Assembly (NCBI RefSeq): GCF_000607165.1
Contig: NZ_JFZG01000003.1
Span: forward strand, 248,001 to 312,000
Source of the DNA: Ralstonia pickettii
Lineage (GTDB): Bacteria; Pseudomonadota; Gammaproteobacteria; Burkholderiales; Burkholderiaceae
Direction of reading: 5' to 3'
Length of the DNA stretch: 64,000 nt
This document shows positions 1 to 64,000 of this stretch, piece after piece. The notes under the pieces are model-generated. The model did not search any database. It was not told the DNA's origin and worked only from the letters and a program-made list of their open reading frames with translations. Position 1 is the first letter of the stretch; every line of letters starts with the position of its first letter. The translations under genes and the position numbers were made by a program.

Positions 1-135
1 GATGATGCCCATCGGCAGTGCCAGCACGAGGCCGGCGGACGCCAGCAGGAACGTCAGCGCCAGCCCGCCCAGCGGCCCGTTCGGGTACTGGCCGATCAGG
101 TAATAGATACCGTAGGTTTGAATGAGATCGAGCAT
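1..135 (-). CDS. gltK: Glutamate/aspartate ABC transporter permease, N-terminal part only
   Basis: This is the first 45 codons of an inner-membrane amino-acid ABC permease that runs off the left edge. The visible protein begins MLDLIQTYGIYYLIGQYPNG and continues into a hydrophobic first membrane segment. It starts two bases after the stop of the upstream permease gene, the spacing expected of the gltI-gltJ-gltK-gltL arrangement. The two permeases would form the membrane channel for glutamate/aspartate uptake. The GltK assignment comes from position in the operon, because too little protein is visible for motif support. Confidence 0.75.
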   Translation of the reverse strand, partial: MLDLIQTYGIYYLIGQYPNGPLGGLALTFLLASAGLVLALPMGII

Positions 136-137
136 GG

Positions 138-833
138 CTACAGCGTCCGCACGGGGTAGCGATGCTGATACCAGGCAGAGAACACCGTGATCGCAATCGA
201 GATGGTCAGATAGGCGGCGGTGGCAAACGCAAACGCTTCAAAGCCGCGGAAGGTGGCGGACTCCACCTGCTGTGCCTGGTACATCAGCTCGGCCACGCCG
301 ATGACCATGGCGATGCTCGAGTTCTTCCACAGGTTCAACGTTTGGCTGACCAGCGGTGGAACCGTCACGCGCAGCGATTGCGGCAGCACCACCAGGCGCA
401 TGGCCTGCAGGAATGAGAGCCCGAGCGCGCGGCTGGCTTCAAGCTGTTCCTTAGGGATCGAGCGGATGCCGCTGCGGATGTCCTCCGCCATGTAAGCGGC
501 TGTGTAGAGCACGAGCGCAATGACGGCGCTCGCGGCCTCGTAGTTCATGCTGTAGAGCCAGTCCCGGATGAACTCTGGCAGCATCTGCGGCGCGCCGAAA
601 TACCAGAACAGCATGTGGGCGAGCAGCGGCACGTTGCGGATGGCTTCGACGAAAGTCTGGCCGATGCCGCGTAGCGGTGCGGCGGGCGCCAGGCGTAGCA
701 GCGCCACCACGATGGCAAGCGGCAGCGCCAGCACGAAGGCCAGTACAGAGAGCTTGATCGACAGGAAGAAACCGCTGACGAGCCATTGGTGATACTGCCC
801 AGAGAGCAGCATCGACAAATCAAAATGGGGCAT
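138..833 (-). CDS. gltJ: Glutamate/aspartate ABC transporter permease
   Basis: 231-residue inner-membrane permease of the polar amino-acid ABC family. The N-terminal part is hydrophobic with several membrane segments (about residues 18-50, 60-80, 95-115, 195-215). Around residues 130-155 it has the cytoplasmic EAA loop, EASRALGLSFLQAMRLVVLP, which contacts the ATPase. It lies between the binding protein gene gltI and the second permease on the minus strand, so it should pair with GltK. Length is a little under that of E. coli GltJ. Amino-acid specificity is inferred from the neighbouring binding protein. Confidence 0.9.
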   Translation of the reverse strand: MPHFDLSMLLSGQYHQWLVSGFFLSIKLSVLAFVLALPLAIVVALLRLAPAAPLRGIGQTFVEAIRNVPLLAHMLFWYFGAPQMLPEFIRDWLYSMNYEAASAVIALVLYTAAYMAEDIRSGIRSIPKEQLEASRALGLSFLQAMRLVVLPQSLRVTVPPLVSQTLNLWKNSSIAMVIGVAELMYQAQQVESATFRGFEAFAFATAAYLTISIAITVFSAWYQHRYPVRTL

Positions 834-842
834 GGAGATTCA

Positions 843-866
843 CCGCCCAGAACGGCGTCTGGGCGG
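843..866 (-). promoter_or_regulatory. Perfect inverted repeat between gltI and gltJ
   Basis: Two perfect 9-base arms (843-851 CCGCCCAGA and 858-866 TCTGGGCGG) enclose a 6-base loop. No T-run follows in the direction of transcription, so it is not a classic terminator. Hairpins here commonly protect the upstream binding-protein mRNA and lower permease expression; that role is inferred. Confidence 0.55.
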
Positions 867-881
867 CCCGACCTTTAACGA

Positions 882-1727
882 TTAATCGATCTTGTCGGTG
901 GAAATCTTGAAGGTGCGCTGCGGGAAGGCCATCTTTGTGTTCGGGCCGAACCACTTGTCGAACAGCTTCTGCGCCTCGCCGCTCTTTTCCATGCCGAGCA
1001 GCACGTCGTCGACCTGCTTCTTGAAGGCGGGCTCGCCCTTGCGGATGCCCAGTGCGAGGTGTTCGGTCGACAGGTTTTGCGGCAGGAGCGCGTAGTCCTT
1101 CGCTGCCGGACCCATCTTGGCCATGTTGCCGATCAGCGTGGTTTCGTCGTTCACGTAGGCGACGCCCTTGCCTTGCTGCAGGGCCAGCAGCGCCTGCGGG
1201 CTGTTGTCGAACGAGACAACGTCGGCGTTCTTGATGGTCTTGGCAATGTTGGCTTCCATGGTCGAACCCTTGACTGTCAGGAGCTTCTTGCCATCAAGCT
1301 GGGCGAGCGACGTGATGCCGCTGCTCTTCTTCACCATCGCCTTCTGGCCGGTGATGAAGGTCGACACCGAGAAGTCGATCTGCGCTTCGCGTTCCTTGTT
1401 GTGCGTGAGCGAGGCGGCCAGCAGATCGACGCGGCCTTGCTGCAGTTCAGGCAGGCGCGCGGCCACAGCCAATTGCTTGAGCACGGGCTTGACGCCCAGG
1501 CTCTTGGCGATGGCGTCGCACATGTCGACGTCATAGCCGACGATCTCGCGGCTCATCGGGTCTTTCAGGAAGCTGAATGGCTCGTCGGTGCCGAGCACGC
1601 CGCAGACAAGCTCGCCTTTCTTCTTGATGTCGGAAATTTGATCAGCGTGCGCGGTGGTGGCGACCAGGGTTGCCGCGGCCAGGATGGCGGCACCCGCAAA
1701 TTGCGTCAGATGTCGGTTTGTTTTCAT
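882..1727 (-). CDS. gltI: Periplasmic glutamate/aspartate-binding protein
   Basis: 281-residue solute-binding protein of the family 3 (polar amino acid) ABC type. Residues 1-28 form a signal peptide ending ATTAHA, and the mature protein opens DQISDIKKKGELVCGVLG, the usual start of this fold. Later blocks such as EIVGYDVDMCDAIAKSLG (substrate pocket) and the TVKGSTMEANIAKTI segment fit GltI proteins. A longer frame extends upstream, but the ATG at 1727 was chosen because AGGAGG lies 6 bases before it and the signal peptide starts there. It is the first gene of the glt operon. Glutamate/aspartate preference is by family resemblance. Confidence 0.92.
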   Translation of the reverse strand: MKTNRHLTQFAGAAILAAATLVATTAHADQISDIKKKGELVCGVLGTDEPFSFLKDPMSREIVGYDVDMCDAIAKSLGVKPVLKQLAVAARLPELQQGRVDLLAASLTHNKEREAQIDFSVSTFITGQKAMVKKSSGITSLAQLDGKKLLTVKGSTMEANIAKTIKNADVVSFDNSPQALLALQQGKGVAYVNDETTLIGNMAKMGPAAKDYALLPQNLSTEHLALGIRKGEPAFKKQVDDVLLGMEKSGEAQKLFDKWFGPNTKMAFPQRTFKISTDKID

Positions 1728-2113
1728 CGGATTTCCTCCTTGACGACTTGGGTGGTGAACAGCGTGCGAATCGGAATCGGGATCGCCCGCGAGCATACCG
1801 GCGTATGCGCGGTTTGCATGCGCGGACTTCGGATAACCATATGACGGCGAGCGGAATGCCCGCCCCAGGCTTGCGTGGAACGCCCAACTATAGTCCTTGC
1901 CGAAGTGGCACAGACCAGTTGTGGCAAGCAGGGCGGGGGTGCAGTGCACAGGCGGGACGTTGGGGATGCCGGGTTGCGCGCGTGCAGCCCGGTAAGGCTG
2001 GCACAGCAAGGCAGGGGGCCGGCAGACGTTGGATCAAATGAGACTTTGTCTGCCATTAATGACATGGCAGCCGACTGCGCTCCATCAGGGGATTCCCGGG
2101 GCAGAGCGTGGGC
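1728..2113. other. Non-coding spacer upstream of gltI
   Basis: 386 bases between the gltI start and the stop of the secreted hypothetical, containing no convincing gene. A perfect 7-base inverted repeat (CTGCCAT 2050-2056, ATGGCAG 2064-2070) with a 7-base loop could be an operator or a weak 3' hairpin for the next gene. The gltI promoter must lie here, but no good -35/-10 pair was recognised. Confidence 0.5.
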
Positions 2114-2692
2114 TTAGAGCGTGCCGCAGATCGATTCGTTGATGGGCACGTCGCCCACGGTCTCGTGATCGTTGCCGCGATAGCGGTAGACCAGGCTCAG
2201 GCCGAGGCGCGTGAGGATGCGCACGTCGCCGTTGTTGCAGATGTTCTTCTGCAGGATCGGCACGAAATTCAGCCGAAAGCCCTGCGATGCGGCCGAGTGC
2301 GCTGCGTAGTTGGTCAGCGTGATGACGAAGACGAGGTTTTTCTTCTGCGCCAGCGAGCATTGCGCCAGCGAGGTCTCGCGGTCGAGCGGGACCGGGGTGA
2401 AGCGGTTGATTTCGGCGCAGGCCTGGGCAAGGGCACGGTCTGCATTGCGGGCGGGGCCCGTGAGGGCCGGCACGCCGGCGGCGGCCGTGCTGCGACCCGT
2501 GGCGGCGCCCACCAGCATGCGGGCCAGCGGCGTCAATTCCTGCATGGCCGTCGCCAGCGTGGTCGATTGGGCCCACACAGGGCTGGACAGCAACGGCAGG
2601 GCAAGCGCCAGGATGCACGAAGCACGCGCCCGGCGTTGGCGGCCTTTCACATCCAGACCGGTGTGAATGGCGGTGTGTTGAGTCACAGACAT
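2114..2692 (-). CDS. Secreted hypothetical protein, possibly of the quorum-sensing-regulated virulence factor fold
   Basis: 192-residue protein with a basic N-terminus and a hydrophobic stretch ending SSPVWAQ, a likely signal peptide, so it is probably periplasmic. The mature part has an alanine-rich segment, then PLDRETSLAQC, a second cysteine in KNICNNG, a GLSLVYRYRGNDHETVG segment and a final cysteine. This two-layer pattern (VPLDxET, then Y-x-Y with closing C) resembles the small family containing P. aeruginosa PA3611; that link is tentative. The ATG at 2692 is used; a GTG at 2713 is possible but lacks a ribosome site, and at 2692 the purine stretch abuts the codon, so the start is uncertain. 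Confidence 0.6.
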   Translation of the reverse strand: MSVTQHTAIHTGLDVKGRQRRARASCILALALPLLSSPVWAQSTTLATAMQELTPLARMLVGAATGRSTAAAGVPALTGPARNADRALAQACAEINRFTPVPLDRETSLAQCSLAQKKNLVFVITLTNYAAHSAASQGFRLNFVPILQKNICNNGDVRILTRLGLSLVYRYRGNDHETVGDVPINESICGTL

Positions 2693-2782
2693 CCTCTTTG
2701 CCCACGGAGCCACAATTTTATTGAAAAAACTGTCGGGATGCGAGGCGCGCAGCGCACTGGGCGCTGCCGCCTTTAACTCAGG

Positions 2783-3574
2783 TCAGGTCCGTACCCGCAC
2801 CATGGCAGAAATGCGCTCGGCCGCCTGCTGCAGCGGACCAAGAAACTGCTTCGTCATCTGTTTGCCGGAAGTCCGGTTGGCCTGTCCGCTGATATTCATC
2901 GCGGCGATGATATCGCCTGCCCGATTGCGGATTGGCGCCGACAGCGAAATCAGCCCTTCCTCAAGCTCCTGGTCGACCAGCGCCCAACCCTGTTGGCGCA
3001 CGCCGGTAATGATCTCCTTCAGTGCATCGACGTCTGTAATGGTGCGCTGCGTGCGTGCCCGCCGGTCCGACTCGCGCAGTGCAATGTCGAGCTGATCCTC
3101 GGGCAGGCCCGACAGCAGCACGCGGCCCATCGACGTACAGAACGCCGGCAGGCGGCTACCGACCGACAGGTTCAGCGCGATGATCTTCTGCGTCGGCACG
3201 CGCAGCACGTAGACGATTTCCGTCCCATCCAATACCGAGGCAGAGCAACTTTCGTGCACTGTCTGCACGAGTTCCTCCATCACCGGCTCGGCCAGGTTCC
3301 AGAACGGCATCGAGGTGAGGTAGGCGAACCCGAGATCCAGGATCTTGGGCGTGAGGCGGAAGAGGCGGCCTTCAAAGCTGACATAACCCAGGCTGACCAG
3401 CGTGAGCAGGATGCGGCGGGCGCCCGCGCGGGTCAGGCCAGTGGCCTCGGCGACTTCGGAGAGCGTTTGCTCGGGGCGTTCGGCATTGAACGCGCGAATG
3501 ACCGACAGCCCCCGTGCAAAGGACTGGACGTAGGAATCGCTGGGTTTTTCGGTGGGCAGTTCGGTAGCAGACAT
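2783..3574 (-). CDS. pcaR: IclR-family regulator of the beta-ketoadipate pathway
   Basis: 263-residue transcription factor. Residues about 15-75 form the winged helix-turn-helix (FARGLSVIRAF, then SEVAEATGLTRAGARRILLT), and the rest is the IclR effector domain, with VGSRLPAFCTSMGRVLLSGL and EEGLISLSAPIRNRAGD. The FARGLSVIRAF opening is characteristic of the PcaR/PcaU/PobR subgroup, which responds to beta-ketoadipate, protocatechuate or 4-hydroxybenzoate. It diverges from pcaIJFBDC across a 325-base spacer that carries a PcaR-like palindrome, so activating pca and repressing itself is the likely job. Effector identity is inferred. Confidence 0.9.
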   Translation of the reverse strand: MSATELPTEKPSDSYVQSFARGLSVIRAFNAERPEQTLSEVAEATGLTRAGARRILLTLVSLGYVSFEGRLFRLTPKILDLGFAYLTSMPFWNLAEPVMEELVQTVHESCSASVLDGTEIVYVLRVPTQKIIALNLSVGSRLPAFCTSMGRVLLSGLPEDQLDIALRESDRRARTQRTITDVDALKEIITGVRQQGWALVDQELEEGLISLSAPIRNRAGDIIAAMNISGQANRTSGKQMTKQFLGPLQQAAERISAMVRVRT

Positions 3575-3665
3575 GCAAAGAAAGGCGAAAGCGGCGCAGT
3601 GGCCTCAAGACTACTGGCATTGCCCCGGTTTCGCTACTCGAACGGCTGATCGGTATGCGTACGCC

Positions 3666-3695
3666 TTGACACGCTCGGGAATGGAGGCGTAGATT
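3666..3695 (+). promoter_or_regulatory. Candidate pca operon promoter
   Basis: TTGACA (3666-3671), an 18-base spacer and TAGATT (3690-3695) read toward pcaI. The -35 is a perfect consensus and the -10 is moderate. Confidence 0.5.
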
Positions 3696-3706
3696 AGTTC
3701 TTGGAT

Positions 3707-3730
3707 CGAACGTGAGTTCGTATAGCGAAC
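3707..3730. promoter_or_regulatory. Candidate PcaR operator
   Basis: Three half-sites in alternating orientation: CGAAC (3707-3711), GTTCG (3716-3720), CGAAC (3726-3730). The last two form a perfect 15-base palindrome, GTTCGTATAGCGAAC. It has the same length and end bases as the Pseudomonas putida PcaR site GTTCGATAATCGCAC (recalled from the literature). It lies just downstream of the candidate -10, so binding there could also repress. Confidence 0.5.
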
Positions 3731-3899
3731 AAATGCGGGTAAGCCAACGTGGGCCGGACAGCAAAGGCCTGTGTCGATCCAATCGCCAAACAGGAGACTC
3801 GCAGGCCGCCCGGTTGCGGCTCGGCCATGTCCGGCCCCAGCGATGCTCCGAACCGCGCCAGCCATCGAGAATGTGCGGCGCCCTTGCCGGAGAATGCAC

Positions 3900-4589
3900 G
3901 TGATCAACAAGCTTTGTCCGTCTGTGGAGGCCGCCCTGGCCGATATCCCGGACGGTGCCACCATCATGATTGGCGGGTTCGGTACCGCCGGCATGCCATC
4001 GGAACTCATCGACGGGCTCATCGCGCATGGCGCGCGTGAACTGACCATCATCAACAACAACGCCGGCAATGGCGAGACGGGCCTGGCGGCGCTGCTCAAG
4101 GCGCGCCGCGTGCGCAAGATCGTCTGCTCGTTCCCGCGCCAAGCCGATTCGTATGTGTTCGATGCGCTCTACCGCGCCGGCGAAATCGAACTGGAGCTCG
4201 TGCCGCAAGGCAACCTGGCCGAGCGCATCCGCGCCGCGGGCGCCGGCATCGGCGGTTTTTTCTGCCCGACCGCCTATGGCACGCAATTGGCCGAAGGCAA
4301 GGAAACGCGCATCATCGACGGCAAGCCGTACGTGTTCGAGCTGCCGCTGACCGCTGACTACGCCCTCATCAAGGCCCTGCGCGCAGACCGCTGGGGCAAC
4401 CTCGTTTATCGTAAGACGGCACGCAACTTCGGGCCGGTGATGGCGATGGCGGCCAAGTGCACCATTGCGCAGGTCAGCGAGACGGTGGAGCTTGGCGAGC
4501 TGGACCCGGAGCACATCGTCACGCCGGGCATTTTTGTGAAGCGCGTCGTGCAACTCGGCAACGCTGCGCAAGCCAAGGAGGCCGCATGA
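3900..4589 (+). CDS. pcaI: 3-oxoadipate CoA-transferase, alpha subunit
   Basis: 229-residue subunit that, with PcaJ, moves CoA from succinyl-CoA to beta-ketoadipate in protocatechuate and catechol breakdown. The family I CoA-transferase signature GGFGTAGMPSELIDGL lies at about residues 23-38, followed by NNNAGNGETGLAALL. A GTG at 3900 is preferred: GGAG (3889-3892) sits 7 bases before it, and the product begins xINKL like known PcaI proteins. The in-frame ATG at 3894 is only one base from GGAG. The stop overlaps the pcaJ start (ATGA), which suggests translational coupling. Confidence 0.93.
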   Translation: MINKLCPSVEAALADIPDGATIMIGGFGTAGMPSELIDGLIAHGARELTIINNNAGNGETGLAALLKARRVRKIVCSFPRQADSYVFDALYRAGEIELELVPQGNLAERIRAAGAGIGGFFCPTAYGTQLAEGKETRIIDGKPYVFELPLTADYALIKALRADRWGNLVYRKTARNFGPVMAMAAKCTIAQVSETVELGELDPEHIVTPGIFVKRVVQLGNAAQAKEAA

Positions 4590-5248
4590 GCGCCGAAACT
4601 ACCGCCAAGGTTCAGCGCTGGACGCGCGACCAGATCGCTACACGTGTGGCGCGTGATATTCCCGATGGCTCGGTCGTCAACCTGGGCATCGGCTTGCCGA
4701 CGCTGGTGGCCAATCAGTTGCCGGCCGACCGCGAAATCATCCTGCACACCGAGAACGGCCTGTTGGGCATGGGCCCCGCGCCCGCGCCCGGGCAAGAAGA
4801 CGAAGACCTCATCAACGCCGGCAAGCAGCCGGTCACCATCAAGCCCGGTGCATCGTTCTTCCATCACGCCGATTCGTTTGCCATGATGCGAGGCGGCCAT
4901 CTCGACTATTGCGTGCTCGGCGCCTTCCAGGTGTCAGCCACGGGCGACCTGGCCAATTGGCACACCGGCGCACCCGATGCAATTCCTGCCGTGGGCGGAG
5001 CGATGGATCTGGCCATTGGTGCCAAGCGCGTCTTCGTCATGATGGAGCACCAGACCAAGCAGGGCGAAAGCAAGATCGTGCCGTCGTGCACGTACCCGCT
5101 GACGGGCATCGGCTGTGTCGATACCATCTACACCGACCTCGCCGTGATCGACATCACGCCCGAGGGGCTGGTGGTGCGGGAGATGGCCGACGGCCTCGAT
5201 TTCGATACGCTGCAGACGATGACGGCGGCGCCGTTGCGTCGTGCCTAG
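4586..5248 (+). CDS. pcaJ: 3-oxoadipate CoA-transferase, beta subunit
   Basis: 220-residue partner of PcaI. It has the beta-subunit glycine motif VNLGIGLPTLVANQLP and the catalytic-glutamate block HTENGLLGMGP, in which the Glu of TENG forms the CoA thioester intermediate. Size matches PcaJ proteins. The start overlaps the pcaI stop by four bases, and the acetyl-CoA thiolase pcaF follows after 22 bases. An acetoacetate CoA-transferase would look similar, but the pca neighbours settle the substrate. Confidence 0.93.
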   Translation: MSAETTAKVQRWTRDQIATRVARDIPDGSVVNLGIGLPTLVANQLPADREIILHTENGLLGMGPAPAPGQEDEDLINAGKQPVTIKPGASFFHHADSFAMMRGGHLDYCVLGAFQVSATGDLANWHTGAPDAIPAVGGAMDLAIGAKRVFVMMEHQTKQGESKIVPSCTYPLTGIGCVDTIYTDLAVIDITPEGLVVREMADGLDFDTLQTMTAAPLRRA

Positions 5249-5270
5249 AACTATTGGAGACAGAACAATC

Positions 5271-6473
5271 ATGACCGAAGCCTTTATCTGCGACGCCATC
5301 CGGACCCCCATCGGCCGCTACGGCGGCAGCCTGTCTGCCGTGCGTGCGGATGATCTTGGCGCGGTGCCGCTCAAGGCGCTGATGGCGCGCAACCCGCAGG
5401 TCGACTGGTCGGCCATCGACGACGTGATTTTCGGCTGCGCCAACCAGGCCGGCGAAGACAACCGCAACGTGGCGCGCATGTCGCTGCTGCTGGCCGGGTT
5501 GCCGGACAGCGTGCCGGGTTCGACCATCAACCGCCTGTGCGGCTCGGGCATGGACGCGACCGGCACCGCTGCGCGCGCCATCCGCTCGGGTGAGACCTCG
5601 CTGATGATCGCGGGCGGCGTGGAGAGCATGAGCCGCGCGCCGTTCGTGATGGGCAAGGCCGCGAGCGCCTTCTCGCGCGATGCCGCCATCTACGACACCA
5701 CCATCGGCTGGCGTTTCGTCAACCCGTTGATGAAGGCGCAATATGGTGTCGACTCGATGCCCGAAACCGCCGAGAACGTCGCCACCGACTACAAGGTCAA
5801 CCGCGAAGACCAAGACCGCTTCGCGCTGCGCAGCCAGGCCAGCGCCGCGCGTGCGCAGGAAGACGGCACGCTCGCGCAGGAAATTACGCCCGTGACGATC
5901 CCGCAGAAGAAGGGCGACGCCATCGTGGTGGACCGGGATGAGCATCCTCGCGCGACGAGCATGGAAGCGCTCGCCAAGCTCAAGGGTGTGGTGCGTCCGG
6001 ACGGCACCGTGACCGCCGGCAACGCTTCGGGCGTCAACGATGGCGCCTGTGCGCTGCTCCTCGCCAACGAAGACTCCGCCAAGCGCTTTGGCCTAACCCC
6101 GCGTGCGCGCATCGTCGGCATGGCGACCGCTGGCGTGCCACCGCGCGTGATGGGCATTGGCCCGGCACCGGCGTCGCAGAAGCTGCTCAAGCAGTTGGGC
6201 CTGACGATTGATCAGATGGACGTGATCGAACTGAACGAAGCCTTTGCTGCGCAGGGTTTGGCTGTGACGCGTCAACTGGGCCTGCGTGATGACGACCCGC
6301 GCGTCAACCCGAATGGCGGCGCCATCGCACTGGGCCACCCGCTCGGCATGAGCGGCGCACGCCTGGTGACGACGGCGATGTATCAGCTGCAACGCACGGG
6401 CGGACGCTATGCGCTGTGCACGATGTGCATCGGCGTGGGCCAGGGCATTGCGCTGGTGATCGAACGCGTTTGA
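5271..6473 (+). CDS. pcaF: Beta-ketoadipyl-CoA thiolase
   Basis: 400-residue thiolase that splits 3-oxoadipyl-CoA into succinyl-CoA and acetyl-CoA, the last step of the pathway. The acylated cysteine is in [10 protein letters not shown] near residue 90, the catalytic histidine in [10 protein letters not shown] and the second cysteine in [10 protein letters not shown]. The N-terminus [19 protein letters not shown] is typical of PcaF, and the ATG at 5271 was chosen over a longer frame for that reason. It sits in pcaIJF order. Confidence 0.95.
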
Positions 6474-6480
6474 TACGACG

Positions 6481-7842
6481 ATGACCAGCGGACTGCTCGA
6501 TCGCGCATTCTCCACACCGGCCATGTTGGCGGTGTGGTCCGATGCGGCCACGGTGCGCGCGATGCTCGATGTGGAGGCCGCGCTCGCGCAGGCCGAGGGC
6601 GCGGTTGGCGTGATTCCGGCGCAAGCCGTTGCGCCGATTCGCGCGGTGTGCGCCAACGTCACGTTGGACTTGGACGCGCTGGGCACCGCCGCTGCCAGCG
6701 CTGGCAACCTGGCGATCCCACTGGTCAAGCAACTGACCGCCGCCGTCGCGCAGCACGATGAACACGCCGCGCGCTACGTGCATTGGGGCGCGACCAGCCA
6801 GGACATCATCGATACCGGTCTGATGCTGCAGTGGCGGCAATCGGCGGAGTTGATCGAAGCGGATTTGCAGAAGCTGGCGGACGCGCTGGCCGCGTTGGCG
6901 CAACGTCATCGCAATACGCCGATGGTGGCGCGCACGTGGTTGCAGCAAGCCCTGCCGACCACGTTCGGGCGCAAGGTTGCGGGCTGGCTGGACGCGGTGC
7001 ATCGCGCGCAGGATCGCTTTGCCGCGCTGTGCGCGCATGTGCCCGCGCTGCAGTTTGGCGGCGCGGCGGGCACGCTTGCCAGCCTGAGCGAACATGCACG
7101 TGCCGTTGCTCAAACGCTGGCGCACGAACTTGATCTGCCGCTGCCTGCGCTGTCGTGGCACGGCGAGCAAGATCGAATCGCCGATATTGGCGCGACGCTT
7201 GCGCTGCTGACCGGCACGCTGGGTCACTGCGCGCGCGACCTGTCGCTAATGACGCAGACGGAGGTCGGCGAGGTTGCCGAGCCGTCCGGTGCGGGCAAGG
7301 GCGGATCTTCCACCATGCCGCATAAACGCAACCCGGTCGGTTGCGCGACGGTGCTTGCTGCGGCCACGCGCATGCCGGGGTTGGCGAGCACGCTGCTGTC
7401 TGCGTTGCCGCAGGAGCACGAACGCGCGCTCGGCGGTTGGCAGGCGCAATGGGCGACGTTGCGTGAGATGACCTGTCTTGCCGCCGGCGCGCTCGATCGC
7501 ATGTGCGAGATTGTTGAAGGTTTGCATGTTGACGCCGCTCGCATGCGCGCGAATCTCGACCTCACGCACGGCCTGATCCTCGGTGAAGCCGTGATGCTGG
7601 CGCTCGGCGCAGATCTTGGTCGCCTGCAAGCACACCATGTGGTCGAAGCTGCCAGTCGCAAAGCCTTACAAGAGAGCAAAACGCTGTATGACGTGCTGGC
7701 CCAGGACGCCGACGTCCTGCGCATCTGGGGCACGGCCACGCCGCAACGGCTGAGCGCGCTGCTCGATCCCAATCATTACCTGGGCGATGCGGGCGCCGCA
7801 GTCGACCGCGTGCTTGCCGAACACGCTCGCCGCCATCCCTGA
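6481..7842 (+). CDS. pcaB: 3-carboxy-cis,cis-muconate cycloisomerase
   Basis: 453-residue member of the fumarase/aspartase superfamily that lactonises beta-carboxymuconate. The superfamily signature GGSSTMPHKRNPVGC lies near residue 280, and HWGATSQDIIDTGL carries the general acid/base region. Length matches bacterial PcaB. It starts seven bases after pcaF. The substrate should come from protocatechuate 3,4-dioxygenase, whose genes are not seen in this window. Confidence 0.95.
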   Translation: MTSGLLDRAFSTPAMLAVWSDAATVRAMLDVEAALAQAEGAVGVIPAQAVAPIRAVCANVTLDLDALGTAAASAGNLAIPLVKQLTAAVAQHDEHAARYVHWGATSQDIIDTGLMLQWRQSAELIEADLQKLADALAALAQRHRNTPMVARTWLQQALPTTFGRKVAGWLDAVHRAQDRFAALCAHVPALQFGGAAGTLASLSEHARAVAQTLAHELDLPLPALSWHGEQDRIADIGATLALLTGTLGHCARDLSLMTQTEVGEVAEPSGAGKGGSSTMPHKRNPVGCATVLAAATRMPGLASTLLSALPQEHERALGGWQAQWATLREMTCLAAGALDRMCEIVEGLHVDAARMRANLDLTHGLILGEAVMLALGADLGRLQAHHVVEAASRKALQESKTLYDVLAQDADVLRIWGTATPQRLSALLDPNHYLGDAGAAVDRVLAEHARRHP

Positions 7843-7864
7843 ACACACATTCCACGGAGACACC

Positions 7865-8677
7865 ATGCCCTGGCTTGAACACGACAATGTCCGCCTGTAT
7901 CACGAATTCGATGATGGGCCCGCCACGGGTAAGCCGGTGCTGGTGCTGTCGAACTCCCTGGGCACGAACCTGGGCATGTGGGAGCCGCAGCTCGAAGCGC
8001 TGCGTCAGCACTTCCGCCTGTTGCGCTATGACCAGCGTGGCCACGGCCAGTCGAGCGTGCCCGACGCGCCGTTTGGCGTCGCCCAACTCGGCGGGGATGT
8101 GCTTGCACTGCTCGATCACTACAACATTGAGCTTGCGCTGTTCTGCGGCCTGTCGATGGGCGGCCTGACTGGCCTGTGGCTGGCCGCGTATCACGGCGAG
8201 CGCTTCCCGCGCATGGTGGTGACGAACACCGCCGCGCTGATCGGCACGCAGCAGAGCTGGAACACGCGCGTCGCGCAGGTCGAAGAGGGCGGTATGGCCA
8301 GCATTACGGAAACGGTGCTGGAGCGCTGGTTCACGCAGGGCTACCGCGATGCCAACGCAAGCCGCGTCGACATCGTCAAGGCGATGTTGCTGTCCACGCC
8401 GGACGCCGGCTACAACGGCAACTGCGGCGCGATTCGCGATGCGGATCTGCGTGCGCAACTGCCGAGCATCCGTGTGCCGATGCTGGTAATTGGCGGCACG
8501 CACGATATCTCCACGCCCGCCGCGCAGACCAAGCTCATTGCAGACGGCGTGCCGGGTGCGCAATACATCGAACTCTCCGCTGGCCACCTCTCCAACTGGG
8601 AGCAGGCTGACGGCTACACCGAAGCGCTGGTCAGCTTCTTGACGACGGGCGTTGCGCGCGAGGTCGCGCATGGATGA
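7865..8677 (+). CDS. pcaD: 3-oxoadipate enol-lactonase
   Basis: 270-residue alpha/beta hydrolase that opens beta-ketoadipate enol-lactone. The nucleophile serine is in FCGLSMGGLTG, the catalytic aspartate follows VIGGTHDISTP and the histidine is in ELSAGHLSNWEQ. The oxyanion region is SNSLGTNLGMW. The ATG at 7865 is used because it gives the family N-terminus MPWLEHDNVRLYHEF; an upstream in-frame extension would run into pcaB. Its 3' end overlaps pcaC by 8 bases. Confidence 0.95.
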   Translation: MPWLEHDNVRLYHEFDDGPATGKPVLVLSNSLGTNLGMWEPQLEALRQHFRLLRYDQRGHGQSSVPDAPFGVAQLGGDVLALLDHYNIELALFCGLSMGGLTGLWLAAYHGERFPRMVVTNTAALIGTQQSWNTRVAQVEEGGMASITETVLERWFTQGYRDANASRVDIVKAMLLSTPDAGYNGNCGAIRDADLRAQLPSIRVPMLVIGGTHDISTPAAQTKLIADGVPGAQYIELSAGHLSNWEQADGYTEALVSFLTTGVAREVAHG

Positions 8678-9068
8678 TCGTGAACGCTACGCTGCGGGCA
8701 TGGAAGTGCGGCGCGCTGTGCTTGGCGATGCGCACGTCGACCGTGCCAACGCCGCACAAACCGAGTTGACCGCGCCGTTCCAGGATCTCATCACGCGCTA
8801 TGCCTGGGGCGAAATCTGGACGCGCCCTGGTTTGCCGCGCCACACGCGCAGTCTGCTGACGATTGCCATGATGGTCGCCCTCGGCCGCGACGGTGAGCTG
8901 CGTCTGCATCTGCGTGCCGCTGCCAACAACGGCGTCACGCGCGACGAGATTCAGGAAACGCTGCTGCAGACCGCCATCTACTGTGGCGTGCCGGCAGCCA
9001 ACCATGCGTTCCATCTGGCGCAGACGGTGTTTGCGGAGATGGATGCCGAGGGCGCTGCCAGCAATTGA
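8670..9068 (+). CDS. pcaC: 4-carboxymuconolactone decarboxylase
   Basis: 132-residue AhpD-like-fold decarboxylase giving beta-ketoadipate enol-lactone for PcaD. Recognisable blocks are RYAAGMEVRRAVLGDAHVD at the N-terminus, LITRYAWGEIWTRPGL and the helical TLLQTAIYCGVPAANHAF. It is the last gene of the pca operon, overlapping pcaD by 8 bases. PcaC and PcaD are fused in some bacteria but separate here. No terminator was recognised in the 114 bases to the next, convergent gene. Confidence 0.95.
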   Translation: MDDRERYAAGMEVRRAVLGDAHVDRANAAQTELTAPFQDLITRYAWGEIWTRPGLPRHTRSLLTIAMMVALGRDGELRLHLRAAANNGVTRDEIQETLLQTAIYCGVPAANHAFHLAQTVFAEMDAEGAASN

Positions 9069-9182
9069 TGCCGGTCGCCTTGGTGCGCGCTATGTAGTCC
9101 ATCCAGAATCGCATCGCCGACGGCGCGCTTGACGATTGTCGGAGTGCGTCCGTCTGTGGGGCCCAGCGCGTGCAGGCGTGTC

Positions 9183-9851
9183 TTAGTTTGTCGCTGGAGG
9201 CTCGGCGTTGACGAACGGCCCGAGGGAATCCGCGTATTTGATCAAGTCGGCGTCACGCGTGATGCCGAGCTTGCGCATTGCCGCCAGTTTCTGTGCACTG
9301 ATGGTCTTCTTGCTTCGATGCAGTTTCTCAGCGATTTCCGTCACCTTATAACCCTCGCGGAAGAGCCGGACGATCTCCGACTCTCGTTTCGACAGCGCGC
9401 TGCCGGAGCCAATATCCGCTTGGGTGACGAGTGAAGCGATCGCTGGCGACAGATAGCTGCCGTTAGCGTAAGCCGCGTGCACGGCGGCGACCATGTGTGA
9501 AATCGAGTCGGATTTGCTTGCGATGCAGTGCACGCCAAGCAGCTGCAGCGCGCGAAACACCGGGGGAGAACTGAGCATCGTGACCGTTACGATCCGCAAT
9601 TGCGGGTAGCGTCGCCTGAGGAAGGCGATCAATGCTTGGCCGTCGCCGTACTGCCCCGCAGCCGCGGGCATCACGTAGTCGAGCATCAGCACGTCGCAAG
9701 GTGTGGTGTCCAGCTGGTTGACCAGGGCTTTGGCGTCCGACACCACCGCAACGACATCGATCGTGGGCATGCGGCTCAAACCATGCGCTATACCGTGCCC
9801 CGTCACTGGGTGATCGTCCGCGACGATCACACGAACCGAAAATTCATCCAT
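9183..9851 (-). CDS. Orphan NarL/RcsB-type response regulator
   Basis: 222-residue two-domain regulator. The receiver domain (about 5-125) has the acidic pair D12/D13 in VADDHP, the phosphoacceptor D58 in LMLDYVMP, and the conserved lysine in IASKSDS. A LuxR-type helix-turn-helix (about 150-205) contains LSKRESEIVRLFREGYKVTEIAEKL with the SKKTISAQK recognition helix, close to RcsB. No histidine kinase lies nearby. It sits beside the fimbrial genes on the same strand, so control of fimbriae is likely but unproven. It converges with pcaC. A TACAAT-like -10 lies on the minus strand at 9913-9918. Confidence 0.85.
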   Translation of the reverse strand: MDEFSVRVIVADDHPVTGHGIAHGLSRMPTIDVVAVVSDAKALVNQLDTTPCDVLMLDYVMPAAAGQYGDGQALIAFLRRRYPQLRIVTVTMLSSPPVFRALQLLGVHCIASKSDSISHMVAAVHAAYANGSYLSPAIASLVTQADIGSGSALSKRESEIVRLFREGYKVTEIAEKLHRSKKTISAQKLAAMRKLGITRDADLIKYADSLGPFVNAEPPATN

Positions 9852-10175
9852 CGCATCCTCGCCCCATCGAAGCTGGCACCAAGGGACGCCGTCTTGCGTC
9901 TGATGCGTACGGATTGTATCTCAATATATTTTCTATTCCGGAGGTTGCAGCCGTTTTAGGCGAGGTTCAAATCTAAAAATTTCGCTAATTGTTTCAAAAC
10001 ACGTAGCGCCTACAATTCGCATCGGGACGGGGCACTCAGCGTCATGGAAGGCGGTCCGTTTGCGCGGTGCGGCCCCGGATTTCGATGTGTATGTCTTCGG
10101 TCTCCAGCAATAGCCGGTCTGCTGTCGGAATCAGGAAATATCAATCAGGAAAAGATATATCCTCGATTTTCAGTG
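9852..10175. other. AT-rich spacer between response regulator and fimbrial adhesin
   Basis: 324 bases with no gene. It is poorer in GC than the pca flank. It contains a direct repeat AATCAGGAAA at 10129-10138 and 10143-10152 just after the adhesin stop, and a possible minus-strand -10 for the regulator. No good terminator was seen for the fimbrial operon. Confidence 0.5.
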
Positions 10176-11288
10176 CTACTGATACGTCATTGTAAATTGC
10201 AAGAAGGTATTGGCCGGTCCCGGCGTAACGACGCTGCCAGTCTGATAATAGGCGGCGAGCAGAGGAATGGAAAAATTACCGCCACTTGAACTGTAGCTGG
10301 TGAAGGGAATTGGTTGACTCAGCTGAAGCCGCGTGCCATAGCTGTTCATCAACTGTAGTCCGACGCCGGTGGCGGTGGATGGCACCAATGCCACCACCGA
10401 ATTGGCTGAATCCAAAATCGGAGTTACGGGGTCGATCTGGTACGAAACAGTTTTGATTCCGCTAGGGCAGTTGAGCAACGAGATGTTGAAGAGCTTTAGT
10501 GCCGCTTTACTTCCAATGCTAGTAAATAGCTTGGTCTGAACCGTACCCATAGCGACAGTGACATTCGGTGTTGAGCACGTTTGTGGGACGATCAACGTAC
10601 TGCCGTTCTGATAATAATTTGGCGACCAAGTTCCGCCCAATTGACTTTGATGGTGCTGCGGAACCATATTCACTATTCTCTCTGACGTAATGTATCCGCC
10701 AGCCTGAATGGAGTCGTTCAGCTTAACGTAGGCAAAGGCAATCTGGCCACCATCGGGTTGGGTATTTCCATTGCAGGAATATGATGCAATATATGGGTAG
10801 ATTTGACTATCAGCGCCAATAAATTTCGACCATGAAGTCCAGCCGCAGTTATTGGCATAGAGGCGAACGGATACGGCTAAACCGATTCCTTGTACGTTCG
10901 TTGTATAAACTCTGGCGCTTCCTTGCGTGCCTCCCGGGTCGGCTATCCGCATTCCTGTGTCGGTTCCCGAGCCGATGTACAGGACCCCTGCTCCCGAAGA
11001 GTTGATGTTCGTCGTATTGCATTTGAAGGCGGATGATTGCGACGGGCCCAATATCCAGCCGGTCAAGTTGGTGCCCGCTACAGCATCACGTGGGACTGAA
11101 ATTGTGGCGGGCATACTTAACGTACTGGTGACGCCACCACCGCTGCATGTTGCCGCCGCCTGAGCGTTCATGCTCCAGAAGGCGGTGGTCATCCCAATGG
11201 CAAAATAGATAGCTTTTGCCAGGTTGGATGGATGTGTATAAGTTTTATGCAGATGCGAATTGCGTGATAGTTGCGCGGTCATTTTCAT
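10176..11288 (-). CDS. Fimbrial tip adhesin-like protein
   Basis: 370-residue secreted protein, last of the fimbrial cluster. A long N-terminal region ends in a signal peptide (FWSMNAQAAA). An N-terminal lectin-like half (about 45-230, with several cysteines: ATCSGGG, FKCNTT, NNCGWTSW, YSCNGN) is followed by a pilin-like half beginning near TCSTPNVTVAMGTVQ. That half has the paired cysteine in LLNCPSGIK and closes FLQFTMTYQ, a penultimate-position aromatic donor pattern for chaperone binding. This two-domain plan is that of FimH-type adhesins. Base composition is visibly more AT-rich than the neighbours. The receptor is unknown. Confidence 0.8.
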   Translation of the reverse strand: MKMTAQLSRNSHLHKTYTHPSNLAKAIYFAIGMTTAFWSMNAQAAATCSGGGVTSTLSMPATISVPRDAVAGTNLTGWILGPSQSSAFKCNTTNINSSGAGVLYIGSGTDTGMRIADPGGTQGSARVYTTNVQGIGLAVSVRLYANNCGWTSWSKFIGADSQIYPYIASYSCNGNTQPDGGQIAFAYVKLNDSIQAGGYITSERIVNMVPQHHQSQLGGTWSPNYYQNGSTLIVPQTCSTPNVTVAMGTVQTKLFTSIGSKAALKLFNISLLNCPSGIKTVSYQIDPVTPILDSANSVVALVPSTATGVGLQLMNSYGTRLQLSQPIPFTSYSSSGGNFSIPLLAAYYQTGSVVTPGPANTFLQFTMTYQ

Positions 11289-11360
11289 TGATTTCCACTT
11301 TTTCCAATCGATGCGATGTCGGCGGTGCGAGCGTATTCGGGTCGCGTTGGCATTGATTGC

Positions 11361-14078
11361 TTATCTTCTGGTTTTAGCGCCCGATTTCAGCGCCGCTGCT
11401 GCAATCGTCGGCAACTCGCATTTGACGCTCAGGCGCAAAGGGAGACTGTCCGGAAGTGGCGAGGCGGGGACGGCATAACCAAAGCTGCAGCGCTGGTCGG
11501 ATCGCTCGCCCCATTTGGCTGTGAGCGTGCCTGAGTCGGCGGGCACGCGCGCATAGATCTGTCCGCCCTGGCCGACTGCACCAACGCTGCTGCCCGAGGG
11601 GTCAATCACATCAGCACCAAAGGGCAGCGGCTTGCCGTCAGGCAGGGTCGCATGCGCGAGCAAGGTACGTCCCCTGACGGTTTGATAGTGCAGCATGACG
11701 ACGGACCCGAGATGTGGCGCCACCTTCTGCGACGTTTCCTTGATTTCGACGTCCGCTGGCGATCCCTTCGGATCGATTTCGACAGTGTTGAGGCTGTATG
11801 GCGTCAGGTACGGGACGATTGCATAGCCATGCCGGTCAACGCGTACACCCGGCGCATTCGTTAACGAGGCGCCTTTGGCACCCCGCGCCTCAACGATGGC
11901 GATCGTGTCGCCCAGCGACTGGCCCAACGTAATGCCGCCGGGGTGCGCCACGATAGAGCCCATCGCGCCGACGGACATTTGCCGGAAGTGCGAGCCTGTG
12001 CTGGCGCCGGCGCGCAGCTCCGTGAAGGGAGCGCGATATTGCAGGTTCGCGCCGCCACCAACGGCGGTGCCGGTGTTCGCACTATTGTTGGCGTCAAGGT
12101 GAAGGTTGTAGCTCAGCTGATTGAGATCGCCTGCCGTGCCGTTAAAGCTGGTTTGGGCTTGTGTGTTGCCCCGCGTATCGTGCGTCAAGTTGGTCGATAC
12201 CGTGGCGATGGTGCGGCTGACACGGCCGAGGGGAATTGTGACGCCGACATAGAACTGGGAATACTGTCGACCGTCGTTGCCGCTGCGCATGCGCGACACG
12301 CTAAGGTTGTACGAGATGCTGCGCCAGCTGTTGGTATAGCCAATCTGAAACTGGACGTCGCTGCTGGGTCGGTTCCAGTAGTTCTGCGCTGAAGCGGAGA
12401 CATACAGGTTGCCGCGACGGTCTCCAAGCGGCTGGTTGGCGGACACCAGGAAGCGGCTGCGCGCTTGCCAAACCGCGCTCGTGTCTTCGCCGGCGCGCGC
12501 GTAACTGCGCAGGCGCGCGGCGTCCTGCAAGCTTAGGTATCCGCTGGTCGAGTAGCGGTAGGCGGCTACTGTCAGGTTCGTGCTGGTCTGCTCGAGCAGC
12601 TTGCTATAACCGACACGATAGCTTTGCCCGCGCATCGATGATGCGCCCGGTACGGAGGTCTGGGCCGCAGTCGCATCTACCGAGATCGCGCCCGCCTTCG
12701 TGTTGATGGCGATGCCTGCCTGCGTTGCACCGTAGCCCTGCGCACCGAGCAGCCCGCCGTACAGTGTTATCTGGTCGGTGATGCCACGCTGCATGATGCC
12801 CTGCGCAAAGTAGGGGGCCTTGCCACGCAGGCTCGAGTCACGCAACTGGCCGACCGTCAACGCGTAGCGGGTGACTCCTGGGCGCAGTAGCTGAGAAACG
12901 GATGCGTACGGCACACTGAAAGTATTCCGGCGGCCATCGGCTTCCTGGACGGTGACATCAAGGTTGCCGCCATATCCTGTGGCGTACAGGTCATCAAGGA
13001 CAAATGGCCCGGGCGCAACGGTCGTCTCATAGATGATGTTGCCGTTCTGGCGCACCGTTACCTTCGCGTTGGTCTGTGCCACTCCACGCACAATAGGTGC
13101 ATAGCCGCGCTTTGATTCCGGCAGCATGCGGTCATCGCTGGCAATCTGCACGCCACGGAAACCCACGCTGTCGAACAACTCACCACTAGTAAAGCTCTCG
13201 CCGAGCGTGATGCGTGATCGCAGGCGTTTCAAGTCCCGCTGGACGTAAGTCGCTACGTTTTGCCACTGCATGCGGCTGCCGCCGCTGCCGGAATCCTGCC
13301 AGCTCAGCGACGAATTGGAGCGCAGTTGCCAGCCGGCCACATTGACGCCGGTGTTCAATCCCAGGAAGCCCTGAGTCTGCGCGGTACCGTAAGAGTCGGT
13401 GCTGTAGAGGTTCGCGTTGTAATCGATAAAGCCGGCATTCACACCACGATCCCAATATTTGGGATCGACATACCCGCGTGGTGTGCGGCGCATGTCAGCC
13501 TGCGGTACGGTGATGATCAAGCGGAGGTCCGCCGCATCGAAGCTGGCGGTCGCATTTGGCAAGAGCGCTTCCAGACGTTCGCACGCATTTGCCGCGGCGA
13601 GCGGTTTGAGCGCGTCCGGAGAGAGGCTTGCCACGTTCGCCCCATAACGCTCCAGCATCGCCGGCGTAAAGCACGGCTGCGCTGGTTCGCCGGCATGCGC
13701 CCGCAGCGTGATGTCCTCGCTGGTGACCCAATTTCCATTGACGTACACGTCGGCGCGGTAGACGCCGGGCATCGTTTGGCCGCCACGCTCGAACCGGGAT
13801 AGATCGACGGCGTTGTCACGCCGACCTTTAAGGAACGTAGGATTGAAGATCACATCCCCGTCTGTCGGGGCGTTCGAGTCCTGCGCGGCGCCGTCAAGCT
13901 GGGCGGGTGCTTTGCCTTCCCCGTAGTCTGTTGGAGTGCTCGCTGTCCGTAGCTCCCTTGCATTCGACGCAGCCGCAAAACCGCCCATCAGTAGCGCCGC
14001 GATAAGCGCGCTTGCTGGGCGGACAGGTACCCCGTGTGCGGAAGCCGGCCGATGACGGTTGGTACGAGTTGCGGACAT
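11361..14078 (-). CDS. Outer-membrane fimbrial usher
   Basis: 905-residue usher of the FimD/PapC family, the outer-membrane pore that assembles subunits. A signal peptide covers about the first 40 residues. An N-terminal periplasmic domain (FNPTFLKGR, then SRFERGGQTMPGVYRADVYVN) is followed by the 24-strand barrel with plug (ARGVAQTNAKVTVRQNGN-type segment) and two C-terminal domains ending KCELPTIAAAALKSGAKTRR. All domains look complete. It lies downstream of the chaperone, but unusually 476 bases separate them, which suggests its own promoter. An alternative start was not evaluated beyond the ATG at 14078. Confidence 0.93.
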   Translation of the reverse strand: MSATRTNRHRPASAHGVPVRPASALIAALLMGGFAAASNARELRTASTPTDYGEGKAPAQLDGAAQDSNAPTDGDVIFNPTFLKGRRDNAVDLSRFERGGQTMPGVYRADVYVNGNWVTSEDITLRAHAGEPAQPCFTPAMLERYGANVASLSPDALKPLAAANACERLEALLPNATASFDAADLRLIITVPQADMRRTPRGYVDPKYWDRGVNAGFIDYNANLYSTDSYGTAQTQGFLGLNTGVNVAGWQLRSNSSLSWQDSGSGGSRMQWQNVATYVQRDLKRLRSRITLGESFTSGELFDSVGFRGVQIASDDRMLPESKRGYAPIVRGVAQTNAKVTVRQNGNIIYETTVAPGPFVLDDLYATGYGGNLDVTVQEADGRRNTFSVPYASVSQLLRPGVTRYALTVGQLRDSSLRGKAPYFAQGIMQRGITDQITLYGGLLGAQGYGATQAGIAINTKAGAISVDATAAQTSVPGASSMRGQSYRVGYSKLLEQTSTNLTVAAYRYSTSGYLSLQDAARLRSYARAGEDTSAVWQARSRFLVSANQPLGDRRGNLYVSASAQNYWNRPSSDVQFQIGYTNSWRSISYNLSVSRMRSGNDGRQYSQFYVGVTIPLGRVSRTIATVSTNLTHDTRGNTQAQTSFNGTAGDLNQLSYNLHLDANNSANTGTAVGGGANLQYRAPFTELRAGASTGSHFRQMSVGAMGSIVAHPGGITLGQSLGDTIAIVEARGAKGASLTNAPGVRVDRHGYAIVPYLTPYSLNTVEIDPKGSPADVEIKETSQKVAPHLGSVVMLHYQTVRGRTLLAHATLPDGKPLPFGADVIDPSGSSVGAVGQGGQIYARVPADSGTLTAKWGERSDQRCSFGYAVPASPLPDSLPLRLSVKCELPTIAAAALKSGAKTRR

Positions 14079-14554
14079 GGGAAATCTCTTTGTAAAGATT
14101 TATAAAGATGGCGTGTGTCGATAAAATCTATTCACGCGCTCATCACCGATGGGGATTGAATTTAAATTGACGAATTCGAATAAATTCGGCGATGTTATGT
14201 TGAAAATGTTTTTATTTTTGGATAGTATTTTTCTTAAAACTCAGCGTGCCTATATGCGATTATTTGCGCAGGCTGCGTCGGCGAATCCCGTCGGGGTTCA
14301 AGCGAATTGGTAGAAAAATTCGTATGTGGAATACCAGACGTCAGGACGAGCAGTGTGTCGTCAGTCAGCGGTACATTTTTGAGAACGGCTCCCACTTCCC
14401 GGATGTTTCGAGGGGATGCGGTTTGGCATTGGCAGAGGCGATTCGATGCGTTCCGAGGCTTTCTGATCGCGTATCGATATCGCCTGCTCCTCAGCAGGGG
14501 GGCCTGACTACGGGCGATATGGCGTGGCAGGCCTCCCATATCTTCGCCAGCCCT
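14079..14554. other. Long AT-rich gap between chaperone and usher genes
   Basis: 476 bases without a credible gene; small frames here have no pilin-like features. Chaperone and usher genes are usually nearly adjacent. The 130 bases before the usher are strongly AT-rich and contain ATTCGAATAAAT (14174-14185), also found upstream of fimA. It is probably a second promoter region, or the scar of a lost subunit gene. Confidence 0.55.
14174..14185. promoter_or_regulatory. Shared fimbrial upstream motif, usher copy
   Basis: ATTCGAATAAAT lies 96 bases upstream of the usher start. It matches 11 of 12 bases of the element upstream of fimA at 15963-15974. A binding site for a common regulator is inferred. 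Confidence 0.35.
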
Positions 14555-15298
14555 TTAAGGCATGATCTGCGTTTGATGCGGTACGCCGGCACCGTAATCG
14601 TTCATCGACGTGTAATGCAGTTCCAGCGGGCCTGTGGGCAACGTTGCCAAGCTCTTCAAGGCGAAACGAAAAGTGGCGTTAGGCGCAACCATTCCCACAC
14701 CGCCTTCCTCTGTCCGTCCGTCGTGCTGCAATCGGACTTCAGTCAGCGACACATGGTATGGGCTGGTGTTCTGGCATTCGAGCGTATAGGCGCCGGAACT
14801 CTCGCGTATCAGCTTCCATGTGAGCTGTTCAGCGGCGCTATCCGGATCGCCGTGTAGACCGCTGGGCCGGAAAAAAATCTTGATGCGCGTGCGGAACGCG
14901 ACTTGCAATTGATTGTGCTCGTCACCAGGGCGTGCACTGGGCGGAATATCCAGGACATTCAAATAGAACACGGATTCGCGGTCAACTGGCAGGGGCTCTT
15001 TCAGATAAACCAGACGGAGCGTCTGGCCCTTGCCCGGTTCGACGCGCGCGAGCGGGGGGGTCAGCATGAACGGCGCAGCGCTCTCTTCGGGCGATTCGTT
15101 GGCATTGCCGCTATCGATCCAAGCCTGCATCAGAGCGGGGCGATCTCCCTCGTTGGTGAGTTTGACGCTCACTTCACGCTGTTCGGCCGGGTAGATGACT
15201 CGCGTCCCGGAAATGACGACGTTGGCGTGGGCGCTTGCCGAAAGCAATGCACCGAGTAAATAAAGGGCCGCAAGAGAATGGCGCGTTAAAAAGTTCAT
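14555..15298 (-). CDS. Periplasmic fimbrial chaperone
   Basis: 247-residue PapD-family chaperone. The signal peptide ends LLSASAHA near residue 25. The first immunoglobulin-like domain has SGTRVIYPAEQREVSVKL, DRPALMQAWID and the G1-strand block PPLARVEPGKGQTLRLVY with the conserved basic residue for subunit C-termini. EPLPVDRESVFYLNVLDIPP is the family signature. The second domain closes near LELHYTSMNDYG. It follows the major pilin gene across a hairpin-bearing 51-base gap and should cap pilins before delivery to the usher. Confidence 0.93.
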   Translation of the reverse strand: MNFLTRHSLAALYLLGALLSASAHANVVISGTRVIYPAEQREVSVKLTNEGDRPALMQAWIDSGNANESPEESAAPFMLTPPLARVEPGKGQTLRLVYLKEPLPVDRESVFYLNVLDIPPSARPGDEHNQLQVAFRTRIKIFFRPSGLHGDPDSAAEQLTWKLIRESSGAYTLECQNTSPYHVSLTEVRLQHDGRTEEGGVGMVAPNATFRFALKSLATLPTGPLELHYTSMNDYGAGVPHQTQIMP

Positions 15299-15318
15299 GG
15301 TTTGAAATCGGTGTTTAA

Positions 15319-15342
15319 ATGGCCGCGCAATAGCGCGGCCAT
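15319..15342 (-). promoter_or_regulatory. Strong hairpin between major pilin and chaperone genes
   Basis: Perfect 10-base arms ATGGCCGCGC (15319-15328) and GCGCGGCCAT (15333-15342) with a 4-base loop. On the minus strand it is followed by TTTAAAC rather than a full T-run, so partial termination or mRNA 3' protection is likely. This would keep pilin expression above chaperone and usher. Confidence 0.65.
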
Positions 15343-15349
15343 CTGACGC

Positions 15350-15886
15350 TTAGTTGTAGTTCATCGAGAACGTGACCTGCGACGTCACTTGGCCCGCGTT
15401 AGCGGCTGCCTTGGCCGCCAGGTATTGCGCGTAGTACTGCATCGTTGCGGAACCATCCGTGATCGTTACCGTTTGCGAATTGGCATTGGTGGTGATGTTG
15501 ATCGGCTGGTATTTGTCGTTCAGCAACTGAACTTGTGCATTGGAGCCACCGGCGGTCTGGTTGACCAGTGCGCCGGTAGCCGAATCGACCGTCGAACCGA
15601 TCTCGAAGTGCGTTTGCGCAGATGCTCCCGAGCATGAGGTCAGGTTCAGTTGGAACGGCGTAACACCGGCGGTCGAGCCGACCGCGCGCAGTGCGGTGAC
15701 CGACAGCGTCGGCAGCGTGACGTTGACGTTGGTTTGCGTGCCGCTGTCGTTGCCGTTGATCTTGCAGGTGGACCCGACCAGCTGGCCGGTGAACGAGATG
15801 GTGCCGTCAGTGGCGGAGGCTTGGGCCGAGGTGAGCGCCATGCCGAGAACAGCAGCGATGGAGAGTGAGAGTTTTGCCATTTTCAT
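15350..15886 (-). CDS. fimA: Major type 1 fimbrial subunit
   Basis: 178-residue pilin. The signal peptide ends ALTSAQASA (cleavage near residue 23-25). The mature protein begins TDGTISFTGQLVGSTCKI with cysteine 41, paired with the cysteine of NLTSCSGAS, and ends VTFSMNYN with the penultimate tyrosine typical of chaperone-usher pilins. The N-terminal strand provides donor-strand exchange. It is the first gene of the minus-strand cluster; its leader contains an 18-base palindrome. The symbol follows the family name for the major subunit and not a proven orthologue. Confidence 0.9.
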   Translation of the reverse strand: MKMAKLSLSIAAVLGMALTSAQASATDGTISFTGQLVGSTCKINGNDSGTQTNVNVTLPTLSVTALRAVGSTAGVTPFQLNLTSCSGASAQTHFEIGSTVDSATGALVNQTAGGSNAQVQLLNDKYQPINITTNANSQTVTITDGSATMQYYAQYLAAKAAANAGQVTSQVTFSMNYN

Positions 15887-15910
15887 CTTGATTTTCCTTT
15901 GTAAAGAGTG

Positions 15911-15928
15911 TCTCGCTTTAAAGCGAGA
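15911..15928. promoter_or_regulatory. 18-base perfect palindrome in the fimA leader
   Basis: TCTCGCTTTAAAGCGAGA is fully self-complementary and ends 25 bases upstream of the fimA start. It could be a repressor operator or a loopless RNA cruciform near the ribosome site. Confidence 0.55.
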
Positions 15929-15962
15929 AATGTGAGTGTTGATGGGTGCCGTAGAGATGAAT

Positions 15963-15974
15963 ATTCGAATGAAT
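15963..15974. promoter_or_regulatory. Shared fimbrial upstream motif, fimA copy
   Basis: ATTCGAATGAAT lies 77 bases upstream of the fimA start inside the repeat-rich stretch 15960-15980. It is nearly identical to the copy upstream of the usher. Confidence 0.35.
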
Positions 15975-16711
15975 ATATTCCCTATTTTTTATATTCTATG
16001 ATTGCCCTCCAGACGAAATGCTGATTTGTTTTCCCCGTAGTCGTCGATGACGTCGCTGGGGCTCCATCGGCATAAGCGAAAAACATTGAGCCTAACGGAA
16101 TTGCCTCAAATTTTTGAGCGAGAAAATGCGCTCTAGACGCCTAAATCGGGCGGCTAGATAAACAATCGGTTTAAATGGTGCTGAGCGGGTTATGTTAGGA
16201 ACAACTTGCGGCTCGCGATATAGGACGAGCACCTGACCTGGGACTTCTTCCATAGGACGAATGCCTGACTGGTAGTTTTCCGCATGGGTCGAACGCTGGA
16301 TCTATGGCTTGTTCAACGGCGCTGATCCAGCGTGAGATGTCGTTGTTGCACGAGACCGGCCGGTGGCCAGTGAGGCTGGCGCGAGATGGCCAACGGATCA
16401 ACGCGTTGAAAGACGTGGTTCAAATGCGAAGGCCATGCGGGCCTTCGGATTGCCTCCAGCAGTTGCGATGAACGGCTGGCAACGGGCCGCAGATGTGCCT
16501 GGGCGTGTACTGCGAGATGGGACCGAGCCCCCGTGGGTGGACGAGGGCCGCGCACCATGGCGTGATCCGGTGCACAAAGAGGCCGGGCGCCTGGCCCATC
16601 AGGACAGGGTGCCGGACTTCATGCACCGCGGTCTACGACGAGGGCGCTCCCAGGCCTTAAAACGCATCGAGTGATCGTGTTGTGAACAACTGCGCAGATA
16701 ACCTTCCTTGT

Positions 16712-17689
16712 CTATCTGGTGTGCTTGCGCTTGGCTGGAGCATGGCCGGGTTCGCGCCATTCGTCCGCTTCGTCGTTGAACAGCGACGTCACGAGGGCCC
16801 GGAGCCACTGACTGCGCGAGTCGTTATGAAACTTCCGGTGCCAGTGCTGCTTGAGATCGAAGCTGGGCAGTTCCAGGGGCGGCTCCATCACGCGGATGTT
16901 GGCGTGCGATTGCATGAACGACAGGCCCACCGCGTGCGGCACCGTCGCAATCAAGTCCGTGCGCGCCAGGATGAACGGAATGCTCATGAAATGCGGTGTA
17001 AGCAGCGACGGCTTACGTCGGATGCGCTTGCGTTCCAGAAACCGCTCGTACAGTTCCTGACTGCGCCCCTCGGCGCGCACCACGGCGTGCCCGTATTCCA
17101 GGAACTGCGCCATCGACAGCTTCGTATTGGCGCCGCGCGTGACAGGATGATCGGCGCGCACGATGCATGTGAAGTAGTGGGTAAACAGCCGCTGCTGGAA
17201 GAAGTTGTTCTTCTTCAAGTCGGGGAAGTAACCCACAGCCAGGTCGAGCGAACCGGTCTCAAGTGCGCGTTCGATCTGCGCCGGCGGTAGAGATACGGAT
17301 TGCACCGACGCCCGCGGCGCCTGCCGCGCCATCGCCTCGACAATGCGCGGCAAAAACACCATCTCGCCCACGTCCGACAACGAGATCGAGAACGTGTGCG
17401 TGGTCGTGGCCGGATCGAACGCGCTGGTTTCCAGAATGCCCTGCTGCACACGCGCCAGCACATCGCGTGCTGCAGGAATGAGCGCCAGCGCTCGCGGCGT
17501 CGGCTCCATGCCGCGCGAGGTGCGTACGAACAGCGGGTCGTCAAACGCAGCACGCAGCTTTCCCAGCGCGGTGCTCACGCCAGGCTGGCTCATACCAAGC
17601 TGTTGCGCGGCCATGCTCACGCTGCGCGCGTCGTGCAGCGCCAGCAGGATCGGCAACAGGTTCAGGTCAAAGTCGGGCAGGGTAGACAT
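16712..17689 (-). CDS. LysR-family regulator divergent from pobA
   Basis: 325-residue transcription factor. The N-terminal helix-turn-helix is FDLNLLPILLALHDARSVSM followed by AAQQLGMSQPGVSTALGKL and FDDPLFVRTSRGMEPTPRA. The C-terminal two-lobed effector domain spans about 90-300. The FVRTSRGMEPTPRA form places it with the NodD/NahR/aromatic-responsive LysR group. A longer frame runs antisense through pobA, but the ATG at 17689 gives the standard LysR start. Control of pobA in response to 4-hydroxybenzoate is inferred from the divergent pair and the palindrome between them. In Pseudomonas the analogous PobR is of the AraC type. Confidence 0.9.
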   Translation of the reverse strand: MSTLPDFDLNLLPILLALHDARSVSMAAQQLGMSQPGVSTALGKLRAAFDDPLFVRTSRGMEPTPRALALIPAARDVLARVQQGILETSAFDPATTTHTFSISLSDVGEMVFLPRIVEAMARQAPRASVQSVSLPPAQIERALETGSLDLAVGYFPDLKKNNFFQQRLFTHYFTCIVRADHPVTRGANTKLSMAQFLEYGHAVVRAEGRSQELYERFLERKRIRRKPSLLTPHFMSIPFILARTDLIATVPHAVGLSFMQSHANIRVMEPPLELPSFDLKQHWHRKFHNDSRSQWLRALVTSLFNDEADEWREPGHAPAKRKHTR

Positions 17690-17708
17690 GGCGGACGCAC
17701 TATATGAA

Positions 17709-17731
17709 TTGGCGATAAAGTTTATCGTCAA
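17709..17731. promoter_or_regulatory. LysR-type operator between the regulator and pobA
   Basis: A 23-base palindrome: TTGGCGATAAA (17709-17719), a central G, then TTTATCGTCAA (17721-17731), with 10 of 11 positions complementary. It lies 20 bases from the regulator start and about 75 from the pobA start, the usual recognition-site position for autorepression and divergent activation. Confidence 0.6.
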
Positions 17732-17806
17732 TATTGCATTGTGCGATATCAAGGTGAGCACCAACAATGGTTGCCAGAACGATTCCAAATCCATCCGGAG
17801 ACAACC

Positions 17807-19033
17807 ATGCGCACCCAGGTCGCCATCATTGGCGCGGGCCCGGCAGGCCTTCTGCTCGGGCAGCTTCTGCACCGCAACGGCATCGACGCCGTCATCCTCG
17901 AAACCAAGAGCCGCGCCTACGTTGAAGAGCGCATCCGCGCCGGCGTGCTGGAGCAAGGCACGGTCGACGTGCTCAACGAAGCGGGTGTGGGCATGCGGAT
18001 GCGCCGCGAAGGACTGGTGCACCATGGCATCGATCTGCTGTTTGGTGGCAAGCGCCATCGCATCGACCTGACCGCTATGTCGGGCGGCCGCTCGATCACC
18101 GTGTATGGGCAGCACGAGGTGGTAAAGGATCTGATTGCAGCGCGCGTGGAGCAGGGCGCACCGCTGCTGTTCGATGTGAGCGATGTGTCGGTGCACGACA
18201 TCGAGTCGGCCACGCCTTCGGTGCAGTTCGTCCACGATGGCGTGCCGCAGACACTGCAATGCGATTACATCGCCGGATGCGATGGCTTTCACGGCATCTG
18301 CCGGCAAGCGATTCCGGCGCAGCGGCAAGCGGTGTTCGAGCGCGTGTATCCGTTTGCCTGGCTTGGCATCCTGGCGGAAGCCGAGCCCGCTGCGGAAGAG
18401 CTGATCTACGCGAGCCACGATCGCGGCTTTGCGCTGTTCAGCATGCGCTCACCCAAGATCACGCGGCTTTACCTGCAATGCAAGCCCGATGAAAACCTGG
18501 CCGAATGGTCCGATGTGCGCATCTGGGATGAACTCCACACGCGTCTGGAGAACAACGACGGCTGGCGCCTGAAGGAAGGTCTGATCCTGCAGAAGAGCGT
18601 CACGCCGATGCGTAGCTTTGTCTGCGAGACGATGCAGTACGGCCGCCTGTTCCTGGCGGGTGACGCCGCGCACATCGTGCCGCCCACCGGCGCGAAAGGC
18701 ATGAACCTGGCTGTGGCTGACGTTCGCGTGCTGGCCCAGGCGCTCACCGCGCGCTACAAGCAGGACGACACCGCCCAGCTTGCAAGCTACTCCGAACGCT
18801 GCTTGCAACGCGTCTGGCGCGCCGAGCATTTCTCGTGGTGGATGACGTCGATGCTGCATCGCTTTGACGACCACACGCCGTTCATGCAAAGGCTGCAGCG
18901 CGCCGAGCTGGACTACGTGACCAGCTCGCCTGCCGGCGCCCGCGTGCTGGCCGAAAACTACGTCGGCCTGCCGTTTGCCGATACGTCTGCCGGTGCGTCG
19001 TTGAGCGTGGTCAGTAGTTCCAGGGCGGCGTAG
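17807..19033 (+). CDS. pobA: 4-hydroxybenzoate 3-monooxygenase
   Basis: 408-residue FAD-dependent hydroxylase making protocatechuate from 4-hydroxybenzoate with NADPH. The N-terminal FAD motif is VAIIGAGPAGLLLGQLLHRN, followed by ERIRAGVLEQGTVDVL, typical of PobA. The second FAD motif, RLFLAGDAAHIVPPTGAKGM, is near residue 285. The start at 17807 follows CGGAGACAACC. It feeds the pca pathway encoded 8 kb away. Its 3' end overlaps the convergent glycoside hydrolase gene by 23 bases. Confidence 0.96.
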   Translation: MRTQVAIIGAGPAGLLLGQLLHRNGIDAVILETKSRAYVEERIRAGVLEQGTVDVLNEAGVGMRMRREGLVHHGIDLLFGGKRHRIDLTAMSGGRSITVYGQHEVVKDLIAARVEQGAPLLFDVSDVSVHDIESATPSVQFVHDGVPQTLQCDYIAGCDGFHGICRQAIPAQRQAVFERVYPFAWLGILAEAEPAAEELIYASHDRGFALFSMRSPKITRLYLQCKPDENLAEWSDVRIWDELHTRLENNDGWRLKEGLILQKSVTPMRSFVCETMQYGRLFLAGDAAHIVPPTGAKGMNLAVADVRVLAQALTARYKQDDTAQLASYSERCLQRVWRAEHFSWWMTSMLHRFDDHTPFMQRLQRAELDYVTSSPAGARVLAENYVGLPFADTSAGASLSVVSSSRAA

Positions 19034-20114
19034 TCGTCGGCTTGGACAGTGCGATGCGGGAGACCAGCGGGTGGAAGCCCAGCCCGCGCGAGGCCGTGTA
19101 GACCTTCTGCGCGTTGGCGGTCTTCAACGCGTAGTCGATCGTAAAGACGGGCACGTTCCCGGCACAGTATTTCTGCAGTTGGTCGATCGTCCATTGCGTG
19201 TCATCTGCACTGGCGGCCTTGTCGCCGCCGGAGGCGCTACCCCAAGCGGCGCCGGAACTGCCGCCGAACCACGTGTCTTCCTGCGAGATACCATCGATTG
19301 TTGCCAGCAGCGTTGATCCACCGCCGTCGTCAATCAATGAGGGTGCGTTTTGCTGGATCACCGCGAACTGTGGATTGATGGCGCGGCCCGCCGCACGGAT
19401 CTTGGCGATGAAATCGATCATGGCCTGCGCTGGGTCGATGCCAGCCGCTTGGGCCGCGTCTGCCACAGAAGGCTCGGCGTACGCCTCGACCCAATCCAGA
19501 TAGACGCCGTCGAACCCTTCGCGCGCCAGTTGCGCGACGGCGCCGTTTGGCCCGAGCCAGAGCGCTTGCCAGCGCGGGTCCCAGAACGCAACGGGGTAGT
19601 CACCGGCCCAGCCATCGGGGTCGGCCTTGATGATGAAGTCGGGCGTGCCGGGGCCGTCAGCTGTCGGTGCCTTCCAACTCGACGCCCAATAGGTGCGGAA
19701 GTCTTCGGCCTCGCCAATGTCTATGTAGGCGAGCACTTTGCGCGCGGAGCCGTCGGGCTTGGTGCGCAGGCGCGCCACCATGTCGACGGTGTTGAAGTTT
19801 TCCAGCCCCTTGATGGTGTTGTTGGCCTCGATCACCAGCATGTCGTACGGCTGCGCGTCCAGCGCGTCAATCTGCGCGCTGGTGGTCATGCCCTGCAACT
19901 GATACATCCACGTCTGCACTCCTGCCAGCGGCGAGGTGCCGTTGACTCCGCAAACGCGTGTGGTTGTTGCGGCGGCAATCGTTTTCGACTGGGCGTTCGC
20001 CGCATTGGACGCTGCGCTGGCTTGCGGGCTCAATGACGAACCACCATCGCCGCCACCACAGGCAGACAGCGTCAGCCCGGCACACGCCAGGGCAATCGGA
20101 GAGATCAGGCGCAT
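19011..20114 (-). CDS. GH114-type secreted lipoprotein (endo-alpha-1,4-polygalactosaminidase-like)
   Basis: 367-residue protein with a lipoprotein signal (LTLSAC, acylated C19) and a short serine/alanine linker, so it is probably anchored in the outer membrane. The TIM-barrel domain starts near residue 60 with WMYQLQG, contains VLAYIDIGEAEDFRTYW, then DGVYLDWVEAY with the acidic residue typical of the GH114/TM1410 family, and ends with ALKTANAQKVYTASRGLGF. Members cleave galactosamine-containing polysaccharide or are uncharacterised. Substrate here is unknown. It converges with pobA, overlapping it by 23 bases. Start chosen at the ATG beginning the lipoprotein signal. Confidence 0.8.
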   Translation of the reverse strand: MRLISPIALACAGLTLSACGGGDGGSSLSPQASAASNAANAQSKTIAAATTTRVCGVNGTSPLAGVQTWMYQLQGMTTSAQIDALDAQPYDMLVIEANNTIKGLENFNTVDMVARLRTKPDGSARKVLAYIDIGEAEDFRTYWASSWKAPTADGPGTPDFIIKADPDGWAGDYPVAFWDPRWQALWLGPNGAVAQLAREGFDGVYLDWVEAYAEPSVADAAQAAGIDPAQAMIDFIAKIRAAGRAINPQFAVIQQNAPSLIDDGGGSTLLATIDGISQEDTWFGGSSGAAWGSASGGDKAASADDTQWTIDQLQKYCAGNVPVFTIDYALKTANAQKVYTASRGLGFHPLVSRIALSKPTTTPPWNY

Positions 20115-20428
20115 TGTCACTCTTGAAAGGATTGGGAGGCGGTGCCGTGCTCCGAGCGTGCATATCCGTTTGAATGCCACGGCAGGCACCAATCAATCCA
20201 AGCTAGCACAATCGGATCGCGCCGCACCGTGCGGCGGGGGCGTGACGTTCTGAAACTTCTTTAGACCAGCGTTCGTCGTCGCTTCCGACCTCTTTGCCAT
20301 GGCCGATGATTGGTCTGCGCATGCTGTGCCGTGCCCGAAGTCAAACGTTGCCGTCGCTTTCATCGCCATGCAAAACGCACGGGTGTATAGTCGGACAGCA
20401 CTCGACGTTCAAGAAGGGGGCATTTCAG
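20115..20428. other. Spacer upstream of small hypothetical gene
   Basis: 314 bases, no gene recognised. TATAGT at 20386-20391 could be a -10 for the next gene; no matching -35 was seen. Confidence 0.4.
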
Positions 20429-20722
20429 ATGGACACTTCGCCGGCGGGCCAATACAAAGGCTTCGACATTTATCCGTTGGCTTTCCAACATGAACGCACG
20501 GCACGCTGGCCCGAGGCCAGGGAAGATCGCAGCTACAACGCAGCCGTGATGATCTGTCGGGCGGGGGAGTCGCCCGAACCCGGGCAGACCCAGGTCTTCC
20601 GCCTCTCGGGGGACCGGCAATTCAGCAATGTGGGTGCTGCGCGCATCGCAGCGCTGCGCTTTGCTGAGAGCATCATCGATGGTGACGTGCCTGAACTGTC
20701 GCTTCCCGCCGACGGCGCCTGA
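20429..20722 (+). CDS. Small hypothetical protein
   Basis: 97-residue protein I do not recognise. It begins MDTSPAGQYKGFDIYPLAF and contains a charged middle (ARWPEAREDRSYNAAVMICR) and a C-terminal FAESIIDGDVPELSLPADGA. There is no signal peptide or membrane segment, so it is probably cytosolic and single-domain. The ATG at 20429 was chosen because GAAGGGGG precedes it by 8 bases and the protein core begins there; an upstream in-frame ATG lacks support. It precedes infA on the same strand. Confidence 0.6.
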   Translation: MDTSPAGQYKGFDIYPLAFQHERTARWPEAREDRSYNAAVMICRAGESPEPGQTQVFRLSGDRQFSNVGAARIAALRFAESIIDGDVPELSLPADGA

Positions 20723-20740
20723 ACCCGCAGAACCTGCCCG

Positions 20741-20749
20741 TGGTAGAAT
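20741..20749 (+). promoter_or_regulatory. Extended -10 promoter candidate for infA leader
   Basis: TGGTAGAAT reads as an extended -10 (TG-N-TAGAAT); no good -35 precedes it. It lies about 320 bases upstream of the infA start. Confidence 0.4.
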
Positions 20750-20875
20750 AGCAGGCGAATCCGGCTCGCCGCCGGGCCAATCATGGTCGGTGGCGGCTGA
20801 GTCCAGCACCGGGGAATACCCCGCGCCGAGTCGGGCGGCGCGCATCTGCGACCGCCACCCATCCTCGCTCTCGCT

Positions 20876-20924
20876 TGCACGAAACGGCGCGCGCCATTGG
20901 CGGGCGCGATTTGTGTTTCGTGCA
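20876..20924 (+). promoter_or_regulatory. Large stem-loop in infA leader
   Basis: Outer arms TGCACGAAAC (20876-20885) and GTTTCGTGCA (20915-20924) are perfectly complementary. Inner GC-rich arms (20886-20895 and 20899-20908) pair with one mismatch around a 3-base loop. There is no T-run, so it is not an ordinary terminator. Confidence 0.6.
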
Positions 20925-21069
20925 GCTCGGTACCCCCCAAGCCCGCTGTCCGGGCAGATGATCGCGGCGTGCCGCTGCATGCTCCTCATGGCGTGTGGCG
21001 TGGTTCGGGTGGGTCATCACAACATTGCAACCATCGGCGCAGCCGCGTGCTGCATACAAAGGAACGAGT

Positions 21070-21288
21070 TTGGCCAAGGAAGAACTGATTGAATTTGAAG
21101 GGGTGGTGTCTGAAGCGCTACCCGACAATCGTTTTCGCGTGCAGTTGGAAAACGGCGTGGAAATCTGGGCTTATGCATCGGGCAAGATGCAGAAGCACCG
21201 CATCCGCATTCTCGCGGGCGACCGCGTGAAGCTGGAAATGTCGCCGTACGACCTCACGAAGGGTCGCATCAACTACCGGCACAAGTAA
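21070..21288 (+). CDS. infA: Translation initiation factor IF-1
   Basis: 72-residue OB-fold protein that binds the ribosomal A site during initiation. It reads [20 protein letters not shown], then [40 protein letters not shown] and ends RINYRHK. The start is TTG at 21070, preceded by AAAGGAACGAG; this gives exactly 72 residues and the universal xAKEE beginning. Betaproteobacteria often carry more than one infA; this stand-alone copy is outside the ribosomal protein cluster. A terminator follows at 21335. Confidence 0.95.
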
Positions 21289-21334
21289 AAAACGGCTGTG
21301 CCGCCAAGACGTCCATCCCGTGGGCGTTTCGAAG

Positions 21335-21367
21335 AAACCGCGTGTCTGCCCGACTCGCGGTTTTTTT
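21335..21367 (+). terminator. Intrinsic terminator after infA
   Basis: AAACCGCG (21335-21342) pairs with CGCGGTTT (21356-21363) across a 13-base loop, and seven T follow the stem. Confidence 0.8.
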
Positions 21368-21398
21368 ATTATTGCTGCGTAAGCAGTGTTAAATTTCG

Positions 21399-21426
21399 TT
21401 GATCTGCCGACAACATCCGGTATCAT
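21399..21426 (+). promoter_or_regulatory. Promoter candidate for secreted hydrolase gene
   Basis: TTGATC (21399-21404), 16-base spacer, TATCAT (21421-21426). It would give a leader of about 330 bases. Confidence 0.35.
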
Positions 21427-21761
21427 GCCGCTTGGCTGCCAACGGGGGGAACACAGTTGGCGGTCAACTGAAGTGCAGGGCTTGTCATATTTTTCAAGCC
21501 GCGTGCTGCCCTCGGGTGAGCTCGCGCCAGCTGTACCAGTCCACTCATAAGCGCACGGCCGTTGATCGATTCATCGACTCAGCAGGACCTCTAATCGCGC
21601 ATCCATTCGCCGACCGGGGCGTCATCTGACGCTCGCACCCGTTCGGTGTTCAGTGTGTCAAAGGAGTCACACCACATCGGGATACCGCACAGGTAGGACG
21701 GCGCTTGTCCATCGCAGTACTGGGCGTAACGTTTTTGCGTCCGAGGGAATAGAAAATCACA

Positions 21762-22757
21762 ATGTTGGAAACCAAGAAAGCAGCACAGAGGGCGGCGCGC
21801 ATGAGCCTGCGCGCTTTGGTGGGTCTGGCGGCGGCAACAACGCTGACAGGCCTGGGAATACAAAATGCCTCGGCGCAGGCCACGCGCCCGAAGGCCCCCA
21901 TCTATGGCGTCACGCTTGACGACGTCAGCAGCATCAACGCGATCGTGGCCTCGCTCACGCACCTGCCGTACAAGCCGACCGTGCGCGTGGTCTTTGACCC
22001 GGGTACATCGGCAGCCGACTATTACGCACCGCTGGTCAAGCTTCATCAAGTTGCCTACGTGATGGGCGAAGTGATGGATTCGTACTATTTCCCGGTCGAC
22101 CCGACCACTTACAGCGCACGCACCAACGAGTTGGTGAGCACGCTGAAGGATGTCGTGGACGTATGGGAGATCGCCAATGAAATCAACGGCGAATGGTTGC
22201 GTGCCAATCCGAGCGGTCCGACCGCGACGGCAACGTCGCAGGAGCAGCAGATCGGTCAGATGGTCGGCAATGCCTACGACATCGTCAAGGGCGCGGGTGG
22301 CCTGGTGTCGGTGACGATGTACTACAACGACGATGGCAAGGGCACCAACTGCTACGAACTGTCGATGGACTCATGGCGTACCTGGGCGACCAACTTCCTG
22401 CCCTCCCGTGTGCTGCAAGGCGCGGACTACGCATTGTTCAGCTACTACCCGTACCAGGACTGCCCAGGTTTGAATCCGTCGTGGGCAAACGATTTCAAGT
22501 TGCTTGAAAGCATCTTCCCGGTCGCGAAGGTGGGGTTTGGTGAGATCGGTACGTCCAGTACGTCGGCGCCGCTGTCGGTGCAGCAGAATCTGATCAAGTC
22601 GTACTACCCGATGGGTACCACCCAGATGGCAGCCGACCCGCGCTTCATCGGTGGCTACTTCTGGTGGAACTACGTTGAGCAGATGCTGCCGTACAGCACC
22701 AGTTCGTACTGGAGCTTGCTGAACAACACCATCAAACCGCTGACGGCACCGCAATAA
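21762..22757 (+). CDS. Secreted clan GH-A glycoside-hydrolase-like protein
   Basis: 331 residues. The N-terminus is long and basic, with a hydrophobic core (LRALVGLAAATTLTG) and a likely cleavage at ASAQA near residue 38, so it is exported. The rest reads as a TIM barrel: IYGVTLDDVSSINAIVASL, then WEIANEINGEW, where the Asn-Glu pair matches the acid/base strand of clan GH-A, and VGFGEIGTSS, a plausible nucleophile glutamate, followed by GGYFWWNYVEQM. The exact family and polysaccharide are unknown. It lies between infA and galU, with a bidirectional terminator after it. Confidence 0.7.
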   Translation: MLETKKAAQRAARMSLRALVGLAAATTLTGLGIQNASAQATRPKAPIYGVTLDDVSSINAIVASLTHLPYKPTVRVVFDPGTSAADYYAPLVKLHQVAYVMGEVMDSYYFPVDPTTYSARTNELVSTLKDVVDVWEIANEINGEWLRANPSGPTATATSQEQQIGQMVGNAYDIVKGAGGLVSVTMYYNDDGKGTNCYELSMDSWRTWATNFLPSRVLQGADYALFSYYPYQDCPGLNPSWANDFKLLESIFPVAKVGFGEIGTSSTSAPLSVQQNLIKSYYPMGTTQMAADPRFIGGYFWWNYVEQMLPYSTSSYWSLLNNTIKPLTAPQ

Positions 22758-22828
22758 GAAGAGGCTGCAGCCTCTCCTCGCAAAAGGGTGGGACTCCGCG
22801 CCGGACGGACGGGACACGATCCGGCAAC

Positions 22829-22865
22829 AAAAAACCCGCGCAGCGTGAGCTGACGCGGGTTTTTT
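22829..22865. terminator. Bidirectional intrinsic terminator
   Basis: AAAAAACCCGCG and CGCGGGTTTTTT arms enclose a 13-base loop. The A-run and T-run let it serve both the hydrolase gene (plus) and galU (minus). Confidence 0.85.
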
Positions 22866-22887
22866 CTATGGCGACGCGCGTATTAGC

Positions 22888-23760
22888 TCAGCCGCGTGCA
22901 GCCAGATAGGCGCGGAAGTCGTCAGCGACTTCCTTGTGCTTGAGCGCGAGTTCCACCGTTGCCTTCAGGTAGCCCAGCTTGCTGCCGCAGTCGTAGCGCA
23001 CGCCTTTGTAGCGATAGGCTAGCACCTGCTCTGCGGACAGCAGCGACTGGATGGCGTCCGTCAGTTGCAGTTCACCGCCCGCGCCAGGCTTGAGGTTGCG
23101 GATGTGTTCGAAAATGCGCGGCGTGAGGATGTAGCGGCCGACCACGCCGAGGTTGGACGGAGCGTTCTCGGGTGCCGGCTTTTCGATGATGCCCGACATC
23201 TTGATGACGCTGCCGTCTTCTTCCCACGGGCGCCCATCGACCACACCGTACGAGCGGCTCTGCTCCCGGTCGATCTCTTCCACGCCGATCACCGAGCAGT
23301 TGTAGTGTTCGTACAGGTCGACCATCTGCTTCATGACGGGCGGGTCGCCGTCCAGCAGGTCGTCAGCCAGGATGACTGCGAAGGGCGCGTCGCCGACGAG
23401 CTTCTCAGCACATTGCACGGCATGGCCCAAGCCCAGCGCTTCAGGCTGGCGCACGTAGAAGCAATCCACATGCGACGGCTTGATGGAGCGCACGACCTCG
23501 AGCAGCGCGGTCTTGTGCTTGGCTTCAAGTTCTGCTTCCAGCTCGTAAGCCTTGTCAAAGTGATCTTCGATGGCGCGCTTGCTGCGGCCCGTGACGAAGA
23601 TCATCTCGGTGATGCCGGCGGCCATGGCTTCTTCCACGGCGTACTGGATCAGCGGCTTGTCCACGACCGGCAGCATTTCCTTCGGGCTGGCCTTGGTGGC
23701 TGGCAGAAAGCGGGTTCCGAGCCCCGCGACGGGGAAAACGGCTTTGGTGACGCGTTGCAT
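22888..23760 (-). CDS. galU: UTP-glucose-1-phosphate uridylyltransferase
   Basis: 290-residue cytosolic nucleotidyltransferase making UDP-glucose for surface polysaccharides and lipopolysaccharide. The nucleotide-binding start is [20 protein letters not shown] followed by [18 protein letters not shown], diagnostic for GalU. Later blocks include [10 protein letters not shown] with the metal-binding aspartate, and GVVDGRPW. Length matches the family. It lies downstream of valS on the same strand with a 33-base gap. Confidence 0.97.
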
Positions 23761-23793
23761 CGTGGTTTCCTTGATATCGATTGTTCTGGGCGC

Positions 23794-26670
23794 TCAGGCA
23801 GTCTGTACCGGCAGCCGTGCAATCTGGGCTTCCAGCTTGGCGAGCGTGGCTTTGAAATCCGTCACACGCTTTTGTTCCTGTTCCACCACGGCGGCCGGCG
23901 CGCGGGCAACGAACGATTCGTTGCCGAGCTTGGCTTCGCACTTGGTGATCTCGCCGCGCAGGCGGTCGATTTCCTTCGACAGACGCGCATGCTCGGCGGC
24001 CACGTCGATCTCGATCTTCAGCAGCAGCTTGTTTTCGCCGACGATGGCGACCGGTGCGCCGGCGCCGTCCTGCTCCATGGCAGCGGCATCCGTGTAGACC
24101 TTCACTTCAGAAAGCTTGCCCAGCGCTTGCACGTACGGCGCCGCCACCTGCAGGAACTCGGCTTCGCCATTGGCGTAGAGCGGCACGCGTTGCGCGGGGG
24201 AGATGTTCATCTCGCCGCGAAGATTGCGGCAGGCGTCCACCAGTGCCTTCAACTGCTGAACCCATTGCTCGGCCTGCTCGTCGATCTTGGACAGCACGGC
24301 GCGCGGGTATTCCTGCAGCGCGAGGCTTTCGGTGCCATCGCCCTTGGCGCGGCCGGCCATCGGCGCAACCTTCTGCCAGAGTTCTTCGGTAATGAACGGA
24401 ATGATCGGATGGGCGAGGCGCAGCACCGTTTCCAGCACACGCAGCAGCGTGCGGCGCGTGGCGCGCTGCTGAGCCGGCGTGCCGGTCTGGATCTGCACCT
24501 TGGCGAGTTCCAGGTACCAGTCGCAGTATTCGTCCCAGACGAACTTGTAGATGGCGTTGGCGATGTTGTCGAAGCGGTAGTCGGCAAAGCCTTTTTCCAC
24601 TTCGGTTTCCACGCGCTGCAGCAGCGAGACGATCCAGCGGTCGGCCTGCGAGAAGTGCAGCGTGCCTTCAGGGCCGCAATCACCGACGCATTCCTGCATG
24701 CCGCAGTCCTGGCCTTCAGTGTTCATCAGCACGAAGCGCGTGGCGTTCCAGAGTTTGTTGCAGAAGTTGCGATAGCCCTCGCAGCGGCCCGGGTCAAAGT
24801 TGATGCTGCGGCCAAGCGTGGCGAGCGAGGCGAACGTGAAGCGCAGCGCGTCGGCACCGAATGCGGGAATGCCTTCGGGGAATTCCTTGCGTGTGCGCTT
24901 CTCGACCTTGGGCGCGTCCTTCGGGCGGCGCAGGCCGGTCGTGCGCTTGGCGAGCAGCGGCTCCAGCGCGATGCCGTCGATCAGATCCACCGGGTCGAGC
25001 GTGTTGCCCTCGGACTTACTCATCTTCTTGCCTTCCGAGTCGCGCACGAGGCCGTGCACGTAGACGGTGTGGAAGGGCACTTCGCCGGTGAAGTGCAGGG
25101 TCATCATGACCATGCGCGCCACCCAGAAGAAGATGATGTCGTAGCCCGTGACCAGAACGGTGGACGGCAGGAAGTGCTTCAGTTCCGGCGTGTCAGCCGG
25201 CCAGCCCAGCGATGAGAACGGCACCAGCGCGGACGAGAACCATGTGTCCAGCACGTCGTCGTCACGCGTGAGCGTGCCGGTGTAGCCCTTGGCCGCCGCT
25301 TGGGCTTTGGCTTCCTCTTCCGTGCGGCCGACGTATACGTTGCCGGCTTCGTCGTACCACGCCGGAATTTGGTGACCCCACCACAGTTGACGCGAGATGC
25401 ACCAGTCCTGGATGTTATTCAGCCACTGGTTGTACGTATTGACCCACTGCTCGGGCACGAGCTTGATCTTCCCGCTCTGTACGGCATCGAGCGCCACTTC
25501 GGCGATGGAGCGGCCCGGGAAGCGCGTGCCCTCCGGCGCCGGTTTGCTCATGGCAACGAACCACTGATCCGTCAGCATCGGTTCGATGACGACACCGGTA
25601 CGGTCGCCACGCGGCACCATCAGCGTGTGCTTCTTGACTTCAGCCAGCAGGCCCTGCGCTTCGAGATCCTCGACCATCTTCTTGCGCGCGTCGAAGCGGT
25701 CCATGCCGGCATAGGCAGCCGGCGCATCGGCAACGATCTTCGCGTCGAGCGTCAGGATCGACAGCTGTGGCAGCTTGTGGCGCAGGCCCACGGCGTAGTC
25801 GTTGAAGTCGTGGCCCGGGGTGACCTTGACCACGCCGGTGCCGAACGCGCGGTCTACGTATTCGTCTGCAATCACCGGGATCTTGCGGTCGGTCAGCGGC
25901 AGGTGAACGAACTTGCCGATGAGGTGGGCGTAGCGCTCATCCTCGGGGTGCACCATCACGGCCGTGTCGCCGAGCATTGTCTCGGGGCGGGTGGTGGCAA
26001 CCGTCAGGTGGGTCAAGCCGCGCACGGCGTCCGGTTCGGCCAGCGGATAGCGGATGTGCCACAGCGAGCCTTCTTCCTCTTCGCTCACCACTTCCAGGTC
26101 GGATACGGCGGTGCCGAGCACCGGGTCCCAGTTGACGAGGCGCTTGCCGCGGTAAATCAGGCCCTGCTCATACAAACGCACGAAGACGTCGCTGACCGCG
26201 CGCGACATCTTCGGGTCCATCGTGAAGTATTCGCGCTCCCAGTCGATCGAGGCACCCATGCGGCGCACCTGGCGCGTGATGGTCGAGCCCGATTGCTCCT
26301 TCCATTCCCAGATCTTCTCGACGAACTTCTCGCGGCCCATGTCGTGGCGCGACACGCCTTGGGCATCCAGCTGGCGCTCGACGACGATCTGCGTGGCGAT
26401 GCCGGCGTGGTCGGTGCCCGGTACCCACAGCGTATTGGCGCCGGCCATGCGCGCGTGGCGCGTCAGGCCGTCCATGATGGTCTGGTTGAACGCGTGGCCC
26501 ATGTGCAGCGTGCCCGTCACGTTCGGCGGCGGGAGCTGGATACAGAAGTCGGGCTTGCCGGCTTCGAGCGTCGCGCGGGAGACGCCCATCGCTTCCCAAG
26601 CCGCGCTCCACTTCTGCTCGATGGTGGCGGGTTCGAAACTCTTGGCGAGGGACTGGTTTTGATCGGTCAT
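23794..26670 (-). CDS. valS: Valyl-tRNA synthetase
   Basis: 958-residue class I synthetase charging tRNA-Val. The HIGH-type motif is [13 protein letters not shown] near residue 50, and the KMSKS loop is [14 protein letters not shown] near 555. The editing domain ([17 protein letters not shown]) clears threonine. A C-terminal coiled coil (about 890-950) with [20 protein letters not shown] is the usual ValRS tail. Size is normal. It diverges from uvrD across 150 bases; a TATAAT (minus strand, 26736-26741) could be its -10. Confidence 0.98.
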
Positions 26671-26735
26671 GCTGACGGGGCGCTATGGGCGCAAAAAGAC
26701 GTTTGGCCCAGGAAAATGGCGGGCGAAAGCTTGGA

Positions 26736-26741
26736 ATTATA
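26736..26741 (-). promoter_or_regulatory. valS -10 candidate
   Basis: TATAAT on the minus strand 66 bases before the valS start. No clear -35 was seen. Confidence 0.4.
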
Positions 26742-26786
26742 CGGCGTGTCGATGTGCGGCACGGGCGAAGCCGTGAATGCGGCCGG

Positions 26787-26792
26787 TATAAT
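26787..26792 (+). promoter_or_regulatory. uvrD -10 candidate
   Basis: TATAAT 29 bases upstream of the uvrD start, with no clear -35. Confidence 0.4.
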
Positions 26793-26820
26793 TTCAGGAT
26801 TCTGCCGAGGCTCCTCCCGC

Positions 26821-29181
26821 ATGTCCGACCTGCTCGCCAATCTGAACCCCGAACAACGCGCTGCCATCACGCTTCCCGATGAATCGGCGCTGATCCTGGC
26901 GGGGGCGGGCAGCGGCAAGACGCGTGTGTTGACCACCCGCATCGCGTGGCTGATCCAGAGCGCGCGGGTCTCGCCGGCAGGTGTGCTGGCCGTCACGTTT
27001 ACGAACAAGGCGGCCAAGGAAATGACGGCCCGCCTGCAGGCCATGCTGCCGATCAACACGCGCGCCATGTGGATCGGCACGTTCCACGGTCTGTGCAACC
27101 GGTTGCTGCGCGCGCATTACCGTGATGCCGGCTTGCCGCAGACGTTCCAGATTCTGGATACGCAAGACCAGCTCTCTGCCGTCAAGCGTCTGCTCAAGTC
27201 GCTCAATATCGACGACGAGAAATTCCCGCCAAAGAACGTCCAGTACTTCATCAACGGCTCCAAGGAGCAGGGCTTGCGCGCGGGCGATCTGGAAATCGCC
27301 AACGAGTACGACCGCCGCATGGCCGACCTCTACGCCGCTTACGACGCGCAATGCCAGCGCGAAGGCGTGGTCGATTTTGCCGAACTGCTCCTGCGCTGCT
27401 ACGAACTGCTGCGCTACAACGACGCTATCCGCGCGCACTACCAACGGCGCTTCAAGCACATCCTGGTTGACGAGTTCCAGGATACGAACAAGCTGCAATA
27501 CGCCTGGCTGAAGATTCTGGCCGGCCTAGGCGAGCCTGGCGTCACGCCCAACGCCATCTTTGCCGTGGGCGACGATGACCAGAGCATCTACGCGTTTCGT
27601 GGTGCCAACGTTGGCAATATGGTCGACTTTGAACGCGAATTCCGCGTCGAGCACCGGATCAAGTTGGAGCAGAACTATCGCTCGCACGGCCACATCCTCG
27701 ATACCGCCAACCACCTGATCTCGCACAACACGCGTCGGTTGGGAAAGAACCTGCGTACCGATGCCGGCCATGGTGAGCCGGTGCGTGTCTACCAGGCCGC
27801 GACGGACGGGCAGGAGGCCGGCTGGATCGTCGAAGAAATCCGCGACCGTATTGCCAGCGGCGCGGCGCGTTCGGAAATCGCCATCCTGTATCGCAGCAAC
27901 GCGCAGTCACGGGTGATCGAGCACGCGCTGTTCTCGGCCGGCATCGCGTACAAGGTGTACGGCGGTCTGCGCTTCTTCGAGCGTGCGGAAATCAAGCACG
28001 CGTTGGCATATATCCAGTTGCTGGAAAACTCGGACAACGACGCTGCGTTCGGCCGTGTGGTGAACTTTCCGGCGCGCGGCGTTGGGGCGCGCTCCCTGGA
28101 GCAGTTGCAGGATGCGGCGCGGCTGTATGGCATCTCGCTCGCAGCGGCGGTGCCGTATCTCACGGGGGCGGCGGGCACCAAGTTGTCGGCGTTTGTGCGT
28201 CTGATCGAACAGATGCGTGCCGACACGCGCCAGATGACGCTGCCCGAAATTGTCCAGCATGTCATTCACGCCAGCGGCCTGATCACGCATTACCAGGGTG
28301 AGAAGGAGGGCCAGGACCGCATCGAGAACTTGCAGGAGTTGATAACCGCGGCGCAAGCCTTCGTTGCCGAAGAAGGTTACGGCGTCGACGCGATTGCAAC
28401 CGCGCTGCCGGTGCGCCACGACGCCATGCTGCGCATCGAAGGCGGCGAGATCGATACCGCCTCTGAACTCGTGACCGACGAGACGCCCGCTGAGATGACG
28501 CCGCTGGTTGCGTTTCTCACGCACGCCTCGCTTGAAGCGGGCGACAACCAAGCCCAGGCCGGCCAGGATGCCGTGCAGATGATGACCGTGCATGCGGCCA
28601 AGGGGCTGGAATTCCACGTCGTCTTCATCACCGGGCTGGAAGAGGGCTTGTTCCCGCACGAAAACAGCCAGATGGAGAAGGACGGCCTGGAGGAAGAGCG
28701 CCGCCTGATGTATGTGGCGATCACCCGTGCGCGCGAGCGGTTGTATCTGTCATTCGCGCAAAGCCGGGTGCTGCATGGTCAAATCCGCTACCACATCCGC
28801 TCACGCTTCTTTGACGAACTACCCGAAGACACGCTGAAGTGGCTGACGCCGCAGCACTCGGGCTACCAGGCGACGCGCCGTGTGCAAGGCGATTCCGCCT
28901 GGGGGAAGGATTGGTTCAAGCGCCCCGAGCGCGGTGATGACGACGCTTACACCGGCCGCCCGACTGGCGGCATGGACACCGGCAAGAACTACGCCGATGC
29001 CAAGCGCGCGGAGGCCACGGGCTTCCGCGTCGGCCAGTCGGTGTTCCACAACAAGTTCGGGGAAGGCGTCATCACGACGCTGGAAGGCGAGGGCGCAGAG
29101 GCGCGTGCCCAGATCAAATTCAACCGCCACGGGGTGAAGACGCTGGCGCTGGGCATCGCCAAGCTGGACCCGATCAACTGA
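26821..29181 (+). CDS. uvrD: ATP-dependent DNA helicase UvrD
   Basis: 786-residue superfamily 1 helicase for nucleotide excision and mismatch repair. Walker A is LILAGAGSGKTRVLTTRIAW (about 22-41), motif II is LVDEFQDTN, motif III GDDDQSIYAFRGA, motif V TVHAAKGLEF and motif VI MYVAITRARERLY. The C-terminus has the Tudor-like RecA/RNA polymerase binding tail (GQSVFHNKFGEGVITTLEGE). A longer frame running antisense across valS is an artefact; the ATG at 26821 gives MSDLLANLNPEQRAAI, the family start. Confidence 0.97.
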   Translation: MSDLLANLNPEQRAAITLPDESALILAGAGSGKTRVLTTRIAWLIQSARVSPAGVLAVTFTNKAAKEMTARLQAMLPINTRAMWIGTFHGLCNRLLRAHYRDAGLPQTFQILDTQDQLSAVKRLLKSLNIDDEKFPPKNVQYFINGSKEQGLRAGDLEIANEYDRRMADLYAAYDAQCQREGVVDFAELLLRCYELLRYNDAIRAHYQRRFKHILVDEFQDTNKLQYAWLKILAGLGEPGVTPNAIFAVGDDDQSIYAFRGANVGNMVDFEREFRVEHRIKLEQNYRSHGHILDTANHLISHNTRRLGKNLRTDAGHGEPVRVYQAATDGQEAGWIVEEIRDRIASGAARSEIAILYRSNAQSRVIEHALFSAGIAYKVYGGLRFFERAEIKHALAYIQLLENSDNDAAFGRVVNFPARGVGARSLEQLQDAARLYGISLAAAVPYLTGAAGTKLSAFVRLIEQMRADTRQMTLPEIVQHVIHASGLITHYQGEKEGQDRIENLQELITAAQAFVAEEGYGVDAIATALPVRHDAMLRIEGGEIDTASELVTDETPAEMTPLVAFLTHASLEAGDNQAQAGQDAVQMMTVHAAKGLEFHVVFITGLEEGLFPHENSQMEKDGLEEERRLMYVAITRARERLYLSFAQSRVLHGQIRYHIRSRFFDELPEDTLKWLTPQHSGYQATRRVQGDSAWGKDWFKRPERGDDDAYTGRPTGGMDTGKNYADAKRAEATGFRVGQSVFHNKFGEGVITTLEGEGAEARAQIKFNRHGVKTLALGIAKLDPIN

Positions 29182-29206
29182 GCGCTGATCGGGTCGTCGG
29201 GCCCGA

Positions 29207-30004
29207 TCAGGCGGTCGTGTCAGTCGTCTGGCCGGCCGCTTGCGTCACGTTGAAGCAGCCGCGGTACGTGGCGTAGAACGAGCAGTACAGCACCGCCATC
29301 ACCAGAATCCGGTACGGCGTGGCGATGATCGGGGCGATGTTGTTGGCGCCGCTCGACGCGAACAGCGCATCGATGAACAGCGGCACGGCGATCAGCAAAA
29401 TTGCGACCAGCACGCCGTACACGATGAAGGCTGCCCGGTTGCGCCACACGGACATCCAGCTGAAGAACAGCGCCTTGCCCACCGGAATGCCGTGCCATGC
29501 GACCAGCAACGGCGCAAACCAGAACAGCACCGCCACCGGGATGTACAGCACCGAGCCCATCACCATGGCAAGGTAGAACTCGCGGATGGCCTCAGTCGTG
29601 AGCGGCTTGTCGCTGACCACGGTCATGAGCGTGTCAACGTCCACCATCGTCATCAGCACGCCGCTGACTACAAGTACCGATACGCCATAGATGCCGCCAA
29701 GCTTGAGCAGGCTGCGCATTGCATCCTTGCCGTATGCGCGGAAGCCCGCGATGAGCGATGCCGGCCCGACGCGCTTGCCGGCTACCGTATCGCGGCAGGC
29801 CGACATGAAGCCCACGAAGATGGCCGGATTCACCAGCAGGATGGCAAAAACACCAATCGGCGGCACCAGCAGCATCAGCAGGTTGACCGCAAACAGGTAG
29901 ATGAATAGCAGCAGCAAGAACCCGATCGGGTTCTTGCGAAACAGCCACGCACCCTGGCGCAGCCAGACGTAGCCTTGCTTGGCCGGTACTTCAATCAGTT
30001 GCAT
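29207..30004 (-). CDS. BPSS1780-family inner-membrane protein
   Basis: 265-residue integral membrane protein with about six hydrophobic segments (roughly 30-50, 55-75, 105-125, 150-175, 190-215, 235-255). It starts [20 protein letters not shown], the conserved amphipathic N-terminus of this Burkholderiales family, and has [13 protein letters not shown] after it. Function is unknown. The start overlaps thrB by 10 bases, so it is in the DUF2782-thrB operon. It converges with uvrD at its 3' end. Confidence 0.85.
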
Positions 30005-30999
30005 GGTTGGGGAAGATCCAGAGTCAGGGCGCTCGCGCCAACCCGCTCACGCAGTACGCGCTCGAAGTGGGTGGGGTCATGCGGCTTGAGCAGTTCGGCA
30101 TCGCGCGGGAGATAGAAGTCCCACAGGCGCGAAACCCAGAAGCGGTACGCCGCTGCGCGCAGCATGTCTTGCCAGTGCCGTGCTTCGGCGTCGGTGAATG
30201 GGCGCACAGCGTGGTATGCGCGCAGCATCGCACGTGCCCGCTCGCCATCCAGCACGCCCGTGGCCAGGTCGATGCACCAGTCGTTCACGGTGACGGCCAC
30301 GTCGAAAAGCCACTTGTCGACACCGGCAAAGTAAAAGTCGAAGAAGCCGCCCAGGCGTTCCGGCTGCCCATGGGCGGCCGGCTCGAACAGCACGTTGTCG
30401 CGGAAGAGGTCGCAATGGCACGGGCCTTCGGGCAGCGCGGCGTAGTCGGCGCTGGCGAAGAAGCGTTGCTGGTGCGCGAGTTCGCTTTCCAGCAGTGCGC
30501 GTGTGTCGCCGTGCACGAAGGGCACGACGTCTGGCACGACTTCGTTCCACCATGGCAGGCTGCGCAGGTTCGGCTGATGGCGTGGATAGTCGCGCCCGGC
30601 CAGATGCATGCGCGCGAGCATGTCGCCGACGATGCCGCATTCCGAGACCGTGGGCGCCAGATTCGAGCGGCCCGCCAGACGCGTCACGATGGTCGCCGGC
30701 TTGCCGTTGAGTGTGCGCAGGATCTCGCCGTCGCGCCCCGGAATCGGCGCCGGCACGCTGATGTCGTGCTGCGCCAGATGCCGCATCAGGTACAGGTAGA
30801 ACGGCAGTTGCTCGAACGTCAGCCGCTCGAACAGGGTGACGACGTATTCGTGCGTCTGCCCATCCTTTTCCGTGGTCAGGAAGAAGTTGGAGTTTTCGAT
30901 CCCGGACGGGATGCCGCGAAATGCGCGCACGGCGCCCACATCGTATTGATCCAGCCAGAGAGCGATCTCTGCGTCGGAGACCGGGGTGAAAACAGCCAT
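29995..30999 (-). CDS. thrB: Homoserine kinase (ThrB type II)
   Basis: 334-residue aminoglycoside-phosphotransferase-fold kinase that phosphorylates homoserine for threonine synthesis. It starts [20 protein letters not shown], with [13 protein letters not shown], the strongly conserved ThrB block. The catalytic loop is [15 protein letters not shown] and the metal-binding aspartate is in GFFDFYFAG. It differs from E. coli GHMP-type ThrB but is the usual beta-proteobacterial form. The downstream membrane protein overlaps by 10 bases; a DUF2782 gene lies upstream. Confidence 0.95.
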
Positions 31000-31084
31000 G
31001 CTTCAGGAACGGGAAACGGGTGGAGGGAAAGCGGGCCAGCCCACCGAGGGGCCGGCCTGCAGGCGCCGCGGTTGCGGCACAGGC

Positions 31085-31513
31085 TTAGAACTTCAGGACG
31101 TTGACCGAGGGAACACGGTCGATATCGCCACGCTCGCGGATACGCGGCGAGCTGTCTTCCGGCTTGCTCAGGTTGTAGGACGTGCCCATGCCCGACTTGA
31201 CATGGATATCCGGCGCCTGGCCCTTCTGGAAGCGGTATTCCTCCACCTGCGTACCGTCGTTGTCGCGGTAGTCGAAGCTGGGCTTGACGCGCTCGTTATG
31301 GATCGCGCCGTGGGTCGGCTTGGAAATCGGCTGATTGTTGATCGCCTTGACGTCGGGCAGGTCCAGTCCGGCGCTGTCGGATGTCACTTCGGCGTGCGCG
31401 GGCAGGGCGAGGCAGAAAACGGCGCCTGCCAGCAGCCCAGCGTGGCGCATCAGGCGCGCGGCATTGGCAAAACCGGAGTGGACGGGGGCGGACGGGTGAA
31501 GCAGCGAATCCAT
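31085..31513 (-). CDS. DUF2782 family exported protein
   Basis: 142-residue protein of a family usually found next to thrB and polA. A signal peptide (core HAGLLAGAVFCLALPAHA) precedes a polar mature part with EEYRFQKGQAPDIHVKSGMG and TSYNLSKPED, the recognisable DUF2782 segment. Function is unknown; the protein is probably periplasmic. Of two adjacent ATGs, 31513 is preferred since GGAG lies 6 bases before it; 31516 would be 3 bases away. It leads the operon with thrB. Confidence 0.8.
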   Translation of the reverse strand: MDSLLHPSAPVHSGFANAARLMRHAGLLAGAVFCLALPAHAEVTSDSAGLDLPDVKAINNQPISKPTHGAIHNERVKPSFDYRDNDGTQVEEYRFQKGQAPDIHVKSGMGTSYNLSKPEDSSPRIRERGDIDRVPSVNVLKF

Positions 31514-31607
31514 CATGGACTCCGGCGGGTGATCTGGGACCCTACATTCTAGCAGTCCAGCCTCCCGCCATCGTCCGTTCGCGTGGCGCCAAATGCCACA
31601 CCCGAGA

Positions 31608-32561
31608 TTACAGATAGAACATTTCTTCCTTGGGCGGAATCGGCGAGGTGCCTTCGCGCTTTTCGTAGAACTCGTAGACGGCATCGAGCGCGTCCTTGGG
31701 TTCGTCGACGATGCGCATGATGTCCAGGTCGTGCTCGGCAATCAGGCCCATCGGCAGCAGCGTAAAGCGGAACCAATCCAGCAGGCCCTTCCAGAAATGG
31801 CTGCCGAACATGACCACCGGCACACTGCGCGACTTGCCCGTCTGGACGAGCGTGAGCACTTCAGCCAGTTCATCGAGCGTGCCGAAACCGCCGGGCATGA
31901 CGATGAACGCATCCGAGTTCTTCACGAAGGTGACCTTGCGCGTGAAGAAATGGCGGAAGCGCATCGAGATGTCCTGGTATCGATTGCCTTGCTGTTCGTG
32001 CGGCAGTTCGATGTTCAGGCCGACGCTGGCCGACTTGCCGGCGTGCGCGCCCTTGTTGGCCGCTTCCATGATGCCGGGGCCCCCGCCGGAGATGACGGCG
32101 AAGCCCGCATCCGAGAACAACCGGGCGATTTCGATGGTGCGTTCGTAGTATGGCGAATCCTCGCGCAGGCGCGCGCTGCCGTAGATCGAGACGGCCGGAC
32201 GGATCTCCGAAAGGTACTCGGTCGCCTCGATGAACTCTGCCATAATCGTGAACATCTGCCAGGAGGCGCGCGCTTTCTTTGCGGTGGCGCGTTCTTCGTC
32301 GGCGAGTGCCCGCAGGCTGGGGATCATCTTGCGATCGGTACGGCCGTGTGACACGTCAGCTTGGGGCTCGTGTTCAACGCCCACTGTCACGTTGACGTCC
32401 ATGTCGGCCGTGGTGGCCTGGCGCGAGGGGCTCACACCGGTCAGTTCAGCCGCCGAAACCTCCGTCGCGGAAGCACCAGCAACCTGCTTTGCCACGCCGC
32501 CTTCAGCAGAAGCGCCATTATCGGAAACGCCTTTTGGCGTTCCAGTCACTTTAGAGTCCAT
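31608..32561 (-). CDS. LOG-family (TIGR00730) Rossmann protein with N-terminal extension
   Basis: 317 residues. The C-terminal 220 residues are the lysine-decarboxylase-like/LOG fold that in characterised members hydrolyses cytokinin nucleotides or AMP: ISGGGPGIMEAANKGAH and MPGGFGTLDELAEVL with the catalytic Glu region. The first 80 residues are a low-complexity polar stretch unlike the fold (SAEGGVAKQVAGASATEVSA). It has no clear ribosome site, and its start codon shares CCATGG with polA. The real start may be MDVNVTV (32402) or MIPSLRAL, so the extension could be non-coding. Confidence 0.85.
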   Translation of the reverse strand: MDSKVTGTPKGVSDNGASAEGGVAKQVAGASATEVSAAELTGVSPSRQATTADMDVNVTVGVEHEPQADVSHGRTDRKMIPSLRALADEERATAKKARASWQMFTIMAEFIEATEYLSEIRPAVSIYGSARLREDSPYYERTIEIARLFSDAGFAVISGGGPGIMEAANKGAHAGKSASVGLNIELPHEQQGNRYQDISMRFRHFFTRKVTFVKNSDAFIVMPGGFGTLDELAEVLTLVQTGKSRSVPVVMFGSHFWKGLLDWFRFTLLPMGLIAEHDLDIMRIVDEPKDALDAVYEFYEKREGTSPIPPKEEMFYL

Positions 32562-32565
32562 GGGA

Positions 32566-35379
32566 ATGTCGGAAAGTCAAGAAACGCTGTTGCTCGTCGA
32601 TGGCTCGAGTTATCTATACCGTGCCTATCACGCACTGCCCGACTTGCGAAACGGAGAAGGGTTTCCTACGGGGGCCATCTACGGCATCGTGAACATGCTG
32701 CGCAAACTGCGCAACGACTACCCGGCCAAGTATAGCGCTTGCATTTTCGACGCCAAAGGCAAGACCTTTCGCGACGACCTCTATCCGGCCTACAAGGAGC
32801 ATCGCGCGCCCATGCCCGATGACCTGCGCGCGCAGATCGAACCGATCCACGAAGCCGTACGGGCATTGGGTTGGCCCATCCTGGTGGTGGAGGGCGTCGA
32901 GGCCGACGATGTGATCGGTACCCTGGCCGAACGGGCGGCTCGCGAAGGCGTCCGGACCATCGTCTCAACGGGTGATAAGGACCTGGCCCAACTGGTGAAT
33001 GACCATGTCACGCTGGTCAACACCATGACCAACGAAACGCTTGATCCGGCTGGCGTGCAAGCCAAGTTCGGCGTGCCGCCCGAACGCATCGTCGACTATC
33101 TTTCGCTGATTGGCGACACCGTGGATAACGTGCCGGGGGTGCCCAAGGTCGGCCCGAAAACCGCGGTGAAATGGTTGTCGGAATTCGGCACGCTCGACAA
33201 CGTCATGGCGCGCGCGGGCGAGATCAAGGGCGTGGTGGGCGACAACCTGCGCAACACGCTGGAGTGGCTGCCCAAGGGCCGCGAGCTGCTGACAGTGAAA
33301 CTCGACTGTGACCTCAGCAAAGAAGTGCCGACATTCGATGCACTGATCGATGGCGGCGAAGACAAATCCAAGCTCGTCGATTTCTTCTCCCGATACGGCT
33401 TCAAGACGTGGCTGCGCGAGGCCTCCGGAGAAGCGCTGCCCGATACGCGCAGCGTGGGTGCCGCGCGCAAGGCCGCGACGCCAGTGAAGAACTACGCCGG
33501 CGAGGCTGCGCAACTGCAAGCCCAGGCCAACCTGTTCGACGTGGAAGCGCCGCCCGATGAGGTCAAGTATGAGACGGTGACGACTGAAGCGCAGCTCGAA
33601 TCATGGATGCAGCGCCTGGATGAAGTGGACCTCGTCTGCATCGATACCGAGACGACGTCCATTGATCCGATGCTTGCGCAATTGGTTGGCATTTCGCTGT
33701 CGGTCAAGCCGGGCGAGGCTTGCTACATTCCGGTGGCGCATCGCGGCCCTGATGTGGCAGGGTTTGATGCTGCGGCGCAGCTCTCAAGAGACACCGTGCT
33801 CGCGCGCATGAAGTTGTGGATTGAAGATGAATCGCGCAAGAAGGTCGGCCAGCATCTGAAGTACGACGCGCATGTGTTTGCCAACCACGGCATCGCGCTG
33901 CGCGGTATCGAGCACGACACGATGCTCGAATCGTACGTGCTCGAATCCCACCGCAATCACGGCATGGACGCACTCGCCGAACGCGTGCTGCACTTGAAGA
34001 CGATCACCTACGAAGCTGTGTGCGGCAAGGGTGCCTCGCAGATCGGCTTTGACGAGGTGCCCCTCGATCGCGCGACCGAATACGCGGCGGAGGACGCCGA
34101 TATCACGCTGCGTCTGCATCGCACGCTGTTCCCCAAGGTGGCCGAAGACGACAAGCTGCGCTACGTCTACGAGCAGATCGAAATGCCGACCTCCATCGTG
34201 CTGCAGAAGATGGAACGCAATGGTGTGCTGATCGATGCCGACCGCCTGGCCAAGCAGAGCAACGAGCTGGGCTTGCGCCTGATCGATCTGGAGGCCGAGG
34301 CGCACAAGCTGGCGGGTCAGCCGTTCAACCTCGGCTCGCCCAAGCAGATTGGCGACATCTTCTTCAACCAGATGAAGCTGCCGATCATCAAGAAGACGGC
34401 GAGCGGCGCGCCCTCGACCGACGAAGAGGTGCTGCAGAAGCTGGCCGAAGACTATCCGCTGCCGAAGCTGCTGCTCGATTACCGGGGCCTGGCCAAGCTC
34501 AAGTCCACCTACACCGACAAGCTGCCGAAGATGGTCAACCCGCGCACTGGCCGGGTCCACACCACCTACGGTCAGGCGACGGCAGTGACCGGGCGCCTGG
34601 CCTCGACCGATCCGAACCTGCAGAACATTCCGGTCCGTACTGAAGAAGGGCGACGCATCCGCGAGGCGTTCATCGCGCCGGAGGGCAGCGTGATCGTGTC
34701 GGCCGACTACTCGCAGATCGAACTGCGCATCATGGCGCATCTGTCGCAGGACGAAGGCCTGATGCGTGCGTTCCGTGAGGGCCAGGACGTGCACCGGGCA
34801 ACGGCCGCCGAAGTGTTCAACGTGACGCCGCTGGAGGTTTCACCCGACCAGCGCCGTGTGGCGAAGGTCATCAACTTCGGCCTGATCTACGGCATGAGCG
34901 CGTTTGGGTTGGCCAGCAATCTGGGCATTGGGCGGGACGCCGCCAAGCTCTATATCGACCGCTACTTCGCCCGCTACCCCGGTGCCGCAAGCTACATGGA
35001 AGAAACTCGCCAGAGCGCGCGCGAGCAAGGCTACGTGGAGACTGTTTTCGGACGTCGCCTGTGGCTGCCGGACATCAACGGCGGCAACGGCCCACGCCGT
35101 CAGGCTGCCGAGCGCGCCGCCATTAACGCGCCGATGCAAGGTACGGCGGCTGACCTGATCAAGCTGTCGATGCTGGCAGTGCAAGGCTGGCTCGAAGCCG
35201 AGGCAATGCGCTCGCGCCTGGTTATGCAGGTGCACGATGAACTGGTGCTGGAAGTTCCGCAGGACGAACTGGCCGTGGTGCGCGAGCGCCTGCCCGAGCT
35301 GATGTGCAGCGTCGCAACTTTGCGCGTGCCTTTGGTAGCCGAAGTTGGCGTGGGTACCAACTGGGAAGAGGCGCACTGA
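32566..35379 (+). CDS. polA: DNA polymerase I
   Basis: 937-residue enzyme for Okazaki-fragment processing and repair. The 5'-3' nuclease domain (1-300) begins LLLVDGSSYLYRAYHALPDL, the 3'-5' exonuclease domain has CIDTETTSIDPM with the DxE pair, and the polymerase domain contains SADYSQIELRIMAHLS (motif A) and MQVHDELVLEVP (motif C). All three are complete. Two in-frame ATGs exist at 32560 and 32566; the second is chosen because TTAGAG is 9 bases ahead and the first lies inside the LOG gene start codon. Divergent from the LOG gene. Confidence 0.96.
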   Translation: MSESQETLLLVDGSSYLYRAYHALPDLRNGEGFPTGAIYGIVNMLRKLRNDYPAKYSACIFDAKGKTFRDDLYPAYKEHRAPMPDDLRAQIEPIHEAVRALGWPILVVEGVEADDVIGTLAERAAREGVRTIVSTGDKDLAQLVNDHVTLVNTMTNETLDPAGVQAKFGVPPERIVDYLSLIGDTVDNVPGVPKVGPKTAVKWLSEFGTLDNVMARAGEIKGVVGDNLRNTLEWLPKGRELLTVKLDCDLSKEVPTFDALIDGGEDKSKLVDFFSRYGFKTWLREASGEALPDTRSVGAARKAATPVKNYAGEAAQLQAQANLFDVEAPPDEVKYETVTTEAQLESWMQRLDEVDLVCIDTETTSIDPMLAQLVGISLSVKPGEACYIPVAHRGPDVAGFDAAAQLSRDTVLARMKLWIEDESRKKVGQHLKYDAHVFANHGIALRGIEHDTMLESYVLESHRNHGMDALAERVLHLKTITYEAVCGKGASQIGFDEVPLDRATEYAAEDADITLRLHRTLFPKVAEDDKLRYVYEQIEMPTSIVLQKMERNGVLIDADRLAKQSNELGLRLIDLEAEAHKLAGQPFNLGSPKQIGDIFFNQMKLPIIKKTASGAPSTDEEVLQKLAEDYPLPKLLLDYRGLAKLKSTYTDKLPKMVNPRTGRVHTTYGQATAVTGRLASTDPNLQNIPVRTEEGRRIREAFIAPEGSVIVSADYSQIELRIMAHLSQDEGLMRAFREGQDVHRATAAEVFNVTPLEVSPDQRRVAKVINFGLIYGMSAFGLASNLGIGRDAAKLYIDRYFARYPGAASYMEETRQSAREQGYVETVFGRRLWLPDINGGNGPRRQAAERAAINAPMQGTAADLIKLSMLAVQGWLEAEAMRSRLVMQVHDELVLEVPQDELAVVRERLPELMCSVATLRVPLVAEVGVGTNWEEAH

Positions 35380-35586
35380 CGCAATCGCTTGCCGCGTGAG
35401 CGCTACCCCGTGAAACAAGGCGTGGCGCGAGTTTGCCTGCCGAGGCAGCCTGCGGCGGGCCGTGGCATGCGGTTGTCATGATTCGCCATATCCATGCGTG
35501 CGGGGTTGCGGTGAATTTTGCGTTGCAGCAGACTGCACCTGACAGATCACGTGATCGACAAGATTCAACGGCTCCAGGAGAGGCAC

Positions 35587-36921
35587 ATGGCAGGGCAGAC
35601 GGATGGCGCAGGCGGGGCGAACGGGCCGCGCATTGTGGTGGTCGGCGGGGGCGCTGGCGGGTTGGAACTCGCAACGCGGCTGGGCGACAAGCTCGGCAAG
35701 CGCGGCGCAGCCCAGGTGATTCTGGTCGACCGTAACCCCACACACATCTGGAAACCGCTGCTGCATGAAGTCGCCGCCGGCAGCATGGATCCGAACACCC
35801 ATCAGCTCGAATACGCTGCACAGGCGCGCTGGCACGGCTTCGAATTCCAGCAGGGCGAGCTGAAGGGCCTCGATCGCGTCGCCAAATCCATCATTGTGTC
35901 CGGATGCGTTGACGCTGACGGCACCGAGGTGCTGCCCGAGCGCGCCATTTCGTACGACACGCTGGTGCTGTCCATCGGTAGCGTGACGCATTTCTTCGGC
36001 GTGCCGGGCACGGCCGAGCACGCCATCGCCCTCGACACCGCATGGCAGGCCGAGCGCTTCCGCCGCAGGCTCATCGCAGCGTGCATGCGCGCACAGAACG
36101 GCATGGGCGATGCTCGGCCGCAGGTGGACATCGCCATCGTCGGTGCGGGTGCCACGGGCGTGGAACTGTCGGCAGAGTTGCGCAATACCGCCCACGTGTT
36201 GGCCGCTTATGGGCTGCACAAGTTGGACCCGCGCCACGACATCCGCATCCATTTGATCGAGGGCGGCCCGCGCATTTTGCCGGTGCTCAAGGAGCGTATT
36301 TCGGCTGCGACCACCAAGCTGCTGCACAAGCTCGACGTGGATGTCATCACCAGCGAACGTGTGACGGAAGTCACCGCCAGCGCCGTCAACACGGCCAGCG
36401 GCAAGTCCATTCCGGCGGATCTGACCGTGTGGGCTGCTGGCATCCGTGCACCGTCAGTGCTGGGCGAGTTGGGGCTGCCGGTGAACAAGCTGGGTCAGAT
36501 TGTCGTCTCGCGCACGCTGCAGGTGGAAGGCGACGACTCGATCTACGCCTTTGGCGATTGCGCAAGCTGCCCGTGGCCCGAGGCGTCGACCAGCGTGCCG
36601 CCGCGTGCGCAGGCCGCGCATCAGCAGGCCACCTATCTGTTCGACGCGCTGCGCAAGCGCATGGATGGCAAGCCGGTCCAGCCGTTCGCGTTCAAGGATC
36701 TTGGTTCGCTGGTGTCGCTCGGCCATTTCAGCGCGGTCGGCAGCCTGATGGGTGGGCTGATCGGCGGATCGATGTTCATCGAAGGCCTGATGGCGCGGCT
36801 GATGTACACGTCGCTATATCGCATGCACGTTCTGGCACTGCACGGTTGGGTGCGCATGTCGGTGGATACGGTCATGCACTGGCTGCGCAGCAAGACGAAT
36901 CCGCGGGTCAAGCTGCACTAG
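35587..36921 (+). CDS. ndh: Type II NADH dehydrogenase (NDH-2)
   Basis: 444-residue FAD-dependent, non-proton-pumping NADH:quinone oxidoreductase at the inner face of the membrane. The FAD motif is RIVVVGGGAGGLELATRLG, the second dinucleotide motif is DIAIVGAGATGVELSAEL, and the FAD-closing motif is DDSIYAFGDCASCP. LIEGGPRILPVL fits NDH-2. The C-terminal amphipathic region (FIEGLMARLMYTSLYRMHVL) is the membrane-binding part. AGGAGAGG precedes the ATG at 35587. Confidence 0.92.
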   Translation: MAGQTDGAGGANGPRIVVVGGGAGGLELATRLGDKLGKRGAAQVILVDRNPTHIWKPLLHEVAAGSMDPNTHQLEYAAQARWHGFEFQQGELKGLDRVAKSIIVSGCVDADGTEVLPERAISYDTLVLSIGSVTHFFGVPGTAEHAIALDTAWQAERFRRRLIAACMRAQNGMGDARPQVDIAIVGAGATGVELSAELRNTAHVLAAYGLHKLDPRHDIRIHLIEGGPRILPVLKERISAATTKLLHKLDVDVITSERVTEVTASAVNTASGKSIPADLTVWAAGIRAPSVLGELGLPVNKLGQIVVSRTLQVEGDDSIYAFGDCASCPWPEASTSVPPRAQAAHQQATYLFDALRKRMDGKPVQPFAFKDLGSLVSLGHFSAVGSLMGGLIGGSMFIEGLMARLMYTSLYRMHVLALHGWVRMSVDTVMHWLRSKTNPRVKLH

Positions 36922-37029
36922 GCGGTTCCTTGTGCTCGCACCGGATGCCTGGCTCGGCAGCAATGCATCCGCTTCGGTAGACTAGCCGCTTCGTTCACCG
37001 TAGCCGCCCGTGGGCGCGAGGAGAGTGCG

Positions 37030-37908
37030 ATGCAGCTAGATGCAGAAGTGGAGAGCCTGGTACCCGGCCGCAGCTTTGACCGTCGCGGCTTCATGAAGAC
37101 AGCACTGGGCTCGGCCTTTGCGGCGGCGGTGCTACCGGTGTCGGCGCAGACTATCCATACCGATTTCAATGGGCTGACGGCGGGCGAGGTGATCGTGCCC
37201 GTGGGCGATTTCAAGATGCCGGTCTATCGCGCTCAGCCAGAGGGCAAGACGAAGCTGCCGGTAGTCATCGTCGTCAGCGAAATCTTTGGCGTACACGAAT
37301 ACATTGCCGATATCTGCCGGCGCCTTGCAAAGGTGGGTTATCTGGCGATCGCGCCTGAGTTGTTTGTGCGCCAGGGCGACCCGCGTGCCTATGGCACGGT
37401 CCAGGAAACCGTCGCCAACGTGGTCTCCAAGGTGCCGGATTCCCAGGTGGCGGGCGATATCGACGCGACGATCGCCTGGGCCAAGGAGAACGGTGGCGAC
37501 GCAGCGCGTATCGGCATCACCGGTTTCTGCTGGGGCGGGCGTCAGGTCTGGTTTGCCGCGGAGCGCAATCCCAGCATCAAGGCTGCAGTGGTGTGGTACG
37601 GGCCGCTGAAGGGCAATCCGAATCCGCTGCAACCTGTTTCGCCAATCGACAACGTCGACGAGTTGAAGGCGCCCGTGCTGGGCCTCTACGGCGCGAAGGA
37701 CACCGTGATCACGGAAGATGTGCGCGACACGATGAAAACCGCGTTGGAAAAATCCAAGAACCCTAAGGCACACGCGTCGCGCATCATCGTGTACCCGAAT
37801 TCCGGCCATGCGTTTCACGCCGATTACCGTCCGAGCTATGTGAAAGCCGACGCGGAAGATGGCTGGAAGAAGTGCCTCGCCTGGTTCAGGGATCACGGCG
37901 TGGTTTAG
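37030..37908 (+). CDS. Exported dienelactone hydrolase family protein
   Basis: 292-residue alpha/beta hydrolase. A Tat-like signal is present: DRRGFMKTALGSAFAAAVLP with the twin arginines, cleaved near VSAQ. The nucleophile is cysteine in GITGFCWGGRQVWF as in dienelactone hydrolases, and the aspartate and histidine follow in LYGAKDTVIT and NSGHAFHADY. Family enzymes open dienelactones in chloroaromatic breakdown, but many genomic copies have unknown substrates. Periplasmic location is inferred from the signal. It precedes a ZIP transporter, separated by a terminator. Confidence 0.87.
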   Translation: MQLDAEVESLVPGRSFDRRGFMKTALGSAFAAAVLPVSAQTIHTDFNGLTAGEVIVPVGDFKMPVYRAQPEGKTKLPVVIVVSEIFGVHEYIADICRRLAKVGYLAIAPELFVRQGDPRAYGTVQETVANVVSKVPDSQVAGDIDATIAWAKENGGDAARIGITGFCWGGRQVWFAAERNPSIKAAVVWYGPLKGNPNPLQPVSPIDNVDELKAPVLGLYGAKDTVITEDVRDTMKTALEKSKNPKAHASRIIVYPNSGHAFHADYRPSYVKADAEDGWKKCLAWFRDHGVV

Positions 37909-37929
37909 CACCTCAACGCGTCGAACACG

Positions 37930-37965
37930 AAAGGCCCCCAGTAACTACCTCGGGCTTTTTCTTTT
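37930..37965 (+). terminator. Weak intrinsic terminator after dienelactone hydrolase
   Basis: AAAGGCCC and CGGGCTTTTT arms pair with one bulged base, followed by T-rich sequence. Confidence 0.45.
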
Positions 37966-37996
37966 GGCTGCGCTGGCAAAGGTCGATAAAGCGGCA

Positions 37997-38002
37997 TACA
38001 AT
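37997..38002 (+). promoter_or_regulatory. -10 candidate for ZIP transporter gene
   Basis: TACAAT 55 bases upstream of the ATG; -35 not recognised. Confidence 0.35.
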
Positions 38003-38013
38003 TCGCCCTTCTT

Positions 38014-38026
38014 GCAACTCTGTTGC
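38014..38026. promoter_or_regulatory. Inverted repeat near ZIP transporter start site
   Basis: GCAAC-TCT-GTTGC is perfect and lies 12 bases after the -10 candidate, where a repressor would block initiation. A metal-responsive regulator is an inference. Confidence 0.35.
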
Positions 38027-38056
38027 GTTTATTGGCTCCCGCTGCGTCGCCCCTGC

Positions 38057-38863
38057 ATGACCTTCGATACCACCCTGTTAGGCATTCTCTTGGCCACCGC
38101 GCTGTCTGGCATCGGCAGCATGGCAGGCGCCGCCGTGCTGTCATTGACGGTGCTGTCGCGCATGGTCGATCGGATGGTCAGTTTTTCGGTGGGCGTGCTG
38201 CTGGCCACGTCGTTGCTGCATTCGTTGCCGGAGGCGTTCGAAGTGCATCGCGGCATCGAGCCCAACACGCATGCATTGTTCGCCACGTTGCTGGCCGGGC
38301 TGCTGGGTTTCTTCCTGCTGGAAAAGATCTCGCTGATCCGCCATTCACACCACCACGAGGGCGATGGTCACGGCCATCACCACGGCCATGACCGGCAGGA
38401 AGCGGGCCGCAGCGGCCTGATGATCCTGGTGGGCGATGGCCTGCATAACTTTTCGGACGGCATCGTCATTGCCGCGGCGTTCCTGGCGGACACCAAGGTT
38501 GGCATCGTCACCGCGCTGGCGATTGCCGCACACGAGATTCCGCAAGAGATTGGCGATTTCATGGTGCTGCTCAACGCCGGATTTTCCAAGACGCGCGCCT
38601 TTGTCTACAACCTGCTCTGCAGTGTTTGCGCGCTGGTGGGCGCGGTGCTCGGCTATTACCTGCTGGACCGCCTGACGTCGTGGATTCCATACGTGCTGGT
38701 GGTGGCGTCGAGCAGCTTCATTTACATCGCCGTGTGCGATCTGATGCCGCAGATGAAGCGCCGGCCGCGCTGGCAGGAATCGGCGGTGCAGGTCGCTTTG
38801 ATTGCGGCGGGCATCGCAATGATCTTTCTGCTGACCGAAGGTCTGCACGGTCACGCGCACTGA
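38057..38863 (+). CDS. ZIP-family metal transporter
   Basis: 268-residue polytopic inner-membrane protein of the ZIP (ZupT/ZIP11-like) family, importing divalent cations such as zinc. Eight hydrophobic segments are visible. The variable loop between segments 3 and 4 is histidine-rich (HSHHHEGDGHGHHHGHD). Segments 4 and 5 carry the metal-path motifs GDGLHNFSDGIVIA and AHEIPQEIGDFMVLL. The ATG at 38057 gives MTFDTTLLGILLATALSGIG; an upstream frame from the dienelactone hydrolase end is rejected. A symmetric element lies in the presumed promoter. Zinc specificity is by family. Confidence 0.9.
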   Translation: MTFDTTLLGILLATALSGIGSMAGAAVLSLTVLSRMVDRMVSFSVGVLLATSLLHSLPEAFEVHRGIEPNTHALFATLLAGLLGFFLLEKISLIRHSHHHEGDGHGHHHGHDRQEAGRSGLMILVGDGLHNFSDGIVIAAAFLADTKVGIVTALAIAAHEIPQEIGDFMVLLNAGFSKTRAFVYNLLCSVCALVGAVLGYYLLDRLTSWIPYVLVVASSSFIYIAVCDLMPQMKRRPRWQESAVQVALIAAGIAMIFLLTEGLHGHAH

Positions 38864-38883
38864 GGTGCCGCATTCGCTTCAAG

Positions 38884-38912
38884 AAAAAAGCCCGGTCGAT
38901 GCCGGGCTTTTT
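38884..38912. terminator. Bidirectional intrinsic terminator
   Basis: AGCCCGG and CCGGGCT arms with a 6-base loop, an A-run before and a T-run after. It serves the ZIP gene and, on the other strand, sseA. Confidence 0.8.
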
Positions 38913-38933
38913 GCTGTGCACCAGATTTGCAGA

Positions 38934-39821
38934 TTACGGATTCGGCCCGGTTACCACGGGGCGCGATGGGTCGCTGCACCACTCGCTCCATGAGCCGGCG
39001 TAGAGCGCCGCGCCCGTCAGGCCGGCAATCTCCATGGCCAATGCGTTGTGGCAGGCCGTCACGCCGGAGCCACATTGCAGCGTCGCATCTTGCGGCCGGG
39101 CACCGGCCAGCACGCCGGTAAAGTCGGCGCGCAATTGTTCGGCAGGCTTGAAAGTGCCATCGGGCTGCAGGTTGTCGCGGAAGAAACGGTTGCGTGCACC
39201 CGGTATGTGCCCGCCGACGGGATCCAGCGTTTCGTTCTCGCCACGGTAGCGGTCGGGGGCGCGGGCATCGACGACGGGCTTGTCGGCGTGGCCCAGGTAT
39301 TTCTGCACGATATCCGCAGTCACCATCTGTACGAGCGAGGGCTTGCGCGTGATGTTGCCGGGCGTGGCGTTGAGCTGCGGTTCTTCGGGCACGATCTGGT
39401 CGACAGGGAAGTGCGCAGCTTCCCAGGCCTGCAGGCCACCATCTAGCACGGCCGCATCGGCATGGCCGACCCAGCGCAGCAGCCACCACAGGCGCGCGGC
39501 GTACATGCTGCCCTGGCGGTCATACGCGACGACTTGTGTGTCGTCGTTGACGCCGAGCGCCTGCAGGCGCGCAACCAGCGCTTCTGCATCGGGCAGCGGG
39601 TGGCGGCCGTTGGTGCCGGTTTTCGGGCCCGACAGTTCGTTGTCGAGGTGCATGTAGAACGCGCCGGGCACATGGCTGGCGTGGTATGCATCACGCCCAG
39701 CGGCAGGGTCGGCGAGGTCAAAACTGCAGTCAATGACGACCACCGCTTCGGGCGCGCTGTGCTGCAGTGCGGCCAGTTGCGGTGCGGTGATGAGGGTGGC
39801 GTAGTGAGCGCGTTCGCTCAT
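38934..39821 (-). CDS. sseA: 3-mercaptopyruvate sulfurtransferase
   Basis: 295-residue two-domain rhodanese. The N-terminal inactive domain carries the HVPGAFYMHLDNELSG block. The C-terminal domain has the active cysteine in LQCGSGVTACHN; CGSGVT is the loop typical of mercaptopyruvate sulfurtransferases rather than thiosulfate types (CRKGVT). The VVDARAPDRYRGE block precedes the loop. It moves sulfur from mercaptopyruvate to acceptors such as cyanide or thioredoxin. A DMT exporter follows upstream on the same strand, 21 bases away. Confidence 0.93.
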   Translation of the reverse strand: MSERAHYATLITAPQLAALQHSAPEAVVVIDCSFDLADPAAGRDAYHASHVPGAFYMHLDNELSGPKTGTNGRHPLPDAEALVARLQALGVNDDTQVVAYDRQGSMYAARLWWLLRWVGHADAAVLDGGLQAWEAAHFPVDQIVPEEPQLNATPGNITRKPSLVQMVTADIVQKYLGHADKPVVDARAPDRYRGENETLDPVGGHIPGARNRFFRDNLQPDGTFKPAEQLRADFTGVLAGARPQDATLQCGSGVTACHNALAMEIAGLTGAALYAGSWSEWCSDPSRPVVTGPNP

Positions 39822-39842
39822 GGCGGCAATCTCCAGGGTCGA

Positions 39843-40832
39843 TCAAACTTCCGGGTGAATCTCGGCTTCCGGGCCGGACACGGCTGTCTGCGGCGTCGGA
39901 TGCTCGGTGCCCGACTGACGGGCGCGCATGACGGTCGTCACGATGCCGCTGCCGATGATGAGTGCCATGCCCGCCCACGACAGCGCGTTCAAGTGGTCAT
40001 TCCACAGCAACATACCCCACCCACTCGCAAAGACGATGCCGGTGTATTGCAGGTTAGCAGTCAGCAGCGTGTTACCGCGCTTGTAGGCGCGGGTCATGGA
40101 CGTCTGGCCGAGGGTCGCCAAGAGACCCACAGCCAGTAAGAGGCCCGCGCCAGACCATGTGTGAGGCTGTGCACCGCCGATGAGCATCCACACACCGCCG
40201 GCAATTGCGCTCAGCAACGAAAAATAGAACACGATGCGTGCTTCGTTCTCACCCAGGTCGCCCAGTTGACGGACCTCCACATAGGCGAGGGCCGTGAACA
40301 CGCCGGAGACGAGCCCGATCATGCCGCCGGCCAGCGCAAGCTGCGATCCGCCCACGCTCGGTTGCAGCAGGCAGATCACCCCCACGAACGACATAACGAT
40401 GGCCACCACCATGCGCCGGTCAGCACCACCGGGCTTGCCCGCCAGCGCTGCACCTGCGCCAATGATGAGCGCAATCCACACCGGCGACATGTAGTTCAAC
40501 GTCATCGCGGTCGCCAGCGGCAGCAGGCTGATGGATGTGAACCACAGCAGCAGCGAAGTCACCCCGAACACGCTGCGCTTGATATGCGACAGGAAGTACG
40601 GCGTGCGTACGCCTTGCCCCGAGCGTTGGAGGATCGTGCCCATCAGCACGACGCCGATGATGCTGCGGTAGAACACGATCTCGCCGGTGCTGTAATGCGC
40701 CGAGGCCAGTTTTACGCACACGCCCATCGCCGAGAAGGCGAATGCGGCGAGGATCATCCACAGCGATTGGCGAGAGGAGCTCTCGGCCGTCTGGGCGGCA
40801 GTCTGAGCAGCGGTTGCAGTGTCGGCAGGCAT
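39843..40832 (-). CDS. DMT-superfamily (EamA) transporter
   Basis: 329-residue inner-membrane protein with about ten membrane segments in two EamA repeats: first at SLWMILAAFAFSAMGVCVKL and second around LATLGQTSMTRAYKRGN. FYRSIIGVVLMGTIL and LLTANLQYTGIVFASGWGML are typical. The N-terminus is alanine/threonine rich and cytosolic. Such proteins export amino acids, metabolites or drugs; substrate is unknown here. It is upstream of sseA with a 21-base gap, probably the same transcript. Confidence 0.85.
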   Translation of the reverse strand: MPADTATAAQTAAQTAESSSRQSLWMILAAFAFSAMGVCVKLASAHYSTGEIVFYRSIIGVVLMGTILQRSGQGVRTPYFLSHIKRSVFGVTSLLLWFTSISLLPLATAMTLNYMSPVWIALIIGAGAALAGKPGGADRRMVVAIVMSFVGVICLLQPSVGGSQLALAGGMIGLVSGVFTALAYVEVRQLGDLGENEARIVFYFSLLSAIAGGVWMLIGGAQPHTWSGAGLLLAVGLLATLGQTSMTRAYKRGNTLLTANLQYTGIVFASGWGMLLWNDHLNALSWAGMALIIGSGIVTTVMRARQSGTEHPTPQTAVSGPEAEIHPEV

Positions 40833-40932
40833 GGTGAGAGGGCGAGGGCGAAAAAAAACGGTGCGGCCTGTGAGGGCTGCACCGTTCCTATTGTGACGCG
40901 GAAGGCGGCGGATGCCTACCTTCAGTCGTCGC

Positions 40933-42030
40933 CTAGTAGTCCATCACGCGCCGATACCACTCGTGGAAATGCTGCATGCCGTCCTCCATGGGCGACTGGT
41001 ACGGGCCGACTTCGCTCGTGCCGCGCTTGAGCAGCGCCAGGCGCCCGGCGTCCATGCGCTCGGCAATCTCGTCGTCCTCGATGCACGTTTCCATGTAGGC
41101 AGCGCGCTCGGCTTCAACGAATTCGCGCTCAAACAGCACGATTTCTTCCGGATAGTAGAACTCGACCACGTTGCGCGTCTTGGTCGGGCCCATCGGATGC
41201 AGTGTCGAGACTACCAGCACGTTCGGATACCACTCGACCATCACGTTCGGGTAGTACGTGAGCCACACTGCGCCGTACTTCGGCATCTCGCCGTTGTTGA
41301 AGCGGAGCACGGCGTCATGCCACTTCTGGTAAGCCGGCGTGCCGGGTTTGCGCAAATTGGCGTGAATGCCGACCGTCTGCACGCTGTGCCACTCACCAAA
41401 CTCCCATTCCAGGTCGTCGCACGAGACGAATTGGCCCAGGCCTGGGTGGAAGGGCACGACGTGGTAGTCCTCGAGGTACACCTCGATGAAGGTCTTCCAG
41501 TTGTAGTTGCAGTCGTGCACCTCGACGTGGTCGAGCATGTAGCCGGAAAAATCGAGATCACGCGCCACGCCCAGGCGCGCAAGGTCTTCGCGCACGTCGC
41601 GCTTACCCTCGAACAGCAGACCGTTCCAGTTCTGCAGCGGCGAGCGCGACAGATGCACGCATGGTTGCTTCTCGAAGTGCGGTGCGCCCAGCAGGTCGCC
41701 CTGCAGGTCGTATGTCCAGCGATGCAGCGGGCAGACGATGTTCTGGGCATTGCCGCGCCCATTGAGCATGATTGCCTGCCGATGCCGGCACACATTGGAG
41801 AGTAGTTCGACGCCGTTCGGATTGCGCACCAGCACGCGGCCTTCGGCCTCGGCGGCAAGCGTGTGATAGTCGCCAACTTCCGGGACCATCAGCTCATGGC
41901 CGACGTAACCGGGGCCATGTTTGAACAGACGTTCGATTTCAGTTTGATACAGCGCCTCGTCGAAGTAAGCAGAGACGGGCAACTGGGTTTCAGACGGCAC
42001 TAGATTCAGTGCGGCGCTGAGATTGGACAT
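40933..42030 (-). CDS. Rieske aromatic-ring/choline-type oxygenase, alpha subunit
   Basis: 365-residue oxygenase component. The Rieske [2Fe-2S] cluster is bound by CRHRQAIML and CPLHRWTYDL (C-x-H ... C-x2-H). The mononuclear iron site is in NWKTFIEVYLEDYHVVPFHP, in the arrangement of ring-hydroxylating dioxygenases and choline monooxygenase. No reductase, ferredoxin or small subunit is adjacent, so it needs partners encoded elsewhere. Substrate is unknown. GGGAGTGGGG precedes the ATG at 42030; longer frames lack support. It stands alone on the minus strand. Confidence 0.9.
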   Translation of the reverse strand: MSNLSAALNLVPSETQLPVSAYFDEALYQTEIERLFKHGPGYVGHELMVPEVGDYHTLAAEAEGRVLVRNPNGVELLSNVCRHRQAIMLNGRGNAQNIVCPLHRWTYDLQGDLLGAPHFEKQPCVHLSRSPLQNWNGLLFEGKRDVREDLARLGVARDLDFSGYMLDHVEVHDCNYNWKTFIEVYLEDYHVVPFHPGLGQFVSCDDLEWEFGEWHSVQTVGIHANLRKPGTPAYQKWHDAVLRFNNGEMPKYGAVWLTYYPNVMVEWYPNVLVVSTLHPMGPTKTRNVVEFYYPEEIVLFEREFVEAERAAYMETCIEDDEIAERMDAGRLALLKRGTSEVGPYQSPMEDGMQHFHEWYRRVMDY

Positions 42031-42444
42031 TATCCCCACTCCCAATAACGGTGAAAGCAGTGAACAACCCAACCATCGACAAGATCGATTTGGGAAAGGA
42101 CGCCATCGGCAGGTGGCCTAGGGTCTGTTGAGGTAGGAAACGAGCGCTTGCTGGCCCCCGCTTGGGCCAACGACCATACGTTCAATGGGCCAACAGACCC
42201 AAACCATCGTGCGGAGCGGCGTACACCGGCCCGGCCTTTGGAGGAAAGGGGGGGATTGTACCCCAGGGAAATTGATAAGTCCCTGATTTTCGAACCCTTT
42301 CCGCTTCCAGCCGCCCGACCGTCAGGCTGACGATGCCCCGCCTTGCCAGCGCAGACCGCTGTCCCGTGCCTTGCGGGATGTGCGCGGAACGCACGCGGAA
42401 TTGCCGTAAAATGCCAGATTGTCCTTTTCTGATTCGCAATCGGC
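42031..42444. other. Spacer between Rieske oxygenase and xseB
   Basis: 414 bases with no gene found on either strand. TAAAAT at 42407-42412 is a -10 candidate for xseB, 32 bases before its ATG. The Rieske gene promoter should also lie here. Confidence 0.45.
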
Positions 42445-42732
42445 ATGCCCCGTGCCTCAAACGACGCCTCCAGCAGCGCGTCCGCCACTCCCTCCGCTAC
42501 GCCGGCTTCCTATGAAGCGGCCATGGCGGAACTCGAAACCCTCGTCGCCAGCATGGAATCCGGTGAATTGCCGCTGGAAGCCTCGCTTGCGGCGTATCGA
42601 CGCGGGGCGGAGCTGGTCAAGTACTGCCAGCAGGTGCTGGAGCGCGTCGAGCAGCAGGTACGTGTGCTTGATGGCGATGCCCTGAAGCCGTTAGCCGACG
42701 ACAGCAGCGCGAACGAGCAGGGCGATGCATGA
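42445..42732 (+). CDS. xseB: Exodeoxyribonuclease VII small subunit
   Basis: 95-residue subunit of the single-strand-specific exonuclease VII. The core is EAAMAELETLVASMESGELP followed by LEASLAAYRRGAELVKYCQQ, the canonical XseB helices. An extra serine/alanine/threonine N-terminus of about 20 residues precedes it. It overlaps ispA by four bases (ATGA), the common xseB-ispA-dxs arrangement. Confidence 0.95.
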   Translation: MPRASNDASSSASATPSATPASYEAAMAELETLVASMESGELPLEASLAAYRRGAELVKYCQQVLERVEQQVRVLDGDALKPLADDSSANEQGDA

Positions 42733-43628
42733 GTGATTTCGCCCAATGGATGGCGTCCGTCGTTGCGCGGACGGAAGGCGCGCTTGAGCGCGCGCTGCCG
42801 GCCGAAACCGTCTCGCCGCAACGTCTGCATGCCGCCATGCGTTACGCCACGCTGGGTGCAGGCAAGCGTGTACGCCCATTGCTGGCGCACGCCGCTGGTG
42901 CGCTGGGTGACGCCTCGGCTGAGGCACTCGACGGAGTGAGCTGCGCGGTGGAGATGATCCACGCCTATTCGCTCGTTCACGACGATATGCCGTGCATGGA
43001 CGACGACGACCTGCGCCGCGGCCGCCCCACCGTGCATCGCGCCTATGATGAAGCGACGGCCCTGCTGGTGGGTGATGCCTTGCAGACACAGGCGTTCATT
43101 GTGCTGGCTGAGTTGGGCGCGGTGAGCCCGGCGACGCGGGCAGTGCTGGTGGCTGAATTGGCACGCGCTTCCGGTTCGCTCGGCATGGCGGGCGGTCAGG
43201 CGATCGATCTGCAAAGCGTCGGCATAGCGCTGTCGCAGGATGAATTGGAGGCAATGCACCGCATGAAGACCGGTGCGTTGCTGCGGGCGAGTCTGCGGAT
43301 GGGCGCGCTCTGTGCTGGCGTGAATGCCGCTGCGTTGGAGCAGGTTGATGCCTATGCGGGCGCGGTCGGTCTTGCGTTCCAGGTGGTCGATGACATCCTC
43401 GATGTGACCGCCGATACCGCCACGCTGGGCAAAACCGCCGGCAAGGACGAGGCCAACGACAAGCCGACCTACGTGTCCATCCTCGGGCTGGACAAGGCCA
43501 GGGCGCTGGCCGACGAGCTGCATGCCGCAGCGGGTGCGGCGGTCAAGCAACTTGCCCGCGAACTGGGCAAAGCCCGTACTGATCGATTGGTCGAAATGGC
43601 CGACCTGATCGTGCGGCGTGGCCACTGA
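42729..43628 (+). CDS. ispA: Farnesyl diphosphate synthase
   Basis: 299-residue polyprenyl synthase that joins IPP to DMAPP and GPP to make farnesyl diphosphate. The first aspartate-rich motif is HDDMPCMDDDDLRRGRPTVH near residue 85, the second DDILDVTAD near 220. LGAGKRVRPLLAH is the upstream basic motif. Translational coupling with xseB; dxs follows after 56 bases, supplying precursor. Confidence 0.96.
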   Translation: MSDFAQWMASVVARTEGALERALPAETVSPQRLHAAMRYATLGAGKRVRPLLAHAAGALGDASAEALDGVSCAVEMIHAYSLVHDDMPCMDDDDLRRGRPTVHRAYDEATALLVGDALQTQAFIVLAELGAVSPATRAVLVAELARASGSLGMAGGQAIDLQSVGIALSQDELEAMHRMKTGALLRASLRMGALCAGVNAAALEQVDAYAGAVGLAFQVVDDILDVTADTATLGKTAGKDEANDKPTYVSILGLDKARALADELHAAAGAAVKQLARELGKARTDRLVEMADLIVRRGH

Positions 43629-43684
43629 ACAACATTGCATAGACGGTAGAAGTCTTTGCCAAAACGCCTGAGCGGCGGTCCCAC

Positions 43685-45595
43685 ATGACGTACGAACTTC
43701 TGAACACCATCGACGATCCGGCCGACCTGCGCCGACTGGACCGCCGCCAACTCGGGCCGCTGGCCAACGAGCTGCGCGCCTTCGTGCTCGATTCCGTCTC
43801 TCAAACGGGCGGGCACCTGTCGTCGAATCTGGGCACGGTCGAACTGACCATCGCGCTGCACTACGTCTTCAACACGCCGGAAGACCGCATCGTGTGGGAC
43901 GTCGGTCACCAGAGCTATCCGCACAAGATTCTGACTGGCCGCCGTGACCAGATGGGCTCGCTGCGCCAGTTGGACGGCATCTCCGGCTTCCCGCGCCGCA
44001 GCGAGAGCCCGTATGACACCTTCGGCACCGCGCACTCGTCCACGTCGATTTCGGCTGCGCTGGGCATGGCCCTGGGCGCCAAGACCAAGGGCGAAGACCG
44101 CGTCGCCATTGCCGTGATTGGCGATGGTGCGATGAGCGCCGGCATGGCCTTCGAGGCGATGAACAACGCGGGCGTCTATAAAGACCTGCCGCTGGTGGTC
44201 GTGCTGAACGACAACGACATGTCGATCTCGCCGCCGGTGGGGGCGTTGAACCGCTATCTGGCGCGCCTCATGAGCGGGCAGTTCTACGCGGCCACCAAGA
44301 AAGGCGTTGAGAAGCTGCTGTCGGTGGCGCCGCCGGTGCTCGAGTTTGCCAAGCGCTTCGAGGAACACACCAAAGGCATGTTCGTGCCGGCCACGATGTT
44401 TGAGGAGTTCGGCTTCAACTACATCGGCCCGATCGACGGACATGATCTCGAATCGCTCGTGCCGACGCTGCAGAACATCCGCCAGCGCGCGCGCGAAGGC
44501 GGTGGCCCGCAGTTCCTCCACGTCGTTACCAAGAAGGGCCAGGGCTACAAGCTGGCCGAGGCTGATCCGATCCTTTATCACGGCCCGGGCAAGTTCAATC
44601 CGCAAGAGGGCATCAAACCTTCCGGGCGCCCGGCAAAGGTGACTTACACACAAGTGTTCGGCCAATGGCTGTGCGATATGGCGGCGGCCGACAAGCGGCT
44701 GGTGGGTATCACGCCGGCCATGCGCGAAGGCTCCGGGATGGTGGAGTTCGAGCAGCGCTTTCCGGATCGCTATTACGACGTCGGCATCGCCGAGCAGCAC
44801 GCCGTCACCTTTGCAGGCGGCTTGGCGTGCGAGGGGTTGAAGCCTGTTGTTGCCATCTATTCGACGTTCCTGCAGCGCGGCTATGACCAGTTGATCCACG
44901 ACGTCGCACTGCAGAACCTGCCGGTGGTGTTTGCGCTGGACCGCGCCGGTCTGGTCGGTGCAGACGGCGCCACGCACGCAGGGGCTTATGACATTGCCTA
45001 CCTGCGTTGTATCCCCAACATGATGGTGATGACGCCGGCCGACGAGAACGAATGCCGCCAGCTGTTGAGCACCGCGTTCGCGCAGGACTGCCCGACAGCA
45101 GTGCGCTATCCGCGTGGTGCCGGCACGGGCGTGGCGGTGCAGCCGACGCTGGAGCCGCTGCCGTTGGGCAAGGCTGAAGTGCGTCGCGCTTCCACGGCTC
45201 CGGCAGGCCAGCGCGTGGCGATTCTGGCGTTTGGTTCAATGGTTGCCCCGGCTTCGGCAGCGGCTGAGCGTTTGGACGCGACCGTCGTCAACATGCGCTT
45301 CGTCAAGCCGCTCGATGTGGCCTGCGTGCTGGAAATGGCCCGCACGCACGATTACGTGGTCACCGTGGAGGAAGGCTGCATGATGGGCGGTGCAGGCAGC
45401 GCCTGCCTGGAAGCGCTGGCTGCCGCAGGTGTCGCTACGCCGGTAATGCAGCTCGGCCTGCCCGACCGCTTTGTCGACCACGGCGATCACGCTGCGCTAC
45501 TGGCGCAATGCGGGCTGGATGCCAACGGCATCCTCGCCTCCATCCGTGAGCGTTTTGCCGTACAACCGCGCGCTGCAGCCCCGCGCGTCGCCTGA
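43685..45595 (+). CDS. dxs: 1-deoxy-D-xylulose-5-phosphate synthase
   Basis: 636-residue thiamine-diphosphate enzyme, first step of the MEP isoprenoid pathway. The TPP motif is [20 protein letters not shown] near residue 150, the start has [17 protein letters not shown], and the transketolase central block is [26 protein letters not shown] is in the C-terminal part. Length is typical. Follows ispA in the same direction. Confidence 0.98.
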
Positions 45596-45846
45596 GTCAC
45601 CTTTGGCTTTCGACTCATAGGCAGAATCAATCACCCGTATTGCATCCACGGGTATGAGTAGTTGACTGCAGAGGTAGGAAATTTCTTTTACACTCCGCCA
45701 GTCTTATTTGTGAATTGTGTGCGCAGTCGCGGGATTGGCCGATTCGATCACTTGAGGGGTGGTCACCGTCAGCCAGGTTCCGCGGTTTCACACTCGTTGC
45801 GTGCCGGCCGACTGCGATGGCCGGGCGACCGTAAAGGAAACCGATC

Positions 45847-46653
45847 ATGAACGATATGAACCCAGCTTTCGCGATGCCGGACGTGCAGTCCAGCCACGAT
45901 ACCCGCCAGATCCCCATTCAGCGCGTTGGCGTGCGCGGCGTGCGTTACCCGATGTCGCTGCAGACCCCCTCGGGCGTGCAGAACACCGTCGGCACGTACA
46001 ACCTCGATGTGCATCTTCCGGCCGACCAGAAGGGCACGCACATGTCGCGCTTCGTCGCGCTGCTCGAAGAAGAGCGCGAGCCGCTGAATCTGGCACAGTT
46101 CCAGTTGCTGCTGGAAAAGATGCTGGAGAAGCTCGAAGCCGACGCCGGCCGCATCGAAGTCCACTTCCCGTATTTCGTCAGCAAGACCGCCCCGGTGTCG
46201 GGCGTGCAGTCGCTGATGGACTATGAAGTGACGATGATTGGCGAAGTGCGCGACGGCCACACCAAGGTCCGCGTCAAGGCGCTGGTGCCCGTGACGAGTC
46301 TGTGCCCGTGCTCGAAGAAGATCTCGCAGTACGGCGCGCACAACCAGCGCTCGCACATCACGATCGACGCCGAGCTGGCCGCCGATACGCCGGTCGAATC
46401 GCTCATTCGCATGGCCGAAGAAGAAGCATCGTGCGAACTGTGGGGCCTGCTCAAGCGCCCGGACGAGAAGTTCGTGACCGAGCGTGCATACGAAAACCCC
46501 AAGTTCGTGGAAGACCTTGTGCGCGATATCGCCATGCGCCTGAACCAGGACGACCGCATCGTCGCCTACACGCTGGAAGCCGAGAATTTCGAGTCGATCC
46601 ACAACCACAGCGCCTATGCGCTGATCGAGCGCGACAAGCGCACCGATAAGTAA
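45847..46653 (+). CDS. folE2: GTP cyclohydrolase FolE2 (GCYH-IB)
   Basis: 268-residue alternative GTP cyclohydrolase I that starts folate and queuosine synthesis and, in the family, is not strictly zinc-dependent. The N-terminus contains [20 protein letters not shown], and the cysteine cluster is [20 protein letters not shown] with the active cysteine. AAAGGAAACC precedes the ATG. It stands apart from dxs by 251 bases of regulatory-looking sequence. A zinc-dependent FolE probably exists elsewhere. Confidence 0.95.
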
Positions 46654-46671
46654 TCGACGCTGCGTCCAAAG

Positions 46672-46700
46672 AAAAAGCCGCTCCACCGAGCGGCTTTTTT
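46672..46700. terminator. Intrinsic terminator after folE2
   Basis: AAAAAGCCGCTC and GAGCGGCTTTTTT arms with a 4-base CACC loop. It abuts the tsaD stop and serves both converging genes. Confidence 0.9.
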
Positions 46701-47743
46701 CATGCTTGCTGGATACGGATGTCTTCGAGGTCCCAGCGTGGTGTAACGCCGTAGCCGTAGCCGTCCTGCACCTGGGTGGGGTCAGCCTGCAGCCGCATTG
46801 CGCCGGCAAAAGCGATCATCGCGCCGTTGTCGGTGCAGAACTGCAGGTCGGGGTAATAGACGCGCAGGCCGCGCTTTTTGCCCTCGGCGTTCAGGCCATC
46901 GCGCAACTGGCGGTTGGCGCCCACGCCACCCGCCACGACAATGCGCTTGAGGCCATGTTCGCGTGCCGCGCGCAGCGTCTTCTTGACGAGCACTTCGACG
47001 ATGGCGTCGACAAACGCGCGGGCAAGGTCGGCGCGCGGCTGGTAGCAGGTCTCGCTGTCGGTCAGGTTGAGCTTGCGCACTTGTGTGAGCACCGCGGTCT
47101 TGAGGCCCGCGAACGAGAAATCGAAGTTGCCCGAATGGAGCATCGGCCGAGGCAGGTCGAATACGCCCGGGTTGCCGAATTCGGCCAGGCGCGACACGGC
47201 CGGGCCGCCCGGATAGCCGAGGCCGAGCAGCTTGGCGGTCTTGTCGAAGGCTTCGCCCGCGGCGTCGTCGAGCGTCTCTCCAAGCAGCGTGTACTGGCCG
47301 ACGGCATCAACGCGCATCAGCTGCGTATGCCCGCCCGAGACGAGCAGCGCCAGGAACGGAAACTCAGGCCGGTCTGCCTCCAGCAGGGGCGAAAGCAGAT
47401 GCCCCTCCAGGTGATGCACGCCCACCAGCGGTTTGCCGAGCGCAAACGCCAGCGCATTCGCCACCGAGGCGCCCACCAGCAGCGCGCCGGCCAGCCCCGG
47501 GCCTTTTGTATAGGCAATGGCGTCAATGTCCGCGCGCGTGGCGCCGGCCTTGCCGAGCACCTCTTCCAGCAGCGGAATCACGCGGCGGATGTGATCGCGC
47601 GAGGCCAGCTCGGGCACTACACCGCCATATTCGCGGTGCATGGCGATCTGCGAATACAGCGCATGCGCGCGCAGGCCAGCCGCCGTGTCATACAGGGCGA
47701 CGCCGGTTTCGTCACAGGAGGATTCGATGCCGAGGACCAGCAT
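46700..47743 (-). CDS. tsaD: tRNA N6-adenosine threonylcarbamoyltransferase
   Basis: 347-residue ATPase-fold enzyme that makes t6A37 in tRNAs reading ANN codons, with TsaB and TsaE. The N-terminus is [20 protein letters not shown], and metal-binding histidines are in [22 protein letters not shown] and [14 protein letters not shown] are further signatures. A longer frame starts at 47794, but the ATG at 47743 gives the conserved beginning. It diverges from the YhiN-type flavoprotein. Confidence 0.96.
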
Positions 47744-47838
47744 GGCAAGCGGGAGTGAGGAATTGCAATGGGAAGGCCGCCGAAGATAGCACAAGTTAAA
47801 ATGCGCGGTTTCTTCAAGAATAGGGCGGCGCAGCCATC

Positions 47839-49062
47839 ATGATGCGGTGCGATGTAGCGGTGATCGGCGCGGGCGCGGCCGGAATGATGTGCGCGGCGGT
47901 GGCCGGGCAGCGCGGCGCCCGCGTTGTGCTGATCGATCACGCGACGAAACTGGCCGAAAAGATTCGCATCTCCGGCGGTGGGCGCTGCAACTTCACGAAC
48001 GTCAACGCGGGGCCGGCCAACTACCTGTCGAACAACCCGCATTTCAGCCGTTCGGCGCTGGCGCGGTACACGGCCCAGGACTTCATCAGCCTCGTTTCCA
48101 GCTACCGCATCCCGTATCACGAGAAGCACAAAGGCCAGCTCTTCTGCGACGACAGCGCCGAAGACATCATCCGTATGCTCGAAACGGAATGCGAGCGGGG
48201 CAATGTGATCTGGCGAACCGGTTGCTCCATCGCCGAAGTTGGCAAGGACGGCGAGGGCTATCGCCTGTCGACCAGCGCGGGCGAGATCGTCGCCAACAAG
48301 GTAGTGATTGCCACAGGCGGCCTGTCCATCCCCAAGATCGGCGCGACGGATTTTGGGTATCGCATTGCACGGCAGTTTGGGTTGAAGATCGTGGAGACGC
48401 ATCCGGCGCTGGTGCCGCTCACCTTCAATGCCGAGCATTGGGCGCCGTTCTCGGTGTTGTCCGGTGTGTCGATGGAGGTGGACGTGTCCGTTGCGCAGCC
48501 TGCGGGCAAGGGCGGTCGCAAGGGCGGCGCCACGACGTTCCGCGAAGACTTGCTGCTTACCCATCGCGGGTTGTCCGGCCCAGCCGTGCTGCAGATCTCC
48601 AGCTTCTGGAATGCAGGTCAGCCGCTTGTCATCGATCTGCTGCCGGACGCTGACGCCGCGCAATGGCTGTGCGATGAGAAGTTGGGCTCACGCAAGCAGC
48701 TCGGGACGGTGCTGGCGCAGCGCTTGCCGGAACGCGTCGCGCAGGCGTGGTGCGCCACGCACGGTGCCAACCCGCAGGCGCCGATTGCCGAGTTGCCGGA
48801 CAAGGTGCTGCGCGTGCTGGGCGGCGCGCTCAACCGCTGGGAGCTGACGCCTTCCGGCAGTGAGGGCTATCGCAAGGCCGAAGTGACGCGCGGTGGGGTC
48901 GATACGCGGGCGCTGTCCTCCGCCACCATGGAGGCGCAATCCGTACCCGGCCTGTACTTCATCGGCGAGGTGGTCGACGTGACGGGCTGGCTTGGCGGCT
49001 ATAACTTCCAGTGGGCGTGGGCCTCGGCCGTGGCGGCGGGGGAGGCAGCCTCCGCCCGCTGA
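47839..49062 (+). CDS. HI0933/YhiN-family flavoprotein
   Basis: 407-residue FAD/NAD(P)-binding protein. The dinucleotide motif is DVAVIGAGAAGMMCAAVAGQ, followed by ISGGGRCNFTNVNAGP, the family hallmark. NKVVIATGGLSIPKIGATDF and GLYFIGEVVDVTGWLGGYNF close the FAD domain. A beta-rich insertion lies between (about 190-330). Catalytic role is unknown. Two adjacent ATGs exist at 47839 and 47842. Downstream are the macromolecular synthesis genes. Confidence 0.88.
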   Translation: MMRCDVAVIGAGAAGMMCAAVAGQRGARVVLIDHATKLAEKIRISGGGRCNFTNVNAGPANYLSNNPHFSRSALARYTAQDFISLVSSYRIPYHEKHKGQLFCDDSAEDIIRMLETECERGNVIWRTGCSIAEVGKDGEGYRLSTSAGEIVANKVVIATGGLSIPKIGATDFGYRIARQFGLKIVETHPALVPLTFNAEHWAPFSVLSGVSMEVDVSVAQPAGKGGRKGGATTFREDLLLTHRGLSGPAVLQISSFWNAGQPLVIDLLPDADAAQWLCDEKLGSRKQLGTVLAQRLPERVAQAWCATHGANPQAPIAELPDKVLRVLGGALNRWELTPSGSEGYRKAEVTRGGVDTRALSSATMEAQSVPGLYFIGEVVDVTGWLGGYNFQWAWASAVAAGEAASAR

Positions 49063-49133
49063 TCCCCCACGGATCGGTCCTGGAACTGTTTGGGTTCTGT
49101 GCTACGATCAGTGATCCATTTTTCAAAGTTTGC

Positions 49134-49165
49134 AACCCGCTGGACCAGCCGTCCGAGCGGGTTTT
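49134..49165 (+). terminator. Terminator-like hairpin before yqeY
   Basis: AACCCGCT (49134-49141) and AGCGGGTT (49156-49163) with a 14-base loop and TTTT. It ends 20 bases before the yqeY start, so it could be an attenuator. Confidence 0.55.
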
Positions 49166-49185
49166 GCCGTTTATCGGAGTTCGGA

Positions 49186-49644
49186 ATGTCGCAGTTGTCG
49201 CTCAAGGCACAGATCACGGAAGACATGAAGGCCGCCATGCGCGCCAAGGAAACAGATCGTCTGGGCACGATCCGTCTGTTGCAGGCTGCCATCAAGCAGC
49301 GCGAGGTGGACGAACGCATCGAACTGGATGACGCCGCCGTGCTGGCTGTGATCGACAAGATGCTCAAGCAGCGCAAGGATTCCATCACCGCATTCGAGCA
49401 AGCCGGGCGTGACGATCTCGTCGCCAAGGAAACGGCGGAGGTGGCCGTGCTGCAGGTCTATATGCCCGCGCAACTGTCGGAAGCCGAAGTTGACGCCGCG
49501 GTGCGTGACGCCGTGGCCAAGGCTGGTGCAACTGGCCCGCAAGACATGGGCAAGGTGATGGGCATCCTGAAGCCGGCCCTGGCCGGCCGCGCCGACATGA
49601 CGCAAGTCTCGGCACGCGTGAAGGCCGCCCTGGCGGGCGCCTGA
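49186..49644 (+). CDS. yqeY: YqeY/GatB-like protein
   Basis: 152-residue protein with homology to the tRNA-binding tail of GatB. It starts MSQLSLKAQITEDMKAAMRA and contains RLGTIRLLQAAIKQREVDER and KDSITAFEQAGRDDLVAKE, the two-helix family core, then a C-terminal three-helix domain. It usually lies between rpsU and dnaG; here rpsU is absent from that slot. CGGAG lies 6-7 bases before the ATG. Role in amidotransferase function is not proven. Confidence 0.93.
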   Translation: MSQLSLKAQITEDMKAAMRAKETDRLGTIRLLQAAIKQREVDERIELDDAAVLAVIDKMLKQRKDSITAFEQAGRDDLVAKETAEVAVLQVYMPAQLSEAEVDAAVRDAVAKAGATGPQDMGKVMGILKPALAGRADMTQVSARVKAALAGA

Positions 49645-49684
49645 ATCCCCTCCACATTCGCAGCATCCAAGGGGCGCACCCCGC

Positions 49685-51496
49685 GTGATCCCGCAGCCGT
49701 TCATTGACGACCTGCTCAACCGCGTCGATATCGTCGACGTGGTGGGCCGTTACGTGCAGTTGAAGAAGGGCGGCGCCAACTTCATGGGGTTATGCCCCTT
49801 CCATAACGAGAAGTCGCCGTCGTTCTCGGTGTCGCCCACCAAGCAGTTCTATCACTGCTTCGGCTGCGGCGCGCACGGCTCGGCCATCGGTTTCCTGATG
49901 GAGTTTTCTGGGCAGTCGTACGTCGAGGCCATCAAGGACCTCGCGCAGTCCGTCGGCATGGTGGTACCTGAAGAGCGCGGTGGCATGCCGCCCGCCGCCC
50001 GCGCCGAGCAGCAAGCCAAGACCGTCGCGTTGGGTGACGTCATGGCCCGCGCCTGCGAGCACTACCGCAAGCAATTGCGCAGCGCACCCAACGCCATCCA
50101 ATACCTCAAAGGCCGCGGCCTGACCGGCGAGATTGCTGCGCATTTCGGCCTCGGCTATGCGCCCGACGATTGGCAATCGCTCGAAGCCGTGTTCGGTCCG
50201 TATCGCGAAGACGCCACCGCAGCACCGCTCATCGAAGCCGGGCTCGTCATCGAAAGCGAGAAGACCAGCGCCGATGGCTCGCACCGCCGGTACGACCGCT
50301 TTCGCGATCGCATCATGTTCCCCATCCGCAATACCAAGGGCGTGGTGATCGGCTTCGGTGGCCGGGTACTAGGGCAGGGCGAACCGAAATATCTCAACTC
50401 CCCCGAAACGCCGCTGTTCAGCAAGGGAACCGAGCTGTACGGCCTGTTCGAGGCGCGCAACGCCATCCGCGAGTTCGACTACGTGCTGGTCGTGGAAGGC
50501 TACATGGACGTGGTCGCGCTGGCGCAACTCGGGTTTGCCAATGCGGTGGCAACGCTGGGCACGGCCTGTACACCGATCCACGTGCAGAAGCTGCTGCGGC
50601 AGGTCGATACCGTCATCTTTTCGTTTGACGGGGACAGTGCGGGGCGCCGGGCTGCACGCCGTGCGCTCGAAGCCTGCCTGCCGCACGCCACCGACAACAA
50701 GACCATCAAGTTCCTCTTTTTGCCCTCCGAGCACGATCCGGACAGTTTCGTGCGCGAAGAGGGCACCGAAGCCTTTGCCCGTGAAGTGCACAACGCCATG
50801 CCGCTGTCGCGCTTTCTGCTGCAGGCCGTGACCGAGGATCTCGACCTCCGTCAACCCGAGGGACGTGCCCGCGCGCAATACGAAGCCAAGCCGCTGCTGA
50901 GTGCCATGCCCGCCGGCGGCCTGCGCCTGCAGATCGTGCGCGGCCTGGCCGACATGACCGGTACCACGCCTGCCGACATCGAAGCGCTGTGTGGCCTTCG
51001 CAGCGACCCGGCCCAAGCGGGGCGCATGACGCAGAAGCGGCCCCGCGTGGCGCGCACTGCACCCACGGCGCTGGAGCAGAAGGTGCTGCGCTTGCTGATG
51101 CGCTATCCCGCGCTGGCGGCGCGGCTCGACACCGATGCCCGCACCCAGTTGACTGCGCCCCAATTGCCCCAAAGTGAGATCTTGGCAGGGTTGCTGGCCG
51201 AATGCGATGCCGTGGGTCCAGAGGTGCACTTTGGGGCCTTTGTCGAGCGTCTGGGTCAGACTCCCTATGCCGAAGCCTTTGCCGGGCTGCGTACCGCCGT
51301 GCTTCAGGACGACATCGAACTGGAGCCGGCCATTTCCGAATTTGATACCGCCGTACAAAAGATGCTCGCCGAGCCACTTAAGCGCGAGCTGGAGCTGTTA
51401 CAGCGCAAGATGGAAGCCGGCCATGCTGGCGACGAAGACAAGGAGCGCATGCGCTGGTTGGTGGGCGAAATCAGCCGCCGTCGGCAGCTCGTGTAG
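49685..51496 (+). CDS. dnaG: DNA primase
   Basis: 603-residue primase that lays RNA primers at the replication fork. The zinc ribbon is C37-x2-H40 in CPFHNEK and C58-x2-C61 in YHCFGCGAHG. The TOPRIM domain has VVEGYMDVVALAQLG and FSFDGDSAGRRAARRAL. The C-terminal helicase-binding domain (about 450-600) is present. The start is GTG at 49685 with AAGGGG about ten bases upstream, giving MIPQPFIDDLLNRVDIVDVV. Between yqeY and rpoD as in the macromolecular synthesis operon. Confidence 0.97.
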   Translation: MIPQPFIDDLLNRVDIVDVVGRYVQLKKGGANFMGLCPFHNEKSPSFSVSPTKQFYHCFGCGAHGSAIGFLMEFSGQSYVEAIKDLAQSVGMVVPEERGGMPPAARAEQQAKTVALGDVMARACEHYRKQLRSAPNAIQYLKGRGLTGEIAAHFGLGYAPDDWQSLEAVFGPYREDATAAPLIEAGLVIESEKTSADGSHRRYDRFRDRIMFPIRNTKGVVIGFGGRVLGQGEPKYLNSPETPLFSKGTELYGLFEARNAIREFDYVLVVEGYMDVVALAQLGFANAVATLGTACTPIHVQKLLRQVDTVIFSFDGDSAGRRAARRALEACLPHATDNKTIKFLFLPSEHDPDSFVREEGTEAFAREVHNAMPLSRFLLQAVTEDLDLRQPEGRARAQYEAKPLLSAMPAGGLRLQIVRGLADMTGTTPADIEALCGLRSDPAQAGRMTQKRPRVARTAPTALEQKVLRLLMRYPALAARLDTDARTQLTAPQLPQSEILAGLLAECDAVGPEVHFGAFVERLGQTPYAEAFAGLRTAVLQDDIELEPAISEFDTAVQKMLAEPLKRELELLQRKMEAGHAGDEDKERMRWLVGEISRRRQLV

Positions 51497-51583
51497 CGCA
51501 TAAGCCGCAGAGCCAAGCTCCAAGCGGGGCGGGCAATTGCGGGTAGCCCCTTGATTTTTCAGGCGAAAACCCGATTTTCGTTT

Positions 51584-51598
51584 AGACCGGCTTGGTCT
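51584..51598. promoter_or_regulatory. Palindrome upstream of rpoD -10
   Basis: AGACC-GGCTT-GGTCT, a perfect 5-base inverted repeat 7 bases before the candidate -10; possible operator. Confidence 0.35.
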
Positions 51599-51602
51599 GG
51601 CG

Positions 51603-51611
51603 TGCTAGAAT
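51603..51611 (+). promoter_or_regulatory. Extended -10 promoter candidate for rpoD
   Basis: TGCTAGAAT (TG-N-TAGAAT) about 50 bases before the rpoD start. No -35 consensus precedes it. Confidence 0.5.
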
Positions 51612-51665
51612 AGCCGGTTTGGATTGCAAGTCCTTTTTCCCATTTTTGGGGGAGTGAGCGTGCCC

Positions 51666-54302
51666 ATGGTGAAGGTGAAGACCTCCGCGAAGGCCGGTTC
51701 CAAGGCCAGTCCTGCTTCTGTTTCTGCCAAGCGATCCTCATCGGCGCGCGGCTCCGGAGGAGGAAAGACACCAGCGGGAACGGCGAAAGTCGCGAATGGT
51801 CGGACCCATATGGGGCAGGCAGCATCGACAGGGGTGAAGGCCACTGCGCCGGCAGAGACGGGGAAAACCCAGCCGCGCCAGACCGCCGATATCGCCGTCG
51901 CAGCCAAGACTGTCAAACCGACAGCGCGCACAAAGGGCGCGATCCAATCTTCAACCTCAGGCAAGGTCTCGACGTCGATGAGCACGAGCGCCAGACCTGG
52001 CGGCACAGCCGCTTCCGTCGCACTCAAGGGCAAGACAACCACCGTGGCGAAATCGAAAGTTACCGAAGTCGAGAGCAAGCAGACCACTGCCAGCGCAAGC
52101 GCAACCAAGACGGGTACCGCTCGTACCAGCACCGCAGCCAAGCCAGCTAAGGCAACCGCGGAAGACACCAAGCGCACCGCCCAGGCAGAGGCCACCCCCA
52201 CAACTCCTCCTGCGCCCCGCGCCGAGGCAGCAGCCGAGCCCAAGAAGCGCGGCCGCAAGCCCAAGGCAGAGACGCAGGCAGACGACGACAGCAGCACGGA
52301 CGTGACTGAAGAATTTGACACCCCCGCCGCTCCGGCACCGAAAACCGAAAAGCTGAAGGCCCGTGACCGCAAGGCCAAGGAAAAAGCCCTGCTCAAGGAA
52401 TTCGCTGCCTCGCAGCAAGGCGGTTCGGAAGAAGAGCTCGAGGCCCGCCGCCAGAAGCTCAAGGCGCTGATCAAGCTGGGCAAATCGCGCGGCTACCTGA
52501 CCTACGCTGAAATCAACGACCATCTCCCCGACGACATGGTCGACGTGGAGTCGCTGGAAACGTTGGTCGCCACGCTCAACGACATCGGCGTTGCCGTGTA
52601 TGAGCAGGCGCCGGACGCTGAAACGCTGCTCCTGAACGACAACGCACCTTCCGTGACCACGGAAGAAGAGGCTGAAGAAGAAGCTGAAGCCGCGCTGTCG
52701 ACGGTTGACTCCGAATTCGGCCGCACGACCGACCCGGTGCGCATGTACATGCGCGAAATGGGCACGGTCGAGCTGCTGACGCGCGAAGGCGAAATTGTGA
52801 TCGCCAAGCGCATCGAAGCCGGCCTGAAGGACATGGTCATGGCGATCTCGGCGTGCCCGGTGACCATCTCCGAAATCCTCGCCATGGGCGAGCGCGTTGC
52901 CAACGACGAAGCCAAGATCGACGAGTACATCGATGGCTTGATCGACCCGAACGCTGAAGCCGATGCAGCCGCTGCTGCTGAGGAAGAAGAGGAATTCGAA
53001 GAAGAGGAGGCCGCAGAAGAGGGCGACGAAGAGGAAGACGAGGACGATGAAGGTGCTGGCGCTGCCGCAGCCTCGGCCCGTCAACTCGAAGAGCTCAAGC
53101 AGGCCGCGCTGGTCAAGTTTGGTGTGATCGGCGAGCAGTTCGACAAGATGCGTCGTGCTTTCGAGAAGGAAGGCTACAAGTCCAAGCCTTACGTGAAGGC
53201 ACAGGAAGCCATCCAGGCCGAGCTGATGACGATCCGCTTCACGGCACGCAACGTCGAGCGCCTGTGCGACACGCTGCGCGGCCAGGTGGACGAAGTGCGC
53301 AAGCTCGAGCGCGCCATCCTGAACATCGTGGTCGACAAGTGTGGCATGCCGCGCGGCGATTTCGTTGCGCGCTTCCCGGGCAACGAGACCAACCTGAAGT
53401 GGATCGAGACCGTGGTGGCTGACGGTAAGCCGTACAGCACCATCGTCGAGCGTAATGTGCCGGCCGTGCACGAACTGCAGCAAAAGTTGATCGACCTGCA
53501 GGCGCGCGTGGTGCTGCCGCTGACCGAACTGAAGGACGTCAACCGCAAGATGTCGGAAGGCGAGCGCCGCGCCCGTGAGGCCAAGCGTGAAATGACCGAG
53601 GCCAACCTGCGTCTGGTGATCTCGATCGCCAAGAAGTACACGAACCGCGGTCTGCAGTTCCTCGACCTGATCCAGGAAGGCAACATCGGCCTGATGAAGG
53701 CAGTGGACAAGTTCGAATACCGTCGCGGCTACAAGTTCTCGACGTACGCCACGTGGTGGATCCGTCAGGCCATCACGCGTTCGATCGCCGACCAGGCGCG
53801 CACCATCCGTATTCCGGTGCACATGATCGAGACGATCAACAAGATGAACCGCATCTCGCGTCAGATCCTGCAGGAAACCGGCAACGAGCCGGATCCGGCA
53901 ACGCTGGCCGAGAAGATGGAGATGCCGGAAGACAAGATCCGCAAGATCATGAAGATCGCGAAGGAGCCGATCTCCATGGAAACGCCGATCGGTGACGACG
54001 ACGACTCCCATCTGGGCGATTTCATCGAGGACACGAACACGCTCGCCCCGGCCGAAGCGGCGCTGCATGGCTCCATGCGCGGCGTGGTGAAGGACGTGCT
54101 CGATTCGCTGACGCCGCGCGAAGCCAAGGTGCTGCGCATGCGCTTCGGTATCGAAATGAGCACCGACCACACGCTGGAAGAAGTCGGCAAGCAGTTCGAC
54201 GTGACCCGCGAGCGTATCCGTCAGATCGAGGCGAAGGCACTGCGCAAGCTGCGCCATCCGAGCCGTTCCGACAAGCTGAAGAGCTTCCTCGAGGGCAGCT
54301 GA
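51666..54302 (+). CDS. rpoD: Housekeeping sigma factor RpoD (sigma-70) with long N-terminal extension
   Basis: 878 residues. The first 200 are a lysine/serine/threonine/alanine-rich tail ([20 protein letters not shown]) before region 1.1 starts near [20 protein letters not shown]. Region 1.2 has [20 protein letters not shown]. An acidic run lies near residue 440. Region 2 is [20 protein letters not shown] and [20 protein letters not shown]; region 4.2 is [23 protein letters not shown] at 51666 is assumed; GTGs at 51655 and 51660 lie closer to GGGGGAG and would add two to four residues. Confidence 0.96.
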
Positions 54303-54329
54303 TTCTGTAGCGAAGCAGGCGATTTTCCG

Positions 54330-54347
54330 AGTGGGCTCGCGCCCACT
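54330..54347 (+). other. Small hairpin after rpoD
   Basis: AGTGGGC-TCGC-GCCCACT, perfect 7-base stem 28 bases past the rpoD stop, followed by TAAAAT at 54354-54359. It may protect the 3' end or flank a tRNA promoter. Confidence 0.45.
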
Positions 54348-54370
54348 TTCAGGTAAAATCCCGCACCAGG

Positions 54371-54399
54371 CCCGGCCTAAGCGCCGGGTCTCTTTTTTT
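54371..54399 (+). terminator. Intrinsic terminator after rpoD
   Basis: CCCGGC and GCCGGG arms around CTAAGC, followed by a run of seven T at 54393-54399. It ends only 11 bases before the tRNA-like gene. Confidence 0.8.
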
Positions 54400-54410
54400 C
54401 CCGTTTCACA

Positions 54411-54495
54411 GGGCCGGACGCCGTGCTGGTTGCAGGCAGCGGACTCATAATCCGCCTCCGAAAGGACACCGTGGGTTCGAATCCCACCCGGCCCA
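54411..54495 (+). tRNA. Class II tRNA-like gene with CAU anticodon
   Basis: An 85-base cloverleaf. Acceptor stem GGGCCGG (54411-54417) pairs with CCGGCCC (54488-54494). D stem GCC (54420-54422) pairs with GGC (54435-54437), with G18 G19 in the loop. The anticodon stem 54439-54443/54451-54455 carries loop CTCATAA, anticodon CAT at 54446-54448. The variable arm is long: TCC-GAAA-GGA inside 54456-54470. T arm GTGGG-TTCGAAT-CCCAC is perfect. Position 8 is A and 14 is T, a swap of the normal U8-A14 pair. CCA is not encoded (CTA follows). Canonical CAU tRNAs (Met, Ile2) have short variable arms; amino acid identity is unknown. Confidence 0.75.
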
Positions 54496-54498
54496 CTA

Positions 54499-55238
54499 TC
54501 TTTTCCTCTCCCGCCTTTTTCCCTTCATCCGCGTTTGCATGCCGATTTTATCTGGCAGCTTTCTCTCGCCTTGCTTGCGTTATTGTCGCGGGATCGTATT
54601 TTGCTACCCCAGTGAGTCTTGGCGAAATATATTCATTTCGAAATAATTGAATAACACCGCATTGCGTTGGCATTCCCCCCGACCGGAGGGGGGAGTTTAA
54701 AACGCTTCAAACGAAACGGTTTCATTCCCTCGTTTGAAAAGCTGTCAAACCGCGCCGCGCCTGCTTGCGCGGGGGATTGCAGCCGCTGTTTTGAATGAAA
54801 TCTCTATTTACTTCATACCCTGGGCAGACCATAGTTTCGGCCATAACGATAAGTAAATAGCCAGTAGCGTATCCTTCGGAGACACAGGATGTTACGCATT
54901 CAAAACGGGCCCTTCCGACATTCCGCTTCTGCGCGTGCCCCCGCGCGTCATCGCCATCGTCGTCACTGCAGCAGCGGTGGCGAGGCTCGTCCACGCTAGC
55001 AGCATTACCTCGATTGTTCTTGGGATCGGCACCCAGCCGATCTGCGTGATACCCGGCAAACCATCGGGTAACGCGGCCAAAGCTCGTCCGTCGTTTTTGT
55101 AGTTTGCAGGTCGATCTGCCGACGGGGCAGGTCGTGCGCTGTCGGCTGTCGTTTGCCGGCAGGCGGGGGTATTGACCGGCTGTTGCACACATTCGCCGGC
55201 CCAAAACACAACAAGTTCCAAAACGTGAGGAGACAACC
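54499..55238. other. AT-rich spacer with inverted repeats
   Basis: 740 bases with no convincing gene. It begins AT-rich after the tRNA-like gene. There is a stem TCCCCCC/GGGGGGA (54674-54680, 54688-54694) with a 7-base loop, and a perfect 9-base repeat TTCAAACGA/TCGTTTGAA (54706-54714, 54730-54738) with a 15-base loop. A minus-strand frame of 172 codons covers most of the rest but has no coding signature. Confidence 0.5.
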
Positions 55239-56834
55239 ATGGGTAGTCGACGTCATCTTTTTGTTGTCATGGCAACCAGTTGCATAGTGACCATGCCGTT
55301 TATCGGCGGGTGCGGTGGGGCGGATGACCCCGGCTCGTCGGATGTTGCACAGTGTTCGGGCAGCTCTTGCCCGCCTAGCGGAGCGAACACCACGCCCAGC
55401 ACGCCGACCAGTCTGTGCCCGGCCGCGCTGGACTACACGACCACGTATACCGGCGGCTCGGGCAGCGGCGAGTACATCAAGGTCAAGTTCGACACGAGTA
55501 AGAACACGTACCAGATGCAGTTCCTGGAGTCGTCTGTGCCGACTTCGGCGGGCCAGGTCAACACGACCCGCAAGGGGTTGACCATCGATGGCACGTTCGT
55601 TCATCCGACCAACTTGCCGACCCCCGAGCAGAACCGCTGCGCTTTCGTGCTGCAGTCTGGCAAGACGGCGGACAGTAGCTACGCCATCACCGTCAATCCG
55701 CAAGACCCGCCGATGCTGTTTGTCGGCCAGGGCATCGTGGGGGGCGGCATTCCGGGAGCGACGATCCAATTTGCTGGCATCCAGCCGATTCCGGGCGTCG
55801 TGATTGGCGCAGTACCGTCGCGCACGTTCGATTTCTATCCTTTCCTGGGCTTCTCCGAGACGGTGACGGATTTCTCGCAGGTCGCGGGACGCTACAACCA
55901 GGTCGGCGTGCACGTCACGCCCACAGGATCGGGCAGCCAGACCTCGGCACCGCAAGGCTGGCAGCCTGACGCTGTCAACTGGACGCAAACGTTGAATGCC
56001 GACGGCACGTGTACCGCGGAAGGCATCGACTATTCGTGCCACACGACGGGTACGCCCTGGACGCTGCGTCAGAACACCGATGGCTCGCAGGACAATGTGT
56101 TCGTCAGCAACCCGACCAGCAGCAGCGTGCCGTATCCGTATGTCGGACAGGTCTCGCCGCTGGTGCTGCTGGCGCCAAGCCAGGCCAAGGGCATCCTCAT
56201 CGCCGGCAAGCTCAACGGGCAAGTGGTGCCGGTGGTGATCCGTGTCGGCTACTCGCATAGCGATGCGACGAACTTGCTGGCTTCGGTGGCGGACGACCAG
56301 ATCGGTATCTCGATCCTGTCACCGGCGACGGCGATCCCGGCCAACGCGCTCAAGGGTGGCTATGTTGGGGCGACCAGCGGCTCGGCTTGCGGCGTGGTCA
56401 CCAACAACGGTCCGAGCGGTGCGCCTGCCAGTGGCAACGGCTTGAACGCGACGATCGATCACCCGGAACTGTCGGGCTCCTTTAGCGGTGGCTTCTTCCA
56501 CGCCAATGCCGGCAACTGTAGCGACGGCACGGCCGTATCGACGCTGGCCGCCAACTACACCTCCACGCTGTTCCAGAACGGCACCGCGGCCTTCATCAAC
56601 CCGCTCACCTCGCGTGTGACGGCGCAGTTCGGCCTGGACTACACGCAAAGCGCCCCGGGCAAGTTGATCGTGACCGCGCAGAACGACTTCAACGCGCAAG
56701 GCGCCAGCGGCAATGTTGCGCTGTTCAAGGCGGGCGACACCGGCGTGGCGGTCAAGGTGGGCAACGTGTACGCGATGCTCATGAACAACAACAAGTACAA
56801 CCCGTTCTTCACGGTCGGCGCATTCGTCCAGTGA
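55239..56834 (+). CDS. DUF2957 family lipoprotein, first copy
   Basis: 531-residue predicted lipoprotein (signal ends FIGGC, acylated C25) with a serine/proline/threonine linker. The body has the repeat-like family block YTGGSGSGEYIKVKFDTSKN and TYQMQFLESSVP, and ends NPFFTVGAFVQ. It contains GQGIVGGGIPGATIQFAGI, shared with the next gene. A strong GAGGAG site precedes the ATG. Function is unknown; family members occur in Burkholderiales and a surface location is inferred. First of a four-gene same-strand set. Confidence 0.8.
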   Translation: MGSRRHLFVVMATSCIVTMPFIGGCGGADDPGSSDVAQCSGSSCPPSGANTTPSTPTSLCPAALDYTTTYTGGSGSGEYIKVKFDTSKNTYQMQFLESSVPTSAGQVNTTRKGLTIDGTFVHPTNLPTPEQNRCAFVLQSGKTADSSYAITVNPQDPPMLFVGQGIVGGGIPGATIQFAGIQPIPGVVIGAVPSRTFDFYPFLGFSETVTDFSQVAGRYNQVGVHVTPTGSGSQTSAPQGWQPDAVNWTQTLNADGTCTAEGIDYSCHTTGTPWTLRQNTDGSQDNVFVSNPTSSSVPYPYVGQVSPLVLLAPSQAKGILIAGKLNGQVVPVVIRVGYSHSDATNLLASVADDQIGISILSPATAIPANALKGGYVGATSGSACGVVTNNGPSGAPASGNGLNATIDHPELSGSFSGGFFHANAGNCSDGTAVSTLAANYTSTLFQNGTAAFINPLTSRVTAQFGLDYTQSAPGKLIVTAQNDFNAQGASGNVALFKAGDTGVAVKVGNVYAMLMNNNKYNPFFTVGAFVQ

Positions 56835-56924
56835 AGCGCGCAACAACGAAACCACATGCGGCGGCGTGCGTGACCTGTGCACGCAGCGCTGCCGCGGCTG
56901 AACAACAACATGGAGGAGACGCAA

Positions 56925-58184
56925 ATGCAATGGCGTAAATGGTTGGTCGTGCTCGCGTGCGCGCCGATGGTGACAGCTTGCGGAGGTGGCGGAGATGACT
57001 CGCCGGCTCCGGTGATCCAGCGCCTGTGTCCGCAGGCCATCGACTTCAACACCGTGTTCACCGGTGGGTCGGGCTCGGGTGAACTGGTGAAGGTGCAGCT
57101 CGACACAACGAAGATGACGTACCAGATCACGTATCTGGCCTCGCCGATTCCGGTCAAGACGGGCACCGTTGCGCCCACGCGCGATACGGCCCCTAACAAT
57201 GTGCAGACCGGCACGCTCACGCAGGAAACGGCGCTGCCGACCGAGAAGCTGAACCAGTGCGCATTCCGCCTGAATAACGCAAGCCTTGATCCGAGCCGGC
57301 CTGCGCGGTTCTTCCTCGGTCAGGGCGTGCTGGGCGGCACGATTCCAGGGGCGACGATCCAGTTCGACGGCATTGTTGGCGTGGGCAAGATTCCGCAGAC
57401 CACGTTCCCGTACTACCCGTTCATCAGCTTCTCGAACACCGAGACCGATCTGAACAAGATTGCGGGCAACTACAACCAGCTCGGCTACCACCAGGTGCCG
57501 TCGCAGAACTTCTCGCAGCAGGCGGTCGATGCGCGTTTCACCATCAACGCGGACGGCACCTACACCGAGTGCGACAACCTGGGCGTGAAGAACGGCGGGG
57601 CCTGCCTGACGTCAAGCGCAACAGTCAACCAGAAGCTGACGCTGCGCAGCGATGCGCCGGCCTTCACCACGCTGAACTATCAGCCGCAGGTGCCGGCAAC
57701 GGTGTCGTCGCTGGATCCGTCCAAGGCGGGCAAGGGCGTGATGATCGTGGGCAAGCTGTATGGCCAGCTTGTGCCGATCTTCATTCGCGTGGGCGCGGCC
57801 AACTCCGATCTGACGGCTGGCCCCCCGGTGGCGGATGACGAGTCCGGCATTTCGATGATGGCGCCGGTCGGCAACATCGCGCAGGGCTCGCAAGACGGCG
57901 AATACACGGGTGTGGACAGCACGTTCAACTACCGCGCCACGGCGCTGGTGGGTGCGCAGGCCACGATGCTCGATCCGTTCAATGCGTCGCAGGCAGCGCT
58001 GGCGCGACCGCTGAACCTCGACTTCACGCAGACCGTCCCGGGTGTGATCCGCACCACGCAGACGAGCGCCCCGGCCGGCTCGGCCCCCACGGGCAAGCTG
58101 ATCTTCACCGGCAAAACCTTCGGCTTCCTGGACATGAGCGATACGAAGAACCCGTACTTCACGGTGGGCGCCTTCGTGCAGTGA
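56925..58184 (+). CDS. DUF2957 family lipoprotein, second copy
   Basis: 419-residue paralogue of the preceding protein, starting at 56925 after GGAGGAG. The lipoprotein signal ends MVTAC (C19). Shared blocks: FTGGSGSGELVKVQLDTTKM, TYQITYLASPIP, LGQGVLGGTIPGATIQFDGI, and the same C-terminal NPYFTVGAFVQ. It is about 110 residues shorter because it lacks part of the C-terminal insertion of copy one. A tandem duplication that then diverged is the simplest reading. Function unknown. Confidence 0.8.
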   Translation: MQWRKWLVVLACAPMVTACGGGGDDSPAPVIQRLCPQAIDFNTVFTGGSGSGELVKVQLDTTKMTYQITYLASPIPVKTGTVAPTRDTAPNNVQTGTLTQETALPTEKLNQCAFRLNNASLDPSRPARFFLGQGVLGGTIPGATIQFDGIVGVGKIPQTTFPYYPFISFSNTETDLNKIAGNYNQLGYHQVPSQNFSQQAVDARFTINADGTYTECDNLGVKNGGACLTSSATVNQKLTLRSDAPAFTTLNYQPQVPATVSSLDPSKAGKGVMIVGKLYGQLVPIFIRVGAANSDLTAGPPVADDESGISMMAPVGNIAQGSQDGEYTGVDSTFNYRATALVGAQATMLDPFNASQAALARPLNLDFTQTVPGVIRTTQTSAPAGSAPTGKLIFTGKTFGFLDMSDTKNPYFTVGAFVQ

Positions 58185-58258
58185 CGTTTCCGGAATAACA
58201 CGCCACGGGGCGCGGCACAGACAACCGCGCTCCGCTCAGAACAACAGGAGGAAGCATC

Positions 58259-59083
58259 ATGAAACAACTGACTGTCGCATTGGTGGCGGCCTGCGCATCC
58301 GCGGGTGCCATGGCGCAGCAGGCCGGTGACAACGTGGCGACGGTGGGCTGGTTCCACATCATGCCGCAGGACTCGAGCAACAACCTGACCACCAGCGTGA
58401 TCAATGCGCCGATCAATGATCCGCTACGCTTGCCGGGCAGCTTTACGTCGCCCAACAGCGGGCTGCGCGTGAGCAACGCCAACACGCTCGGCCTGACGCT
58501 CACGCACTTCTTTACCGACAACATTGCGCTGACCACGATTGCCGGCGTGCCACCCGAGTTCAAGTTGACTGGGCATGGCGTGATCCGCGCGCCCGGGCCC
58601 GCAGGTGCACTCGGACACGTTGATCTGGACGATCCGTCCAATCAGCCGGCTGTGCGCAAGGCGCGCCAATGGAGCCCCGGGGTCATCCTGCAGTGGTACT
58701 TCGGGCATGCGCAATCGACGTTCCGTCCGTTCGTGGGTGTGGGCGTGGTCTACAGCTTCTTCACCAACATCGAGCTGAATCCGTACTTTGCGGCGGCGGT
58801 GAATCGCGAGCTGGGCAGCGTGCTGGCAGCGGGGGCGGGTAAGCCGGGGCCGACCTATGTCGAAGGGAAATCGTCCGCCTCGTGGGCGCCGATCTTCAAC
58901 CTCGGGGCGAGCTACGCGATCAACAAGCAATGGGCCTTGACGGCAACGGTGTCGTACCTGCCGCTCAAGACCGAGGCGGCAACCGTCATCAAGGCGGCGG
59001 ACGGTACCACGCTGGCTACCACCAAGACCACGCTCAAGGCCAATCCGATCATCACGTTCGTCGGGGTGTCGTACAAGTTTTAG
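58259..59083 (+). CDS. OmpW-family outer-membrane protein
   Basis: 274-residue protein with signal peptide (VALVAACASAGAMAQQ) and an eight-strand barrel pattern. VGWFHIMPQDSSNNLTT is the OmpW start, GLTLTHFFTDNIALTTIAGV and RPFVGVGVVYSFFTN follow, and the C-terminus ends in F (TFVGVSYKF) as barrel proteins do. OmpW/AlkL proteins pass small hydrophobic molecules across the outer membrane. An AGGAGG ribosome site is present. It lies 74 bases after the second DUF2957 gene. Confidence 0.88.
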   Translation: MKQLTVALVAACASAGAMAQQAGDNVATVGWFHIMPQDSSNNLTTSVINAPINDPLRLPGSFTSPNSGLRVSNANTLGLTLTHFFTDNIALTTIAGVPPEFKLTGHGVIRAPGPAGALGHVDLDDPSNQPAVRKARQWSPGVILQWYFGHAQSTFRPFVGVGVVYSFFTNIELNPYFAAAVNRELGSVLAAGAGKPGPTYVEGKSSASWAPIFNLGASYAINKQWALTATVSYLPLKTEAATVIKAADGTTLATTKTTLKANPIITFVGVSYKF

Positions 59084-59195
59084 CTGGGTGTCGGCTGTCT
59101 GCGCCTGGCTAATTGGCGCGGCGTGAATCGAGCGGGAACCGGTTTGCGCCGCATTCTTAAGGCGGTTTCTACCGTCAGTTCTAGTGAGGCAATAA

Positions 59196-59687
59196 ATGAG
59201 CACACGTAAAGTCGTATCTCTTGCAGTTGCACTCGCACTTGCCACCGTAGCAGCCACACCCGCACTTGCCGTCACCGTTTCGCGTGTCGATGGTCAAGCC
59301 ATGAACCCGAACGGCGAGCCGTTCTCGGTCACCGGTGCGACCACGTTGTCCAAGGGCTCCATCAGCGCCAATTGCACGGCGACCTTCACGGGGACGATCA
59401 CGCCTACGGGCATCGTCAACATCACGTCCACATCGTTTACCGGCGGCGGGACGTGCGGCCTCATCTCGGGAACGACCCCGTGGACCGGCCAGGCCGACAG
59501 CGCCACCCAGCTGTCGATCAACAACGCAGGGGTCAGCGTGTTCCTGCTGGGTAACTGTGGCCCGAGCAAGGTCGTGACCACTTGGAACGATCCGAACTCG
59601 TCGCTCACGTTCACCAATGCACTGCTCACGCCGGACTGCACGGTGAGCGGCACGGTGGTATCGACGCCGAAGTTCCACGTGCAGTAA
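59196..59687 (+). CDS. PraB-like secreted protein
   Basis: 163-residue exported protein. The signal peptide ends VAATPALA near residue 25. The mature part is beta-rich, threonine/serine heavy, and has four cysteines (ANCTATFTG, GGGTCGLISG, LLGNCGPSK, LTPDCTVSG), perhaps two disulfides. The pattern of CxxTFTG, GLISGTTPW and SLTFTNALL resembles the alkane-oxidation activator PraA/PraB of Pseudomonas; the match is from memory. If right, it would help handle hydrophobic substrates alongside OmpW. Other secreted functions are possible. Confidence 0.6.
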   Translation: MSTRKVVSLAVALALATVAATPALAVTVSRVDGQAMNPNGEPFSVTGATTLSKGSISANCTATFTGTITPTGIVNITSTSFTGGGTCGLISGTTPWTGQADSATQLSINNAGVSVFLLGNCGPSKVVTTWNDPNSSLTFTNALLTPDCTVSGTVVSTPKFHVQ

Positions 59688-59743
59688 GCACGTTCCCGAT
59701 TGACGGGCGGTTGCGCAGCCGCCGTCGATTGGTCTGAAGCATG

Positions 59744-59771
59744 GGCCCGGCATGTCGGGCCTTGTTTCTTT
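59744..59771 (+). terminator. Terminator after the PraB-like gene
   Basis: GGCCCG (59744-59749) and CGGGCC (59756-59761) arms, loop GCATGT, then TTGTTTCTTTT. Confidence 0.55.
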
Positions 59772-59898
59772 TCGCGGGCCGCTTTTCTGTCTGAGCAATA
59801 CCCCTGTCGCCAATGGCGGCAACGTAATGTGCTGGGCGGTGGCATGATCCGGCTTTCGCCGCTGCACCGGGGCAGCGGTCTTTCCCAGGAGCCAAGAC

Positions 59899-60912
59899 AT
59901 GCGTTTGCTCACCTCTGCCGCCGTGGCCGCTGCGATGGCGGTGTCCGTCGGATTTGCCCACGCCCAAACCGCAGCATCAGCTGCAGCTGCCCCAGCGGTC
60001 AGCACCGCCGCTACGCAACAACGCACCCAGGTGCCCGGCTACTACCGCATGGCGCTGGGCGACGACGTTGTGACTGCCCTCTACGACGGCTATACCGATC
60101 TGCCCGCCAAAACTTTGCTTGGCCTGAATGCGCAATCGGTGCAGAGCCTGCTGGCGCGGATGTTCGTATCGAACACGCCGGGCATGCAGACGGCGGTGAA
60201 CGGCTTCCTGATCGACACTGGAGCCAAGCGCATCCTCGTCGATACGGGTTCGGGCACCTGCTTTGGCCCGACGATGGGCGGCCTGGCTGGCAACGTTCGT
60301 GCGTCCGGTTACCAGCCCGAGCAGATTGACGCCGTGCTGCTGACGCACCTGCATCCGGACCACGCATGCGGCCTGTTGACGCCGCAAGGCCAACCGGCCT
60401 TTCCGAATGCGCAGGTGTATGTGGCCGCGCCAGAAGCCGGTTTTTGGTTGAGCGAAACGATTGCCGCTTCCAAACCGAGTGACATGCAGCCGTTCTTCAA
60501 AATGGCGCGCGACTCGGTCGCGCCGTATGCGGCCGCGGGCAAGCTCAAGCAATTCAAGCCGGGCGACGAGGTGGTGCCGGGCGTGCGCTCGGTGGTCGCC
60601 AACGGGCATACGCTGGGGCACAGCGGTTACCTGTTTGCATCGAAGGGACACAGCCTGCTGGTGTGGGGCGATATCGTGCACAGCCACGCGGTGCAGTTCC
60701 AGCACCCCGAGGTCGCGTTCGAATACGACGTCGACAAGAAGGCCGCCGTTGCCTCGCGACGCAAGCTGTTTGTGGAAGCCGCGCGGGACAAGCTCTGGGT
60801 GGCCGGCGCACATCTGCCGTTCCCGGGCCTGGGGCATGTGCGCCGCGACGGCAACGCCTTCGCCTGGGTGCCGATCGAGTACGGCCCGCTGCGCACGGAC
60901 CGCGCTGATTGA
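59899..60912 (+). CDS. Secreted metallo-beta-lactamase-fold hydrolase
   Basis: 337-residue periplasmic protein. The signal peptide ends SVGFAHA near residue 22. The metal-binding motif is LLTHLHPDHACGLL (HxHxDH), and a further histidine is in NGHTLGHSGYLF. The insertion with SKPSDMQPFFKM is typical of the MBL-fold hydrolase/lactonase group rather than true beta-lactamases. Substrate is unknown; quorum-signal lactonases share this fold but are usually cytosolic. It converges with the binding-protein gene 15 bases away. Confidence 0.85.
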   Translation: MRLLTSAAVAAAMAVSVGFAHAQTAASAAAAPAVSTAATQQRTQVPGYYRMALGDDVVTALYDGYTDLPAKTLLGLNAQSVQSLLARMFVSNTPGMQTAVNGFLIDTGAKRILVDTGSGTCFGPTMGGLAGNVRASGYQPEQIDAVLLTHLHPDHACGLLTPQGQPAFPNAQVYVAAPEAGFWLSETIAASKPSDMQPFFKMARDSVAPYAAAGKLKQFKPGDEVVPGVRSVVANGHTLGHSGYLFASKGHSLLVWGDIVHSHAVQFQHPEVAFEYDVDKKAAVASRRKLFVEAARDKLWVAGAHLPFPGLGHVRRDGNAFAWVPIEYGPLRTDRAD

Positions 60913-60927
60913 TCCCCGATTGGTCCG

Positions 60928-62205
60928 TCAAGCGCCTGCCGGTCGCTTCATCTTGCAAGTGGTCGGCAGATCCAGGTCTTTGGCCGGGGTCGTGCTCTCG
61001 GTCTTGTGACCCCATTGGGTGCCGTCGTAGCCGACCTTGACGGTCTTTCCGTCTACCGGTGCGATTGTCGATACCACTTGCGGCAGCAGCAACTGGTGGT
61101 CGACCTTGCGCATCGTGACGTCGCCCAGGAAGCTCTGTTTCTGCATGCCTTCCAGTGCCAGCGCAATCTTCAGCGGATCGGTGGAATTGGCTTTGCGGAT
61201 GGCGTCTGTTACGAGTTCGACCGACAACACGGTGCGCGGCGCGAAGTGCTCGCCGGCGGGCGTCTGGCGCACGCGGGCATCCATCTGCATCAGTTGCGCG
61301 TTGCCGTTGCCGGGCGTCCATTCCGCAACCCAGGTCACCTTGCCGATCTTGGCCTGCGACACGGCCAGCACGGTGCCCGGGGCGCCTGCGCCGCTGTGGT
61401 TCAGATAGCGCATGTCATAGCTCATGTCGCCCGCAGCCTTGATGAGCAGGTTCAGGTCTTGCCCCCAGTTGCCGGTGAGCAGCGTGTCAGCGCCCGTCGC
61501 CTTGGCCTTCGAGACGTAAGGTGCGAAGTCCTTCACCTTGCCAATCGGGTGCAGCGTCTCTCCGGTGAACTGCACGTCGGGTCGCGCGGCCGAGATCATC
61601 TGCTTGCCCAATGACGCCCACAGCCGGCCGTGTGCGTAGTCCTGGTTCAGCGAGTAGACCTTGCGGATATCGGGCTGCGTTTTTACAAAATTGGCCAGCG
61701 CGCGCATCTTCATCGCGGTGTTGGCCTCGGTGGCGAAATGCCAGAAGCTGCAATGCGCGCCGGTCAGGTCGGGATCGATCGACGCGTAGTTGATGATCAG
61801 CACGCGCTTGGTCGGATTGCGCTCGTTGTGCTTGGTGGCCGCATCCACCATGGCGGCCACCACGGACGAGCCCGAGCCGCCGGTGAAGACGATCTTCGCC
61901 CCAGCATCGATGGCGCTTTGCAGCGCCGACAGACTGTCTTGTGCCGACAGCTTATTGTCATAGGTCGACAGCTCGTAGCGGGCGCCGTTCAGCACGCCTT
62001 GCGGTTGTGCGTTGGCGTCGTCGATGCCGAGTTTCAGATTCGCCAGAAACTGCTCGCCCACATTCGAGAGCGGCCCGCTCAACTGATCAATGAACGCCAC
62101 CTTGATGGGCGCTGAGTCTGCGGCGTGCGCCAGCGGTGCGAACAACAGCGCCCCGGCACAAGCCAACGCGGACAAGGGACGGGCAAAGCGAATCACTGCG
62201 GGCAT
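60928..62205 (-). CDS. Branched-chain-type ABC substrate-binding protein
   Basis: 425-residue periplasmic protein of the LivK/Peripla_BP_6 class. The signal peptide ends LLFAPLAHAADS near residue 29. The mature protein opens IKVAFIDQLSGPLSNVGEQF, and GGSGSSVVAAMVDAATKHNE with DVQFTGETLHPIGKVKDFAPY are typical ligand-pocket segments. The C-terminus has GKTVKVGYDGTQWGHKT. It follows the carboxylase on the minus strand by 25 bases; it may bind an aromatic or acyl compound. No cognate transporter genes are in view. Confidence 0.88.
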   Translation of the reverse strand: MPAVIRFARPLSALACAGALLFAPLAHAADSAPIKVAFIDQLSGPLSNVGEQFLANLKLGIDDANAQPQGVLNGARYELSTYDNKLSAQDSLSALQSAIDAGAKIVFTGGSGSSVVAAMVDAATKHNERNPTKRVLIINYASIDPDLTGAHCSFWHFATEANTAMKMRALANFVKTQPDIRKVYSLNQDYAHGRLWASLGKQMISAARPDVQFTGETLHPIGKVKDFAPYVSKAKATGADTLLTGNWGQDLNLLIKAAGDMSYDMRYLNHSGAGAPGTVLAVSQAKIGKVTWVAEWTPGNGNAQLMQMDARVRQTPAGEHFAPRTVLSVELVTDAIRKANSTDPLKIALALEGMQKQSFLGDVTMRKVDHQLLLPQVVSTIAPVDGKTVKVGYDGTQWGHKTESTTPAKDLDLPTTCKMKRPAGA

Positions 62206-62230
62206 GTCTCCTCCTTGTGTGTGTTCTCGT

Positions 62231-64000
62231 CTACCACGTGTCGATGAAACGGCGCGTGGCTGGGTCGCGCGCGTGCCGCGGCTGCGCAGGCGGCGTTGAT
62301 TGCAGCCCCCGCAACAACCAGCGGCGCGTATCGGCTGGGTCGATCACGGCGTCGATCTCGAGATAGCTGGCGATGTTGAGCGCGCGGCCTTCCTCGTAGG
62401 CGGCATCGACCATCTTGCGGAACAGCGCCTCGCGCTCGGCAAGGTCTTCCACCGCTTCCAGCTCTTTGCGATAACCCAGGCGGATGGCGCCTTCGATGCC
62501 CATGCCGCCAAACTCGCCGCTCGGCCACGACGCGGTGAAGAACGGCGCGTGGAAACCGCCCGCGGCCATGGCCATCGCCCCGAGGCCGTAGCCTTTGCGC
62601 AGCACGACGGTGAAGAAGGGCACGCGCAAGTTGCCCGCCGTCACGAACATGCGGCTGACGTGGCGCACGGTGGCGGTTTTCTCAGCTTCTGGCCCGACCA
62701 TGAAACCCGGTGTGTCGCACAGCGAGACGATGGGCAGATCGAACGCGTTGCACAACTGCATGAAGCGTGACGCCTTATCCGCGGCCGCCGCATCGATGGC
62801 GCCGCCCAGGTGGCGCGGGTTGTTGGCGATGCAGCCGAAGGCGCGCCCTTCGATGCGGATCAGCGCGGTGATGATGCCCACGCCAAAGGCCTGCCGCAGC
62901 TCCAGCACGGAACCTGTATCGGCCAGCGCATCGATCACGGCGCGCATGTCATAGCTACGCATGCGGTTTTCGGGAATCGCGTGGCGCAGGTGGCGCACGT
63001 CGCCGGCTTCCCACTTGGTGAGCGGACCCTGGAAATAGCTCAGATAGCGGCGCGCGACATCCACGGCTTCGGTCTCGTCGTCGACCAGGACATCGATCAC
63101 GCCATTGGGCGCCTGCACGCTCACGGGGCCGACCTCTTCGGGCGCGTATACGCCAAGGCCGCCGCCTTCAATCATGGCCGGGCCGCCCATACCGATGGTC
63201 GCGTCGCGTGTGGCGATGATCACGTCAGCGCAGCCCAGCAGCGCGGCATTGCCCGCAAAGCAGCGGCCTGACACGATGCCGACGGTCGGCACCAGCCCAG
63301 AGAGGCGCGCGAAGTGAATGAAGGTCGGGCAGTCCAGGCCGCTGACGCCGCGCTTTTCAGTGTCGCCCGGCCGGCCGCCGCCGCCTTCGGCGAACAGCAC
63401 AACGGGCAGCTTCCATTGCTGCGCCAACTCCAGCGCGCGGTCGGTCTTCTTGTGGTTGAAGGTACCTTGTGTCCCGGCCAGCACGGTGTAGTCGTACGCG
63501 AGCACCATGAAGCGCGCATCCTGATCTGGAAAGTGCGCGCCGTTGACGGTGCCAATGCCGGTGATGATGCCGTCAGCCGGTGTCGAGCGAATCAAGTCAT
63601 CGAGCGCGCGCCGTTGGCGTTGCGCCGCAATGGCCAGCGCGCCGTACTCGATGAATGAGCCAGCGTCGCACAGGTGGTCGATGTTCTCGCGCGCGGTGCG
63701 CTGGCCGGTCTTGCGGCGGCGGGCAATGGCTTCCGGGCGGTTTGCATCGAGGCCGAATGCATGGCGGTCGATGACGGCCTGCAGGTCGGGGCGAATATGG
63801 TCGAGGGCGATCTCGGTGTCGGCGGTTGCGTGGTCGTGTTGCGCGTCGCTGGGCTGCAGCACGGCCAGCGGCTGGCCCTCGCGCACCGTTGCGCCTGCCT
63901 GAGCGCAGACCTGCAGCACGCGTCCGGCCGCGGGCGCGATGACGACGTGCTCCATCTTCATCGCTTCAATCACAGCGAGCACCTCGCCGCGTACGACCGT
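62231..64000 (-). CDS. Biotin-dependent acyl-CoA carboxylase, C-terminal part (biotin carrier plus carboxyltransferase)
   Basis: 589 codons visible, running off the right edge. At the start is a biotin carrier segment with EAMKMEHVVIAP (biotinylated lysine). A carboxyltransferase follows: YGALAIAAQRQR, TEKRGVSGLDCPTFIHFARL with FAEGGGGRPGD, then GAAMAM-like AMAAGGFHAPFFTASWPSGE and MGIEGAIRLGYRKELE. Such fused carrier-transferase genes normally also carry biotin carboxylase upstream, which is outside the window. Acetyl-, propionyl- or methylcrotonyl-CoA could be the substrate. Its 3' neighbour is an ABC binding protein, 25 bases away. Confidence 0.9.
   Translation of the reverse strand, partial: TVVRGEVLAVIEAMKMEHVVIAPAAGRVLQVCAQAGATVREGQPLAVLQPSDAQHDHATADTEIALDHIRPDLQAVIDRHAFGLDANRPEAIARRRKTGQRTARENIDHLCDAGSFIEYGALAIAAQRQRRALDDLIRSTPADGIITGIGTVNGAHFPDQDARFMVLAYDYTVLAGTQGTFNHKKTDRALELAQQWKLPVVLFAEGGGGRPGDTEKRGVSGLDCPTFIHFARLSGLVPTVGIVSGRCFAGNAALLGCADVIIATRDATIGMGGPAMIEGGGLGVYAPEEVGPVSVQAPNGVIDVLVDDETEAVDVARRYLSYFQGPLTKWEAGDVRHLRHAIPENRMRSYDMRAVIDALADTGSVLELRQAFGVGIITALIRIEGRAFGCIANNPRHLGGAIDAAAADKASRFMQLCNAFDLPIVSLCDTPGFMVGPEAEKTATVRHVSRMFVTAGNLRVPFFTVVLRKGYGLGAMAMAAGGFHAPFFTASWPSGEFGGMGIEGAIRLGYRKELEAVEDLAEREALFRKMVDAAYEEGRALNIASYLEIDAVIDPADTRRWLLRGLQSTPPAQPRHARDPATRRFIDTW

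Follow-up and report, generated by a model that had tools for sequence, protein, structure and literature searches.

The only tRNA gene in the window, as the whole analyzed stretch of 64,000 nt is termed here, is very probably that of tRNA-Ile2, which decodes AUA as isoleucine, here with a class II structure (probability roughly 0.86). This reading is considered very probable because the gene is the sole candidate for decoding AUA, shares the synteny of tRNA-Ile2, carries the determinants of TilS, and because AUA codons of this genome align mostly with isoleucine. Class II structure is taught as being limited to the tRNAs for leucine, serine, bacterial tyrosine and selenocysteine, and to our knowledge all known tRNA-Ile belong to class I. 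ARAGORN placed the 85-nt gene at 54411-54496 with the anticodon CAT, and the Rfam model RF00005 matched it with 46.7 bits, the gathering score being 29. This agrees with the earlier sequence-only reading, which had described a complete class II tRNA with CAU at 54411-54495. The score of 116.4 bits obtained with the covariance model R1 comes from a model that was itself built partly from this tRNA. The locus contains the following features:

51624..54302, plus strand: open reading frame (longest start) that we take to be rpoD (sigma-70) by sequence recognition; tRNA-Ile2 is usually located on its 3' side in the family
54368..54391, plus strand: terminator-like hairpin and T run between rpoD and the tRNA, similar in aligned class I and class II siblings
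54411..54495, plus strand: class II tRNA with a CAU anticodon, proposed tRNA-Ile2 (AUA decoder), from ARAGORN, RF00005 and model R1
54411..54417, plus strand: 5' strand of the acceptor stem, GGGCCGG, with its partner at 54488-54494 (CCGGCCC), including G3-C70, C4-G69 and C5-G68 (sequence; available part of PMC12514573)
54418, plus strand: A8, normally U8 (33 of 34 distinct full-length sequences)
54420..54437, plus strand: D arm GCC-GTGCTGGTTGCA-GGC with U14 at 54424, C21 at 54433 and a possible extended D stem (sequence, RNAfold, alignment)
54439..54455, plus strand: anticodon arm GCGGA-CTCATAA-TCCGC with CAU at 54446-54448, 16 of 17 positions identical to the class I tRNA-Ile2 of L146
54457..54466, plus strand: class II variable arm TCC-GAAA-GGA within a 15-nt variable region (54456-54470), supported by covariation
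54471..54487, plus strand: T arm GTGGG-TTCGAAT-CCCAC, its third pair changed from G-C to C-G in 9 of 37 distinct rows
54495..54498, plus strand: discriminator A73 followed by CTA instead of CCA (sequence; CCA is present in L117-L125)

The cloverleaf was recovered stem by stem as first described, with 7 bp in the acceptor, 3 bp in the D, 5 bp in the anticodon, 3 bp in the variable and 5 bp in the T stem. Its minimum free energy in RNAfold is -42.6 kcal/mol (z -3.46), and none of 200 shuffled sequences was equally stable. A fold with a short variable arm, which the sequence-only reading had named as counter-evidence, was not favored by RNAfold. The anticodon loop is that of a tRNA-Ile2, consisting of seven nucleotides (CTCATAA) with CAU, U33, A37 and A38. 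A class I tRNA has a variable loop of 4-5 nt, whereas the 15 nt found here include a co-varying 3-bp helix and agree with the limit of at least 10 nt that the available part of PMC7609411 gives for class II. The bases behind the proposed inverted 8-14 pair, A8 and U14, are real and conserved, but their pairing is one possible reading of the core only, since RNAfold prefers to lengthen the D stem by U14-A22, G15-C21 and C16-G20b, leaving G13 as a bulge. The absence of an encoded CCA also holds for this genome, where CTA is located at 54496-54498. However, CCA is encoded in nine other class II genomes of the genus (L117-L125), and its loss is therefore a peculiarity of this genome. The CTA might have arisen in this genome alone, or it might reflect an error of sequencing. 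The discriminator A, which had been likened to that of tRNA-Leu, is present but is also shared by the Ile and elongator Met tRNAs of this genome. No sigma-70-like promoter was matched in 54250-54600, which is a point against the tRNA-Ile2 reading.

The distribution of the gene was analyzed with R1, which was built from the window tRNA and four plasmid copies. Of the 398 family genomes sampled, 79 gave matches at E <= 1e-15; they belong to four of 25 genera, namely Ralstonia, Paraburkholderia, Trinickia and Cupriavidus, the copies of the latter often being located on plasmids. Among 399 genomes sampled from the order, scores above 100 bits were obtained only in the present genome (G000) and in G270, both belonging to this family, and the next score was 66 bits. 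In the 28 of these lower-scoring loci that were inspected (L089-L116), the match was due to a Leu, Ser or Tyr tRNA, with L090 as the one exception. Nine plasmid records contained at least 80% of the query, all of them from Cupriavidus; a query coverage of 80% was reached by none of the 641 phage records with some match (tRNA genes among the matches listed). Intact class II genes were observed on four Cupriavidus plasmids of 238-507 kb (L041-L044), two of which (L042 and L044) harbor them a few kb from replication/partition genes. A further Cupriavidus copy (L141, G765:C1) is not located beside rpoD and has a tRNA-Leu(GAG) about 0.9 kb upstream. As its contig is of chromosome size (4.7 Mb), not all Cupriavidus copies are plasmid-borne.

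Alignment A3, which was fitted to the structure, comprises 80 sequences, of which 37 are distinct and 34 distinct and full-length. Pairing holds in 99.2% of the cells of the 37 distinct sequences. Changes on both sides occur at six pairs of the variable, anticodon and T helices and in 62 cells, compared with 23.5 in shuffles that do not keep the relatedness of the sequences, none of 500 being as high. Four of five covariation measures were exceptional in this way (0-3 of 500 shuffles as high), and the fifth, further standard pair types, was unexceptional (65 of 500). Structures shifted by 1-3 columns gave at most two both-sided pairs. All three pairs of the variable arm are exchanged on both sides, with TCC/GGA in 16 of the 37 distinct rows and GGA/TCC in nearly all others, and the exchange is also visible in an ungapped plain alignment of five sequences. 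This bears out the claim that the long variable arm is a true helix. Pair 5-68 is C-G in 32 of the 37 rows and U-G in five. A8 is present in 33 of the 34 distinct full-length rows, the exception being the decayed copy L160, and U14 and C21 in all 34. This near-invariance indicates that the odd core is a kept feature and not the slip of one strain, and conservation across four genera together with co-varying helices indicates that the class II tRNA is not due to chance. Conservation beyond the strain, whose lack together with a missing transcript would have counted against the sequence-only reading, and covariation of the variable arm, which that reading had proposed as a check, both came out in favor of the gene.

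The window tRNA starts 108 bases past the rpoD stop codon. In four genomes of the same genus (G004, G005, G012 and G022; L146-L149) the window aligns on both flanks, and a class I tRNA-Ile2 is located at the same spot. In L147, positions 6-9543 correspond to window positions 44825-54398 at 90% identity and positions 9762-14914 to 54622-59770 at 84%. The class I tRNA of these four genomes bears the marks of tRNA-Ile2, and a similar terminator-like hairpin precedes it. Altogether rpoD precedes 21 class I loci from seven genera (L146-L149, L090, L206, L207, L214-L217, L418, L420-L426, L432 and L433, the last about 0.9 kb away), and also the interrupted class I loci L434 and L435. Some class I loci are positioned elsewhere, which counts against the tRNA-Ile2 reading: rpoD was not found beside L209, L419, L427, L428 and L436 within the stretch examined, L419 being a second class I copy on a 1.6-Mb replicon. 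For the class II loci in GTDB genomes, the end of rpoD lies about 93-324 bp upstream in 99 of 113 cases. Twelve of the other 14 belong to Cupriavidus, and L286 and L331 are within about 260 bases of the stretch edge, too near for rpoD to be visible there. At this one locus behind rpoD, the class II form may have taken the place of the short-armed class I tRNA-Ile2, or vice versa.

The present genome gave 49 matches to RF00005, and the other 48 each have an ARAGORN tRNA in place. Besides the class II gene, its AUN-box tRNAs are two fMet, one elongator Met and tRNA-Ile(GAU). No other AUA reader, neither a tRNA-Ile(UAU) nor a further CAU tRNA, was found among the 49 matches of this genome, the one with a full tRNA inventory, in model searches of a kind that miss intron-split genes and might miss a very divergent class I gene. 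Being the sole AUA candidate of the 49 matches, situated at the tRNA-Ile2 locus and equipped with the TilS determinants, the gene gives strong support to the specialized AUA tRNA that had been suggested as one option. No observation pointed to the regulatory tRNA that had been named as another. An odd tRNA-like gene on a 54-kb contig of the same genome (L062, G000:C28:47093-47166) scored 30.5 bits and has an ambiguous anticodon, which ARAGORN assigned to Lys or Stop.

Among 16 Ralstonia genomes, ten harbor the class II form, five the class I form, one neither and none both, as counted with search patterns that, in the nine class II genomes besides G000, would overlook certain class I types and, at the cut-off used, miss a second class I type (TTCGAAACC; L214-L217). 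The five class I genomes comprise four of one type and G006 of another, and the genome in which neither form was seen (G001) is 90% complete. A TilS phylogeny of the genus sets all ten class II genomes apart along one branch (support 94/95), and the class II/class I split is, as judged from this tree, a single change. In Paraburkholderia, of which 48 class II genomes were searched, 41 of the 43 among the matches listed are without a class I CAU match within two mismatches. Such a match is present in G633 and G764, in compact Gly-Ser-CAU tRNA arrays. Near-spacerless Gly(TCC)-Ser(TGA)-CAU arrays on 12-kb contigs of two Paraburkholderia genomes (L427:4118-4360 and L428:1094-1337) are possibly located on mobile elements.

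In Cupriavidus, class I is also present in 13 of 14 class II genomes. The class II tRNA is thus not the sole AUA reader there, and this counts against the tRNA-Ile2 reading, as does the fact that the other tRNA-Ile2 genes of this survey are all class I. In the fourteenth genome, G616, the class II gene is at rpoD and class I, as far as found, is represented by a 3' half only, 47.6 kb off. This half (L417, G616:C1, around position 5566) could be left over from the replaced gene or from an element that had inserted. In three class II-free genomes (G506, G519 and G440) an AUA reader was not found by the models and patterns. For the family as a whole, the idea that the two classes strictly exclude each other was given up, since Cupriavidus often has both. 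Exclusion is claimed only for the genus Ralstonia and the 41 of 43 Paraburkholderia genomes, because of Cupriavidus and because the patterns and models miss some class I types and intron-split genes.

According to the available part of PMC12514573, E. coli TilS relies on C4-G69 and C5-G68, while TilS of B. cenocepacia requires G3-C70 and is helped by the D loop; the MetRS of the same species favors tRNA-Met about 600-fold over tRNA-Ile2. The window tRNA contains all three of these pairs, and tilS is present in 16 of 16 Ralstonia genomes. In E. coli tRNA-Ile, the 12-23 pair is U12-A23. The available part of PMC9976931 lists as minor determinants of E. coli IleRS C4-G69, a 12-23 pair printed as U12-G23, and C29-G41. 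Only C4-G69 is found in the window tRNA, in which 12-23 is C-G and 29-41 is G-C. The presence of only one of the three determinants speaks against the tRNA-Ile2 reading, but class I siblings such as L146 also carry G29-C41. If the class II tRNA is expressed, as is presumed, TilS would recognize the CAU loop along with G3-C70, C4-G69 and C5-G68 and convert C34 to lysidine. Once modified, the tRNA would receive isoleucine from IleRS, be rejected by MetRS and be brought to AUA codons. SerRS, LeuRS and TyrRS should not charge it, given its 3-bp variable stem and the A8/U14/C21 core.

A CAU anticodon combined with A73 would also suit a second elongator tRNA-Met, the label ARAGORN gives, which would remain unmodified, be charged by MetRS and read AUG, with AUA left to something unseen. 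This is very improbable. A normal elongator Met tRNA is already encoded in the genome, and its acceptor (GGCGAAT) is matched at merely two of seven positions per strand, whereas G3-C70, C4-G69 and C5-G68 are shared with the sibling class I tRNA-Ile2. Furthermore, the gene sits at the Ile2 locus, and AUA would lose its only seen reader.

The meaning of AUA was assessed by comparing two 400-kb blocks of G000 with blocks of its class I sibling G005 (389 aligned pieces, 142,154 codons). A looser first test (n=61; Ile 33, Val 16, Met 5, Thr 4, Leu 1, Phe 1, Arg 1) placed AGG opposite Lys and was judged to be contaminated by non-coding frames. For this reason, frames with mainly synonymous change and high GC3 were used, and AUA codons with conserved neighbors were counted (63 of 89). 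Before the sequence was doubled, this filtered test gave Ile 24, Val 5, Thr 2, Leu 1, Phe 1 and Met 0 (n=33). In the full set, the 63 AUA codons of G000 are opposite Ile in 45 cases (AUA 31, AUC 10, AUU 4), Val in 8, Thr in 6, Met in 2, Leu in 1 and Phe in 1; Met, Leu and Ser together account for 3 of 63. The reverse control with 51 AUA codons of G005 yielded Ile 37, Met 6, Val 3, Leu 2, Ser 1, Thr 1 and Asn 1. As benchmarks, AUU is opposite Ile in 1078 of 1151 and AUG opposite Met in 3099 of 3339 cases. The lower fraction for AUA (45 of 63) weighs against the tRNA-Ile2 reading, but the class I control behaves alike (37 of 51), and in either genome conservation is lower at AUA than at AUU sites; the numbers are small. 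AUA usage per 1000 codons is 0.63 in G000 and 0.56 in G005. In these alignments, AUA positions look like isoleucine in the class II genome.

The same comparison undermines the missense tRNA that had been suggested earlier, considered here as a code-ambiguity tRNA charged with leucine or serine through its long arm in the manner of the nematode nev-tRNAs. The class II arm and A73 would allow this, and according to the available part of PMC4300185 leucine is attached in vitro to a nev-tRNA-Ile(UAU) that bears a V arm. However, AUA is opposite Leu in 1 of 63 cases and opposite Ser in none and aligns mostly with Ile, as in the class I sibling. The variable stem has 3 bp, A14 is replaced and no second AUA reader was seen that would keep fidelity. 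Such a tRNA is accordingly very unlikely.

The class II gene is also a target of integration. In G695, an integrase gene (PF00589, E 1.5e-29) is adjacent to it. About 35 kb away there is a 3' half that begins at the anticodon loop and carries the alternative form of the variable arm. A prophage-like insert of about 35 kb is located in the class II gene at this site (L429-L430, G695:C2), where the intact gene has GGA/TCC and the displaced 3' half TCC/GGA. This arrangement indicates that integrating elements can swap the 3' halves of the class II tRNA gene, and such elements may have created the class II form. A decayed class II copy was observed in Cupriavidus (L160:219-303, G711:C3, minus strand), with the loop CTCTAAA and an amber-type CTA, which ARAGORN called tRNA-Pyl; mismatches in its stems suggest a pseudogene. 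Three other Cupriavidus copies (L161, L162 and L163, from G514, G765 and G711) are damaged as well, one by a foreign 5' end, one by 17 additional bases around the D and anticodon arms and one by a variable arm that is 2 bases shorter. That the window gene itself is a silent remnant or an attachment site and no working tRNA is very unlikely, integration in G695 and the damaged Cupriavidus copies (L160-L163) notwithstanding, as the variable, anticodon and T helices change on both sides, 79 of 398 genomes have a copy and no other AUA reader was seen in G000.

Class I genes are interrupted as well. In L434-L436 the class I tRNA-Ile2 is split in the anticodon loop; the group I intron model RF00028 matched with sub-threshold E values of 3e-5 to 3e-3, none of the three loci giving a match at the gathering score. 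Group I introns in Burkholderia tRNA-Ile2 have already been published, as the available part of PMC8450103 documents. An odd G33 in the GCATAAT genes (L357-L360) was considered and rejected, since class I halves flank the insert in L434 and L436. The class I CAU 3' half at L209 (about 1501-1550, G446:C1), which has no recognizable 5' half directly upstream, might be an intron-split gene or a remnant. Class I CAU tRNAs with A8 were observed behind rpoD in genus g11 (L090:1501-1574, L425 and L426). Taken as a whole, it seems reasonably probable that a natural bacterial class II tRNA-Ile with a rebuilt core (A8/U14/C21 and possibly a bulged six-pair D arm) took over the essential AUA job in many species, perhaps via a class I tRNA like L090, and that its 3' halves were exchanged by elements cutting at the anticodon loop.

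Some soil and plant bacteria thus seem to read the rare AUA codon with a Leu/Ser-like tRNA, placed where close relatives keep an ordinary tRNA-Ile2. If the class II tRNA is indeed the sole AUA reader of many species, an essential isoacceptor can switch its structural class while the codon meaning is kept. The long arm would then serve as a natural experiment on the way in which TilS, IleRS and MetRS distinguish CAU tRNAs, and the presence of both forms at one locus in close species offers a way to test the features these enzymes read. The class II CAU frame may also serve as a CAU tRNA with an unusual body. For annotation, it is relevant that ARAGORN labels such class II genes tRNA-Met. No description of a class II bacterial tRNA-Ile was found in a full-text literature search of a partial collection. 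A study of CAT tRNAs in which the class II form could have been noted is reportedly that of Silva et al. 2006.

The closest known relative is the class I tRNA-Ile2 of Burkholderiaceae (L146; for B. cenocepacia, the available part of PMC12514573), with which the window tRNA shares CAU, the GGGCC start, the three TilS pairs and A73 and, in the case of L146, 16 of 17 anticodon-arm positions and the rpoD locus. In contrast, the variable loop of the class I form has only 5 nt, its core is U8/A14/A21 and its D stem has 4 bp. In the class II form, the variable region comprises 15 nt and includes a helix, the core is A8/U14/C21, and the D stem either has 3 bp or is extended and bulged. The L090-type CAU tRNA (g11: G134, G450 and G540) is likewise located behind rpoD with A8, and L090 is identical at 14 of 14 acceptor and 17 of 17 T-arm positions, but it has a short class I variable loop, A14 and another anticodon stem. 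Judging by these similarities, it is likely a sister or intermediate form of the class II tRNA. The nematode nev-tRNA-Ile(UAU) also combines a V arm with an isoleucine-type anticodon able to read AUA; according to the available part of PMC4300185 it differs in being eukaryotic, having UAU and accepting leucine in vitro, with no proteome mistranslation detected there. The class II CAU tRNA, unlike it, is apparently the sole AUA reader of its genome. A long variable arm is shared with tRNA-Ser, tRNA-Leu and bacterial tRNA-Tyr, and the D arm GCCGnGC..GGTTGnAGGCA resembles that of tRNA-Ser. The class II CAU tRNA differs from all three in its 3-bp variable stem, A8/U14, CAU and an Ile2-like acceptor, which matches those of the compared Ser, Leu and Tyr tRNAs of the same genome at 3-4 of 7 positions per strand. 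A tRNA-Ser would have a long variable stem, a Ser anticodon and G73, as in four tRNA-Ser of this genome, whereas a 3-bp stem, CAU and A73 are found here. The class II tRNAs named in the available part of PMC7609411 are those for Ser, Leu, Tyr and Sec. The allo-tRNAs and tRNA-Sec described there resemble the window tRNA in extending class II beyond Leu, Ser and Tyr and in the possible extended D stem, but they have a lengthened acceptor arm, whereas the window tRNA has an ordinary 7/5 branch.
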